From Hypericum androsaemum (lineage: Eukaryota > Streptophyta > Magnoliopsida > Malpighiales > Hypericaceae): DNA of 64,000 bases. The stretch spans positions 11,920,308-11,984,307 of the forward strand of contig OZ023184.1 of assembly GCA_963995505.1 (NCBI GenBank), read 5' to 3'. Of this stretch, positions 1 to 64,000 are shown in pieces. The notes under the pieces are model-generated. The model made no database searches. It saw only the letters and a list, made by a program, of their open reading frames with translations, and was not told the DNA's origin. Position 1 is the first letter of the stretch, and each line of letters opens with the position of its first letter. Both the position numbers and the translations under genes were made by a program.

Positions 1-1251
1 GATACCAATGACAACCGAAATAACCAAATGGCTTATGGGGGCTATTAAGTTCATGATATGGTCCGGATGTTTCGAAGGCAACTAATCAACGCTCTCGCGA
101 CAAACTAGTCTAAATTGATTCTTAACTAGACTTAGATGAACTAACCACGCTCTCGCGACAAATTAGCCATCTAATCTAACTAATCACCAACTATAATCAC
201 CATCCTTTGGACAACTAGTCACCTAAGGGATCTCTCATCAATAGGCAACTAACTAACTAGTTAAATGGTCCATTAATCCTAACCCCTCCCGGCGACTAGC
301 ATTAATTATGTTCATAATTAAGGTGATCAATCAAGATTAAGCATTAAACTCATTAACTAGTTCACAAACCTTAGCATTTTAACCCCACTAAACCATAGGC
401 TAAATAGATGCCATCAAGGCACCAAACCCACTAAACAACTACTCACACATATCAACTACACAACTAAACACATCCATTAAATGAAGCAAGTAAAGCATAA
501 ACATAAAAGAGAGGGTTAGAGAAAGCTCAAGATGATCTTCAAGCTTCCAAAAGTTCTCCTTCAAGTTCTCTACAAACTCCAACAATGGTGAGCCAAGTTC
601 TCTTCCAAGATGGAAGATGAGAGTAGGTGAGTTGGTGAGTGTTTTTAGCAAAATATCTAAAGTCTAAGGTTCTAAGTTGGTTGGCTTCCAAAATAAGCCA
701 AGGAAGCTATTTATACAAGTTTTGGCTTAGGAAGTGCCAGCCACGAAATTCACTATTCATGCCCAAAAATGGGCCCAAAACAAATCCTAAAATTTGGCCC
801 ACTCGTCAGATTTGTTAGCAGATTCGAAGATCAACTTTGGACGCGATTTTACTCCCACTTGAACTCCGAATTTGAAGAAGCACATGAATACAAAGTTGTA
901 GTTCCGGATGTATTCTTTCCAGCACCACCTTGCTTGTCTCCATTGGACTTCGGATGAGAAAGTTATCGGCATTTGAGTCGCAAGGGGTCAGTTTTGCTCC
1001 ACGCCAATTGTCCCGGCTGATCCGATCGTCTATGACACGCTCCAAAGTGCACCAATATCCTCCTCGCATCACCACATAGTCTCCTAGTAATAAACATGAA
1101 CAAAATGTAATAAAAATCACAAGAACTACACTAAAACGTACAAAGCACAATATATAACAATACAACGATACATAACACACAAAAACACTACAAACAATGG
1201 AAAATCGACACTAAAACGTACATGGATGATAGAGTATTTCCACACTCATCA
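1..1251 (-). repeat. LTR of Athila-type family A, truncated by window start
   Basis: This stretch matches 41973-43241 and the LTR starting at 63188 almost base for base, for example the run of 'gctctcgcgaca' phrases and the segment around the TATA box. It ends in the same terminal CACTCATCA. About 209 bp of the LTR lie left of the window. A TATA-like CTATAAATA lies on the minus strand at 707-715, so the LTR is in minus orientation. To its right comes LINE sequence with no polypurine tract. It is therefore either a solo LTR or the 5' LTR of a minus-strand element lying to the left. The open frames inside it are not genes. Confidence 0.85.
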
Positions 1252-1367
1252 CCCACCAGATCGCGGAGGCCGCCAAAAAATCAGCTCCCTAGACTACTGA
1301 GATGTGGCCACATGTGGATGAGAATGTGACTCCCAGGCTCTCGCAAATCCCTCCGCCTGCTGTTTAA

Positions 1368-1691
1368 TCACCGCAACTTGACTGCTACCTCTGAAAAATC
1401 TATCATCTTGATCATCCCTCCCAAAGGCAATCTCATTTTTCCATTTCCATATCCACTAACTAGCAGTGATGAAATAGTACTCCACTTAACTCCCGCATAC
1501 AAACATTCATGGCGATCCATGTTACCTAATAACCATTCCATGCAGCCTACCTCAAAGAAGGCACGTTTGGGTTTCCTCCAGAAAGTCCAGCGGATCCTGT
1601 CATAGGCTTTCTTTATATCGATCTTCACCACCATCCTGCCAACTCTCCCTTGTTTATACCTCATAGAATGTAAAACCTCATAAAATACCAT
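1368..1691 (-). pseudogene. LINE reverse transcriptase fragment
   Basis: The translated minus strand contains a stretch reading MVVKIDIKKAYDRI followed by an aromatic and basic segment. This matches the conserved 'K-D-[IL]-x-K-A-Y-D' block (RT motif A, with the first catalytic Asp) of plant L1-type reverse transcriptases. The upstream segment with EVLHSMRYKQGR fits the usual region before that block. The rest of the RT is frameshifted or missing, and no YxDD box is seen before the LTR boundary at 1251. It is a dead fragment. Confidence 0.7.
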
Positions 1692-2458
1692 GATATTATC
1701 TGCTATCTGCGTCCAAGAATAAAACTCCCCTAAACCAAGGACACCAACTCAGGAATGCTTATGTTTCAACCTATTGACAATCACTTTAGTAAGCAACTTA
1801 TATGTAACATTGCATATGCTTATTTGGCAAAACTGAGAAATAGATTCTGGAACCTCCAACTTTGGTATCACTACTTGAAGTGTCTTATTGAGCTTTTTAC
1901 CAAATTCCAACACCACTGAAAGAATACTGTCTGGAACCCATCCACTCTAGGTGCTTTACAAAGAGCCATTTCTACTCCTAAACATCCTTCCCTTGAACTG
2001 GTCTCATGCTTGCGTCCTTCTCTGTTTCAGTCCATGCCGAGAACTAACATATAGGTAACTCCCCCATTCTGTCGTTAATCTCGAAAGTGTATAAATTTTT
2101 GAAAAATTCCATTGCTAAACCTTCTAGTAGTAGGGCTTCAGTTCCCAATCACCTAGATGGTTTTTCAATGCATCCACCTTGTTTCTCCGGCGGTGCACTA
2201 ATGTAGTGGTGTAGAAAAATTTGGTGTTACGATCACCCTGAGTAATCTACCGTTCTCTTGACTTTTGCATCCATAATATCTCTTCTTGCTGCCAAGACTT
2301 GGTCTAAATCTTGTTTTAACTTATCCTCCAAATTCAATAACCCCATGTTCCTGCCTGCTCTATGGCCTTTTACAACCCACTAAGCCGGCCATACAGTCAT
2401 CTTTTACGTGCCATTATATTCCCAAACATATTAGTGTTCCAAACACCCAATTCCTTCC

Positions 2459-2920
2459 TTAGACGGGCAAAAGCTCACTCAATATCCATGACGGAGCTCC
2501 ACTTGCTTCCACCAATCGATTAAAGTTTGGATGAGAGAACCACGCTGCTTGAAACCTGAAAGGGCACATGCGCATGTTTCCCTCGTCCCTGTCCAAAAAG
2601 GAAATCAACAATGGACAATGGTCAGACTGAAAGTGTGCCAGATGTCTCACCTTCCCTTTTGGCCAACAATGTCTCAAGTGAGAGATACATAAAGCCCAGC
2701 CAAGTCTTATTGAGATCCTCCCCCCAGTCCCTGTGCGACGAGACCAAGTGAAAGGACTATAAAAAAAGCCCAAGTCGATAAACCCATTACCATCAATCCA
2801 CTAACCAAATCTCCAATCATGTACTCGAAGACCATCAGACCCTCCCCTCCTCTCTGACAAACTAACAATGGAGTTAAATCACCCACTAGCAACTAAGGAG
2901 TAGCATCTGTAGATGCCAGG
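2459..2920 (-). pseudogene. LINE endonuclease (exonuclease-endonuclease-phosphatase) fragment
   Basis: Two overlapping minus-strand frames together carry the C-terminal landmarks of the APE-like LINE endonuclease. There is a degraded 'GDLTPLLV' corresponding to the GDFN block, then FFYSPFTWSRR corresponding to the 'G-x-x-[FY]-T-W' block, then FQSDHCPLL corresponding to the 'SDH-x-P' catalytic motif. At least one frameshift separates the first block from the others. The endonuclease normally nicks target DNA for target-primed reverse transcription. This copy cannot encode an intact enzyme. Confidence 0.7.
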
Positions 2921-3734
2921 GCTAAAATTCTTCCTCCCAACCAGCCACCGGAGGCCAGGCATACACAACAGTCAATAATTAAGGTGACTGGCTTGGAAAC
3001 AAAACCTGACAGTGAAGAAACTGTGAATGGTGAACAAGAATCGTGACAGTAACTTCAGGTTTCTACAACAGCCATATACCTCCCCGACGACCTTGAGCCT
3101 CCATTCTATACGAACTCAAGCCAATCTTCTGACAAATTCAGGCAGCTTGTAGCCTGCTAACTTGCGTCTCAAGCAATGCCACCACATTAACACCATGCAA
3201 ACTGTTGAGGAATTTCAGTATTCAGAGGAAGCCTGCCTTCTGGGGACCAGAACAATTCCACATGAGGGCCTTATAAATCATTAAAAATTGATAAGAGCTA
3301 GGCAGTGGGGAAGGGACCGGGCTACTGCCCTACGGTCGGCCCCGCATTCTCAACCATTGGGGAATCATCATGAGTCAACGATGGGGTGATAACAGCCTCT
3401 TGGCCAATCGAATCCAAGTGGGAGGAGGACTGTATCAAAACTTTAGTATCAGGTGGACACTTAGATGTGCCTGACCATCTAGTCTCTGGGCGTGCATAGC
3501 TTTTTTTTGGGTTACATTAGGAGGCTCAGGAGCAACTGAGGAGGCTTGAGGGAGACATCTACTTTTACCCAAGTTCCTTGCCAAAGCATTGGGGTTCCGA
3601 TTCTCCTTATTGAGTTCATATCGTGCAATGGCATCTTACACCCGAGCACACAGGATACTATCCTCTCCACCTCGTGTTTGCTTATTCTTCGACGAGGAAC
3701 CAGAAGCATTCTAAAGGTGCGCGGTCTGTTTCTC

Positions 3735-4984
3735 TTAATTCTGTGTGTTATTAGTATGAGGAAGGCGAGGAGTTACCTTTTTTACTTCGGAGCCGGCCAT
3801 AACAGTAAACACCGGGTGCACAGTTCCAGCATGGGCTGACTTCTCTTGAATTGGCTCATTTCCCTTGTCCTGAATCGATAAAGAGGCAAACCTATTCCTG
3901 GTGACACTCTCCACCTGATGTTGCGGTTGAGGCATTGTTCTGCCTTGTCGTTGAACCACCATCCAAAGGGCCAAGCGTCCTACCGGTAGTCGCATTCTTA
4001 GCGACAGAGTTAGCAACTAGAATTGCATCAGTAGCCATAAAATCCATCAGCCGATCTCCAGTAGGTGGAACTAGAGTTGGCATCCCCATACAAGTAGAAG
4101 CATGGGTACAGGCCTCTTGCCCATATCCAAACTGACCACATCTGCAGCAAATTGAGTAGAGTCCTTCATATTCCACCTTCTCAACGTGATCATCATCACC
4201 AACTCCCCTATCAATGGCTTAGTAAGATCATATGCACACATAGATGAGCAAAGTGCCCGTGTAATTTATGAGTCATGTTTGGATCCAATTTGACTGGAGC
4301 ACCAATAGCCTTTGCCACACAATGGAGTAGGTTGGAGTTGTAATATTGGATTGGGAGATTAGGCAATCGACCACACCCAAGCCGACCCTATTACAGAATC
4401 ATCAGGGGGAAAAAATGGTCGCGTTGAAGAGACCGTTAGATAGTGATCTTGAATCATCCAAGGGCCTTCTGTTGTAGCCAGTTTGAAGGCTTCCTCATCA
4501 GAGAATCACGCAAGATAACAGTTATTAAGCAAAACAAACCAACTGTAAGGCAGCCCTAGGATTCCATAGTTTCTTAACACGATTGAAAAGTGCCTGGTAC
4601 CTGACTACCTTCCCTAGTACCCGAACAACCGCTGTGAGATGCCATGGTGTTTCAATCTGATTACGTGCATACGAAGTTAACCGAAGCACCGGCCTTATAG
4701 GACAAGAATGCACGTCCAAAATTGCTAGAGCAGACTGCAGCCAATCCTCCACCTCTTCCATTATGGCCGTTAACTTATTTTTCATTAAATTCTGAACCGA
4801 ATCTCGGTAAGTCTTCCGTGGAGGGGGATCCTGTGATGGTGGAAAAAATAAGGGAACTATGAAGGAAAGTCCTGCATGGTTTCATCTGAAGTGGGTAGCA
4901 ACGTGAGGACATGGCTAGGGTTAAGGAATTGCGGATCGGTGGGTAGGTTTGGTGATTGGTGGATGGGCTGGGGAAGGTTGTCAA
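3735..4984 (-). pseudogene. LINE ORF1 remnant with CCHC zinc knuckle
   Basis: On the minus strand, 4176-3892 begins with VEYEGLYSICCRCGQFGYG, the short acidic lead-in and CX2CX4(G/H)X4C-type knuckle typical of plant L1 ORF1 proteins; the expected His of the knuckle reads Tyr here. Upstream, 4785-4525 carries a region ending in a KKLWNPRAALQLV-like phrase. That resembles the N-terminal DUF4283-type domain that precedes the knuckle in this family. The pieces lie in different frames. The family binds RNA as a nucleocapsid-like protein; this copy is decayed. Confidence 0.65.
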
Positions 4985-7055
4985 AATTGGGATCCTACTA
5001 AAGATCGTCTAGGCATAGAGAAAACGTAGATCGTAGGATCTTGACACGGATCGTAAGATCCATAAAATAGACAAAATTATAGAAATAACTAAGATTAATA
5101 ACCTTTTCATAAACTTTTTTCACTAATGACCAGTTTTCCTTCATAAATTTACACACAAAAACCTCAGTTCAGTACATTTTTTAATGGTAATCCACTACAT
5201 ATCTATAGGTTACATAATGTGGTTTGACAAGCAATAAAGAAAATAAAATAAACATCAAAATTGATGCAAAAGAAATAAGTGGCAAAAAATTGATAGGATG
5301 AAAATATGGATTTAAATAACTCTAAAACTATTAATTTCAAAGATATTATTAATATAAATTTGATTATTAATTTTCGGGCTCAACAATTACCAATAGTGCC
5401 ATTTTAAATATTTTAGCCGATTAATAGTTATCCGAATAACAATTATTTCTTAAAAAATATTAAACAAAGTATAATAGATTTTTGTGTTTTAGTCTACACA
5501 GTAAAAGAAGTATAGTTATCCGGATAATAAATATTATTAAAATATTAAACAAAGGATAACTCCTTATCATTCTCTCTCTCCTTTGGAAGCGTTGAGACTT
5601 GAGAAACATCCTACCGCTCCAACTCGTAGATCTCAGGAGTTATCAGTTAGATCCCAGCGATCCTGTTCGACTCCCGATCTTGCGCAGACTCTGACTAGTT
5701 TTGCCCACGGTAAATCGTAAAATCTTAAAATCTTAGGAATTAACTCTAGATCCTAATAACCTTGGCTGGGGTAGATTGGAGCCAATCTCCAGTGGGTTTG
5801 GTGGTTTTAGGTTGGGAGCGAGGGGCAGAGGTGGGGGAGGCAAGGGACGGTTAGGGTTCATCGTGGGTAGGTTTTTTATTTTATTTTCTTTTTTCTTTTC
5901 ATTACGCCCCAATCTATTTTATTAAATTGATAAATATCCCAAATGTGTCTGCCAAATATAATTCCCCAGCCCCGGTTGGCATCCTCCATCTGTATGCTGT
6001 ACTGTAGTTAAAAACCAAGTGACATTAACCAACTCTAGTTAATTAAATCACCATGCCACACTTGGCAGTCACGTCAGTAAAAGACACACAATGAAAACTC
6101 CTACTCTTTTGATGTATAGAGCTTGTGGGAATGACACTCGTGGCATGTTTAGTAGTAAGGGCACAAATGATGGCTCCTCCATCTCTAATTCAATTTGTTT
6201 TTTGCCATTCTCTACTTGCACTCCATCATCCTCCTTGTGTGAAAGTGCTTTGGTAGAAAAATAAAAGTGTGATGGGATCTCTTGGTACCAATCTTGGGCC
6301 CCAAAATCCCACAAATGACCCTCATTTTCTGGGCTAAGTAAAGCTTCAAGGAATGACATTGGATAAATACATGGTGGTGAACATATGGTGGATCCTCCAC
6401 TTCCAAGTCTATTTGCTCGTTGTCACACCCCTTTTGCACTTCATTGTCCTCCCCTAGGCTTGGCTTAAGTAATATGCAGATGTTGTCATCAATATTTACT
6501 TGTGCATTGATGCCTCTATTCGATTTAGAGAGCATCCTCTTAATACTCTCTTTGGGCATTCAACATTTCTTCCATTTTTGCCAACATTTACCATATATGG
6601 TTCCTTTGAGTCCAACCTATCTTCAAAGGGGAGGACCCAGGAGGTGGTACTTCTTCATTATACATTGAGGCATAAGGGTATCTATTCCACCCAGATCGCT
6701 ATTGGTGCCAATTTCCCTCCCACCACGATCCTTAAAACTCGTAGAATTAGAGGGGGCTCCATGGTTGAGGAAAAGTAGTTCACAATGGTGTACATAATGT
6801 CCAACACCCTCACACCATCCGCGAATCCAATTTTGTGTTTGGAAGAGATTGGGCTCTTTCCTTTGTGCTTGTGCCGATCTTTGCATGCCTTCGACTTCAT
6901 CGCTATTCAACGAACCACGGACTCCATTGGACCTATAGTCACGAAAGGAATTCATCTCAACCCAACAATATATGTACAAAAGAAAAATAAGACACAAGAT
7001 ATATACAAACCATTATAAACAATGTCCTACTCCTACTTTGTAAGCATAAACTAGA
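4985..7055. other. Unassigned spacer, no supportable gene
   Basis: The stretch 4998-5748 is AT-rich and lies between two copies of GATCCTA (4991-4997 and 5749-5755), so it may be an old insertion in the LINE 5' region. I see no terminal repeats to confirm this. From 6069 to 6997 several minus-strand frames are open. Two of them (6359-6069 and 6559-6212) share a degenerate phrase of the type 'Q-I-[ED]-L-E-[MV]-E-[ED]-P', spaced about 240 bp apart, suggesting an old internal duplication. I do not recognise any domain and would not call a gene. Confidence 0.4.
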
Positions 7056-8441
7056 TGTCTAAGTGGATTTAGTCCACCTTGCAATAAAGAGTAAGTGGGA
7101 TTGTCGTATCAACAGGGAGTGAGATCTAGAGCACCAATTCTGCTCACTTGTTAGTTTTGGGAAAGGTAACCACATGTGCCACCTTCGTAACTTGGTCTCT
7201 CATTGGCTTATTAAGTACCATTTGGGCATAGGTGAGCCTAAGGTATGGTGTTTCACCTTCTGAGTCTATCACACCACAAAGTCAGATTCAAAATTTCAAA
7301 TGGCTCACTCCTCTAGACACCCTTATTCACGGTGAGTTGTCAACCTCACACATGAGTGCACGAGTCACCAGCTATCCCCCTAGATCCCCATTGTCACGAA
7401 CCACCTAATAGCCAACTAGGGTTCTCCCTACAGTCTGACTCCGTAGGTTCTCACCATGAATAACCTAGCCTAACGGGTAGTATTTCCAAGTTCCCGTGGT
7501 CCTTTGGAAATGCTACATCAATAGGCAATGACCTATTGTCGGGAGGGGTGTTCTCTACACGCAATCCTAACACAAGGTCTGTCAAACTAAAGCATTAAGC
7601 TCTCTACCCGCTACACGCTCTAAACATAAAGTCCCATTTGAAACCAAGCCACTCGAGCGCACAAGGGCACCCAACCCACAAATAACTACTTGAAACAAAT
7701 TAAGCACATACCCAACATCAATAAAAGAACAAGTATTATCATAAGCATGAAATTAAATAGACAAGGTTTAAAAAAGCTCAATCGAGATCAAAGATCCTCT
7801 AAGCCTTCTCCACCATTCAAGCTCTTTGCTTGCATTCTAGAGAGAGAGAGAGAGAGGAGGGAGGAGGATAGTATTTTCCTCTAAAATAGCTCACCTAAGT
7901 GGCCAAGCCACATAAATGACAAGATAAAGTATTTTGGGGGCCAAGAGAGGGTATTTATAGGCCCCCAACAAAATCCTCCAAGAGAGGGTATTTATAGGCC
8001 CCCAACAAAATCCTAAATGGTAATTATTGGCCTTTTTTGAGTAAAATCTATCTGTGCCTGCCGTTCGGCAGATTTTGGCGCCGCCACGCGCCCGCGCCTG
8101 CTCTGATTCGAGGTGCAGAAAAGATTCTCATTTTTCGCCCCCTTCCGCTCCGAATTGGACTTTGACTATTAGAGGATGGAATGTAGATATTTCCACCGCC
8201 CGGCGGCTTCCGAAACCTCGTTTTGACCTCTTTAGCTCGAGCTTCCCTTCGTGTCCACTCCGAATGGTCCTGAACAACTTCAAATACCTCTAAAGGACCA
8301 TAAACACAACAAGTTAAACCATTCAAGACAACGAACTTAAAAATGGCGTAAAAGACTTTAGACTCGAACAACAAAGACTCGAAAATGGGTCGAAATGACC
8401 CTTAAATGACGTAATGAAATGAGCGTCTTTCACGTGCATCA
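7056..8441 (-). repeat. Stand-alone LTR related to the Athila-type families
   Basis: The left end aligns with the start of family A LTRs: a TG, then a similar 27-bp lead, then 'cttgcaataa-gagtaagt-ggattgtcgt'. The right end is GTGCATCA, like the CACTCATCA ends of A and B. Length 1386 bp is close to A (1478 bp). Two minus-strand TATA boxes lie at 7952-7960 and 7989-7997. Neither side shows a tRNA primer site or polypurine tract, so it looks like a solo LTR. The flanking 5-mers CTAGA and CCCGC do not match, so the exact ends or the solo status are uncertain. A (GA)n run lies near 7840. Confidence 0.6.
7941..8014 (-). promoter_or_regulatory. Tandemly duplicated 37-bp LTR core promoter with two TATA boxes
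   Basis: A 37-bp unit occurs twice back to back (7941-7977 and 7978-8014) with no differences that I can see. Each copy reads CTATAAATA on the minus strand, flanked by a GGGGGC block. In the A and B LTRs the equivalent position carries a single TATA box, so this is a duplicated core promoter in the orientation expected for a minus-strand LTR. Confidence 0.7.
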
Positions 8442-10055
8442 CCCGCCGGTGAGGAAAAGAAGGTGGCCGCCAAATGGTGTGGGGTGGTCTAGCCGTGGCA
8501 AACTTACTTGTATTGTCTTTTGAGCTTAAAGTATGGAACTTTTAGCTATTTTAATATGTAACTTTTAGCTATTTTAGCTATTTTAGTGATGTGGGTTAGA
8601 CGAAAATTGGTCTCATCTTGAACTTCTTAGCATTTGTACTACTGTGGGTTTGTCTGGTTTGTTAATTTTGTTGAAGTGTCTCAGCCTGGCGGTTGAATTT
8701 CATTTCCGTTGGTAGGGAATCACTTGTCTTTTTGTTTGCAGATTATTGGACTTGGAGTATTAATGTGTTATTAGATTTGCATCTCTAAGAGAACTGTTGC
8801 TTTGCGAATTTTCGTGGTGTTTCCGTACTGAACTTTGAAATAGAGGAGATTTGGTTCCAGAGAAAGATTTTGTTTTAGACTGGAACCCCAATCAAAATGA
8901 AAACTAGATCCAGAAATACGATCAAAAGGCGGCAGCGGGAGCAGACAAGGAGGCCGACGTTCGCGCGTTCTAGGTCGGACGCAGGCGACACGACCTCAAG
9001 CGTTGTTTCTTCCTTCGTCTTGGTGAGCTTCCAGCCGGAGATAGGAAGTAGTTGGATCTCGCAAGACCGATCGGAATGGGAAAAGACCTACCTTTGTCGA
9101 GCCCATCTCAGATCGCTTCTCGTAGTCTCCGTCGCAGTGTCTCCCCAAGTCGATGGTGATGTCAATTTTGTTGGATTTTAGTCGATTGTGATGGGATGTG
9201 ATGGGTTTCATTCGATGGTGACGACGGTGGAGGTTTGGGGACGACAAGTGAAGGTTTAGACGGCGACAACAAAGGTTGAAGACGATGGTTGACGCTTGGA
9301 GATAAGGGGAGGGAATAGCAATCTTTCAGAAATAAAATAATAATAAATTGATAGATGATATCATCCGGGACCGGAGATTAACATTTAAACAAAAAATCAA
9401 AGACGATAAAATAATTTTTTAAATAGCAGAAACTCTATCAATAATTATGATATAGACCAAAGACCTGAGAATAATTTATAATAGTTAAAATTATTTCAAT
9501 ACAGTACCTAAATACTGCATTTTCACATGAACTAAGTTCATTAATAAATAACTTGCAAAAAAATGGTGGTAAAAATTCACATGCGGACCATGTTGTTTAA
9601 ACTTGACACACCACTACCTTGTGTCTCAAATTTTTCTAACCAGATTACAAATATTTTATCTAATTCAAAATCAAGTAATATTTGTTAATTAAATCATCTT
9701 ATGTGTCTTGTCATACAATTACCCACATGACATGACATGTCAATAAATAGATTATGTGTCATGTTACGTCATTAATTACCCAAAATTTTAACTAAATCAT
9801 TCTAATCCATATCATAAAATTTTCACCACTGTGCCTCCCTCCTTCACCTGGCCCAGCCACACTTCACTCGAATTTCACCGCCACCCTCCCTCTCTCTCGC
9901 CCATCAATTGCTAGCCTTCAACGTCGACTTGTCATCCTTTGTGAGTCGTCAATCTCTCTGCTCATTGCCACAGGTATTCGAAGGGAGTGAATGCTTGGTG
10001 GAGAGGAATGTTGGAGCCTTATCCATGCCACGAGGTTCATTGCGCGCTCTCCCTG
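8442..10055. other. Unassigned spacer
   Basis: No domain is recognisable. Open frames at 8897-9181 (plus) and 8996-9247 (minus) overlap each other, have no recognisable motif, and look like chance frames in G- and C-rich sequence. From about 9300 to 9800 the sequence is strongly AT-rich. The last five bases, CCCTG at 10051-10055, are the left target-site repeat of element D. Confidence 0.5.
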
Positions 10056-10722
10056 TGATATGAATCATATTACCACGACAAGGGCGCCAACAGATCAAGT
10101 TCAAGTGCCAATTGGACTAGTCACAAGGGCAAGAGTTAAGAAGTTTCAAGCTGAGTTCAATGGCTTAATTAAAGAAATTTCAGCTCAAGCTAATTTGTTG
10201 AAGCCCATTGATGATCAAAAAGCTTATAAGAAGCCCATACACATTGTTAAATGTCTTTAGGAAGACACTTATGTGATAACTTCATTTTTTTAGGAATCCT
10301 AGTTTGTTTGGGAAGTCACTTTTGTGATAATTTCATTTTGAAGAGTTCAAGTCTGTTTAGGAAGTTATTGAGTATATCTCAATTTGAATTAGGATTCTTT
10401 TGCCGCAAACTTTGCCTGTTTATAGAAGCACAAACAGAATAAAGGGACACACTCTTTTCTTAATAAATTTTGTGAGTTTTTTACTCTCTTTTGGTTCTTG
10501 CGAGCTGACCAGTTCTTGTACGAACACCAACTTATCAAACGGTCCATCCACCACCGTTTGTGGCGTATTCACTTTCAGATCAAGATTCTTGTTCCTATAG
10601 CAGCAGATCAAGGTTGTTCAATACTAAAGTTCTTGTAGAGGCATAAACATGGGTCGAGATCTCCACCAATCTGAACGTATAAGATCTGGTTTTCATGTGG
10701 ATCAGTAACGTGGTTCACATCA
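10056..10722 (+). repeat. Element D 5' LTR
   Basis: It begins TGATATGAATC and ends CACATCA. It shares long stretches with 22485-22827 and 25571-25752 (D's 3' LTR) and with the two LTRs of element E. A TATA-like TTTATAGA near 10418 on the plus strand fits a plus-strand promoter. Open frames within it are not genes. Confidence 0.8.
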
Positions 10723-10724
10723 GT

Positions 10725-10741
10725 TGGTATTAGAGCTTAGG
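10725..10741 (+). other. Element D primer-binding site (initiator tRNA-Met type)
   Basis: TGGTATTAGAGCTTAGG starts two bases after the 5' LTR. It resembles the TGGTATCAGAGC primer site complementary to plant initiator tRNA-Met, with one C-to-T difference within that 12-base core. Element E has a version with one further change at the same place. Confidence 0.7.
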
Positions 10742-10965
10742 ATCTACTTTAGATCCATCTATCTTTAAATTCTGTTGTTATATTTTAGTACTCAGATTAG
10801 AGAGTTAGTAGTCTGCTATCTTATTATTTCTTAGTGACAGAAAAATAAAAAATAAAAGAAAGAAAAGAAGACACCCAAAGAAAACAAAGAAAGCAGCCAA
10901 GAAATGAACGCAAGCTTGTGTACTTTTTGCACAAACAAGCATATATTCTTGAGATTTTTTTTAAT

Positions 10966-11420
10966 GTTGAAGAAATACAGGTTGATGAAGAGAAGGTATG
11001 TGTAATCCACGAGTGGCCTAGTCCACCTTTATTGTATTTACCTAACTTTTTTAAAATGTTGGAGGTTGAATGTGATGCTTTAGGTGTTGGTATATGCGTT
11101 GTTCTTATGCAAGAAGGACGACCAATTGCTTACTTTAGCCAAAAACTAAGTGGGCAGCTTTAAATTACCCAACTTATGACACGAAGTTGTACGCATTAAT
11201 TCAAATTTTAGAAATATGGAAACATTACCTTTGGCCTAAGGAATTTGTGATTCACACTAACCATGAGTCATTGAAACACTTCAAGGGTTAGCACAAGCTA
11301 AACAAAAGGCATGCACGTTGGGTAGAGTTCATTGAGTTGTTCCTGTACGTCATCCGATATAAGCAAGGTAAAGAGAATGTGGTTGCCGATGCACTCTCTC
11401 AAAGATACGCATTAATTTCT
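10966..11420 (+). pseudogene. Element D RT end and RNase H fragment
   Basis: [18 protein letters not shown] is the conserved end of gypsy RT. After a deletion, the frame continues with [20 protein letters not shown], the RNase H start that normally contains CDAS (here CDAL), then [14 protein letters not shown] frameshift at about 11163 separates this from [20 protein letters not shown]. The next block, [20 protein letters not shown], is the RNase H end with its final Asp. Several stops are present. It is non-functional. Confidence 0.8.
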
Positions 11421-11559
11421 ACTTTTGATGCGAAGTTGCTTGTTTTGATCACATTAAAAAGTTATATGCTAATGATAATGACTTTTGTGAGTTGTACAAA
11501 GATTCTGAGAAAATCGCATCTAGTAAATTCTTTAGGCATAAGGGTTCTTGTTTCGAGAA

Positions 11560-12526
11560 AATAAGTTATGCGTGTCTAATTATTTGTTGCAAGAGTTGTT
11601 AGTGCAGGAATCCCATAGTGGGGGCTTCATGGGACATTTTAGAGTTGCAAAGACTTTGACAGTTTTGTAGGAACTCTTCTATTGACCGCATATGAAGCGT
11701 GATGTCAAGCAAATTTATGGCATATTAAGCGTGATGTCGAGCAAATTTATGGCAGATGTAACACATGTAGGCATGCTAAGTCAAAAGTGCAACCCCCAGT
11801 TTGTATATCCCTCTACCTATTCCTAGTGAGCCTTGGATTGATATTTCCATGTATTTTCTGTTAGGTTTGCCTTGGACTAAAATAGGAAATTTCATTTTTG
11901 TGGTTGTGGATATGTTTTCTAAGATGACGCATTTTATTCCATGTCACAAAATTGATGATGCTTCACATGTTGCTGATTTTTTCTTTAGAGATGTGAGATT
12001 ACATGGCATGCCTAAAACAATTATTTCAGATAGAGATACTAAGTTCTTGAGCTATTTTTGGAAGACTTTGTGGTATAAGTTGGGTACTAAGCTATTATTT
12101 TCTACTATTTTTCATTCACAAACTGATAGTCAAACAGAAGTAATGAATATGACCGTGTCTACTTTGTTAATGACACTTATTAAGCAAAACATTAAAATTT
12201 GGGAAGAATATTTACCATATGATGAGTTTGCTTATAACCGATTTGTTCGAGCCATTGGACCATTGGATTAAAAACATTAAAAACTTGCTTTTAACCCTTT
12301 GACTCCATTTGATTTATCTCCTCTGCCTTCGACTGTTAATGCAGCGGCATTCCAAGTTGCTACCACGAGGAGATGGCCCATTCCAAATTCTCGAACACAT
12401 CAATGACAACACTTACAAACTTCATTTACCTGGTGAGTATAATGTAACTGCAACCTTCAATGTTTCTGACTTTAGCCCGTTTGATGTAGGTGATGATTTG
12501 AGGACAAATCTTTTTCAAGAGGAGGG
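11560..12526 (+). pseudogene. Element D integrase and C-terminal tail fragment
   Basis: A degraded zinc-binding region (GGFMGHFRVAKTL, then CNTCRHAKS) is followed from about 11810 by [42 protein letters not shown] and [13 protein letters not shown]. These are gypsy integrase core blocks; the first catalytic Asp is changed, because the usual D of the 'ISMDF' block reads Y. After a deletion, 12340-12520 carries GDGPFQILEHINDNTYKLHL, then FNVSDFSPFD, then LRTNLFQEEGNDMN, the typical tail of plant chromovirus-like polyproteins. The tail runs into the polypurine tract AAGAGGAGGG at 12517-12526. Confidence 0.85.
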
Positions 12527-12627
12527 TAATGATATGAATCATACTACCACGTGTTGAACCAGTTACAAGAGCAAGAGCTAAGAAGTTTCAAGCTGAGTTC
12601 AATTGCTTAATTAAAGAAGTTTGGTTT

Positions 12628-14486
12628 TGTTGGGATAAAAAAGTGAGAACGCTAAGAACGATCTCGTGACGGCCCGGAGAGCTCGTCCCAAGGTCGGTCT
12701 AACGCTATGAGTAATAAGGGTTGGCCGAAGCTGAGACTACTAGTCACCTAAACTAAGATAAAAGCCGAAGCTTGATAGAGATTTTGTGATTTGGTTTGTG
12801 GATGATCTTCTGCCTTGCTTCAGGCCTTGCTTATATAGAGAAGAGTGACCCGGCCTCCTTCCTTAGCTATGTTGTAGTCGGACTCAAAAGACCTTAGAGT
12901 TCATCCTTCAGCCAGGCCTTATCCGTATCTCATCCTAACTCGTAGACCCGAAGTCTATCTCTTCCAATGCTTATCCTTGCCCAACAATGCATCCCCGCTT
13001 AACGCGAACTTCGGTGCTAATCCTTGTCTGGCTCGAACTTCCAACCTTTATCCTTGCCTGACTCGGGCTTCCAGTGCTTATCTTGAGAGTCCTAAAGCTC
13101 CTTGACTTCTTTGATAGTCCATCTTCGGGAGTCTATCCTGAGCATGTTCTCCAGGTTGGCCGACGATCGACCTTGAGGTGAGCTTGCCGATGATCGCCTT
13201 TAAGCCCACTTCAAACTGATTTTGGACCTTTATCCGCTTTTAGTTAGAAGAAGTCACTAACTAGAAAGTTGTAGAACTATCTCTTAGCTTTCCATAGCAA
13301 CTTGAATCATCTCAATACGAGGTTGGAATCTCAAGATACGACAATTGTACCAATGGCCGACGATCGGCCTAGAGCTGGAGCTTGCCGACGATCGCCCTGT
13401 AGCCGACCATCGCCCTGGAGTCGACTTCAAACCAATTTTATGCCCTCTTCCGCTCTGAAATAGAAGAAATCATGAACTACAAAGTTGTAGATCTACTTCT
13501 TAACTCTCCATAGCCGAAAGAATCACCATAATCCAAGGTTTGAGTCAAAATCTATGAGTGATCAATGATCGATGATCAAAGCTAGGCGAGATGGCCGACG
13601 ATCGACCCCTAGGCGAGATGGCCGGCAATCGGCCCCTAGGCGGGATGGCCGGTGATCGACCCCTAGGCGGGAAGGCTGGCGATCTACCCCTAGGTGGGAT
13701 GGATGATAATTGACCCCTAGGCAAGATGGCCGGAGATCGACCCCTAGACGAGGTGGCCGGCAATCGACTCCTAGGCGAGATGGTCGGTGATCGACCCCTA
13801 GACGAGATGGCCAGAAATCGGCCCCTAGGCGGGATGGCTGGTGATCGACCCCTAGGCACAATGGCCGGAGATCGACCCCTAGACGAGATAGCCGGCGATT
13901 GGCCCCTAGGCGAGGTGGCCGGCAATCGACCCCTAGTTAAGATGGCCGGCAATCGGCCTATAACCAAACTTCTCCGATCATTGAGTCATCAAAGCCGCCC
14001 GATGATTGGTTATATGGAATATTGGCCGCTAATTGGTCCTAAAGGAACTGGACCGACGATTACCCCTCTAAAGCAATGACCCGAGCACAAGTTGAATCTC
14101 CGATTACCTCGAAGTCATTTTTCCTCACTTCAACAGGCCTCCTAACAAGCGTATGACCTGACCAAAGAGAGCTCCAACTCACTTGAGGCTGAGGCCTGAG
14201 GGTACTCAAACTGACTTGAGGTCAGGGTACCAAGGTCACCTTAACCTGAGGATGTCCAAGGTGATTCAAGACTGAGGGTATGAACGGTGAGGGTACCCAA
14301 GCTGATATGAGGCTGGGGGTACACAGGTTGTCTTACTCTAAGGGTACCCAAGGTGATCCAAGGCTGAGGGAACCCAAGCCGACTTAAGCGTACCCAGCCA
14401 AGGTAAGTTGATGTCCAAGTCTAAGCACTTCAATGATCGCCCTAGTCAACCCCTTGCTCCCAATACGTTATTTTTGCACTTCAACA
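12628..14486 (-). repeat. Element C 3' LTR
   Basis: Starts TGTTGGG and ends CTTCAACA. It is followed at 14487 by a C-run that reads as a G-rich polypurine tract on the minus strand, as expected inside a 3' LTR. A minus-strand TATA box (CTATATAAGC) overlies 12831-12838, so U3 is the long right part and R-U5 is only about 170-200 bp. The U3 holds a 27-bp minisatellite (about 13580-13960) plus several GGCCGACGATCGGCC-type palindromes. Confidence 0.85.
13580..13960. repeat. 27-bp minisatellite in element C 3' LTR
   Basis: Roughly 14-15 tandem copies of a 27-bp unit with core CCCCTAGGCGAGATGGCC followed by a CGATCG- or CAATCG-type end. Because 27 is a multiple of three, frames stay open on both strands, giving 9-residue repeats (PRGRSPAIS on one strand, GDRPLDEMA on the other). 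No start context, homologous domain or conservation supports translation. It is an LTR satellite, not a gene. Confidence 0.9.
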
Positions 14487-14997
14487 ATGCCCCCCCACAT
14501 GTTAATACTTCGGTACGGTCAGGCGAGAAGTGTTGACATGTAGCTTTTTAACCTCTTTGACCATTTGATGAGCCCGTAATACCTCTACTCAAAGGTCTTT
14601 CATCTCCGGCTTGGCATCACCTTGTTTACTTGGGTGAAAATTATCTATTTTGAGAAGCACCAGGGGATCTAGGCCGTTGTCATGAAAAACATATCCGGCC
14701 AATTTGTAAGATGACAAGGTGTAGACCACCAACCACCTTGTCCCTTCTCATATGGCCTTACTCCTTAGTAGTATGGCAGAGTGCCTGCCCCTCGGGTGTA
14801 GCACTGACCGGTCGATGGATAGCAGGAACATCCCGCTCGATCAAGCTTACATAGTGGGCAAACCAGCCATCTACGCCGCTCCAGGTCACCATCGTTGGCA
14901 CTATGGAATCGTCGTAAAAGGCCGCCCCTACACAGTCAGTAACCGATATAAAGGAATTGATGTTTTGTATCACTATCTCTATCCTTCCATCCGGCTT

Positions 14998-15711
14998 CTA
15001 CCAAATCAAGAGCAAGTGGAGGGAGAATGGGGTCACTTGACTTGAGTCAATCCAATTCTTCCCTAATTGTGAGTTGTGGGAGATCTCTGCACTTGTGCCA
15101 AAGAACACAACCTCTCGAGTAGTAGAGCTCACCCTAACTTCAGCTGCAAGTACTCTAAGCAGACGAGTACCCTTACCGGTGAAGCTAGTTATTATCATCC
15201 TACAGGGAATCAACTTCTCCCTCTCCTTGTTTAACTTCCTCATGAGCGACTGTGGTAGGACGTTCACATCCGTCCCATTTTCCACGAGGCTCCTCTTTAC
15301 CAGCTTTTTAACTACGTGAGTCGTGATATACAAGGACTTGAGGTATTCACACGACCTCCAGGTAGGCTTAGCAATAGTGATACTATCATTGAAGTCTTTC
15401 ACCAGGGATCCCAATGAAGGCCTCTCTCCTACCTCAACCTCAATAGAGTCACCCTGCATCATGTCTCTCTCTTGGTGACTCGGCTGGTTAGGTTTTGACC
15501 CGTAGCTAGTGGGTGCCACGTCAATCATCATATTGTTTAAGAGGTTTCCCAACTTGACATATGCGGTGTCAGGGTCGACCGAGGCTTTCTTTGCCTTCCG
15601 GTCGGCCTGGCCAGCCTTGTCCTCCTGAGGGTGATCTTTCCTAGGGTGGATCTCGCCTCTTACCTTAGGTACCCACTTGCGAGTCAACTTCTCACGTCCA
15701 TCAGTGGGCAC
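14998..15711 (-). pseudogene. Element C protease-like ORF, second copy
   Basis: The 237-residue frame carries KRSLVENGTDVNVLPQS near residue 140 and LGKNWIDSSQVTPFSLH near the end. These correspond to the 'L-V-D-x-G-[ST]-x-V-N-[IV]-[LM]-P' active site and the 'LLGR-x-W-I' flap-end block of retropepsins in Tat-like elements. The catalytic Asp is replaced by Glu (VENGT). The same change is in the other copy (18838-18053), so it predates the tandem duplication. The copy ends upstream at the junction with the middle LTR near 15783. Confidence 0.7.
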
Positions 15712-15783
15712 CTGTGGTCTAACCTCTTTAATGTGCTTGAAGTCCTTTCCTTTATCTGCCTTAGAGGCTCTAACTTTCTTGTT

Positions 15784-17777
15784 CCTTGATATAGATTTTG
15801 TGATTTGGTTTGTGGATGTCCTTCTACCTTGCTTCAGGCCTTGCTTATATAGAGAAGAGTGACCCGGCCTCCCTCATTAGCTATGTTGTAGCCGAACTCA
15901 AAAGACCTTAGAGTTCATCCTTCAGCCAAGCCTTATCCTTATCTCGTCCTGACTCGTAGACCCGAAGCCCATCTCTTCCAATGCTTATCCTTGCCCAACA
16001 ATGCATCCCCATTTACCGTGGACTTCAGTGCTTATCCTTGCCTGGCTCGAACTTCCAACCTTTATCCTTGCCTGACTCGGACTCCCAATGCTTATCCTTA
16101 TCACTTGAGAGTCCTAAAGCTCCTTGACTTCTTTGATAGTCCATCTTCGGGAGTCTGTCCTAAGCATGTTCTCCAGGTTGGGCGACGATCGACCTTGAGG
16201 TGAGCTTGCCGACGATCGCCCTTGAGCCCACTTCAAACTGATTTTGGACCTTTATCCGCTCTGAATTAGAAGAAGTCACCAACTAGAAAGTTGTAGAACT
16301 ATCTCTTAGCTTTCCATCGCAACTTGAATAATCGCAATACGAGGTCAGAGTCTCAAGATAAGACAATTGTACCAATGGCCGACGATCGGCCTAGAGCTGG
16401 AGCTTGCCGACGATCGCCATATAGCCGACGATCGCCCTGGAGTCGACTTCAAACCAATTTTATGCCCTCTTCCGCTCTGAAATAGAAGAAATCATGAACT
16501 ACAAAGTTGTAGATCTACTTTTTAACTCTCCATAGCCGAAAGAATCACCTTAATCCAAGGTTTGAGTCAAAATCTATGAGTGATCAATGATCGATGATCA
16601 AAGCTAGGCGAGATGGCCGGCAATCGGCCCTTAGGCGGGATGGCCGGCGATCGACCCCTAGGCAGGAAGGCCGGCGATCGACCCCTAGGCGGGATGGATG
16701 ATAATCGACCCCTAGGCAAGATGGCCGGAGATCGACCCCTAGACGAGGTGGCCGCAATCGACTCCTAGGCGAGATGGTCGGCGATCGACCCCTAGACGAG
16801 ATGGCCAGCAATCAACCCCAAGGCAGGATGGCCGGTAATCGGCCCCTAGGAGAGATGGCCGGCAATCGGCCCCTAGGCAGGATGGCCGGCGATCGACCCC
16901 TAGATGAGATAGCCGGCGATCGGCCCCTAGGCGAGGATGGGTGATAATCGACCCCTAGACAAGATGGCCGGAGATCGACCCCTAGACGTGGTGGCCAGCA
17001 ATCGACTCCTAGGCGAGATGGTCGGCGATCGACCCCTAGACGAGATGGTCGGCAATCGGCCCCTAGGCGGGATGGCCAGTAATCGGCCCCTAGGCGGGAT
17101 GGCCGGTAATCGGCGCCTAGGCGGGATGGCCGACGATCAACCCCTAGGCACAATAGCCGGAGATCGACCCTAGATGAGATAGCCGGCGATCGGCCCCTAG
17201 GCGAGGTGGCCAGCAATCGACCCCTATGTGAGATGGCCGACAATCGGCCTATAACCAAACTTCTCCGATCATTGAGTCATCAAAGACGGCCGACGATTGG
17301 TTGTATGGAATATTGGCCGCTAATTAGTCCCAAAGGAACTGGACCGACAATTACCCCTCTAAAGCAATGACCCGAGCACAAGTTGAATCCCCGATTACCT
17401 CGAAGTCATTTTTCCTCACTTCAACAGGCCTCCTAACTAGCGTATGACCTGACCAAAGGGAGCTCCAACTCACTTGAGGCTGAGGCCTGAGGGTACTCAA
17501 ACCGACTTGAGGTTAGGGTACCAAGGTCACCTTAACCTGAGGATATCCAAGGTGATTCAAGACTGAGGGTATGAACGGTGAGGGTACCCAAGCTGATGTG
17601 AGGCTGGGGGTACACAAGTTGTCTTACTCTAAGGGTACCCAAGGTAATCCAAGGCTGAGGGAACCCAAGCCGACTTAAGCGTACCCAGCCAAGGTAAGTT
17701 GACGTCCAAGTCTAAGCACTTCAATGATCGCCCTAGTCGACCCCGAGCTCCCAATACGTTATTTTTGCACTTCAACA
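15784..17777 (-). repeat. Element C middle LTR, lacking its R-U5 end
   Basis: From 15784 the sequence matches the 3' LTR from about 12769 on, and it ends CTTCAACA at 17777 with a polypurine-type run beyond. The terminal 140 bp or so (R-U5 and TG end) is missing. Instead, internal sequence equivalent to that left of 19052 joins directly, at a short shared CTTG. The TATA box is retained at about 15845-15852. Confidence 0.8.
16610..17250. repeat. 27-bp minisatellite in element C middle LTR, expanded
   Basis: Same 27-bp unit as at 13580-13960 but with about 23-24 copies, including an internal re-duplication: the block after 16925 repeats the order of units seen from about 16690. Unit variants (GGCCGG versus GGCCAG, GATCGA versus AATCGG) occur in a recognisable order that is partly shared with the other two arrays. 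Confidence 0.85.
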
Positions 17778-18052
17778 ATGCCCCCACATGTTAATACTTT
17801 GGTACGGTCAGGCGAGAAGTGTTGACATGTAGCCTTTTAACCTCTTTGACCTTTGATGAGCTCGTAATACCTCTACTCAAAGGTCTTTCATCTCCGGCTT
17901 GGCGTCACCTTATTTACTTGGGTGAAAATTAGCTATTTTGAGAAGCACCAGGGGATCTAGGCCGTTGTCATGAAAAACATATCCGGCCAATTTGTAAGAT
18001 GACAAAGTGTAGACCACCAACCACCTTGTCCCTTCTCATATGGCCTTACTCC

Positions 18053-18838
18053 TTAGTTGTATGGTAGAGTGCCTGCCCCTCGGGTGTGGCACTGACCGGT
18101 CAACGGATAGCAGGAACATCCTGCTCGATCGAGCTTACATAGTGGGCAAACCCCATCTACGTCGCTCCAGGTCACCATCGTTGGCACTATGGAATCGTCG
18201 TAAAAGGCCGCCCCTACACAGTCAGTAACTGATATGAAGGAATTGACGTTTTGTATCACTATATCTATCCTTCCATCCGGCTTCAACCAAATTAAGAGCA
18301 AGTGGAGGGAGAATGGGGTCACTTGACTTGAGTCAATCCAATTCTTCCCTAATAGTGAGTTGTGGGAGATCTCTGCACTTGCGCCAAAGAACACAACCTC
18401 TCGAGTAGTAGAGCTCACCCTAACTTCAGCTGCAAGTACTCTAAGCGGACGAGTACCCTTACCGGTGAAGCTAGTTATTATCATCCTATAGGGAATCAAC
18501 TTCTCCCTCTCCTTGTTTAACTTCCTCATGAGCGACTGAGGTAGGATGTTCACATCCGTCCCATTTTCCACGAGGCTCCTCTTTTCTGGCTTTTTAACTA
18601 CGTGAGCCGTGATATACAAGGACTTGAGGTATTCACACGACCTCCAGGTAGGCTTAGCGATAGTGATACTATCATTGAAGTCTTTCACCAGGGATCCCAA
18701 TGAAGGCCTCTCTCCTACCTCAACCTCAATAGGGTCACCCTCCATCATGTCTCTCTCTTGGTGACTCGGCTGGTTGGGTTTTGACCCGTAGCTTGTGGGT
18801 GCCACGTCAATCATCATATTGTTTAAGAGGTTCCCCAA
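18053..18838 (-). CDS. Element C protease-like ORF, first copy
   Basis: The 261-residue open frame is nearly the same as the copy at 15711-14998 but without its N-terminal basic part. It has the retropepsin-like block RSLVENGTDVNILPQS and the block LLGKNWIDSSQVTPFSLH, followed by WLKPDGRIDIVIQNVNSF, which in related elements leads towards RT. No RT follows; the frame runs into the 3' non-coding part. The active-site Asp reads Glu, so proteolysis is doubtful. It is transposon-encoded, not a host gene. Confidence 0.6.
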   Translation of the reverse strand: MGNLLNNMMIDVAPTSYGSKPNQPSHQERDMMEGDPIEVEVGERPSLGSLVKDFNDSITIAKPTWRSCEYLKSLYITAHVVKKPEKRSLVENGTDVNILPQSLMRKLNKEREKLIPYRMIITSFTGKGTRPLRVLAAEVRVSSTTREVVFFGASAEISHNSLLGKNWIDSSQVTPFSLHLLLIWLKPDGRIDIVIQNVNSFISVTDCVGAAFYDDSIVPTMVTWSDVDGVCPLCKLDRAGCSCYPLTGQCHTRGAGTLPYN

Positions 18839-19374
18839 CTTGACATATGCGGTGTTAGGGTCGACCGAGGCTTTCTTTGCCTTTCGGTCGGCCTGGTCAG
18901 CCTTGTCCTCCTGAGGGTGATCTTTCCTAGGGTGACCCCTAGTGGGTTTTGGTGTAGCTTCTTCGTTGATCAGTGGGCACCTTTGGTCTAACCTCTTTAA
19001 TGTGCTTGAAGTCCTTTCCTTTATCTGCCTTAGAGGCTCTAACTTTCTTGTTTCGGCCTTGAGTTGGGTCCAACTGTTGTTTCACCTGTGGACAGGCTAG
19101 AAGGGTCTTTTGCTCCTCCAGCAGGGCCTTTTGTTCTGCCAATTTCCTTTCGAGGCTCTTAATAGCTTGCTTCCACTTTTGGACCTTCCTCTCAAGGTGA
19201 CGCCTCTAAATCTCAGTCATAACGCCTTGTGTTGGTGACTTAGGGATGGCCCTCTTGTCTCCAAGCCAGTTGAAGATGTTCCAGTGTGGGTTGGGCTTGT
19301 CCTGAAGGTCCACCTTGATTCGGGGATGATGGAACCTCCACATATCAGCAACTCCCCTTGGACAAAAGAACTTC

Positions 19375-19650
19375 GGAGTCCTTAGGATGCCTTTATCAGG
19401 CGGCTTTCCATGCTCCCTAAGTCTTGCCCCGCGGGTCTTAGGGTCGATCTCCCCTTGCTTAGGGACATCGGCTCTCCTTTGACAAGAGGACTTCTGATCC
19501 TTTAGAATACAGTTATCGGGTGGCCTTTCTTGCCCCCCGAGTCTTGCCCTCTGGGTCAAAGGGTCGATCTCCCCTTGCTTGGGGACACCGACTCCCCTCG
19601 GATGAGAAGACTTATGAGCCTTTAGGATGTCGTTATCGGGCGACCTTCCT
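19375..19650 (-). repeat. 120-bp in-frame tandem repeat in element C internal region
   Basis: The phrase GGGTCGATCTCCCCTTGCTT occurs at 19441 and again exactly 120 bp later at 19561. The neighbouring phrase around 'ggatgcctttatcaggcggc' occurs near 19385, 19505 and 19625. At 40 codons per unit the frame is kept. It lies between the gag-like ORF and the protease-like ORF. Confidence 0.8.
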
Positions 19651-19670
19651 TTCGATATACAAACTGGGGT

Positions 19671-20534
19671 CTAGGTATCAAGGTAAGACAAAGACCGTAC
19701 CCTCAATTGCTCTACCGTAGGCTCAGTGGAGGGTAATAGCCTTTTGTGTGCCATCCTATCAAGACGTGGCTTCTCAGTCTCCAGATCGTTCATCTCGCTT
19801 TGCATTATCGGGGTTATGGTTTGAGCCAAGTAACCGGTAAGATATTGAGTACTACCTTGAGATGTTTGCTGAGATGCCCCATCCATGTTGTTCGGATCCA
19901 CCTGAACTTGATCAATGACCGCCTGAAAGGCTTCCCTAGTGCACCCAAAATGCCTATCAGACTCCTCCTCATAGCACCTACATGACTCTTCAAAGCACCT
20001 CCGAGCAACGAAGGTGGAGTATGTCTCTATCGGGATGACAATTATCTCTACTGGCTCCTTGGAGGGAGCCACAGTAGATGAAGACTCCTCATAGCACCTA
20101 TAAGATACCTCATAACGCTGAAAGACCTCATCGCTACTTTTCTTTGCCTCCTCGAGGTGACGCCGAGTATCCTCGCTAGCTTTCTTATATTCGACCTCCA
20201 ACTGATCTAGTTTGGCAGCCATGGATTTGGTATTGGTCGCTATCTGGTCCATCATTCGCTCTAGCCGTGTGACCATGGCTTCGAGTGCCCCTGTCAAAAC
20301 GAGGCCTTGGTCAGCCAGCTCTTTGGGGGATGTCGTATTGATGGTGTTCCTCCCAGTAACCGTCTGAGTAGTAGGGAGGGTAGACTCTTTTAGGGGAGCC
20401 ATGTTGGTTGAGTTCCTCTCGGTACCAGGTAGGGTGATCGGGAGAGCCGGCTCATTGAGGGGTGTCATGTTGGTCGTATTCTTCCCAGCGAGTTGCTGAG
20501 AGGAGGGTGGTGCGTTGTCTCTGCCTTTGGTCAT
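19671..20534 (-). CDS. Element C gag-like ORF (coiled-coil)
   Basis: A 287-residue frame begins about 70 bp inside the primer site, the usual place for gag. The N-terminal third is Thr/Pro-rich with a three-times repeated 'NTTNMTPLNEPALP'-type phrase. The middle (about residues 80-140) is heptad-like and probably a coiled coil (LERMMDQIATNTKSMAAKLD, then EEAKKSSDEV). A Cys/Tyr/Glu-rich part follows with RCYEESS and RCFEESCRCYEEESD repeats. I see no retrotransposon gag core domain or CCHC knuckle, so the gag label rests on position. Confidence 0.45.
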   Translation of the reverse strand: MTKGRDNAPPSSQQLAGKNTTNMTPLNEPALPITLPGTERNSTNMAPLKESTLPTTQTVTGRNTINTTSPKELADQGLVLTGALEAMVTRLERMMDQIATNTKSMAAKLDQLEVEYKKASEDTRRHLEEAKKSSDEVFQRYEVSYRCYEESSSTVAPSKEPVEIIVIPIETYSTFVARRCFEESCRCYEEESDRHFGCTREAFQAVIDQVQVDPNNMDGASQQTSQGSTQYLTGYLAQTITPIMQSEMNDLETEKPRLDRMAHKRLLPSTEPTVEQLRVRSLSYLDT

Positions 20535-20582
20535 TTTGATTGGAGTAGGTCAAACTGCCTTCTCAGACGTCCTCCTATGTCC

Positions 20583-20596
20583 CACCGAGCGTGCCA
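20583..20596 (-). other. Element C primer-binding site
   Basis: On the minus strand, a few bases after the 5' LTR, TGGCACGCTCGGTGGGAC (complement of 20579-20596) starts with the TGG expected opposite a tRNA CCA end. I do not assign it to a particular tRNA. Confidence 0.55.
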
Positions 20597-20603
20597 AAAA
20601 CAA

Positions 20604-22479
20604 TATTGGGATAAAAAAGTGAGAACGCTAAGAACGATCTCGTGACGGCCCGGAGTGCTCGTCCCAAGGTCGGTCTAACGCTATGAGTAACAACGGTTGG
20701 CCGAAGCCGAGACTACTACTAACCTAAACTAAGATAAAAGCCGAAGCTTGATAGAGATTTTGTTTGTGGATGATCTTCTGCCTTGCTTCAGGCCTTGCTT
20801 ATATAGAGAAGAGTGACCCGGCCTCCTTCCTTAGCTATGTTGTAGCCGGACTCAAAAGACCTTAGAGTTCATCCTTCAGCCAAGCCTTATCCTTATCTCG
20901 TCCTGACTTATAAACCCGAAGTCCATCTCTTCCAATGCTAATCCTTGCCCAACAATGCATCCCCGCTTAACGCGAACTTCGGTGCTTATCCTTGCCTGGC
21001 TCGAACTTCCAACCTTTATCCTTGCCTGACTCGGGCTTCCAGTGCTTATCTTGAGAGTCCTAAAGCTCCTTGACTTCTTTGATAGTCCATCTTCGGGAGT
21101 CTGTCCTGAGCATGTTCTCCAGGTTGGCCGACGATCGACCTTGAGGTGAGCTTGCCGATGATCGCCCTTAAGCCCACTTCAAACTGATTTTGGACCTTTA
21201 TCCGCTTTTAATTAGAAGAAGTCACCAACTAGAAAGTTGTAGAACTATCTCTTAGCTTTCCATAGCAACTTGAATCATCGCAATACGAGGTTGGAATCTC
21301 AGGATAAGACAATTGTACCAATGGCCGACGATCGGCCTAGAACAGGAGCTTGCCGACGATCGCCCTGTAGCCGACGATCGCCCTGGAGTCGACTTCAAAC
21401 CAATTTTATGCCCTCTTCCGCTCTGAAATAGAAGAAATCATGAACTACAAAGTTGTAGATCTACTTCTTAACTCTCCATAGCCGAAAGAATCACCATAAT
21501 CCAAGGTTTGAGTCAAAATCTATGAGTGATCAATGATCGATGATCAAAGCTGGGCGAGATGGCCGACGATCGACCCCTAGGCGAGATGGCCGGCAATCGG
21601 CCCCTAGGCGGGATGGCCGGCGATCGGCCCCTAGGCGGGATGGCCGGCGATCGACCCCTAGGTGGGATGGATGATAATTGACCCCTAGGCAAGATGGCCG
21701 GAGATCGACCCCTAGACGAGGTGGCCGGCAATCGACTCCTAGGCGAGATGGTCGGTGATCGACCCCTAGACGAGATGGCCAGAAATTGGACCCTAGGCGG
21801 GATGGCCGGCGATCGACCCCTAGGCACAATGGCCGGAGATCGACCCCTAGACGAGATAGCCGGCGATTGGCCCCTAGGCGAGGTGGCCGGCAATCGACCC
21901 CTAGGCGAGATGGCCGGCAATCGACCCCTAGTTGAGATGGCCGGCAATCGGCCTATAACCAAACTTTTCCGATCATTGAGTCATCAAAGTCGGCCGATGA
22001 TTGGTTGTATGCAATATTGGCCGCTAATTGGTCCTAAAGGAACTGGACCGACGATTACCCCTCTAAAGCAATGACCCGAGCACAAGTTGAATCCCCGATT
22101 ACCTCGAAGTCATTTTTTCACTTCAACAGGCCTCCTAACAAGCGTATGACCTGACCAAAGGGAGCTCCAACTCACTTGAGGCTGAGGCCTGAGGGTACTC
22201 AAACCGACTTGAGGTCAGGCTACCAAGGTCACCTTAACCTGAGGATGTCCAAGGTGATTCAAGACTGAGGGTATGAACGGTGAGGGTACTCAAGCTGATA
22301 TGAGGCTGGGGGTACACAGGTTGTCTTACTCTAAGGGTACCCAATGTGATCCAAGGCTGAGGGAACCCAAGCCGACTTAAGCGTACCCAACCAAGGTAAG
22401 TTGACGTCCAAGTCTAAGCACTTCAATGATCGCCCTAGTCGACCACGAGCTCCCAATACGTTATTTTTGCACTTCAATA
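20604..22479 (-). repeat. Element C 5' LTR
   Basis: It matches the 3' LTR throughout and holds a TATA box near 20799 and a minisatellite array of about 15 units at about 21553-21955. Its ends read TATTGGG and CAATA where the other LTRs have TGTTGGG and CAACA. Both outer terminal dinucleotides thus carry a G-to-A or C-to-T transition. GGTTT at 22480-22484 is the right target-site repeat. Confidence 0.85.
21553..21955. repeat. 27-bp minisatellite in element C 5' LTR
   Basis: About 15 copies of the same 27-bp unit as in the other two LTR copies, with one more unit than the 3' LTR array. The order of unit variants largely follows the array at 13580-13960, so these two LTRs diverged mainly by single-unit gain or loss. 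Confidence 0.85.
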
Positions 22480-22827
22480 GGTTTAGAAAGTCAATTACGT
22501 GTTGATTTTATTTTTTGAGAATTCTAGTCAATTTAGGAAGTCACTTATGTGATAATTTTATTTTTTAGGAATCCTGGTCTATTTAGGAAGTCACTTATGC
22601 GATAATTTCATTTTTAGGAGTTCGAGTCTGTTTAGGAAATTATAATTTCATGTTGAGCATATCTCAATTCGAATTAGGATTTTCTTGCCCTAGACTATGC
22701 CTATTTATAGAGGCTAACAGAATAAAGTGACACACTTTTGGCTTAATAAAATTCGAGAGCTTTTTACTCTCTTTTGAGTCTTTCGGGCTCACCAGTTCTT
22801 CCACGACCACCCAATTATCAAACTATT

Positions 22828-23599
22828 TGATATGAATCTGAGCAGCACTCATATGTTGATTTCAAGTGTGAATCTGACCAAGTTAGAGGGCACTCGCAAA
22901 GCGCTTCAATTCATAACTTCGCGGGCTGATTTCCAAGCTTATTTGAGAACGTTAGACTTAAGTGATTTTGTTAAAGTTCATTATTCAAGAGGCACGAATT
23001 CATAAGGAATTGGAGCATTAATTCATGTCCTAGAAAGAAATTCCAGCAGCAAAGATTTAGGAGATTGTTTTCTAATAATTAGGATTTTATTTAGAAAGTT
23101 TATGTCTTGTCATTAGATTTGTTTAGGATTCTTAGTTCCAGCAACTTTAGTATTATGTAGGAGATAAATCATATTTTTTAGCACTCCTAGAAGGACTAGA
23201 GTTGTTTTCCTTATTACTGTCCTTTTTAAGTCATATTTACCTAGTTAGAAGTTTTGTTTTATTAGGAATCTCTTTGTAACATTCTGCCTACATATAGAGG
23301 CATTACCAATGAGAATAAACATGATATTTTGGACACTTATTTTGCGGAATAAATTTCATGAGTTTTGACATTCTTTTGGGTTTTTGCGGGCTGACCAAAC
23401 CTAACACGAACAACCACTAATCAAACGGTTCATCTACCGCCATTTGTGGCATATTCGCTTTCAGATCGAGGTTGTTGTTTTCCTACAGCAGCGGGTCAAG
23501 GTTGTTCAATACAGAGGCATAAACAACAGGTTGAGATCTCCATCATTCTGAACGTAGAAGATCTGACTTCCCCGTGGATCCGTAACGGGGTTCATATCA
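22828..23599 (+). repeat. Element E 5' LTR
   Basis: 772 bp, TGATATG to CATATCA, nearly collinear with 24736-25565. A plus-strand TATA-like stretch (CATATATAGAGGC) lies near 23291. Its central part also matches the LTRs of D. The terminal CATATCA differs from CACATCA in D by one C-to-T change. Confidence 0.8.
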
Positions 23600-24260
23600 G
23601 TTAGTATTAGAGCTTAGGCTCTACTTCAGATCCATCTATCTTAAAAAAATTTATCATTAATTTTCAGTTAGTTGTTCTTATTGTATTCTGGAGAAAGAAA
23701 AAAAATAAAAATAATAAAAAAGAAAAAGAAAAAAAGCAGCCTAGAAGAGAAGAAGAAAGAAGGCTGGAAAAAAACCCTAAAAAAAAAAGAAGAGTGGAAA
23801 GAAAAGAGAATCTGAAAAAACAATGTTCTGCAACTACACAATAAGAGATTTTGAAGCTGAATTATCAATGCTTGATCCAAAGATTATAGAGGCCGAGATG
23901 AATGGGATGAGGCATATTATGAGAATGGAGGTCAAGAAGCTTAATGACAAAATAGACCGGATAATGTGCAAATAAGAGCATATACATGATGTTCCTAATG
24001 TCTGTAGGGGAAAAAAAATTCAACCAAGGAGGATGAGGGTTAGAGATGAGAGGAATTTAGGAGCTGATTTTGTTGAAGAAGTTGATGTAAAGAGGGAGAA
24101 CACTATTCATACTAAGAGCGACATTGAGGACAAGGTTTTTAGTTTTGACATCGGTGTGGAGGTTTCTTCAAATAAAATTGCTAATGAGGTGCTGACATAG
24201 GAGGAGTTTGGTGATTATTCCATTGACTTATTTGATGGAGATTATTTTGATGAGCATGCC

Positions 24261-24545
24261 ATGTCACTTCTTTACTTGAGAGATTTGTTCGATGAATCAG
24301 AAGTTGTGGATGTTGTTCACACGAAGGAGAGCACAATTCCTATTGTTGGTGAACATGAAGAACTTGTTGTTGTGGTTGACAAGGAAGATGTTCAACTCAT
24401 ATCTTACATAACTCCAGATTTTCATGTTGAATATGTTGAGTATATTGATTTCTTAGGAGTTGTAAAGTTTGATTATGTTGGAGGGTCAGCACTGGTGAAC
24501 TTGGAATGCTTTGAAGGTTGCAGAAAGATTTATACGAATCTGTAA
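24261..24545 (+). CDS. Element E internal ORF, unknown acidic protein fragment
   Basis: A 94-residue frame rich in Val, Asp and Glu (for example EELVVVVDKEDVQLI). The same frame is loosely open upstream to about 24000, with an in-frame stop near 24198, so the intact ancestor was longer. I recognise no domain. Its position, between leader and polyprotein tail, would normally hold gag to integrase, but nothing here resembles them. It may be captured or strongly diverged coding sequence. Confidence 0.3.
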   Translation: MSLLYLRDLFDESEVVDVVHTKESTIPIVGEHEELVVVVDKEDVQLISYITPDFHVEYVEYIDFLGVVKFDYVGGSALVNLECFEGCRKIYTNL

Positions 24546-24735
24546 GGTCTTTGGCTTTTGATTTGAAGATGATACCAGATTGCTTATGTTTAAAGTATCT
24601 ATTCTGTTGGGATGGAAGATATCAGGTACAACCAAGACGTTCGAAGATTCAATCGTGTTCTTTCATGATTAGTAATTGGCGCAAACATGACGTTTGGAAG
24701 GATTTAAGGACAAAACTATTTCAAGAGGAGGGTAA

Positions 24736-25565
24736 TGATATGAATCTGAGTAGCACTCATATGTTGATTTCAAGTGTCAATCTTACCAAGTTAGAGAGCA
24801 CTCGCAAAGCGCTTCAAGTCACAACTTTGCGGGCTGATTTCTAAGCTTATTTGAGAAAGTTAGACTTAAGTGATTTTGTTAAAGTTCATTATTTAAAAGG
24901 CACGAATTCACAAGGAATTAGAGCATTAATTCATGTCCTAGAAGAAAATTCCAACAGCAAAGATTTAGAGATTCTTTCCTAATAATTAAGATTTTATTTA
25001 GGAAGTTTATGTCTTGTCATTAGATTTATTTGGGTGAAATATTTCATGCAGGTTTGTTGCCGGGAGCCGGATTCTTAGTTCCAGCAACTTTAGTATTATT
25101 TAGGAAATAAATCATATTTTTTAGCATTCCTAGAAAGACTATCCTTATTACTATCCTTTTTAAGTCATATTTACCTAGTTATAAGTTTTATTTACCTAGT
25201 TATAAGTTTTGTTTCATTATGAATCTCTTTGTAACATTCTGCCTACATATAGAGGCATTACCAATGAGAATAAAAAAGATATTTTGGACACTTTTTTGCT
25301 AAATAAATTTTGTGAGTTTTGACACTCTTTTGGGTTCTTGCGGGCTGACCAAACCTTGCACGAACAACCACTTATCAAATGATTCATCCACCACCGTTTG
25401 TGGCGTATTCGCTTTCAGATCGAGGTTCTTGTTTTCCTACAGCAGCGGGTCAAGGTTGTTCAATACCGAGCTTCTTGCAGAGGCATAAACAAGAGGTTGA
25501 GATCTCCATCATTCTAAACGTAGAAAATCCAGCTTCTGCGTGGATCCGTAACGGGGTTCACATCA
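24736..25565 (+). repeat. Element E 3' LTR
   Basis: 830 bp. It is longer than the 5' LTR because of small insertions, for example about 35 bp around 25040-25070 and a short duplicated 'tacctagttataagtttt' near 25172-25208. It ends TTCACATCA, followed by the CTATT repeat. Confidence 0.8.
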
Positions 25566-25999
25566 CTATTCATCCACCTTCGTTTGTGGCATATTAGCGT
25601 TCAGATTAAGGTTCTTGTTTTACTACATTAGAGGGTCAAGGTTATTCAATACCGAGATTCATTGCAGAGGCGTAAGCAACGGCTCGATATCTCCATCAAT
25701 TGGAATGTAGAAAATTTGACTTCTTTATGGATCTGTAACGGGGTTCACATCACCCTGCTCAAACCTAGTCCTCTTAGAAGGAGCAGTTTAGGGAGTTTAT
25801 GGAGTACAGAAGGTTTTTGGAGCATCACTCTGGTAAAGTATCTGAAGTAGAAGTGGTATGGTGGTTACCAAGGAGTAGAAATGAGGATGTTTTGGTTCAA
25901 CTTTATCTTTCAATGGCGTGAGGCCCTTGTTAGGACCACTAGATATAAATCAATAAGGGATAATATAAAAGAGAACACTATATGCTACCTCAACATAAA

Positions 26000-26690
26000 G
26001 CTTCAAAAGATCTTTTGTTTTTTGCTTGGGCCACTTATATTTGAAGAATACTTGTTGTTTTGTTCAGAAGAGGACCCGCGTCCTAACCTTCCCCCTCTGT
26101 ATCCGCCTCGATGGCCATGTAACTCGTGAGCCACATAATTAATAGAGGAGACCAGGGACTCTGGCTGGGTAGAGGTGTAACGGCGGAGGCTCAACTTCTC
26201 ACTGAGAAGAAGCCATGGAGCTCCTCGAGTGAAATCGGCTCATGGCTAGCTTTGATATTCCGAGAAAATGGCTAGAAACTTTCATCAAGATTAAAAATGA
26301 CGTGCTGGACAACTTCTTCATTAGATGCGGGCTGATCCAAGCCGGCGAGTTGATCCACGATGCTTTTGACCCGAAGCAGGCGGGAAGGAATCAACACTCT
26401 CTGACCCTTTCCTAAGGTCACGAAGGGCTTGTTTGAGACTCTGAATGTGCTTACGGGAGCCGATTCCATACGCTTTGGCAAGGCGGTCCAAGGCAGCCTT
26501 CGCGGTGGAGCACCACACGGTTTGGGGATATGGAGTAGGTAATCCATGCCAGCACCCTCTTGTCTTCCTTGAGCCACGCCAGATATTGCAGATTGCCATA
26601 AGGGGCCATCAATGGCTGCGCCACAGTAGTGCCATCAATATGGCCGAAAGCTTCGTAACCATAAAGCAGCGGCTCGACTTGAGCCTTCTA
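26000..26690 (-). pseudogene. copia-type gag remnant
   Basis: Two minus-strand frames (26599-26321 and 26577-26272) together give ALDRLAKAYGIGSRKHIQSL, then LKQALRDLRKGSESVD, then RVKSIVDQLAGLDQPASNEE, then VVQHVIFNLDESF. This is the order of conserved blocks in plant copia gag (the UBN2-type region). A glycine/arginine-rich stretch (RGGYRGGRLGRGSSSEQ) at 26194-26003 fits the region before the zinc knuckle. Frameshifts break it, and no LTRs or pol were found nearby. Confidence 0.7.
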
Positions 26691-26699
26691 AAGTAGGTA

Positions 26700-27249
26700 G
26701 TTTGTGGCTGTTAACTTACCACTAATCTAAGAAGCTGGATTGACCATAGAGGGAGTAGATTGGCTCTTAACAACAGACATAATGAAAAGAAAAGAAAGGA
26801 ATGAGCTAGTTAGAGATTTGACTCTATACCATGAAATGTGTTGTTGCTTGAATCATTCTGTGTACAATATCGGTTTGGACATCTGTATTGGGTGTCAGAT
26901 CCATAATTGTATATTAATTAAAGGTGAGATTTAGGGTTACTCTTGGCTTCCCCTGCGTGGTAGCCGGAGTATGGGTGTCTCATCTAAGGCTTTTGGTTAG
27001 TCTTACGTTTTAGTTTACTCTTGACTAGCTACTTGTCAGTTTGCTTAGGTAAGGGTATTCCATCTGAGATTAGGTTACTTATTTGACACTTTTTTTTTGG
27101 TTGATGTAATTCGCAATTTATTACAAAAATTATTTGCTAGGAGATTATTTTTGAATGAATAAAAAAATTTACTAGGAGATTATTTTTGAATGAATAAAAA
27201 AAATTATTTACTAGAAGATTTTTTTTTAATGAATAAAATTAAGAAAAAG
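26700..27249. other. AT-rich spacer with short tandem repeat
   Basis: No gene is supported. Near 27130-27240 a unit of about 40 bp around 'ctaggagattatttttgaat' followed by 'gaataaaaaaa' occurs three times with small changes. This stretch lies just beyond the 3' end of the metallopeptidase gene. Confidence 0.6.
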
Positions 27250-27255
27250 TTTATT
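27250..27255 (-). terminator. Candidate polyadenylation signal of the metallopeptidase gene
   Basis: AATAAA on the minus strand, about 230 bp beyond the stop codon, is the nearest clear signal. Plant signals are loose, so an earlier cleavage site is possible. Confidence 0.35.
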
Positions 27256-27483
27256 GAAGTACCCTGTGGTTTCACCTTTTTTTTACCTTAGTACCCTGCA
27301 ATTTGACTTTTTTTAAAGTGACGGAGGTTTCCGAAAGTGACACCATTGATGACAAATTTTTAACCAGAGTTAATTTTTCCAATCAAACCATACACATCAG
27401 TGCCACGTCATCTTAAATGTCACTCAGTGAACCAGCTCTATTTTATCAACTGTCCCAGAAGAGACTGTCTTTGTGAGAGATCT

Positions 27484-30400
27484 CTACAGCTTTACATGAC
27501 CCAGCCGTCCTTTCAGTGAACCGTACAGCGGCTGCGACCTTCTGAAACTGAAAATGTCTTCTATTTCAACTGAGTTGGGCAAGACTATCTTAATCTTGTC
27601 GGATAAGCATTCGGATGAATGCAGGCTTCCGTAAACACGAACACTCAGTCTCCTCTTATGCGAGGAACCAACTTTGATATGTTCATTGAAAAAGTCAATC
27701 AACTCCTGCTGCGTAAGTTGCCCAAGTGCTGCAACCTGTTTCAAAGACATTAATTATGAACTATTGGTGCTCAAACGCTAAACTCGGGAAAAAAAGTGTT
27801 ACGTATTGGATGCGGATAATCATACCTCGCGTTCTTTCCTGTCAAATTTGAGCGTCCCATGAGAAATCTCTCGCCAGTAAAATCCAGATTCTTCCCTTAG
27901 ATTCTTGTGCTTCTCAAGCTTCATATCAATTAATGCATTGACATTATTCTGCATAAAATCCAAAATTCAGCAATTACTTTCTGTCTATTAAAACAACATA
28001 TAATGACAATCAAATCACCAGAATCAGCTTAGTGAAATGTTGGGAAACTGACACCTTCCGTTGAGAACAAATAGTATGGCTATACGACGAAAACTCAAAA
28101 GAAGATAACTTCAACAAAGTAATTCGCTAATGGATATATTAATTATCGGAAATGACAAATGTATGCGATGCAGATCCACGGCCATTTCACCAGACAGGTG
28201 ATCTTGTCTTTGTGTCGCTTATAACAGATGATCTGATTCTTGACACTTAACTTGTCCACCCAAACAACAAAAATGTAAAAAAACAAAATTGTGCAATATA
28301 TGGTAATGGTAGCTGTATTGTAAAGAGGATCAAATACAGAACGAGGCTACTACTATGCGAAATAAATGGTTGAAAACTTATTTAGCTCTAAAATGTCAAA
28401 ACACCCATCAAGACCTAGTTAAATGGAAAATCAAAAGTGATTTGGAGAAGGGACAAGATGGTTCTATACAATCATGTAAAGGGAATGCATTGGAATCAAT
28501 CATTAAACTCCCCATGCCAAGTGACCACACGGAAACTGGCACTACTGATGAGGAGCAAAAGAGACAAAAGATCTGGCCCTGCATGTTTTCGATTTACTCT
28601 CTAGGTTAACTATGAAGACTTGTTCATTTGTAGAAACAACATGTTAGTAGATACCTCAGTTGTAAAGTTAGCAGGGATACACAAATCTAATTTGTCGCAT
28701 TTGGAAGGAGGTTAGATACTTGAGCACAGCGAGAAAAAAAGATGATCTTGCCCGCATGTCACGAAGCTGCTACTCAATGATACAAAAGGAATGAGGTTTG
28801 CTTTAATATGATTCCACCTAAGAACACAGACAAAAGGCTTTTCCAATTTTTCTCTTAACATGGTTCAGCAAAGACTAGAAACATACTTTTCCTATCTTCT
28901 ACGGTAGCATTCTAGCAGATAAATATTGTTCAACATCTTTCCAGCCAGACAAGCTAATAGGGATCCCCCAGGTACAGAATAAAGAACCAAAAGGATTTAT
29001 GCCATCAGATTTTCCATTATAAAATTGTCTTGGAACAATATCTGGGGAACCACTTACCCTGAATTCATCATATGTCATCTCATAAATTTTGGCTTCAAAC
29101 ATTTTGAGGAATTCCTCAACCCTAAGATCAATACCTCCAGCACCCTGTTGAGGTCATTGAAGCTCAATGAGTAGTTTTCCACAAACACGGGAAAAAAAAT
29201 AGAATTCCAGGAATTCTAAGTACCTTCGCAGTAGACTGGATAAAAAATTGCAGTCCTCGAACGCCTGCATCATTTCTACGTTTACACAGAAAGGGAACAA
29301 AGTATCAATCACAGATGGGATAAACCAAACAGTGAGGAGAGGGGACACCATATTTCTGCTTATGTGAAATATTTTGGATACCTCTGCTTGAGTACAGTGA
29401 TGTAACCAAGTTGCTCAACCGATCTAAGCTGGTGGAAAGCCGGCTGCTTTGCTATCAAAGCAAAAAGCTGGAGTTTTACATTCATCAGGAAATCATCTTG
29501 ATGAACCTGGAAAATTTGGAGAAAGTCAGAGAACTACCTACACACCACCGACTATATATATGCACAAAGAAAGTGAAAAAATCTCTCTAGGTATAAGCAG
29601 CCCATCACCAACTTCAAGCACAAAAGTAACACTGGCTTTGATGATAACGAGGAGAAAAAGATAATTGATATCCAGAATTTAAAACAAGTGAATTGCATCC
29701 ATTTTCAGTTTTCTAGCAGTAACATGAGAAGGCACTTGTACATTTCTCATTAAGGACGGTGCTACATAAAATTCTGATGTAGTGAGACAGCATTCAATGT
29801 GCTGAATCTAGTTCTCTTCTCACATGCGTTCGAACTAATATTTATGTTAATCTGACATGCATTTTTCTGAAACAGTAGTATCAAGGTGATTGCAATGAGC
29901 AGCGTGTAAGTAACTACTTAAAAAATCGAAGACCTCTGAGGAATAATGTAAAAAATAAAATAAAGCGGATCATGTGCACTGATGATCTTTGATCTGGCTG
30001 TTAGCATACTCGAGTTAATGTATGCATGCACCAACCAGGGTACCAGATAAACAAACTACATCTAATCTGTGAGTAGTACAGATAACCCCCGTGTAACAAC
30101 TCCAATATAGTGTGAGATGAAACTGGGGGAAGAAACAAGGGTACCCATGAACCAAAGTAGCCATGGGAAACTGCCAGCGAGAGTCTGTTTTCTGTATACC
30201 CAAATACCTGAATATAATGCAACAGAGCAGAATTCTTATCATTTGGATTCAAGCCTTCACTCTGATAGAAATGGTTCACGCCTCTCCCAAGCTTTACAAC
30301 TCTATTGGTGACATGCTGGGATGGAAATAGTGGGTGACATATTGGCTTTGGACCCTTGAAAAGAACATCTTCTACATGCTCAATTATTGACTCTGCCTCG

Positions 30401-33400
30401 TTGTGTTCAATGTTTCCTGCAATTGTCGGATGATGGATGAATACCGATATGCTTCTGTGATACCAGTCAATAACCTTTAGCTTAGAGATGCAGAAAGGGA
30501 CCTCCTATGTAGCACTCTAAGAAGGCTCTAGAGAGCATCACTGCAGTGAACCTAGCAACATCCTCAGCTTCAATGTGAGAAAGTACTTCGTACTCTTCTT
30601 TCCAATCAAATGTTTGATCCTGGAGAATCAGAGAGCAATAGTACATTGCCTGCTGATAGGGCTGCTGGAACTTGAAATTTTCATACTTCTTCATCACTGT
30701 TTCCTGTGAAATATTGAGATGAACATAGATATTACTTAAAGTTGCATGATAGAATTTTACATCAGTCCTTCAACATCTATCGAATATGTTAGATGGACCA
30801 GATAGCTGATAAAAGCAACACCTCAAAAGGTAAAAAAAGCTGATAATAGCAGAAACAAAGTATCCTTCACCTTCTCATATTCACAACAACAGCATGCAGC
30901 AAAGAGAAAAGGCAAAAGAGGAGAAATAAATTCGGAAATTCAATGGAACAACCCATATCATCTCAGCCAGTTTTGATCACACTAACAGCAGCGACTGTTT
31001 CTCGACTCATAAAACTTACGAGCACAATGCAACATCCTGAATGAAATCTATTCATACAGTAGACGATAGCAATGCTACATCCGTAAAAAATGCAGCTGTG
31101 AGCTGAAACAAAAATGAAAGTCTAGTAGATTGCAGTGCATGGAACCAACATAACTCAATGCAATCAGCAATTGAAAAGATGGTAATTTTGCATAAGGACT
31201 TGCAATACAAAACAATGCAACAAAAAAGGCCTTCATGCTCACAAAATCAACACCTTTGTAATGAGCCTACCAATCCACACAACAGATATTCGGGATAGAG
31301 AAACTCAAGTCAAAGAAGACTAAGATTCAAAAATCAACTTACTAACAGAAGCACCATGAAAGAAACAAAAGTATGTCCTCACAACGCAAGATCCTTATAG
31401 AAGCTAACTTCTTCTCGTATATTCTTGGTGCTTTCCTTTTTCTTCCTTTTTTATAAGGAATCATTAATAAAGCAACAAATGGATCCAGATCAAACACATT
31501 CTCCAGAAAGATCTCCACATCTACCATAAAGACAAAACTGAATACCAAATATTTGCAAACAATGAATAGATCATTTCCATCAAACACTTTCCTACTCCTC
31601 TGCCTTTTTATCAGCCAAAAAAAGAAACTTATTGATTCGATCCGATGTCTTAACTACTGAAGCCGACATGTAAAGAAGACATGGCGTACACTGATGGGAA
31701 CAGAGAAATCTGATGTCTCTATTAAGTATTAAAGGTGAACGCCAACTAACAAAAATAACAAATCAAGATCTATAGTAGGTAGAAATGAAACACCCAAATA
31801 TTTTAGCAGAGGACATCGGACAGAATCAATGGACTGGAGGGATGAACACTCTCTAGAAAATAACTCGGCAACTCCCTTGATCACTTATTTAATAGACAAT
31901 AGCAATCAACTCAGCGTAGTAGATATCTTTACCTTGATCACAGAAAACCTTTCAAGTTTCACAGAGAATTTGGCGATTTTCTCAACAACCTTTTCAAGCA
32001 AAATCCTTAATTTGTGGTTATACCCAACTACAGTCACCTAGTACAAGAAAACAAGTAACAGGTCAGACATGTATAGATACATCAAAGCAGAGCGAGAAGA
32101 AGTGATAAATGTATTACACTTTAAATTTCTAGCCAATCAATGCTTTAACCCAAAGCTTTAATGCATGCCTCATAGCATATATTTACAAATGTTATTCATC
32201 TCATGGAAACGTATGGATCAAAAGTAGGACAGTTATAATAGAGGATTTTCATGAACACTTGCACATTGTCTACACCATAACGCGACCTAGTGCTCAGTCT
32301 GTTAAATCTAATTTGGTTTAAAATATGAAATACGTCCATGATAAACTAAAAAAGAGAAGGTAATCTACTTCCATGAAAAGCTTAGTAATATGAACAAACA
32401 GTACAATCTTGTAGCATCCACGACTTGTGAGAAGAGAAAGAGGTTTCAAGAAGATTTATTAAGATATTTGGAATGTGATGGATATCAGGAGAAGAATAAC
32501 AGCCGCACCTTAAAACCACTGTCTGAGTTGCTTACGCCATAGTACAGACCAGCAACTTTTGCATAGTAGGCTGAGAAGGAACAGCAAAAGAATTCCTTTA
32601 AAGATGATTTTTCACAGTCCAAGCTGGATAACATGCAATAATAATAGCAGAGGAGAAAACAAAATAAAAAGTCCACAAACAAATCATCCCTTCAAGATAA
32701 AAGTTTAGCCATTAACCGGAAAAAAAAAATTACAAATGAAATATGGATAAAAAAGGAAGTATTTTATTTCACAAGCATTTACTACATTTCCTTCATCTCA
32801 CCATATTCATTCAACTCATCCATCAGAAGCCGAGTAAAGATGTCGGTAAGAACACCAGCCTCAGGAGAGTTGCAGGCATGGGGACAGCTGAAGTCTATCT
32901 TAACATAGGCCTTGGGTGTGTAGAACATTGTGTCAGGCTTGTACCATAAGGAAGAGAGTGATGTTTTTCTTAGAAGTGCTGGCAGTTGAACCTATGACCA
33001 AGATCAGCTATATTAGAACTCGATAGGGGACAACCTCGTTTAGATTATAGCATCCTACATACCTTCTCTTTAGGGGCCTTCAGTGATAGATCAGTGGGGA
33101 TGAACACATTAGGTACTGGAAGATGCAAATGTTTATTTGGAGAAGATACCATCCATTGCTGAAATCAGACAAAAACTTCCACAGCATCACTAACATTGTT
33201 GCTCTCCAAAGAAAGGATACATTCATCAACAAGAGTACGTGAATACTAAAAAACTGACTAAGCAGCTAAACTGGAATGAATCGCATACTTTGCACTTGTT
33301 AAGATGAGAATGAACCGCACAAACCTGAATCATAGAGCCAGAAACTTTCTCAATGCTGTAAGAAGTCCCATACCAGGGCTCAGACAAATCAGTCTGTCCT

Positions 33401-36400
33401 TCAAACTTCTTAGAATCCCAGAAGATTCTGTAGGAATATGTGGTCATTAAGGATATATTTAAGAACTTAAAAGCTACAACATGATGCAACAGACTGGATC
33501 CATGATGACCATCTTAATTTCCGAGATACACTGCATGAAAATTTCTGAACATGGACTTTTTCATGACTAGAAGCTCTAAAAGCTACCAAAATTTCAATGA
33601 AATTCCTTTTTTATTAGAATGATGCTAGTAATAGCATAATATGAAATCTCAGTCATTCTAACTCTTGCATATTTAAGAACAGCATACAACAATATTATAA
33701 TCTTTAGAAAACATCAAACATCTATTCCTGCTGCAACGGTCATGATCTATTGATCTTCACTACATATAAGAGTAGATTGAGCATGTTGTAAGAATCTTAT
33801 CACCACAGCATATTACCACCAGAACCCTTACCGGACATCCATTAAACCAAAAGATATTGAGCAATGTAGACCAGCATTAAGCCCTATGTTTTTAGCCTTT
33901 AAAAAAAATTGTGATTCAAATCCGAAAGGGAGGACAAAATTTTTGACATGCAGCCTACAGACACTAGAATTTACCTGACATTTTCTATGGAAAGCTGGTC
34001 CAGTATCGTTTGAATCACATTTGGATCGAAGTTTGACGGCAAAGATGACCCAACCAGCCAATCTCTAGGAGGATACCTCTGGACAAGAAAACCAAACATA
34101 GATTCAAGAATCATGAGCACCCGGAGACTTTTCCGTCACAGGGTGAACCAAAACAGGCAACTAGACCAAACGTGAATGAGATACAAGCACAAATTTTTCG
34201 TTCTTTCGAGGATGAATGTGAGAAAAATACAAGAGAGTTTCATGCAGATGGAATAGAAACCTCTCCAGACATCCCGTAATTGACTGTGGTAGACGTGATA
34301 TCAGTCTCTCATGTCCCTTCTCACACCATATGTTTCTAACATCATCCAAAGTCAATACTAAGCAAAAACAAGTCCTATATCTTCGGTACCCCAAAAGACT
34401 GGACAATTATAAAATCAAACATACAAGATGGGACATGAAATGATTAAGTTTTGCATGGCCCAATAAGTGACAAGTAATATTGATGAGGAAACAAGGGGAT
34501 CAAAGTAGAACCTTTCATGTGACCTACAACATTACGGCACTCATAACTCACTTTACATGGGTGACAAAAATAAAATAATTATTATTTTCCCATAATTTCT
34601 AACATATTAGGCAATACTGTTTGAGCTATTTACAACATCTAGAGTGACATTTGGACTCTGAAATAATTTTCCAAGTTTAGTAGGATTTCGAAAGGTGGAA
34701 AGGGACCAAAAGTGATAAGATCTATCAGATTTTCTGAGTTCTCAAAAGGCTATCACAAGGTCGATCATTTTGAGATCAAGATGCATTTTGTTGCCTAGGG
34801 TTTGACTCTCATCCGTGCACCATTTCAGAATCAGCACGGTTATACAATAAGGGGTGGGCAGATGTTGAATGAAATTCCAATGTGATTATGACGCATTCCC
34901 GATTTGCATCTTCTCAAAGAGAGCAGCCGACAACATAAGATCTGTATAGGACACTAGAGCAGAAGGCCTCAAAATGATAAGAATTACCTTCATGTTAGAT
35001 ACAATTTTGACCACATAATCAATTGGAGGAGTCTTGTCCTGATAATGAAATGAAGTTTCACAAATCGCTGCAAGCTTCATCGAGAGTACAAGTCATTCCA
35101 CAATGCTCAAGAAAAAAAGGTTGAAACAAAAATAAATTAAAATCAGACGCTGACATGATTGCAGTTCATCACAAGGATAACCGTTAGCTTGAACTTCCAA
35201 TTATAAAGTGCAAGTTTGGTATTAGCAGGGGCAAAGAGTATACTGAAAAAGAGCAACCCTAGCTCATCAAATGAGAAGCCGGTGCCAACTGATCCATCTA
35301 AGATCATCCTAGCTGGTACAAATAGCCACCCCAAATTTTAATACCTGCGAATTTTCCAACTGCTACGAAATCGCATTCAATTACCATGACAATATTCACG
35401 TGGCCAATGTCAATCTCCAACTCTATTGCACAAAACACATTATAGCATTCCTTTTAGCAGCAGAGCCAATGAGGTAGCCACTTCAGTCCAATCTTACAGT
35501 AAAAGCTAGCAGAAACAATATCCACGTCCAGTATGCTACATCATATAGGGTGCGTTTGTTACATATTATGGACTGGACAAAACAGTACAGAACAGCCTAG
35601 TACTGGCCAGAACAAAAAAAAATTTTGGTTCCATCCCGTGTTTGGAAACAATAATGGCTAGAACAAATATAACTAAAAGATGACCACATTACCCTTCTTC
35701 TTCCCCAATTCTTCATCTTCCCCAAGGACAGATTCTTTATGAAATTCTAACTAAAATATCTCCTCAATTTTTTATAATAATTCACAACCAGATAAAATTA
35801 ATAAATCTACTAGAATATGAAAAGAAATCCCGAACTAAAATTGAAGTAGGAGAAGAGGAACGTCGTGTGTATCAACCTCGAGGTGGAAGATTCAAGAACT
35901 AGGCTTCAAGTAGATCTAGTAGGAGGGGACGGCGTGGAATCGAAGGGTGAAGAGGTAAATGAGGGGGCGTGGGTCATGTTGATCATGGCCAAAACTTGAA
36001 GAATCCGGTGGGGCAAGGAAGGTTAGGGTTTGGAAGGAGAGGATGTCAATTGGAGGCGGCTATGGAGTTGAATAGGAAATAAAGGTCACTGTTATTGTTT
36101 GATTAAAGAGGTGAATTGATTTATGAAGAATTAAAGGCCATTGTTATTATTTGATTGGAGATGGCCATGGATGATGAGAGTGCTGGACGGAGGAAGGAAG
36201 ATAAAGAGGGATTAACTAAATGTTGAGTAAGGGTATTGTTGGAAAATTAGTTTATCTTAGTTTTAGGCCCGGTACAACTTTTTTTGTCCCTAGTAAAAAG
36301 GTGGGACAGAATTTAGAAGATGGACAGGACTAAATTTAATTTTTGTGTCAGCCCATTTTTACCCCAAACACTAAACTGGACAAAAATTGATGTCCAAGCC

Positions 36401-39400
36401 TGTCCTGTGACTCAAACCAAACGCACCCATAATGATCCGTAGCAGAAAGCACCATTTGCTGTCTTTTAATGTCTCATAATAGAAGAGCTCCATTCCAGAA
36501 CTCATTATTTCCCCAAGGGGTTATATCACCCAGGAAACATACCTTCAGGTCACACTCTTCCCCCCAACCCACAAAGCAACTGACTTGTAAATATCTAAGC
36601 CCAACCAGTTAGGCCATAAGTATGACAACAACCAGATGTTCAGATCCATGAAGCCAATAGATGGACAGCAAGACTACAGCTCCAGGTTATAAGAACGAGG
36701 CAGCAAAGAGAAACATATATACAAGGATCCAAGAAAGGCAACATCCAGAATGCAGTTCCTTACCTCATCAAATATCCACTTGCATACACCAGATTGTTGC
36801 AAAAGCTGAATGTACTTAAATAGCAATCCAACGATGTCCTCCACATGCTCTGCCACATTAGGAAAAGTCAAATGTCAAAGCAAAACTACAATCTGAATTA
36901 CCCATGAAATTAGGACTCGTGTAATAAGCTCAAAATCATGCAGGAGAGCTAGAGGAGTGGAAGCCCAGAAGGAGATCAAAAGATAAAGGAGGGACACAAT
37001 CAACAATAAGGACCAGACACAAATGGTTCAAGCTTTAGAGCCTACAACCACAGAGGTACACAGAGAAAATCATTTGACACAAGTCGTTATGAGTATGTTA
37101 GCAGAAATTGCATCCACCGCTTATAAACAATAATGTGTCATTCAGAAAGAAGCAAAAGAGAATGTCCACTAACCATGACCAGCTTCTGTAAGATCAGCTG
37201 CTACTGTGAAAAAAGAGTAATCTGTTGTCCAATCGCCTTCACCAGCAGACAAACTGGTGGCCCATCCTGTAAGTCAAAACAAATGAATACGATTACTGCA
37301 GGTGTATTCTAAGATACAGAAAGAAACTAATATTAGAAACGAAGATTACAAGCATTAAAGGACAGTGAAAAATACGTAAACACTGCAAAAACCAACAACA
37401 TAGCTAATACAACTTCATTCTTGATCAGTACAAACAACATCAAAGGAGTAAATCAGATACGATTTGCGGCAAGCATGGGCAGTAGCCCTCAGACAAGTTT
37501 CTGTGTCCACTTTATTAGCCAGCAGAGTTAATTAATTTATGGTTTCTGAAACATCGTATTTCCCAGATATATCCATCGTTAGGATAACGCATATCTATAC
37601 CCTTGCAGATATGTCAAAACAAGTTTGACAACCTTAACGAAACATCTATGCGTACTCCACATTTCCATCTCTCCGCAATTCAGAATGCTATATAGGATGC
37701 ACAGGCAGATCATTTAGGGCATGGGAGTGCAAAACTAGAAAAATTGAACCCAAGGGATATAAACGTAGAAAGTGCTATCGAGGATGCAAAGATGTAGAGA
37801 ATTCTAGCGCATTAGCCATTAAGGAAGAGCGAAACCCACCCAAAGTTTTCAAGACGAAAAACAAAGACCCTTCTCCTTTATGGCCAATAAGATGACCAAG
37901 ATACCTGCATGGTGCTTCCTTGTAGTGATGAATACTTGGAGTGATTGGCCATGTTACTCTCAGTTTGTGGCCCTGTTTTATTGGGACAGCTTTAACCAGT
38001 ATCTGAAACAAAAGCACAGAGCAAAACAGCTTAATATCACTTTCAGGCACGTGGCATGAACCTTTCGATGGCAATGATCTCAGATTTCAATTTTTGGACA
38101 TACTGAAAGACTGAGTAGTGCTACCTGCAAATGCTCAGATGTGCAAGGTTGTCCGGGAAAAGAGTGATAGCTCCTATCACTGTTTGGAATTTCTTGGAAC
38201 TTTTTCTCAACAAGGTTTTGGATTTGATCAATGGTTTCTGCGGTTTTACAGGAGAATTCATAACTGGTGCGGGCAAAATACCCACAGATATAAGAGAAAA
38301 CAAGCACTGACCTCTTGAGTAAATAACCAGATGCATAATGCTAGCAGAGTAATTCTCGTTGTAGAACTTTAGGAGCTCAAGCCTTGTGTCCACTCCTTTT
38401 GCCTTTGGACAAACTTCCAAAGTATCCCAGTTACCTAGAAATCAACAAACAACACGACTTTTAAGGCATTAAAAAGCTGTTCAGAGACACCACGGAGCAC
38501 CTACAACCTTTCACCGGTTAGAGAGGAGGACCTCTTTTGCAGTGGGTGGTTTCAAAGGCAGATCCAACTCTTTTCTCATTTCAATTGCCAATGCTTACAC
38601 TTTCGAATGGCTAACAATGTTTTTGGTTCATTATAATAAGCATGCATTTACAGACCTATCTTCAGTGGTAGATTTCTATCTATTCACTGAAAGCTTTACA
38701 CATCTAAACTTGTTCCTGTATTTTTTTTTGGTATCAATAAAAGAGATACTGGCCAGGGGAAATCATGCGTCACAAATTAGTGTAGAGCAGTACATGGTAC
38801 AAACAAAAAAGAATCTAAGACATCTATCAAGCCAATTAAACTTCCACCTAAACAATGTGGTTTAACTCCAAAAGTGCAAATGAATTTACCTGTACTGAAC
38901 TTGTGATAGGGATGCTTCTCATCGCTTAAATGCTTCTGAAGCTGAACAAGGGGAAAATGCCAAAACAAATCATTATTTAATAACATTAAGATGCATCCAA
39001 TTGAGCTCGGCAAGCTGGATGATTTACTTGGCCAGAAAGAAAATGTCAGGTACAGTATCGAGAATGGATAAAATTTTGCATATCATAAAGTTTGACGGTT
39101 AAATCTGAAATTTCTCCACGACCAGAAGATTAAAGACAATGGCTGTGAAACATACCTGTTTCATTCTCCAAGCATCAGACAACAAATTCTTCTGATTCTC
39201 TGTAGAAAAAGGAGGGTGACATAAGCTATGATATGTCAATATGAACAAACTGAAGTAACCGGAATACGGGGAGAGAATGATTAAAGAAGTAATCTCATAA
39301 AGCATGACAAAGCAAACCAGAATCCACAGCCTTAATTTCCCTCATAGTTGCATCTGCCGACATCAATGGTTTAATAAAGAACTGCGCAAACCTGGAAGGA

Positions 39401-40216
39401 TAAACCCCTAATCAAATAACAAGTCCAACAAAGCAAAAAAAAAAAAAAAACAAAAGAGGCAGTCGCTACCTATCCAAAGCCTCTTCGAAACAATCATTAT
39501 TCACATCGAAATAATAGTTGGTGTGCTCCGAAGCGGTAAAAGCGTTGGTGCTACCTCCATGCTACAGCGTAAACCAAAGTAAGAACCAAGGAAGCCACCA
39601 AAGGAACCATTCCTTTAGAAAACTCTCGAGTGAGTTACCTCAGAAATGTACTTGTTGTAACTGTCCTCCGTGGGGTACTTCTCGCTAGCGTAGAACAACA
39701 TGTGCTCTGCGAATATCAGACAATACAAATTAATTTCAAAAGCCAAACGAAAACGAATCCTCGAATAATTAGGATCGGCTTGTTTTTCCACCATGACTAA
39801 GCAGTTCCTTTTTCCATTTGGGAAAATTAATTCCTTCTGGCGTTTAAACAAACGGATCCTAAAAGGAAAAAAAAGTCGATAATTATAAGAAAAACGACAT
39901 GGAGTACCGAGGAAATGCGCGAGGCCTTCGAGGCCGACGGGGTTACTGAAGGAACCAACGCCAACGTCCATAGAAGCCGCGCACTGAAAGGAACAGAGAA
40001 CGGAAGTCACGATTAGTTAGGAATCCAATTTCAAAAAGCCCTAGGGATCGCGACTTGAAGAAACAAGCAAGTGGTTGGTTGATTGATTGCCTTATCGGTA
40101 TCGGGATCGCTGATGAGGAGGACTTGGAGGGAGTTGCTGAGGACGATCCTCTTGTACTCTCTCTTGTCCGTCCTCGGCTTCACTATTTCCACCTCTTCTT
40201 TTCCTTCCGCCGCCAT
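27484..40216 (-). CDS. Insulin-degrading-enzyme-like zinc metallopeptidase, M16 family (peroxisomal type), 26 exons
   Basis: Exons, 5' to 3': 40216-40091, 39983-39908, 39706-39639, 39561-39470, 39391-39318, 39199-39156, 38941-38890, 38434-38312, 38237-38125, 38002-37840, 37266-37174, 36849-36764, 35074-34988, 34078-33975, 33427-33325, 33158-33063, 32991-32802, 32570-32509, 32037-31933, 30703-30502, 30416-30208, 29506-29382, 29275-29224, 29144-29058, 27948-27826, 27735-27484. They sum to 2907 nt (968 residues plus stop) with all phases closing; plant homologues have about 970. The inverted zinc motif HFLEH is residues 65-69, split over exons 2 and 3. Glu146 (REIKAVDSE) lies 77 residues after His69, the spacing of the third zinc ligand in insulin-degrading enzyme. 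The family degrades small peptides in a closed chamber of two M16 halves. The C-terminus VKL resembles, but is not, the canonical SKL peroxisome signal, so peroxisomal location is inference. All introns are GT-AG except the first (GC-AG). No disabling change was seen; the gene looks functional. Confidence 0.93.
35548..36428. mobile_element. Short inverted-repeat element (MITE-like) in intron 12
   Basis: GGGTGCGTTTG at 35548-35558 is mirrored by CAAACGCACCC at 36418-36428. The similarity continues imperfectly inward (GGACTGGACAAAA against the complement of 'tgtccagt' and 'tgtccaagcctgtcc'). ATA flanks both ends (35545-35547 and 36429-36431), a possible 3-bp target duplication as in PIF/Harbinger elements. 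The 881-bp interior has no transposase-like frame. It lies in the largest intron of the metallopeptidase gene and does not touch splice sites. Superfamily assignment is tentative. Confidence 0.7.
40090..40093 (-). other. Non-canonical GC splice donor, intron 1
   Basis: Exon 1 ends GATAAG and the intron begins GCAATC on the minus strand. No GT occurs nearby that would keep the frame. The acceptor CAG at 39984-39986 joins AAG to TGC, giving DTDK-CAASM without a gap. GC-AG introns with a strong AAG before the GC are a known minor class. Confidence 0.8.
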
Positions 40217-40331
40217 TTTCCGTCCCCTTTCCTTTGTTTTTCCCCCCTTTCTTTGGGTTTAGGATTCAGCTGGTTCCTGAGACGAAGGGATGGCTTTAGG
40301 TAGGTGGAACATGGAAGACTTCAGGTCGTCG

Positions 40332-40338
40332 TTTTATA
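40332..40338 (-). promoter_or_regulatory. TATA box of the metallopeptidase gene
   Basis: TATAAAA on the minus strand, 116-122 bp before the ATG at 40216. A start site some 30 bp downstream would give a 5' UTR of about 85-90 nt, which is purine-rich in transcript sense (CT-rich on the plus strand). Confidence 0.5.
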
Positions 40339-40339
40339 G

Positions 40340-41763
40340 TCTCCACTCGTGGAAAAAAATGGCGCTCTTTTTTCTTTCAACCTTCGAAATGAAAAGCATT
40401 TTTCTTTCCAATAAATCACTGAAATGAGATTTTTTAGAAAGAATAAAGAACAAATAAACCTCTCCACTTATTTCAAAAGTTCAATTACTAAGTTGTACAA
40501 AAAAATTGATATATTTAACGCCTCGTACTTATTAAAATTGTTCAAATAACACCCTCAAACTAATTTTTCGATGACTGGTAACACTCCATCATCCTACGTG
40601 GCCTATAAGTCTTCATTTTTATGCCACGTCAATATGCGTCAGTGAAATTTTACTTTCTCCCCATTCTCTTCTTTATCGTCTCCCATCTTCAATCCTCTTT
40701 TCTTCTTTCTCCTCTACTACGATATCATCCAAGGACATAGATGTCGTGTCTAATAATTTTCAAATGATCTTTATGGATTTCCAATGGATCACCCGAGCAT
40801 AAATCAGAAAAACGTAAAAACAGAAGACAATTGTTCTCCATCATTACTATTTTATCTGATCAGTGATTAACGAACCAGAAAGAGAGAAGTGCTACTCTAA
40901 TTCAACATATTACATACAGGGTTTCAGGTATGCAATATGGTGTATACCTAAACCCTATATATCATACTTCACCCCTGTTGTTGTTGTTGTCATTGTCGTT
41001 GTTTTGTATTTTTCGGTCTTACGCATGGATGGTTTTTATGTGTGCTCTAGAGATTAAGCCAAGATCTTATGGAAACGGCCCACTCGACACCCATATAGGT
41101 GACCTCGTCAAGTGTATATTACACTTTATACACCACCCTTAAGGGCTATGAGAATCATTAAAAACTTTAAACTTAACCTATACAGTAGAATCTAGCACTG
41201 TCTCATACACGATAGAAAGAGACTAATTATTGCTAGTACGATTAACTCGTGACTTGTTGTTACCCATATGAACCTTCTTCGTGAGATCTCCAATCACAAA
41301 GATTGGATTGCCATCACCGTTAATCTAATAATTGGATTAAGTCGCATTCCCCTCAATGTTTCATATATGACCCTTCTACGCAAAGATTCTACCAGAGGAT
41401 TGTCCAAATCTACTCTGACTTCACACAATCAATGAAATATTTCATCTTATTAGGAAACAATAGAGCGCTATCGTACGAAAAGATCGAATAAAAAATGACA
41501 GAGAGAACATAATTTGGTAACCCAGTTCGTCAATAATGACTATGTTTAGGGGTGTGCCATGCTAGGTTTTTTCACTAGGTTTCTTGTGCTTCACTCACAT
41601 TTTTCACACACTCAACGCACCTACCAACGAGAAATTATATAGGTATATATAGAGGAACAAACCCTAATAGGCTTGAAGTTTCTGAAGCAACTAAACGGGA
41701 TGGTGATTTAAGGCAAAATTGGACGACCAAGAGGGCCCTACGTCTCTGGCGGGCCCTGAGCCA
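40340..41763. other. Upstream spacer of the metallopeptidase gene, repeat-derived in part
   Basis: No gene is supported. A (GTT)n-like run lies near 40976-41003. The part 41480-41700 has 'gagagaacataattt-ggtaaccc' followed by a TATA-like 'ggtatatatagagg', which resembles LTR sequence of plant copia elements, but I could not find its ends. 40500-40660 is AT-rich, with CCACGTCA-type motifs also seen near 27400 beyond the other end of the gene. Confidence 0.35.
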
Positions 41764-43241
41764 TGAAAGGAAAGATTTTCACCCCTCTTGCAATAATGAG
41801 TAAGTAAGGGATTGTCGTCCCACAAGGACTAAGCTAGGCTGCAAACTCGACTCTACCACTAGTTTAGGACTATAAGAAATGGAGTTGTCAATTCCAAACA
41901 CAATATGCTACTTGAAATAAAATTGCATCTAAACAAGGTGATGGCTTAAACACTTAACACAAGAGTGAGCTTGGTACCAATGACAACCTAAATAACCAAA
42001 TGGCTTATGGGGTTTATAAAGTTCATGATATGGTCCGGATGTTTCGAAGGCAACTAATCAACGCTCTCGCGACAAACTAGTCTAAATCGATTCTTAACTA
42101 GACTTAGATGAATCAACCACGCTCTCGCAATAAATTAGCCATCTAATCTAACTAATCACCAACTATAATCACCATCTTTTGGACAACTAGTCACCTAAGG
42201 TGATCTCTCATCAATAAGTTTCTACTCAACTAGTTAAATAGTCAGTTAATCCTAACCCCTCTCGGTGATTAACATTAACCATGTTCATAATCAAGGTGAT
42301 CAAACGAGATTAAGCATTAAGCTTATTAACTAGTACACATACCTAGGCATATTAATCCCCTAAACCATTGGCTAAGTAGGTGCCATCAAGGCACCAAACT
42401 CACTAATTAACTACTCACACATATTCACCAAATAACATAACACATCCATTGAATAAAGCAAGCAAAGCATAAACATAAAAGAGAAAGATAAAAAAAGCTC
42501 AAGATGATCTTCAAGCTCCCAAAATATCTCCTTCAAGTTCTCTACACAAGCTTTAACAATGGAGAGCTAAATTTTTCTCCACCAAGATGGAAGATGAGAG
42601 TAGGTGAGTATTTTTAGCAAAATATCTAAAAGTCTAAGGTTCAAAAGTTGGCTTCCAAAATAAGCCAAGGAAGCTATTTATACAAATTTTTGGCTTAGGA
42701 AGTGCCAGCCACGAAATTCACTATTCATGCCCAAAAATGGGCCCAAAACAAATCCTAAAATTTGGCCCACTCGTCAGATTTGTTGGCAGATTCGAAGGTC
42801 AACTTTGGACACAATTTTCCTCCCACTTGGACTCCGAATTTGAAGAAGCCTATGAAGAAAAAGTTGTAGCTCCGGATGTTTTCTTTCCAGCGCCACATTG
42901 CTTGCCTCCATTGGACTTTGAATGAGAAAGTTATCGGTATTTGAGTCACAAGGGGTCAATTTTGCTCCACGCTTTCTTGGGTCTCGTAAAACGCCAATCG
43001 TCCCGGCTGATCCGATCGCATATGACACGCTCCAAAGTGCACCAATATCCTCCTCGCATCACCACATAGTCTCCTAGTAATAAACATGAACAAAATATAA
43101 TAAAAATCACAAGAACTACACTAAAACGTTCAAAGCACAATATATAACAATACAACGATACATAACACACAAAAATACTAGAAACAATGGAAAATCGACA
43201 CCAAAACATACATAGATGATAGAGTGTTTTCACACTCATCA
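41764..43241 (-). repeat. Element A 3' LTR
   Basis: 1478 bp, TGAAAGGAAAG to CACTCATCA. It matches 1-1251 and 63188-64000. A minus-strand TATA box (TATAAATAG) lies at 42674-42682. Directly right (43242-43258) the minus strand reads a G-rich polypurine tract, GTGTGGGGGTG. The bases left of it are AGCCA; the partner repeat would lie beyond the window. Confidence 0.9.
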
Positions 43242-43258
43242 CACCCCCACACTTGAAT

Positions 43259-44849
43259 CATTGCTTGTCCTCAAGCAAAACTCAACCATGGTATATAAAC
43301 ACAACCTCAAAACACCTAAGAAAGAAAAACACGACAAGGACAAGACTAGGCATGATTAATTCACAAATTGACTCCCCTCAAAATCTCAAAATCACATCAA
43401 AAGTCCACCCCACTACCTAGCTAGTTCATCAACCCAAACACAAAGAGTAAGACCCGGTAGACACCTCACCACTCGGTAGTTTAATCAAGTGTTATCACTT
43501 TGTAAAAGACACTAGAAGGTTAACCACTCAGAGGTTCGGAAATTTTTAGCTCACGATTTGTAAGAAGCCAACTTCCTATCTCTCGCGTACATGACCGATG
43601 TCTTTCAAAATATCCTACATCCTACTCAACAGTGTCTCAAAGTCGTGTGGTTGCTCGTGAACAGGGGGCTTTCAATCGGGTTGTAATGGGGCTAAGGTAT
43701 TGGTGAGATAATATATATGGATAGTAGTTAAACCACCCAATCCGAGGACTTGTTGCCAAAGCATTCTAGTCTCTCGTCTATTCTAAACATCCTCACCATA
43801 AATAATTAAAGCACACTCTCAAAATTCACCCATTTCCTAAGACCACGTAGTACGAGTTATGCCAATAATTAATGCCTTATTCAACCTTCACTTCCTTTTT
43901 TTTCTTTTTTTTTCTTTTCTTTTTCATCCTTTTTTTTCTTTTTCATCTTTCTTTTTTTTCTTTCTTTCTACAAACACAAACTTGGCATTTTTTAGGCAAG
44001 AACTCGGCTTCTTTGTATGGCCTCTCAATTACCCAGATTCCCAATGAACTAACCCATAAGAAGACTAAGCTACCAACTAAACCCAATACATATCATTTCC
44101 CAAAAAGTGTAAACTTATGCATCCTCGGATAGGATGACCAAAGGTCGAGAGGATGGTGGATATAAGGCTTAAAGTTGGTATACATATAATATGATCAAAG
44201 AATGGCTATGCTCAATCGGTCAAAGCAATGGATATAAAGGTTCTTGGCTCTAAAGCTCTAGGCTCAAATTCAAAGGATTAGTCCCCGTCATTCACTAACG
44301 CCACACAACCAAGACCATGTCAAGTACTAGTAGGATACCTCAATCAACCGAACTCATGTAGGCACCTCATGAATAAATGAAGACGATTGTCTCCACCTTC
44401 GGCTCAAAATTCCTCACAAGGTCACTCATCAACCCTCTAGTCTAATCTACATAGTGAGACCACTAGTCTAAACAACCGAGGGTGAGGTTTCTACAAGTTC
44501 TTAGGCCTTGTGCTCGAGTTCATTTCCTAACTAGGTGTGTAGTGTGCTTCTAACAAAAGTTAAAGAATTTTGAAGGGGGTCAAATTTTGAAAATTCATGC
44601 CAAATCAATGCCTAACAAAACAACCTAGACCTAAACACACAACGAATTCCTAAGTGGAACCACACCCCCACACTTAGAAGACACATTGTCCTCAAGGTGT
44701 AGGGAGCTCATAGACATCTAAACAATTAAGCTATACTAACAAACGCATGAACAACCAAGCATGAGAACATCAGACTCAAGACATCATGAAGACAAGAAAA
44801 TAACTTTAAAAAAATAATAATAAATAAATAAAGTGCTAGAAAACTTCCC
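43259..44849 (-). other. Element A 3' non-coding region
   Basis: No protein is supported. On the plus strand it is rich in short T runs (about 43890-43970), producing false open frames. Much of it is collinear with 46990-47700 in element B, for example 'acttgaatcattgcttgtcc' at both left ends, which shows that A and B are related families. Confidence 0.7.
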
Positions 44850-45328
44850 TTAGTCTTGAGTTGGAGATGGTGGTGGCGGTGGAATGTCAAATCTCGTTCG
44901 CTCTACTAGTTGCCGGATGTAGTAGCTTTGATGATGTAGCTCCCTGTCCATATGTACGAACCGAGAATCCATTGTATCCATACGGACCATGAGCGCGTGG
45001 TTGATCGTGTTCATCGTCCCTAACACCTCGGCCCATCGATCCATAGGTGGCCCAGATGGTCCCGCTCCTTCCTTTCTGCCATGAGTAGCTCCCAGGTTGG
45101 CTTCGTGCCTTTTTACTCTTTCGTCATCATAAGAATCTCCTGCTTTGCCTCTATGCGATGCCCAGCATTTTCTTTTCGTTATCGGTAGAAAAATTAGATA
45201 GCCTCTATCAAAGGCAACCACCTCGGATCTTTTCATTCCATCCAGAGTAATGTATGCGATCGTTGGTTCTAAAGACCGAATGGTGGTTGCATTAAGCCTG
45301 CCAAAGAACAAAGCCAGAGCAGTAATCA
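44850..45328 (-). pseudogene. Element A 3' ORF, C-terminal part (split by element B)
   Basis: The 159-residue frame starts VITALALFFGRLN and ends in a proline run before the stop. With element B and one CATGC copy removed, it continues directly from 56411-56086 on the other side (KHLPLG joining HVITALALFF). The middle has a heptad-like stretch (MDRWAEVLGTMNTINHALMV, then RMDTMDSRFVHMDRE), likely a coiled coil. It resembles the 'putative plant transposon protein' ORF after pol in Athila-like elements. Function is unknown; I see no envelope-like signal peptide or transmembrane segment. Confidence 0.65.
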
Positions 45329-45333
45329 CATGC

Positions 45334-46983
45334 TGACGTACGCAAATTTGATAAACAATTTAACGTACAAATAGTATAGTGTATAAGTAAGGTTCTTGAA
45401 CTGAGAGAGATAGAACATGAAAATTGAAACAATCAATCGTATGTAGCCAAATTGAAACAAGTTCGTAAAGTAAAGAATGATATGAGGTTGTAAGACAATA
45501 AGTAAATTAAGAAATATAGAAAGACGGTTTGTACTTTAATGAAATAAAGAGAGCACGATGCTTTTATGGACTACCTATCTATGTCAAGATCATGGTTATT
45601 TACGAAGTTCTAACTAGTACCCGGAGTGTTCTAGTGCATCCTCCTAATGCTTTCGCTCATTAGGCCGATAAAACTAAGCTAGAATAGTTCACGAATACCA
45701 ACTAACGCTTTCGCTCATTAATTAGATCGTGAACTAAGATAAACTCAATTATAAAGTTAACTCCTCGTGGGTTATCCCTTAGTATCAAGATGTCTCATTA
45801 ATACCTAAGAATATGTCAATTGATCCTTTCGTTGAATTTAATGCCTTTCGGTCCACTATCATCAACTAACATCATAATCTAAGTGATCAAGTTAGATTAA
45901 GCATTACGATCATCAATTGATAACTACTACGAAAGATGATCAAACCATAACCCAACATAGATAAGTAATCACATAATTAAAGCATCGTACTCACAAGAAA
46001 AACTACTCACAAGTCATGTTCATACAAGAAGAAAACTTATACAAGAAAATGATAGAAAATAACATTAAAGAGAGAGATAGAGAAAACTCAAGATGTGGTC
46101 AAGAGCTTCCTCAAGCATCCTTCTTCAAGCTTCCTTCTAGCATTCCTCCAATGGTACTCCTTCTTGGTATTCCTCACAACTCTCAATCACCAACTATATT
46201 CTTCAAAAAACTAGATATCCCAAAGAGAGCAATTCCCTCCTCTATTTATAGTGAATGAGATGAGAGCTTTTTCTTCACTCATCCATCAAAAGAGAAGGTG
46301 GATGGATGAATATTCTCTCTTTTGAGTTGGAAAGCCTTTCTTTTGAGGTGGAAAGCTCTTTGGAGGTGGAAAGCTCCACTTTAGAGGTGGAAAGCTCTTC
46401 TTCCCAACAAGGAACACCAAGGAGAATTATTTATACAAGGCACTCAAGTTTCCAGCCATGTGAAAGAAAGAAAGGCACTCATGGTCCATAATGGTTCTTG
46501 AATTTTCGGCCAAATTCGTCCAGATTTGCTGGCAGAATTAAAGCTCTATTTTGGACGTGATTTTTATCCCTTTTGAGCTTTGAATTTGAAGAATCCCATT
46601 AGTGACAAATATTTCCAGGATGTCTTCTTTCCAGAGCCACCGAGTTTGCCTCCATCGGTCTTGGGATGAGAAAGTTATCTATATTTAAGTCGCAAGAGGT
46701 CAAACTCGCCCACATCTTCGAGTGTCCGATCAAGTGTCAATCTTTTAGGCCACTCCGATAGACTTCAACATGAACCAATGGTGTATCAACATCCTCCCTC
46801 TCATCTCACAAGGGCTTCTAGCGATAAACATGAAAGAAACACAATAAAAATTAAGAGGTTACACGAAAACAAACATAATACGAAATAAGAGATATTAACA
46901 TCGAATAACACGTAAACCTACTAGAAATGATAGGAATTCAATACTAAAACATACGCAAACAATGAATATTTTCACACTCATCA
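45334..46983 (-). repeat. Element B 3' LTR
   Basis: 1650 bp, TGACGTACGC to CACTCATCA, matching 54429-56080 closely. Next to it (from 46984) the minus strand reads a degenerate polypurine tract GTATGAGGGTG. The family differs from A in most of the LTR but shares the terminal motif and the 3' non-coding region. Open frames at 46016-46491 are LTR shadows. Confidence 0.9.
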
Positions 46984-47843
46984 CACCCTCATACTTGAAT
47001 CATTGCTTGTCCTCAAGCAAACTCAACCATGGGATACTAAACAACATCACAAGAGAAATCAAAACGCAATAAGGAAATGACTTGGCATGACTAATTCAAA
47101 ATTTAACTCCCCTCAAAATCTCAAACTCACATCAACAGATCACCCTACAACCTAGCTAGTTGATTAACCAAAACACAAAAAGTAAGAACCAGTAGACACC
47201 TCACCTCTAGATTATTTAACCAAGTATTAACACTATGTAAAATACACTAGAAGGTTGACTACTCAGAAGTTCGGAAATTTTTCGCTCACAATTTGTAAGT
47301 GGTTAACTTCCTATCTCTCACGTACATGGCCGATTTTTTTCAAAGTATCCGACGTCCTACTCAACAATGTCTCAAAGTCGTGAGATTGCTTGTGATCAGG
47401 GGGACTTTCATTCGGGTTGTAATGGGGCTGAGGTACAGGTGAGATAAAATATCTGGATAGTAGTTAAACCACCCAATCCGAGGACATTGTACAAATGCAA
47501 ACAAGTCACTCGTCTATTCTAAACATCCTCACCATAAACAATTCAAGCACACTCCCCAATTCACCCATTTCCTAAGACCGTGTAGATCGAGTCATGCCAT
47601 CTTATTCATGCCTTATTCCATTTTTTACTTCTCTTTTTCACCACTTTTCATTTCTTTTCTTCTTCTTCTTTTTTTTTCACAAACTTGACATTTACTAGGC
47701 AACAACTCGATCTTCTTTTTTTTTGCTAATAGCCTTTGGTCATTTGATCCGTGGACGCATAGGTTGGGGATAATATGTATTGGGATTAGTTGAAAACTTG
47801 GTGTTGATATGGGTTTAATCTGTTTGTGATTTGGATACATATT
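46984..47843 (-). other. Element B 3' non-coding region
   Basis: Collinear with 43242-44020 of element A up to about 47720. The remaining 120 bp or so up to the inversion junction match nothing else in the window that I can see. No coding frame is supported. Confidence 0.6.
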
Positions 47844-48571
47844 ATCTCTCTCTTTAATGTTATTTTCTATCATTTTCTTGTATAAGTTTTCTTCTTGTAT
47901 GAACATGACTTGTGAGTACGATGCTTTAATTATGTGATTACTTATCTATGTTGGGTTATGGTTTGATCATCTTTCGTAGTAGTTGTCAATTGATTATCGT
48001 AATGCTTAATCTAACTTGATCACTTAGATTATGATGTTAGTTGATGATAGTGGACCGAAAGGCATTAAATTCAACGAAAGGATCAATTGACATATTCTTA
48101 GGTATTAATGAGACATCTTGATACTAAGAGATAACCCACGAGGAATTAACTTTATAATTCAATTTAGCTTAGTTCACGATCTAATTAATGAGCGAAAGCG
48201 TTAGTTGGTATTCGTGAACTATTCTAGCTTAGTTTTATCGGCCTAATGAGCGAAAGCGTTAGGAGGATGTACTAGAACACTCCGGGTACTAGTTAGAACT
48301 TCATAAATAACCATGATCTTGACATAGATAGGTAGTCCATAAAAGCATCGTTCTCTCTTTATTTTATTAAAGTACAAACCGTCTTTCTATATTTCTTAAT
48401 TTACTTATTGTCTTGCAACCTCATATCATTCTTTACTTTACGAACTTGTTTCAATTTGGCTACATACGATTGATTGTTTCAATTTTCATGTTCTATCTCT
48501 CTCAATTCAAGAACCTTACTTATACACTATACTATTTGTACGTTAAATTGTTTATCAATTTGCGTACGTCA
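47844..48571 (+). repeat. Partial inverted LTR inside element B
   Basis: The reverse complement of the B LTR (compare 46013-46078 with 47844-47905). It covers only the 728 bp next to the primer site and ends at the LTR terminus CGTCA at 48571. With the LTR TATA box at 55336-55344 and a start about 30 bp on, it lacks all of U3 and about the first 150 bp of R-U5. It is followed by AAT and a primer-site-like sequence, then gag, so it is the 5' end of a plus-oriented partial copy. Confidence 0.85.
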
Positions 48572-48574
48572 AAT

Positions 48575-48592
48575 TGGCACCGCCGACGCAGA
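48575..48592 (+). other. Degenerate primer-binding site of the inverted block
   Basis: TGGCACCGCCGACGCAGA follows the LTR end after AAT, exactly where the tRNA-Asp site lies in A and B. It matches the 18-nt site of element A at only 12 positions, so it would prime poorly. Confidence 0.65.
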
Positions 48593-48687
48593 ACTGAGAT
48601 TTTAGGACATAAAACCAAAAGCAATTGGTTTTGTGTACAGCATATTTGCTGATTTTGTGCACTCGCTTTTGCGAGTCTCTTTAGTGC

Positions 48688-49980
48688 ATGCCAAGAACCC
48701 GGAGTGTAGGGCTTGGCCTTGACACAAACGCCTTACCTGAGATTGACATCAAAATACTCGAAAGGAGAATTAGGCGTGAAAGGAGAGACCAATCCAGATC
48801 CATGGTAAAAAATCAGGATGATAATGACGAGGCGACCCAAGCTCTTTATGACGCTACTTTGGAAGCAACCCAAGCCCTTGCAGGTGCGCCACGAAGAAGG
48901 ACCCTGCTGGAATCATCCATTCCTACATGGAATGGGAATCCTAATGGGTTACAACAACAACCGATAGGAGCCCACTCATTCCAGATCCCAGCAGCCATTG
49001 TGGGATTACTGCAAAATTCTGTCCAGTTTTACGGATTACCGAGTGAAGATCCTCAAGACCATCTTTCTCGACTCGAGGATATATGCAATATCATAAAGTT
49101 TCAAGGAATAGATGATGACATCTTGAAGCTACGTCTCTTTCACTTCTCTCCGAAGGATCGAGCTCGTGTATGGTACAACAAGTTGAAAGGAGAGACAATA
49201 AGGAGTTGGACAGACTTGGCCCATGCTTTCCTGCGAAAGTTCTTCTCCACGGCCAAGTCGGCCAAACTCTTGCAAGAAATCAACACCTTTGTCCAAAGAG
49301 ATGGGGAGAGCATCTATGAAGCTTGGGAGAGATTCACATATCTCCAAGGAGCTTTCCCTCAACATGGCATATCACAGGAGAACCTCATGAAGATCTTCTA
49401 CAATGGGTTAGATGGCCCATCTCGTGATCATATTGATGCCTCATCTCAAGGGGTGTTCTTAAGAAATACTGCTGACGAAGCAACTCGTTTGATGGAGGAG
49501 ATGGCAGAAGTCAATGGCATGTGGCCAAAGGAGCATGCCAGAAAACCACACAGAGGAGCAACCCAAGGGATACTGGAAGTGGATAGCAACACCAAGCTTG
49601 AAGCCAGGCTTGAGGCCCTTACCAAAAGATTTGAAGACCTGGCTAAAAGCAAGGAAAAGATAGCTATAGTGTAAGATGTTTGTGAACTTTGCAAAGAAAA
49701 GCATCCCACCAACGACTGTCCAGTATTGAAAGAAATTCAAGCAGTCGCTGATAGGCAACCAGGAGGGTTAGGTTACTCCAACCAAAGTCAACCAAATTTC
49801 TCTCGATTTGGAAGGCAGCCATACAACACTGGCACTCAGCAAGAGCCTAGAAAACAATATGTGGGAGATCAAGTCAAAACAATGGGAGATAAGATCGACC
49901 AGTTGGTGGGCGACCAAGTCAACATCTTTGCAAAGATCGACCAGCTAATTGGAGTAGTCCAGCAGTCTATTCAACAATAA
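48688..49980 (+). pseudogene. Element B gag (in the inverted block)
   Basis: The 328-residue frame (48688-49674) has the Athila gag pattern: QIPAAIVGLLQNSVQFYGLP, EDPQDHLSRLEDICNIIK, LRLFHFSPKDRARVWYNKL, SWTDLAHAFLRKFF and IYEAWERFTYLQGAFPQHG. A TAA at 49672-49674 ends it. The next codons read DVCELCKEKHPTNDC, a CX2CX3HX4C zinc knuckle just after the stop, so the protein is cut right before its knuckle. A second open part (49726-49980) ends in TAA. Gag would form the particle and bind RNA. The ATG is 96 bp after the primer site. Confidence 0.85.
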
Positions 49981-49989
49981 TCTATAACT

Positions 49990-51207
49990 GTGCAGCGGAT
50001 GGATCATTGTGAAGTTCGACAGCAAGAGATTGAGACATTCCTTAAAGGGCAGGCAACACAACTCAAAAAGATGAAAATTGAACTTGGAAACTTAGCTGTA
50101 GCAAATACTCGACGACCGATAGGTTCACTACCAAGCAACACAGAGGCTAACCCAAGAGGAGATGTCAAAGCTGTTACTCTGAGAAGTGGCAAGGAGATCG
50201 AAGGAGCCTCTACGACATCCAAAGAGAAGGAGAAAGTGAAGGAGAAAGAGAAGGAAGAAGAGCTAGTTCAGCCCATTGAAGAAGAGGAATTTTATGTTCC
50301 TCCACCACCAAGAATTCCACCTCCACCGTTTCCTCAACGACTCAAGAAGAAACCAATGGAAGATAAAAGATTCATTGGTTTTATTGAAAAGATGAAGAGT
50401 ATTCAGATAAGTGTCTCTTTCTTGGAGATGCTTGATCAAATGCCGCATTATGCCAAATTCCTCAAAGGACTCCTCACCAATAAGAATAAGTGGGACAAAG
50501 AAGAAACGATATCTCTAACCGTCAATTGCAGCTCACTCATCTCCAAGGATTTGCCGGCTAAGCTTAAGGATCCAGGGAGTTTTACTATCCCTTGTTTTAT
50601 TGGTGATGTTGAATTTTCTAAGTGCTTGTGTGATCTTGGTGCCAGCATTAACCTCATGCCGTTAACTATCTTCAGGCAACTAGGACTTGGAGACCTTAAG
50701 CCAACAGAGATGCGTCTTCAGCTAGCAGACCAGACTGTCAAGAGACCACATGGAATTGCGGAGGATGTGCTAGTCAAATTCGAGCAATTCTATGTTCCAG
50801 CAGATTATGTAGTCTTGGACTTTGACCCAGACAAGAATTATCCTCTTCTCATAGGAAGGCCATTCCTCAACACCAGCCGTGCCTTAATCGATGTCAATGG
50901 AGGGAAGCTAACTCTACGTATTGGGGAAGAAATAATAGAGTACTAAATGGCCAAAGCAATGCAGCACCACCGCGATGATGAAGATTGCTTGCGCATCGAC
51001 ACGATGCCCGATGAAATGCTTTATTCTGAAGAACAGTGGAGTTGGTCTTTGACAGAGGAAGAAGAGGCAGAAACCCTTGAACAAGTGCACAAAGTTGAAG
51101 AGGCCGAAAATGAAGAAGTAGACAAAGAGGAGGAAAAATTAGAGCTAGCATTTTACAACGGGGCTCCTACGCTACCATCCACTGTTAAAGCCCCCGCTGT
51201 GGAGCTC
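49990..51207 (+). pseudogene. Element B protease region (inverted-block copy)
   Basis: A 318-residue frame (49990-50946) includes AVTLRSGKEIEG, the proline-rich YVPPPPRIPPPPFPQRLKKK, the conserved FIGFIEKMKSIQISVSFLEM and the active-site block CDLGASINLMPLTIF, followed by PLLIGRPFLNTSRALIDV. A TAA (50944-50946) stands where the minus-strand copy (54336-53710) reads CAA, a C-to-T change. The next frame (50947-51207) is the acidic linker before RT and ends at KAPAVEL, where the sequence flips into the minus-strand integrase. Confidence 0.85.
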
Positions 51208-51939
51208 ACTGTCTTTTCTAGAATTTTCTTCAGCTCCCTATTAGATACTTCAACTTGACCACTGGTTTGAGGATGATAAGGTGTGGCAACCTTATGAGTG
51301 ACTCTATAGCACCGGAGAAGCGTGGCAAAAGGTTGGTTGCAGAAGTGTGAACTGCCATCACTGATGATTGCACGAGGAACACCGAATCGGGCGAAGAGCT
51401 GCTTGAGGAATCGTAAGACCACCTTGGCATCGTTTGTTGGAGTAGCCCACGCCTCTACCCATTTGGAGACGTAGTCGACTCCGACAATGATGTACTTGTT
51501 ACTTTTAGAGGGAGGGAAAGGACCCATGAAGTCGATCCCCCACACATCAAATAGCTCAACCTATAGAATACCAGACTGGGGCATTTCATCTCGTCGAGAA
51601 ATATTACCTGTTCGTTGACAATGATCACAATGCTCAGTGAATGCTCTTGCATCTTTGAAAATTGTAGGCCAACTCAAGAACTCATGAAGCTGTTCTTGAT
51701 GCTCCGAAGTGTCCAGCGTAAACTGATCCATGACACTCTTGGAGAATAGATGGTATTTCCTTGTCTGAAATACAATGTCGTAGAAGGCCATCCACACATC
51801 TCCTGAATAGATATGGCTCATCCCATACATAGAAATGCACATCACTAAGGAACTTCTTTCTCTGAGGGTAGCTCAAGTCTTCGGGCATGACTTCACTCAC
51901 CAAATAGTTGGCAAAATCCGCGTACCAAGGAGGCGCCAC
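51208..51939 (-). pseudogene. Element B integrase, 3'-truncated
   Basis: From 51939 down: a degraded zinc-binding part with [11 protein letters not shown], then (51545-51208) [10 protein letters not shown] with the first catalytic Asp, IISDGSSHF with the second, and the block [20 protein letters not shown] with the Glu. Stops and frameshifts separate the parts. The frame ends at ILEKT, where the inverted protease copy begins, so the C-terminal part of integrase is missing. This copy could not have served its own integration after the rearrangement. Confidence 0.85.
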
Positions 51940-51942
51940 TGC

Positions 51943-53697
51943 TTAGACATAGAACAAAGCTTCATCTAGGAAGTATTCGAGAATCCTTCCTTCCTTTTCC
52001 ATTCCATCGTTGTGCTCCAAGCGGGACAAGTGATCTGCGACCACATTCTCTGTGCCCTTCTTATCCTTAATCACTAGATCGAATTCCTGTAAAAGTAAAA
52101 TCCAACGGATAAGTCGGGGTTTTGCATCTTGTTTAGCAAAGAGGTACCTCAAGACTGCGTGGTCGGTGTAGATGATGACTTCAGAGCCTAACAAGTAAGG
52201 CCTGAATTTGTCGCAAGCATACGCCACCGCAAGTAGCTCTTTTTTCGTGGTGGTATAGTTAAGTTGTGCTCCAGCGAGAACACGACTTGCATAATAGATG
52301 ACATGCAGTCGCTCTTCCTTTCGTTGTCCGAGGACACAACCCAAGACATCATTGCTTGCATCACACATAAGCCCAAATGGGAGGTCCTAGGATGGTGAAG
52401 TGATAGTTGGAGGAGTGACCAATTCTTCTTGGAGTGTCCTGAAAGCACTTAGACAAGAATCATCAAACTTAAAGGTGACATCCTTAGTCAAGAGGTTAGC
52501 CAAGGGTTTTGCAATAGAAGAGAATTTCTTTATAAAGCATCGATAAAACCCTGCATGTCCTAAGAATGCGTGGATGCCCTTTACCATCGTCGGTGGTTGC
52601 ATTTTTTCGATCGCCTCGGTCTTGGCACGATCAACTTCAATTCCAGCCTTTGAGATCTTGTGACCCAATACTATGCCTTCTTCCACCATAAAATGACATT
52701 TCTCCCAATTAAGCACGAGCTTCTTCTCTTCGCATCTCTTGAGTACTCTATCCAAGTTGTGGAGGCAACATTCAAACGAATCTCCAAAGACAGAGAAATC
52801 ATCCATGAAAACCTCCATGATGTCTTCATTCATCCCTCAAAAGATTGCCATCATGCACCGTTGAAAAGTGGCGGGAGCATTGCACAGACCAAAAGACATT
52901 CTCCTGTATGCAAAAGTGCCAAAAGGACAAGTGAAAGTAGTCTTATCTTGGTCTCCAGGATAGATGAGTACCTGATTATACCCGCAATAACCATATAGGA
53001 AGCAGTAGTTGGCATGTCCAGCAATACGCTCCAACATTTGATCAATAAAGGGAAGAGGAAAGTGATCCTTCCGAGTAGCGGCATTGAGTTTTCTGTAGTC
53101 GATGCACACACGCCACCCAGTAACTACTCTTGTTGAGATGAGTTCCCCTTCCTCATTAGTTTGCACCGTCATACCTCCTTTCTTGGGCACACATTAGACA
53201 GGACTCACCTATTCGCTATCTGAAATAGGATAAATAATTCCAGCATCAAGAAGTTTGATTAACTCTTTTTTCACAACCTCTCTCATGTTTGGATTTAGTC
53301 TTCGTTGATGATCGGCCCTGGGCTTTGACCCTTCCTCCATGTTGATGCGGTGCATCACAATGTCAGAGCTAATTCTATGGATATCAGAAATTTGCCATCC
53401 CATGGCCTTGATTCTTTTGATCACCAGTGTAAGAACTTGCTCTTCTTGCTCCGGAGTAAGCTTGTTGGAGATAACTATTGGCAGCCTTCCTCCTTCTCTT
53501 AAGAAAGCATATCGTAAGTGAGGAGGTAACTCTTTCAGCTCCACAGCGGGGGCTTTAACAGTGGATGGTAGCGTAGGAGCCCCCTTGTAAAATGCTAGCT
53601 CTAATTTTTCCTCCTCTTTGTCTACTTCTTCATTTTCTTCGGCCTCTTCAACTTCGTGCACTTGTTCAAGGGTTTCTGCCTCTTCTTCCTCTGTCAA
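51943..53697 (-). pseudogene. Element B reverse transcriptase and RNase H
   Basis: Three frames (53697-53209, 53190-52837, 52833-52387) give the [43 protein letters not shown] in changed form (CFLYGYCGYNQ, catalytic Asp to Tyr) and [13 protein letters not shown] with the YxDD-type box. 52368-51943 is RNase H ([15 protein letters not shown] to [11 protein letters not shown]). At least three stops replace conserved tryptophans: after PISDSE, after RCMMAIF and after TSPS. Each is TGG to TAG or TGA. Confidence 0.88.
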
Positions 53698-53709
53698 AGA
53701 CCAGCTCCA

Positions 53710-54350
53710 CTATTCTTTAGAATAAAGCATTTCATCGGGCATCGTGTCGATGCGCAAGCAATCTTCATCATCGCGGTGGTGCTGCATTGCTTTGGCCATT
53801 TGGTACTCTATTGTTTCTTCTCCTAGGAATGGCCTTCCTAGGAGAAGAGGACAATTCTTGTCTGGGTCGAAGTCCAAGACTAAAAAATCTGCTGGAACAT
53901 AGAATTGCTCGAATTTGACTAGCACATCCTCCGCAATTCCATGTGGTCTCTTGACAGTCTGGACTGCTAGCTGAAGATGCATCTTTGTTGGCTTAAGGTC
54001 TCCAAGTCCTAGATGCCTGAAGATAGTTAACAGCATGAGGTTAATGCTGGCACCAAGATCACACAAGCACTTAGGAAATTCAACATCACCAATAAAACAA
54101 GGGATAGTAAAACTCCCTGGATCCTTAAGCTTAGCCGGCAAATCCTTGGAGATGAGTGAGCTGCAATTAACGGTTAGAGATATCGGTTCTTCTTTGTCCC
54201 ACTTCTTCTTATTGGTGAGGAGTCCTTTGAGAAATTTTGCATAATGCGGTATTTGATCAAGCATCTCCAAGAAAGAGACACTTATCTGAATACCCTTCAT
54301 CTTTTCAATAAAACCAATGAATCTTTTATCTTCCATTGGTTTCTTCTTGA
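53710..54350 (-). pseudogene. Element B protease region (native-orientation copy), fused to the tRNA
   Basis: The frame from 54336 carries MEDKRFIGFIEKMKGIQ, CDLGASINLMLLTIF and FVLD-type blocks of the Athila protease. Relative to the inverted-block copy it lacks about 22 codons between GRPFL and EETIEY. Its upstream sequence runs ACTCAAGAAGAAACC back to the 7-base match with the tRNA 5' end. Gag and everything between primer site and this point are absent. Point differences from the inverted-block copy show that the two come from different parental elements. Confidence 0.85.
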
Positions 54351-54425
54351 GTCGTTGTAGTATAGTGGTAAGTATTCCCGCCTGTCACACGGGTGACCCG
54401 AGTTCGATCCCCGGCAACGGCGCCA
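54351..54425 (+). tRNA. tRNA-Asp (GTC) copy including CCA, fused into element B
   Basis: A cloverleaf is readable. Acceptor strand GTCGTTG (54351-54357) pairs with CAACGGC (54415-54421, one T-G pair). The anticodon loop CTGTCAC (54382-54388) has anticodon GTC at 54384-54386. The T loop is TTCGATC (54403-54409), the discriminator G is 54422 and CCA is 54423-54425. Two mismatches, C54381-A54389 in the anticodon stem and A54401-C54411 in the T stem, look like G-to-A decay. Plant nuclear tRNA genes do not encode CCA, and no T-run terminator follows. I therefore read it as a reverse-transcribed primer tRNA, not a working gene. The 18 nt at 54408-54425 are the normal primer site. Confidence 0.88.
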
Positions 54426-54428
54426 ATT

Positions 54429-56080
54429 TGACGTACGCAAATTGATAAACAATTTAACGCACAAATAGTATAGTGTATAAGTAAGGTTCTTGAACTGAGA
54501 GAGATAGAACATGAAAATTGAAACAATCAATCGTATGTAGCCAAATTGAAACAAGTTCGTAAAGTAAAGAATGATATGAGGTTGCAATCCAATAAGTAAA
54601 TTAAGAAATATATAAAGACGGTTTGTACTTTAATAAAATAAAGAGAGCACGATGCTTTTATGGACTACCTATCTATGTCAAGATCATGGTTATTTATGAA
54701 GTTTTAACTAGTACCTGGAGTGTTCTAGTGCATCCTCCTAACGCTTTCGCTCATTAGGCTGATAAAACTAAGCTAGAATTGTTCACGAATACCAACTAAT
54801 GCTTTCGCTCATTAATTAGATCGTGAACTAAGCTAAACTCAATTATAAAGTTAACTCCTCGTGGGTTATCCTTTAGTATCAAGATGTCTCATTAATACCT
54901 AAGAATATGTCAATTGATACTTTCGTTGAATTTAATGCCTTTCGGTCCACTATCATCAACTAACATCATAATCTAAGTGATCAAGTTAGATTAAGCATTA
55001 CGATCATCAATTGACAACTACTACGAAAGATGATCAAACCATAACCCAACATAGAAAAGTAATCACATAATTAAAGCATCGTACTCACAAGAAAAACTAC
55101 TCACAAGTCATGTTCATACAAGAAGAAAACTTATACAAGAAAATGATAGAAAATAACATTAAAGAGAGAGATAGAGAAAACTCAAGATGTGGTCAAGAGC
55201 TTCCTCAAGCATCCTTCTTCAAGCTTCCTTCTAGCATTCCTCCAATGGTACTCCTTCTTGGTATTCCTCACAACTCTCAATCTCCAACTATATTCTTCAA
55301 AAAACTAGATATCCCAAAGAGAGCAATTCCCTCCACTATTTATAGTGAATGAGATGAGAGCTTTTTCTTCACTCATCCATCAAAAGAGATGGTGGATGGA
55401 TGAATATTCTCTCTTTTGAGTTGGAAAGCCTTTCTTTTGAGGTGGAACGTTCTTTGGAGGTGCAAAGCTCCACTTTGGAGGTGGAAAGCTCTTCTTTCCA
55501 ACAAGAAACACCAAGGAGAATTATTTATACAAGGCACTCAAGTTTCCAGCCATGTGAAAGAAAGAAAGGCACTCATGGTCCATAATGGTTCTTGAATTTT
55601 CGGCCAAATTCGTCCAGATTTGCTGGCAGAATTAAAGCTCGACTTTGGACTTGATTTTTATCTCTTTTGGGCTTTGAATTTGAAGAAGCCCATTAGAGAC
55701 AAATATGTAGCCCAGGATGTCTTCTTTTCAGATCCACCAAGTTTTCCTCCATCGGTCTTCTGATGAGAAAGTTATCTACATTTAAGTCGTAAGAGGTCAA
55801 ACTCGCCCACATCTCTGAGTTTCCGATCAAGTGTCAATCTTTTAGGCCACTCCGATAGACTTCAACATGAACCAATGGTGCATCAATATCCTCCCTCTCA
55901 TCTCACAAGGGCTTCTAGCGATAAACATGAAAGAAACACAATAAAAATTAAGAGGTTACACGAAAACAAACATAATAGGAAATAAGAGATATTAACATCG
56001 AATAACACGTAAACCTACTAGAAATGATAGGAATTCAATACTAAAACATACGCAAACAATGAATATTTTCACACTCATCA
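54429..56080 (-). repeat. Element B 5' LTR
   Basis: 1652 bp, TGACGTACGC to CACTCATCA, nearly the same as 45334-46983 with scattered substitutions. The minus-strand TATA box lies at 55336-55344. CATGC follows at 56081-56085. Confidence 0.9.
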
Positions 56081-56085
56081 CATGC

Positions 56086-56934
56086 CCAAGGGGTAAATGT
56101 TTGGGCGTCTTTCTTGTTGTTCGATAAAAGTTGTCAAAGATTAGCGAAATGGTGTCAAACTTCAATTGCATCTTCAAACAATATAAGACAAATAATTCAC
56201 GGATTTGCATCTTGTTGTCTTTCGTTTTGCCAAACAGTGAAGTGCACATGAATTTGTGAAACACTAGCAATGGACCGTCTCTAAGCAAATTATTTGGAGA
56301 ATTCTTTGAAATAAAATGATGAAATCCAGAAAGTGATCTCCAGAAAGTATGTTCGTTAAAGGCGTCATGCTTAGAAAGTCTACCCTTCTCAAAGCCAAAA
56401 GCTTGACACATAACAACTTCATCAACAACAAACTCAAAATTATTCAGACGACACCGAAATTTGGTTCTTTCAATGTTTACAAATGCAAAGTGGTGTAAAA
56501 TTCACGCACCAACTTTTCAATTCTAGGCATAGGTGTGAACATAAATTTGGTCCAACTAAGATGTGTAGCGAATTCACGAATAGTGTCATTGATATTCATA
56601 TCAATCAAGAAATGTGGATCAAAATAAGAACCCGAAGACCATAGAACAGTAGAGAGGGATTGGAACTTTTCACCTTCTTGTTGAGAAGCAATGAAGAACG
56701 GTGCCTTGTAACGTGTACGGAGATCCTTGATACCACGCAAGTGCAAGTCCGACGGAGGTGCATGTTGAGCCACTTGCTTGCCCTTGTAGTCCTTGATGCC
56801 ATGGAATGAAGAAATTTCGAGTTTGGGACAAAATTAGGGTTCAAGGGTGAAAATTTGGGGTTTTGGTGGTGGGTAATGGAATTGGTGAGTTGTTTAGATG
56901 TTAGGGAAGGAGGACATGGAGATGGAATGGGCAA
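56086..56934 (-). pseudogene. Element A 3' ORF, N-terminal part (split by element B)
   Basis: Frames 56934-56605, 56773-56477 and 56411-56086 give one protein once frameshifts are allowed. They include DLHLRGIKDLRTRYKAPFFI, LSWTKFMFTPMPRIEKLVRE, VCQAFGFEKGRLSKHD-type and MQLKFDTISLIFDNFYR blocks. This resembles the domain called putative plant transposon protein, found downstream of pol in Athila-like elements. Its role is unknown. Element B entered after KHLPLG; the rest is at 45328-44850. 57000-57320 between this ORF and pol is non-coding. Confidence 0.6.
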
Positions 56935-57323
56935 TGGGTGTAGAGAATGAAAGATTTGGTTGATTGGGATGATTTGGGAGAATTTGGAGTGAGAGGTCTA
57001 AGTATTTTGGAGTGATTGGAATGAAAGATTTTTTTTAACGACTTTCCCAACTCGTCATCGACCCCTGCTGAGCTTCCAATCGTCCATGACGTATCCGAAA
57101 ATCCTTGAGATGACCTTCAAAATTCAAAAGATATCCCATAAGCTTGAACCAATGCTTCAAAATCATAACCGAATCAGAACAAACGTAATAGGATAAATAC
57201 ATATAGAGAACGACATTATTAAAACAATTCAAAAACATGCTAAGTTATAGTCGTTAGCTTGACTTTACTCCCCTTTTTTATGCATCGGAGGATGAAGTCA
57301 CGGGTTGCACCTCCAAACTTCGT

Positions 57324-58480
57324 TCAATATCTCCACCAAGGTAAATCTTGCACCTTTGGCCATTCACCTTCTCCATCTTTTCCTTCTAACTCGAGGGCTC
57401 CGAATGGGAAAACTCTGGCAATTTTGAATGGGCCACTCCACTTCGACTTAAGTTTTTCTGGGAATAGTCTCAATTGGGAGTTGTAAAGCAAAACTTGTTG
57501 GCCCTTCTTGAACATTTTTTTGACAATATGGACATCATGTCTCCTCTTCGTACTTGCCTTGTAGAGTCTAGAGCTCTGGAACGCCATGTCCCAAATTTCG
57601 TCCAACTCTTCAAGTTGTAATACCCTTCGTTCACCGGCCTTTTTGTAATCGTAGTTGAGGGTCTTGATGGCCCAAAATGCTCGATGCTCTAGCTCGACGG
57701 GGAGATGGCAAGCCTTTCCATAGACAAGCTTGTAAGGCGACATCCCGATTGGCATTTTGAATGCCGTCCTGTAAGCCCATAAAGTATCATCAAGCTTGTT
57801 GGCCCAATCTTTCCTTGCTCCCCCGACCATTTTCTCAAGGATCTTCTTGAGTTCCCTGTTGGAGAGCTCTACTTGGCCACTTGTCTGGGGGTGATAAGGT
57901 GTAGCAACCTTGTGAGTGACCCCATACCTCTTCAATAGGATCCCAAATGGTCGGTTGCAAAAGTGCGAATCGCCATCGCTGATGATTGCCCTTGGCACTC
58001 CAAATCTAGAGAAGAGCTTTTTGATAAAGCGAATGACCACTCTAGCATCATTTGTGGGTGATGCCCAAGCTTCCACCCACTTTGACACGTAGTCCACCCT
58101 CACCAAGATATACTTGTTGCCATGAGAGGTTGGGAAATGTCCCATGAAATCCAAGCCCCAAACATCGAAGAGCTCCATTTTAAGAATTCCAGAGAGAGGC
58201 ATCTCATTCCTGTTTGAAATGTTGCCGGTCCTTTGGCATCGATCACACTGAGCAACAAAATCACGGGCATCCTTGAAAATGTTAAGCCAATAAAACCCAC
58301 ATTCAAAGACTCACGACGCGGTCCTGGTTGCTCCATAATGATCGGCGTACGGGGTACTATGACATTGCTCCAGAATAGTCATCACTTCATCATCCGCAAT
58401 GCACCGTCGAAGCACTCCATCGCTACACCTCTTAAAGAGATAAGGCTCATCCTACAGAAATAGCTGAGCATCCCTTAGAA
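57324..58480 (-). pseudogene. Element A integrase
   Basis: The main frame (58202-57324, 292 residues) is open and carries the catalytic triad: D18 (VWGLDFMG), D76 (ISDGDSHF) and E112 ([13 protein letters not shown]), with exactly 35 residues between the last two, the DD35E pattern. The C-terminal part ([20 protein letters not shown] to the end WWRY) is complete. The N-terminal zinc-binding part (ILEQCHS, then [11 protein letters not shown]) is in another frame after a stop near 58316. It is defective as it stands, but the core is well preserved. Confidence 0.88.
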
Positions 58481-58631
58481 ATTTCTTTCGTTGGGGATAA
58501 CTCAAATCGGATGGAATAATGTCGCCAACTAGGAAGTTGGCAAAATCAGCATACCATGTTACCACCACATGATTCACCATCATCAAAGCTTCATCTGGAA
58601 ACTCTTCTTGAATCTCACCATAAGTCTCCAT

Positions 58632-60050
58632 TCATTCGCTATGTTCTAGCCAAGAGAGATGATCCGCGACAACATTTTCACAGCCTTTCTTATCCTTGAT
58701 GGATAAGTCAAATTCTTGGAGCATGAGTCTAGGCTTGGCATCATTTTTAGAGAATAAATACCTCAAAGCTGCATGGTCAGTATAGATGATCACCTTTGAC
58801 CCAAGTAGGCATGGCCGAAATTTGTCACAAGTGTATACAACAGCCAACATCTCCTTCTCTGTGGTTGTGTAGTTAAGCTGGGCACCCGCCAACACTCTAC
58901 TAGCATAGTAGATGACATGAAGCTTTCCCCCTTTCTTTTGACCCAGCACACATCCTAATGCAATATCGCTTGCATCACACATTATTTCAAATGGTAACTC
59001 CCAGTCAGGAGAGGAGATAACCGGAGTAGTCACAAAAGCTCTCTTCAGAGAATCAAATGCTTGCAGACATGGCTCATCAAAATTAAAAGGCACCTCCTTA
59101 ACCAGCAAATTGGTGAGCGGCTTTGCTATAAGGGAGAAATTCTTGATGAATCTTTGGTAAAATCCTGCATGGCCAAGAAAGGCTCTCACTCCCTTGACCA
59201 AAGTCGGTGCTCCCATCTTCTCTATTGCTTCCGTCTTAGCTCTGTCAACTTCAATACCAGCTTTGGAGATCTTATGCCCAAGAACGATCCCCTCATCCAC
59301 CATAAAATGGCACTTCTCCCAATTTAGAACAAGGTTCTTTTCTTCACATCTCTCCAATACTCTGTCCAAATTGGCCAAGCAACTATCAAAGGATTCTCCG
59401 AACACCGAGAAATCATCCATGAAGATCTCCATAATCTTCTCATTCATTTCCCAAAAGATAGCCTCCATGCATCGTTGGAATGTTGCGGGAGCACAACTCA
59501 ATCCAAAAGACATTCGTCGATAGGCAAAAATACCAAAAGGACAAGTGAAAGAGGTCTTCTCTTGATCTCTTGGGTATATTGCAATTTGGTTATAGCCCGA
59601 GTACCCATCCAAAAAGCAATAGTGAGAATACCCAGAAATTCTCTCCAATATTTGATCAATGAATGGCAGAGGAAAATGATCCTTACGTGTGGCATCATTC
59701 AACTTCCGATAGTCAACGCACACTTGCCATCCTGTCACCGTCCTTATGGAGATGAGCTCGCCCTCATCATTGATCACAACAGTCATTCCTCCCTTTTTCG
59801 GGACATAGTGGATCGGGCTTACCCATTCACTATCGGAGATGGGGTAAATAATTCCAGCCTCTAGCAGCTTGATCACCTCCTTCTTTACCACATCTTTCAT
59901 GTTGGGATTCAATCTTCTTTGCCGATCCACCCTCGGTTTTGCTCCCTCTTCCATGTGAATATGATGCATCACAATTTCAGGACTTATCTCCTTGATATCG
60001 AATATTTGCCAAGCCATAACCTTAATCCGGTTGTTCACAATTTTTAGCAC
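58632..60050 (-). CDS. Element A reverse transcriptase and RNase H
   Basis: A 472-residue open frame. [22 protein letters not shown] at about 64-83, [32 protein letters not shown] with catalytic Asp148, and FMDD at 210-213 (the YxDD box). RNase H: MCDASD with Asp359, Glu400 (TTEKEM), Asp425 (IIYTDHA) and Asp463 (VADHLS). RT copies the element RNA into DNA; RNase H removes the RNA. No stop interrupts it, though upstream protease and downstream integrase are broken, so it cannot be made as one polyprotein. Confidence 0.85.
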
Positions 60051-60103
60051 TTTCTCCTCTTGCTCCTTGGAGAGCTTGTTGGAGATGATAATAGGGAGTC
60101 TCC

Positions 60104-60737
60104 CCCATCCTTCAAGAACGCATACCTCAAATGCGAGGGTAATTCTTTTAACTCCAACTTTGGAGCCTTAACAACAGATGGTGGAGTGCGATACTTCAAG
60201 TTAACCTCCAAATCGTCATAGAGACTTTTCTTCCCATCTTCATCCTCAAAATCTTCACAGTTGTCCACTTCTTGCTCTTCAAGAATCTTATCCTCAATAC
60301 TTGCCATGATCTCCTTGCCAAAATCATGGACGCATCCCTCCACCAGATCAATCTTCATGCACGTGCCCTCATCAAGAGGGTGACGCATTGTATCAGACAT
60401 CTTAAACACCACCTCTTCGTCCATGATTTCAAGAACACATACCTCAAATGCGAGGGTAATTCTTTTAACTCCAACTTTGGAGCCTTAACAGCAGATGGTG
60501 GAGTGCGATACTTCAAGTTAACCTCCAAATCGTCATAGAGACTTTTTTTCCCATCTTCATCCTCAAAATCTTCATAGTTGTCCACTTCTTGCTCTTCAAG
60601 AATCTTATCCTCAATACTTGCCACGATCTCCTTGCCAAAATCATGGACGCATCCCTCCACCAGATCAATCTTCATGCACGTGCCCTCATCAAGAGGGTGA
60701 CGCATTGTATCAGACATCTTAAACACCACCTCTTCGT
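60104..60737 (-). repeat. 317-bp tandem duplication in element A between protease and RT
   Basis: Four separate phrases recur at an exact 317-bp offset: catacctcaa at 60121 and 60438, gtggagtgcg at 60181 and 60498, catcctcaaa at 60241 and 60558, acgtgccctc at 60361 and 60678. Only a few substitutions separate the two copies. Because 317 is not a multiple of three, the duplication breaks the reading frame from protease to RT. Confidence 0.92.
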
Positions 60738-61527
60738 CTCCTACTCGAAGGATCAATCTTCCACCATGCACATCAACATAAGTACGGGCTGTGTTAAGGA
60801 AAGGTCGTCCAAGAATTAATGGATAACTTTTATCCTCGACAAAGTCTAGCACCACAAAGTCCACTGGGAAGATAAATCTATCAACCTTTACCAGGACATC
60901 CTCCACGATCCCAAATGGCTTCTTTATGGTTTGGTCTGCCAATTGGAGTAGCATCGATGTTGCTTTCACCTTACTTAAGCCTAGTTTCCGAAAGATGGAC
61001 AAAGGCATCAAGTTGATACTTGCGCCTAAGTCACACAAACACTTTGGAAACTCCACATCACCAACAAGACAGGGGATAGTGAGACTCCTAGGATCTTTTA
61101 ACTTCGTTGGAAGATTCTGGGAGACAAGAGAACTACAGTTAGCCGTTAGAGCCACCGTCTGCCCATCCTCCCACTTCCTCTTCTTAGTGATGAGTTCCTT
61201 GAGAAACTTCGAGTATTGCAGCAATTGATCCAACATCTCAAGAAAAGAAACACTGATCTGGATGTTCTTCATCTTCTCCATGAAGCCAATAAACTTGTCA
61301 TCCATCACATTCTTCTTCTTCACTCTTTGAGGGAATGGTAGTCGAGGAGCTTTAGGTGGTGGTGGCACGTAGACTTCTTCTTCAATACTCTCAACCGGTG
61401 GACTTCTCTCTCTCTCTACCTCTACTTCTTTCTCCTCCTCATTGGCTTCCATAGGATCGTCATTGTTCTTCCGGGTTACCTCTTGAGAAGCTATTTCCTT
61501 ACCACTCCTCAAAGAAATTACATTCAC
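60738..61527 (-). pseudogene. Element A protease region
   Basis: The frame beginning at 61527 holds ISLRSGKEIAS, an acidic stretch, YVPPPPKAPRLPFPQR, FIGFMEKMKNIQISVSFLEM and the retropepsin-like block CDLGASINLMPLSIF (DLGAS at residues 166-170), then PLILGRPFLNTARTYVDV. It runs on into the 317-bp duplication, where the frame is lost. The usual retroviral DTG/DSG reads DLG here, as in Athila relatives. A TGA just upstream, where relatives have Arg, separates it from gag. Confidence 0.8.
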
Positions 61528-61530
61528 ATT

Positions 61531-63048
61531 TCATCGAGAATTTGTTTCTGTGGAGCTTGGCAGGGAGCCGGAAGCTCTATGGGAACTCGCCTTTGCAATT
61601 TCTCCAAGTTGAGTCTCCATATTATGCATCGCGGTAGCTTGTCCCTTGAGAATTTGCTCCAAGTTGTTATGCCGTGCACCTTGTTGTTGTAAGGCTGCCA
61701 AAATTTGGCTTTGTTGGCTAACCACACCTCCAACTTCGTGCATAAACTTATCCATCTTCTCAAACTTCTCCTCCATAGCACCCATTCTATCTATCAAGAA
61801 CGCACGTGGTTGGAAACCCGGAGGGGTTCCTTGAGGTTGATACTGAAGAGGAGGTCCTTTATCAGGGACCATCGCCATATTTTTGCCACTATTTCCTCCC
61901 TTCCAAGAGAAGTTTGGGTGATTTCTCCACCCCGGATTGTAGGTGGAGGACTAGGGGTTATTTCCCATCCTATTTGCCCCTTGACCTTGGCTTTGGCCTT
62001 GGCCACCAACAAAGTGTGCTTGCTCTACTTCCATGTTCATCATAGCACATTCTTGCATCTCGTGGCCAACATTTCCACACGCTTCACAAGTCGTCCTTAC
62101 GGCTGCCGCATTGGTTTTGTTCAAGCTAAGATCGTTCACTTTTCTTGCCAACAATGCCAATTGGGCTTGAATAGAGGAGGCAACATCAACATCAATCACT
62201 CCCTTTTGCTGGCTAATAGGTTGTCTTCCTCTCTCATTTGCCATAAGGATGTTTGTAGCTGCTAATTCTTCCACGATGTGGTAGGCAGCATCTCTCTCTC
62301 TTCTCAAAAAGGATCCATTAGAGGCAGCATCAACCGTCTCCCTTGCAGAGGGTCCAAGACCAAAGTAAAAAGTTTGGAGTAAAGACTCCTCTGATATATT
62401 GTGGTGTGGACAACTCCTTTGTAATCCCTTGAATCTCTCCCAAGCTTCACTCAACGACTCATTCTCGAATTGTTAGAAGTTGTTAATGTCCTTCACGAGT
62501 CTATTTGCCTTGGAGAAGGGAAAATACTTGTCAAGGAAGGCATTAGCTAGCTCTTCCCATGTAGTAATTGTTGTCCCAACCAGATCCTTATACCATATCT
62601 TTGCTTTGTCCTTCAAGGTAAATGGGAACAATCTCAGCTTCACAGCATCGTCAGTAGCTCTATTGTGCTTGAAGGTGTCGGCTATCTCCAGAAAATTAGC
62701 AATATGGTCGTTGGGATCTTCATTCGGTAATCCATAGAATTGGACCGAAGCTTGGAGCATGTGAATAACCGCTGGCTTGATCTCGAAGGTGTTAGCTTGA
62801 ATAGCAGGCCTAGGAACTCCAGACACTGCCCCTCTCAATGTAGGCCAAGCATAGTCTATGAGAGACCTTCGAGGAACTCCAACTCCTTGCGCATCGCCTT
62901 GCGGAGCTCCTTGTGGAGCTTTTTGTACATGAGGTTGTTGATTCGTCCTTGCTTGTGTCCTTCTCTCTTGTCGCAATACCATTTCCAAGTATCCAATGTC
63001 AACGTCTACTCCGATCGAAATATTGTTCGTTGAGCGAGTTGAGCGCAT
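61531..63048 (-). pseudogene. Element A gag
   Basis: Frames 63048-62473, 62454-61951 and 61878-61531 make one Athila-type gag interrupted by stops. The first carries AVIHMLQASVQFYGLPNEDP, LRLFPFTLKDKAKIWYKDL and WEELANAFLDKYFP. The second carries LSEAWERFKGLQRSCPHHNI, a CX2CX4HX4C zinc knuckle (CEACGNVGHEMQEC) and a Gly/Gln-rich stretch. The third is a coiled-coil-like tail ending SGSLPSSTETNSR. The first stop (TAA) fits a CAA codon changed by C to T. ATG at 63048 is about 120 bp from the primer site. Confidence 0.85.
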
Positions 63049-63167
63049 GCGACAAATAAGTACCTTGTAAGATAAACAACAAAGGAACTAAGTAACAGTA
63101 ACCAGGTAAACAAAAAATAAATATCCCAATCCAAGTTCGTAAGCCAAATTAAGCGTCTAGTACTTAA

Positions 63168-63185
63168 TCCCCGGCAACGGCGCCA
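63168..63185 (-). other. Element A primer-binding site, tRNA-Asp, normal 18 nt
   Basis: On the minus strand, after the LTR end and two to three bases, comes TGGCGCCGTTGCCGGGGA, the complement of the last 18 nt of tRNA-Asp including CCA. The match to tRNA stops there (next bases TT against the expected TC). This is the normal extent and the control for the 75-nt tRNA copy in element B. Confidence 0.9.
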
Positions 63186-63187
63186 AT

Positions 63188-64000
63188 TGAAAGGAAGGAT
63201 TTTCACCCCTCTTGCAATAATGAGTAAGTAAGGGATTGTCGTCCCACAAGGACTAAGCTAGGCTGCAAACTCAACTCTACCACTAGTTTAGGACTATAAG
63301 AAATGGAGTTGTCAATTCCAAACACAATATGCTACTTGAAATAAAATTGTATCTAAACAAGGTGATGGCTTAAACACTTAAAACAAGATGACAACCTAAA
63401 TAACCAAATGGCTTATGGAGTTTATAAATTTCATGAAATGGTCCGAATGTTTCGAAGGCAACTAATCAAAGCTCTCGCGACAAACTAGTCTAAATCGATT
63501 CTTAACTAGACTTAGATGAACCAACTACGCTCTCGTGATAAATTAGCCATCTAATCTAACTAATCACCAACTATAATCACCATCCTTTGGACAACTAGTC
63601 ACCTAAGGTCATCTCTTATAAATAAGTTTCTACTCAACTAGTTAAATGGTCCGTTAATCCTAACTCCTCTCGGCGATTAACATTAAACATGTTCATAATC
63701 AAGGTGATCAAACAAGATTAAGTATTAAGCTCATTAACTAGTACACATACCTAGGCATGTTAACTCCCTAAACCATTGGCTAAGTAGGTGCCATCAAGGC
63801 ACCAAACTCACTAATCAACTACTCACACATATTCACCAAATAACATAACACATCCATTGAACAAAGCAAGCAAAGCATAAACATAAAAGAGAAAGATAAA
63901 GATAAAGAAAGCTCAAGATGATCTTCAAGCTCCCAAAATATCTCCTTTAAGTTCTCTACACAAGCTTTAACAATGGAGAGCTAAAGTTTTCTCCACCAAG
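63188..64000 (-). repeat. Element A 5' LTR, truncated by window end
   Basis: It starts TGAAAGGAAGG and is collinear with 41764 onwards, with scattered substitutions and a short deletion (the segment after 'cacttaa-acaag' lacks about 17 bp present at 41963-41979). The remaining roughly 650 bp lie beyond the window. Confidence 0.9.

What the first reader, a model, noticed from the sequence alone, without database searches (positions are those of the whole stretch)
54351..54429. A retrotransposon that kept a whole tRNA: full-length tRNA-Asp (with CCA) fused to element B by a 7-base match
Normally only the last 18 nt of the primer tRNA are copied into the primer-binding site, because reverse transcriptase stops at the methylated A58. 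Element A shows exactly this (63168-63185). In element B the copy continues through A58 (54407) to nucleotide 1 of the tRNA (54351). The sequence then passes straight into the protease region. The overlap is GTCGTTG, the entire 5' acceptor strand of the tRNA, and the inverted-block copy carries the same bases as CAACGAC at 50335-50341. The simplest reading is that plus-strand strong-stop DNA was extended to the end of the tRNA. Its 3' end CAACGAC then annealed at the wrong place during second-strand transfer, deleting about 1.7 kb of leader and gag. The product integrated (CATGC on both sides). The breakpoint falls exactly at the tRNA end, which is hard to explain by chance.
Basis: partly seen in the sequence, partly recalled or inferred. 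Interest (0 to 1): 0.9.

Follow-up and report, generated by a model that had tools for sequence, protein, structure and literature searches.

The report
Retrotransposons carrying their whole primer tRNA
In this plant genome a jumping gene copied the whole transfer RNA that normally only starts its replication, landed with it, and lost part of its own genes at the join; several other elements in the same genome carry similar copies.

Summary
Positions 54351-54425 are a full tRNA-Asp(GTC) with CCA. It sits in primer-binding-site (PBS) register beside the 5' LTR of element B, a minus-strand LTR retrotransposon with 97.0%-identical LTRs and CATGC target-site duplications. tRNA and gag share exactly GTCGTTG; 21 of 23 sibling loci with that region have CAACGAC there. 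It is not a tRNA gene: 18 of 28 tRNA-Asp-like places look like genes (no CCA, T-run, CAA upstream), this one does not.

The kind of event is not unique. Ten LTR-linked tRNA-Asp copies extend past nucleotide 58: five reach nt 1, three stop at nt 8, 11 or 18, two are fold-backs. They lie in at least three LTR types, two of which have 310 and 113 PBS-LTR junctions genome-wide.

Best explanation: plus-strand strong-stop synthesis ran past A58 to the tRNA end and the product was transferred to the wrong place. Some other copies join inverted sequence and need a different switch. tRNA capture is known in retroviruses; eight topic searches of open papers listed no report of this recurrent, integrated form. 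New variant of a known kind.

The parts
54351..54425 (+). Full-length tRNA-Asp(GTC) copy with CCA (antisense in element B, which is on the minus strand)
   Evidence: two differences from the canonical gene sequence
54408..54425 (-). Ordinary 18-nt PBS part of the copy (canonical form)
   Evidence: 29 of 39 sampled sibling PBSs have another form
54407..54407 (+). A58, the usual stop for plus-strand copying (methylation taken from PMC13191261, not measured here)
54351..54357 (+). GTCGTTG: tRNA nt 1-7 shared with gag; the junction
   Evidence: CAACGAC kept in 21 of 23 sibling loci
53537..54350 (-). Gag C-terminus and protease region directly after the junction
   Evidence: homologues of the block's copy of this region
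51214..53536 (-). Continuation of B, 69% identical over 2375 aligned columns to the protease-RT-integrase part of element A
   Evidence: domains of element A (B's own frames 53212-53709 and 53713-54384 gave no Pfam hit)
47843..51206 (+). Inverted block: LTR part, divergent PBS, leader, gag, protease; holds the leader and gag that B lacks in direct sense
   Evidence: gag domain PF03732
50335..50341 (+). CAACGAC in the inverted block, the intact equivalent of the junction
   Evidence: within the FPQRLKK motif
54429..56080 (-). 5' LTR of element B
45334..46983 (-). 3' LTR of element B
45329..45333 (.). Target-site duplication CATGC, left
56081..56085 (.). Target-site duplication CATGC, right
63168..63185 (-). 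Ordinary PBS of element A, in which B appears nested (for comparison)

Best explanation
Element B is an integrated, defective LTR retrotransposon copy (Ty3/gypsy; Athila-like by recall). During its reverse transcription the plus-strand strong-stop DNA did not halt at A58 of the tRNA-Asp primer but copied the tRNA to nucleotide 1. With a 57-nt extension the product could not re-pair normally at the PBS. Its last seven bases, CAACGAC, paired with the minus strand at the gag motif FPQRLKK and synthesis went on from there. The leader and most of gag (about 1.75 kb by comparison with the inverted block) were lost in direct sense and the product was integrated with a 5-bp target-site duplication. 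Shown: full tRNA with CCA in PBS register, the 7-base overlap, the missing leader and gag, LTRs and TSD, and similar copies elsewhere in the genome. Inferred: read-through of A58, the pairing step and their order. A contributing cause is possible but not shown: 29 of 39 sampled B-family PBSs mismatch this tRNA at 4 of 18 positions, which would weaken normal second-strand transfer.
For: tRNA and CCA. PBS register, TSD and exact GTCGTTG overlap. Overlap present in 21 of the 23 sibling loci that hold the region (37 loci searched). One of only two 7-base matches over 5,797 positions, none longer. Of 28 tRNA-Asp-like places: 18 gene-like, 4 full with CCA and LTR, 3 LTR-joined without CCA, 1 ambiguous, 2 fragments. 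Other LTR-linked copies reaching nt 1: C8 (A-type LTR), C11 (leader and gag kept), C18 (old; nt 1 changed), C6 (3' part of the tRNA missing); reaching nt 11: C4; nt 8: C14; nt 18: C20. Different stop points and partners argue for independent events. In vitro transcribed tRNA is fully copied, and mutation of the A58 methylase lets plus-strand synthesis run beyond A58, in HIV-1 (PMC13191261, a review, passages).
Against: Seven bases is short for a productive transfer. The pairing model is supported in full only for B: for C8 and C18 the sequence beyond the tRNA was not matched to any template, and C11's overlap is only CGAC and assumes a sibling-type PBS that I did not see in C11's own subfamily. 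C20 joins gag in the opposite sense, C14 joins LTR sequence in the opposite sense, and C13 and C19 are fold-backs; these need a different switch. A-type and third-type PBSs match the tRNA, so primer mismatch cannot be the general cause. The tRNA modification state of this plant is unknown. In Ty1 and Ty3 a changed primer tRNA was reported not to be reflected in the PBS of new copies (PMC5371799, a review, passages).
Confidence: 0.8

Rival explanations
1. End joining: the plus strand copied the whole tRNA, but second-strand transfer did not happen; the tRNA end was joined to a truncated gag end by microhomology-mediated end joining before integration.
For: A 7-base overlap also fits microhomology joining. 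Overlaps at the other junctions that I could judge by eye look short, about 1-4 bases (C11, C20, C4).
Against: It needs two linear ends and a further step before integration, while both LTR ends and the TSD are normal.
Confidence: 0.12
2. Ligation: the tRNA stayed joined to minus-strand DNA, and its 5' end was ligated to a minus strand that had stopped in gag.
For: The joint is at tRNA nucleotide 1 in B, C8 and C11, as a ligation product would be.
Against: A ligation does not predict a 7-base overlap, and other copies stop inside the tRNA at nt 8, 11 and 18.
Confidence: 0.05
3. A nuclear tRNA-Asp gene lay at the site, or was carried in by recombination.
For: The sequence passes as a tRNA gene in ARAGORN and Rfam.
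Against: CCA is present and the LTR follows in PBS register; no run of four T within 60 nt downstream and no CAA just upstream, unlike the 18 gene-like places.
Confidence: 0.01
4. Assembly error joining an LTR end, a tRNA gene and gag.
For: No reads could be examined.
Against: Genes lack CCA, so the CCA would have to be invented; nine further LTR-linked tRNA-Asp copies with other junctions exist.
Confidence: 0.02

Closest known systems
Colicelli and Goff 1986: circular MMLV DNA with tRNA-Gly between the LTRs (not read; as described in PMC12220202)
   Same: A reverse-transcribed mature tRNA retained in retroviral DNA, taken to be a copied primer.
   Different: Unintegrated circle, spurious primer, four 5' bases missing, between two LTRs; here integrated, tRNA of the PBS type, complete to nt 1, joined to gag.
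Gurgo and Franchini 2025 (PMC12220202, outline and passages): tRNA-Gly with CCA beside an HIV-1 provirus
   Same: tRNA copy with CCA next to an LTR, linked by the authors to provirus deletion.
   Different: tRNA lies outside the provirus at the host junction in a cultured cell clone; here it lies inside the element in PBS register with a TSD outside both LTRs.
Hairpin-induced tRNA-mediated recombination in HIV-1 (Konstantinova 2006, not read; as described in PMC12220202)
   Same: 63 nt of tRNA-Asp captured during reverse transcription.
   Different: Replaced an artificial hairpin in nef; not at the PBS.
HIV-1 plus-strand strong-stop DNA extended past A58 (PMC13191261, passages)
   Same: The same biochemical step, plus-strand copying of more of the primer than 18 nt.
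   Different: Unmodified tRNA in vitro or methylase-mutant cells, with lower infectivity; here integrated copies in a genome.
Athila / Tat (OTA) Ty3/gypsy elements of plants (PMC6317226, passages)
   Same: Likely kind of host element (by recall); tRNA-Asp was the PBS type of 6% of the elements surveyed there.
   Different: The passages seen mention PBSs complementary to tRNA ends, not whole tRNAs.

Membership tests
LTR retrotransposon (element B) | Two LTRs with TG...CA ends and a short TSD | tested here: met
Ty3/gypsy (element B) | Gag, protease, RT/RNase H, integrase in gypsy order | tested here: inconclusive
   Gag domain in the inverted block; protease (below Pfam cut-off), RT, RNase H and integrase in element A; in B itself no Pfam hit in two frames, homology to A only
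Athila clade | RT phylogeny within Athila, no additional RNase H | not tested
   The name is recalled; homologues carry no such name; no tree built
Retro-copied primer tRNA (as in Colicelli and Goff) | Mature CCA end present | tested here: met
   gene-like copies lack it
Retro-copied primer tRNA (as in Colicelli and Goff) | tRNA 3' end in PBS register with the LTR | tested here: met
   element A has the PBS in the same position
Retro-copied primer tRNA (as in Colicelli and Goff) | Copy extends past A58 | tested here: met
   to nt 1
Nuclear tRNA-Asp gene | No encoded CCA, T-run just downstream | tested here: not met

The most novel reading that the evidence does not exclude
Leaky strong-stop at A58 is a standing mutational route in plant LTR retrotransposons. 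It repeatedly makes tRNA-CCA-LTR fusions whose internal Pol III promoter reads into the LTR, a natural counterpart of the tRNA plus strong-stop DNA intermediate once proposed (recalled: Ohshima and Okada) as the seed of tRNA-derived SINEs. Copies such as C8, identical to the gene and with a T-run 17 nt beyond nt 72, may still be transcribed.
Probability: 0.2. Interest if true: 0.85.

Novelty: new variant of a known kind. Interest (0 to 1): 0.64.

Why it matters
The stop at A58 is taken as what keeps most of the primer tRNA out of progeny DNA. Here one genome holds ten LTR-linked tRNA-Asp copies that passed it, in at least three LTR types, beside hundreds of PBS-LTR junctions. The failure rate, stop points and transfer rules in nature become measurable by sequence alone. 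Two of the copies score exactly like a real tRNA-Asp gene (60.3 bits; B scores 49.2) and could be counted as genes by annotation. The tRNA-CCA-LTR fusion is also a structure invoked (by recall) for the origin of SINEs.

Tried and rejected
A tRNA gene origin was rejected (CCA, LTR register, no T-run). Viral contigs gave nothing: 0 matches to the tRNA end pattern, and 46 pattern stretches with no confirmed relative. The idea that a variant tRNA-Asp with acceptor GTCGTCG is the cognate primer of the common B-family PBS was dropped: its 3' strand is still CAACGGC. A match of C8's CAACGACCAT to element A gag was dropped as a template because the flanks do not align. The folded DNA of the tRNA copy is no more stable than shuffles (z 0.31; 120 of 200 shuffles at least as stable). 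A genome count of B-type PBS-LTR junctions did not complete. L078 (C14, nt 6-75 with CCA) was left out of the ten because what follows is an initiator-tRNA-Met type PBS sequence, 45 nt further on, read by eye. L050 was set aside as ambiguous and L055 and L056 as fragments.

Full report
What is there. The window lies on contig 5 of a 385-Mb genome. A plant host is inferred: every hit that bears an organism name among the 120 listed Gag-protease homologues (of 6469) is a plant. Element B is a minus-strand LTR element with LTRs 45334-46983 and 54429-56080 (49 differences in 1649 aligned bases). CATGC lies on both sides, and B appears nested in a related element A. Next to its 5' LTR, in the position where element A has its PBS, lies tRNA-Asp(GTC) with CCA, complete to nucleotide 1.

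The junction. On the other side of the tRNA the sequence goes straight into the Gag C-terminus and protease. An inverted block inside B (47843-51206) carries the intact equivalent. Compared with it, tRNA and gag share exactly GTCGTTG and then part. In gag this is CAA CGA C, in the FPQRLKK motif that is the majority form in a 39-sequence alignment. Of 37 fetched sibling loci, 23 hold the region and 21 of these keep CAACGAC; 2 have CAATGAC. In three pieces of B-family internal sequence searched apart, 5,797 positions, CAACGAC ends at two places and nothing longer matches the tRNA-copy end. A randomly placed junction would meet such a match about 2 times in 5,797. That a 7-base match exists somewhere is unremarkable, since other possible tRNA end points also have best matches of 4 to 9 bases; that the junction sits on one is what counts.

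Not a gene. A 35-base pattern of the tRNA 5' half (up to 3 mismatches) has 28 places in the genome and 0 in the reversed control. I read the flanks of 26, plus B and C13. 18 are gene-like: no CCA, a run of at least four T starting within 8 nt, and CAA within 12 nt upstream. One is ambiguous (L050) and two are fragments. Four are full-length with CCA followed by an LTR, and three are joined to an LTR without CCA. B's copy has two G-to-A changes relative to the canonical gene. From the LTR distance (K2P 0.030) about 1.1 changes are expected in 75 bases, and two or more has probability 0.31. At a recalled rate of 1.3e-8 the insertion would be about 1.2 million years old, at 7e-9 about 2.2; the species' true rate is unknown.

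It is recurrent. A second pattern (tRNA nt 41 to CCA) has 26 places, 8 with CCA. Together the two searches give ten LTR-linked tRNA-Asp copies beyond A58. B (C5), C8, C11 and C18 are full length (C18 is old, 91%, with nt 1 changed). C6 begins at nt 1 but has lost the tRNA 3' part. C14 reaches nt 8, C4 nt 11 and C20 nt 18. C13 and C19 are fold-back forms in which an LTR end and PBS run into tRNA of the opposite sense. What lies beyond the tRNA differs: gag in direct sense (B), leader and gag in direct sense (C11), 3' region in direct sense (C4), gag in opposite sense (C20), LTR in opposite sense (C14), unidentified (C8, C18, C6). So only B and C4 are plain deletions by misplaced transfer, and several others need a switch that inverts the sequence. 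C8, C20 and C4 have A-type LTRs (C20 and C4 judged on about 65 bases); C14, C19 and C6 share a third LTR type (C6 98% over 53 bases and C19 89% over 120 bases to C14, the latter stretch including tRNA); the rest have B-like LTRs (73-95%). A-type and third-type PBS-LTR junctions number 310 and 113; these include C8 and C14 themselves and were not each examined. Such failures are thus very roughly one in a hundred copies. The B-type count did not complete. In C11 the leader follows the tRNA directly at ACGGAACTG, sharing CGAC with the common B-family PBS, so a full tRNA can be kept without loss of gag.

Perhaps not confined to tRNA-Asp. For initiator tRNA-Met, 3 of 9 places carry CCA. Two are one duplicated event (identical over 223 bases), reaching to about nt 10, and one reaches only to about nt 35. 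That an LTR follows is a guess from the first bases and was not tested.

Primer mismatch. Among 39 PBS contexts in 35 fetched loci plus the block, 29 read TGGCGCCGTCGACACGGA and 3 the canonical Asp complement (6 further matches were not PBSs and were dropped). The loci were chosen for similarity to B, so they are not a random sample. The canonical tRNA kept in B, C11 and C13 differs from the common PBS at 4 of 18 positions. Poor re-pairing at second-strand transfer is a plausible trigger in the B family. It cannot explain the A and third types, whose PBSs match.

The inverted block. The LTR part in the block and the two B LTRs carry 8, 12 (5' LTR) and 6 (3' LTR) private substitutions over about 729 columns, close to a star; the protease arms differ at 27 of 811 bases (3.3%) against 3.0% between the LTRs. 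The block is therefore about as old as the insertion and probably came from the same faulty round of reverse transcription. How it was turned round is not resolved. C13 also combines tRNA sequence with inverted 5' pieces.

Against the reading. Seven bases is short; only B has a known template with a long overlap; C20, C14, C13 and C19 involve inverted joins; no reads were seen. For Ty1 and Ty3 a changed primer tRNA was reported not to be reflected in new copies (PMC5371799, passages).

What is known. Full copying of unmodified primer tRNA and its dependence on A58 methylation are described for HIV-1 (PMC13191261, passages). A tRNA-Gly beside an HIV provirus, and earlier MMLV and HIV cases, are described in PMC12220202 (outline and passages). 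Two of the earlier papers were asked for and are not held. Eight topic searches of the open-paper library (listings only, of which 58 and 74 showed 15 of 68 and 15 of 154 papers) listed no report of integrated full-length primer tRNAs in plant LTR retrotransposons; two further searches were for tRNA letters. Subscription papers were not searched.

Noticed in passing
47843-51206: Inverted block inside element B, about as old as the insertion (private substitutions 8, 12, 6), holding LTR part, PBS, leader, gag and protease in opposite sense.
   Followed up: partly
L009 (C13), 2837-7900: Relative with a 1450-bp inverted repeat (99.8%) and tRNA nt 3-60 in fold-back orientation beside an LTR.
   Followed up: partly
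L053 (C19), 1-161: LTR, tRNA-Asp and inverted LTR form a palindrome, as expected if the copied tRNA end folds back on its own PBS through the acceptor stem.
   Followed up: partly
L079 (C14), about 134-164: Beyond tRNA nt 8 the sequence matches the same LTR type in opposite sense (93.5% over 31 bases).
   Followed up: partly
L047 (C10), about 3561-3580: PBS of 13 nt fused directly to gag, at nearly the same gag point as the tRNA junction of C13.
   Followed up: no
35 fetched loci plus the block: The sampled B family carries mostly a PBS (TGGCGCCGTCGACACGGA) for which I know no cognate tRNA, plus canonical and mixed forms.
   Followed up: partly
49264-49370 (-) and 62396-62502 (+): Rfam snoR71 hits both lie antisense to gag regions of two elements; probably retroelement sequence rather than a snoRNA.
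   Followed up: no
12630-22477: Large direct duplications with short-period internal repeats and open frames on the minus strand.
   Followed up: no
about 53824: Element B lacks 54 bp of the protease region that the inverted block keeps.
   Followed up: no
L078 (C14), tRNA nt 6-75 with CCA: tRNA-Asp copy lying 45 nt from an initiator-tRNA-Met type PBS sequence, not beside an Asp PBS-LTR junction; origin unclear.
   Followed up: no
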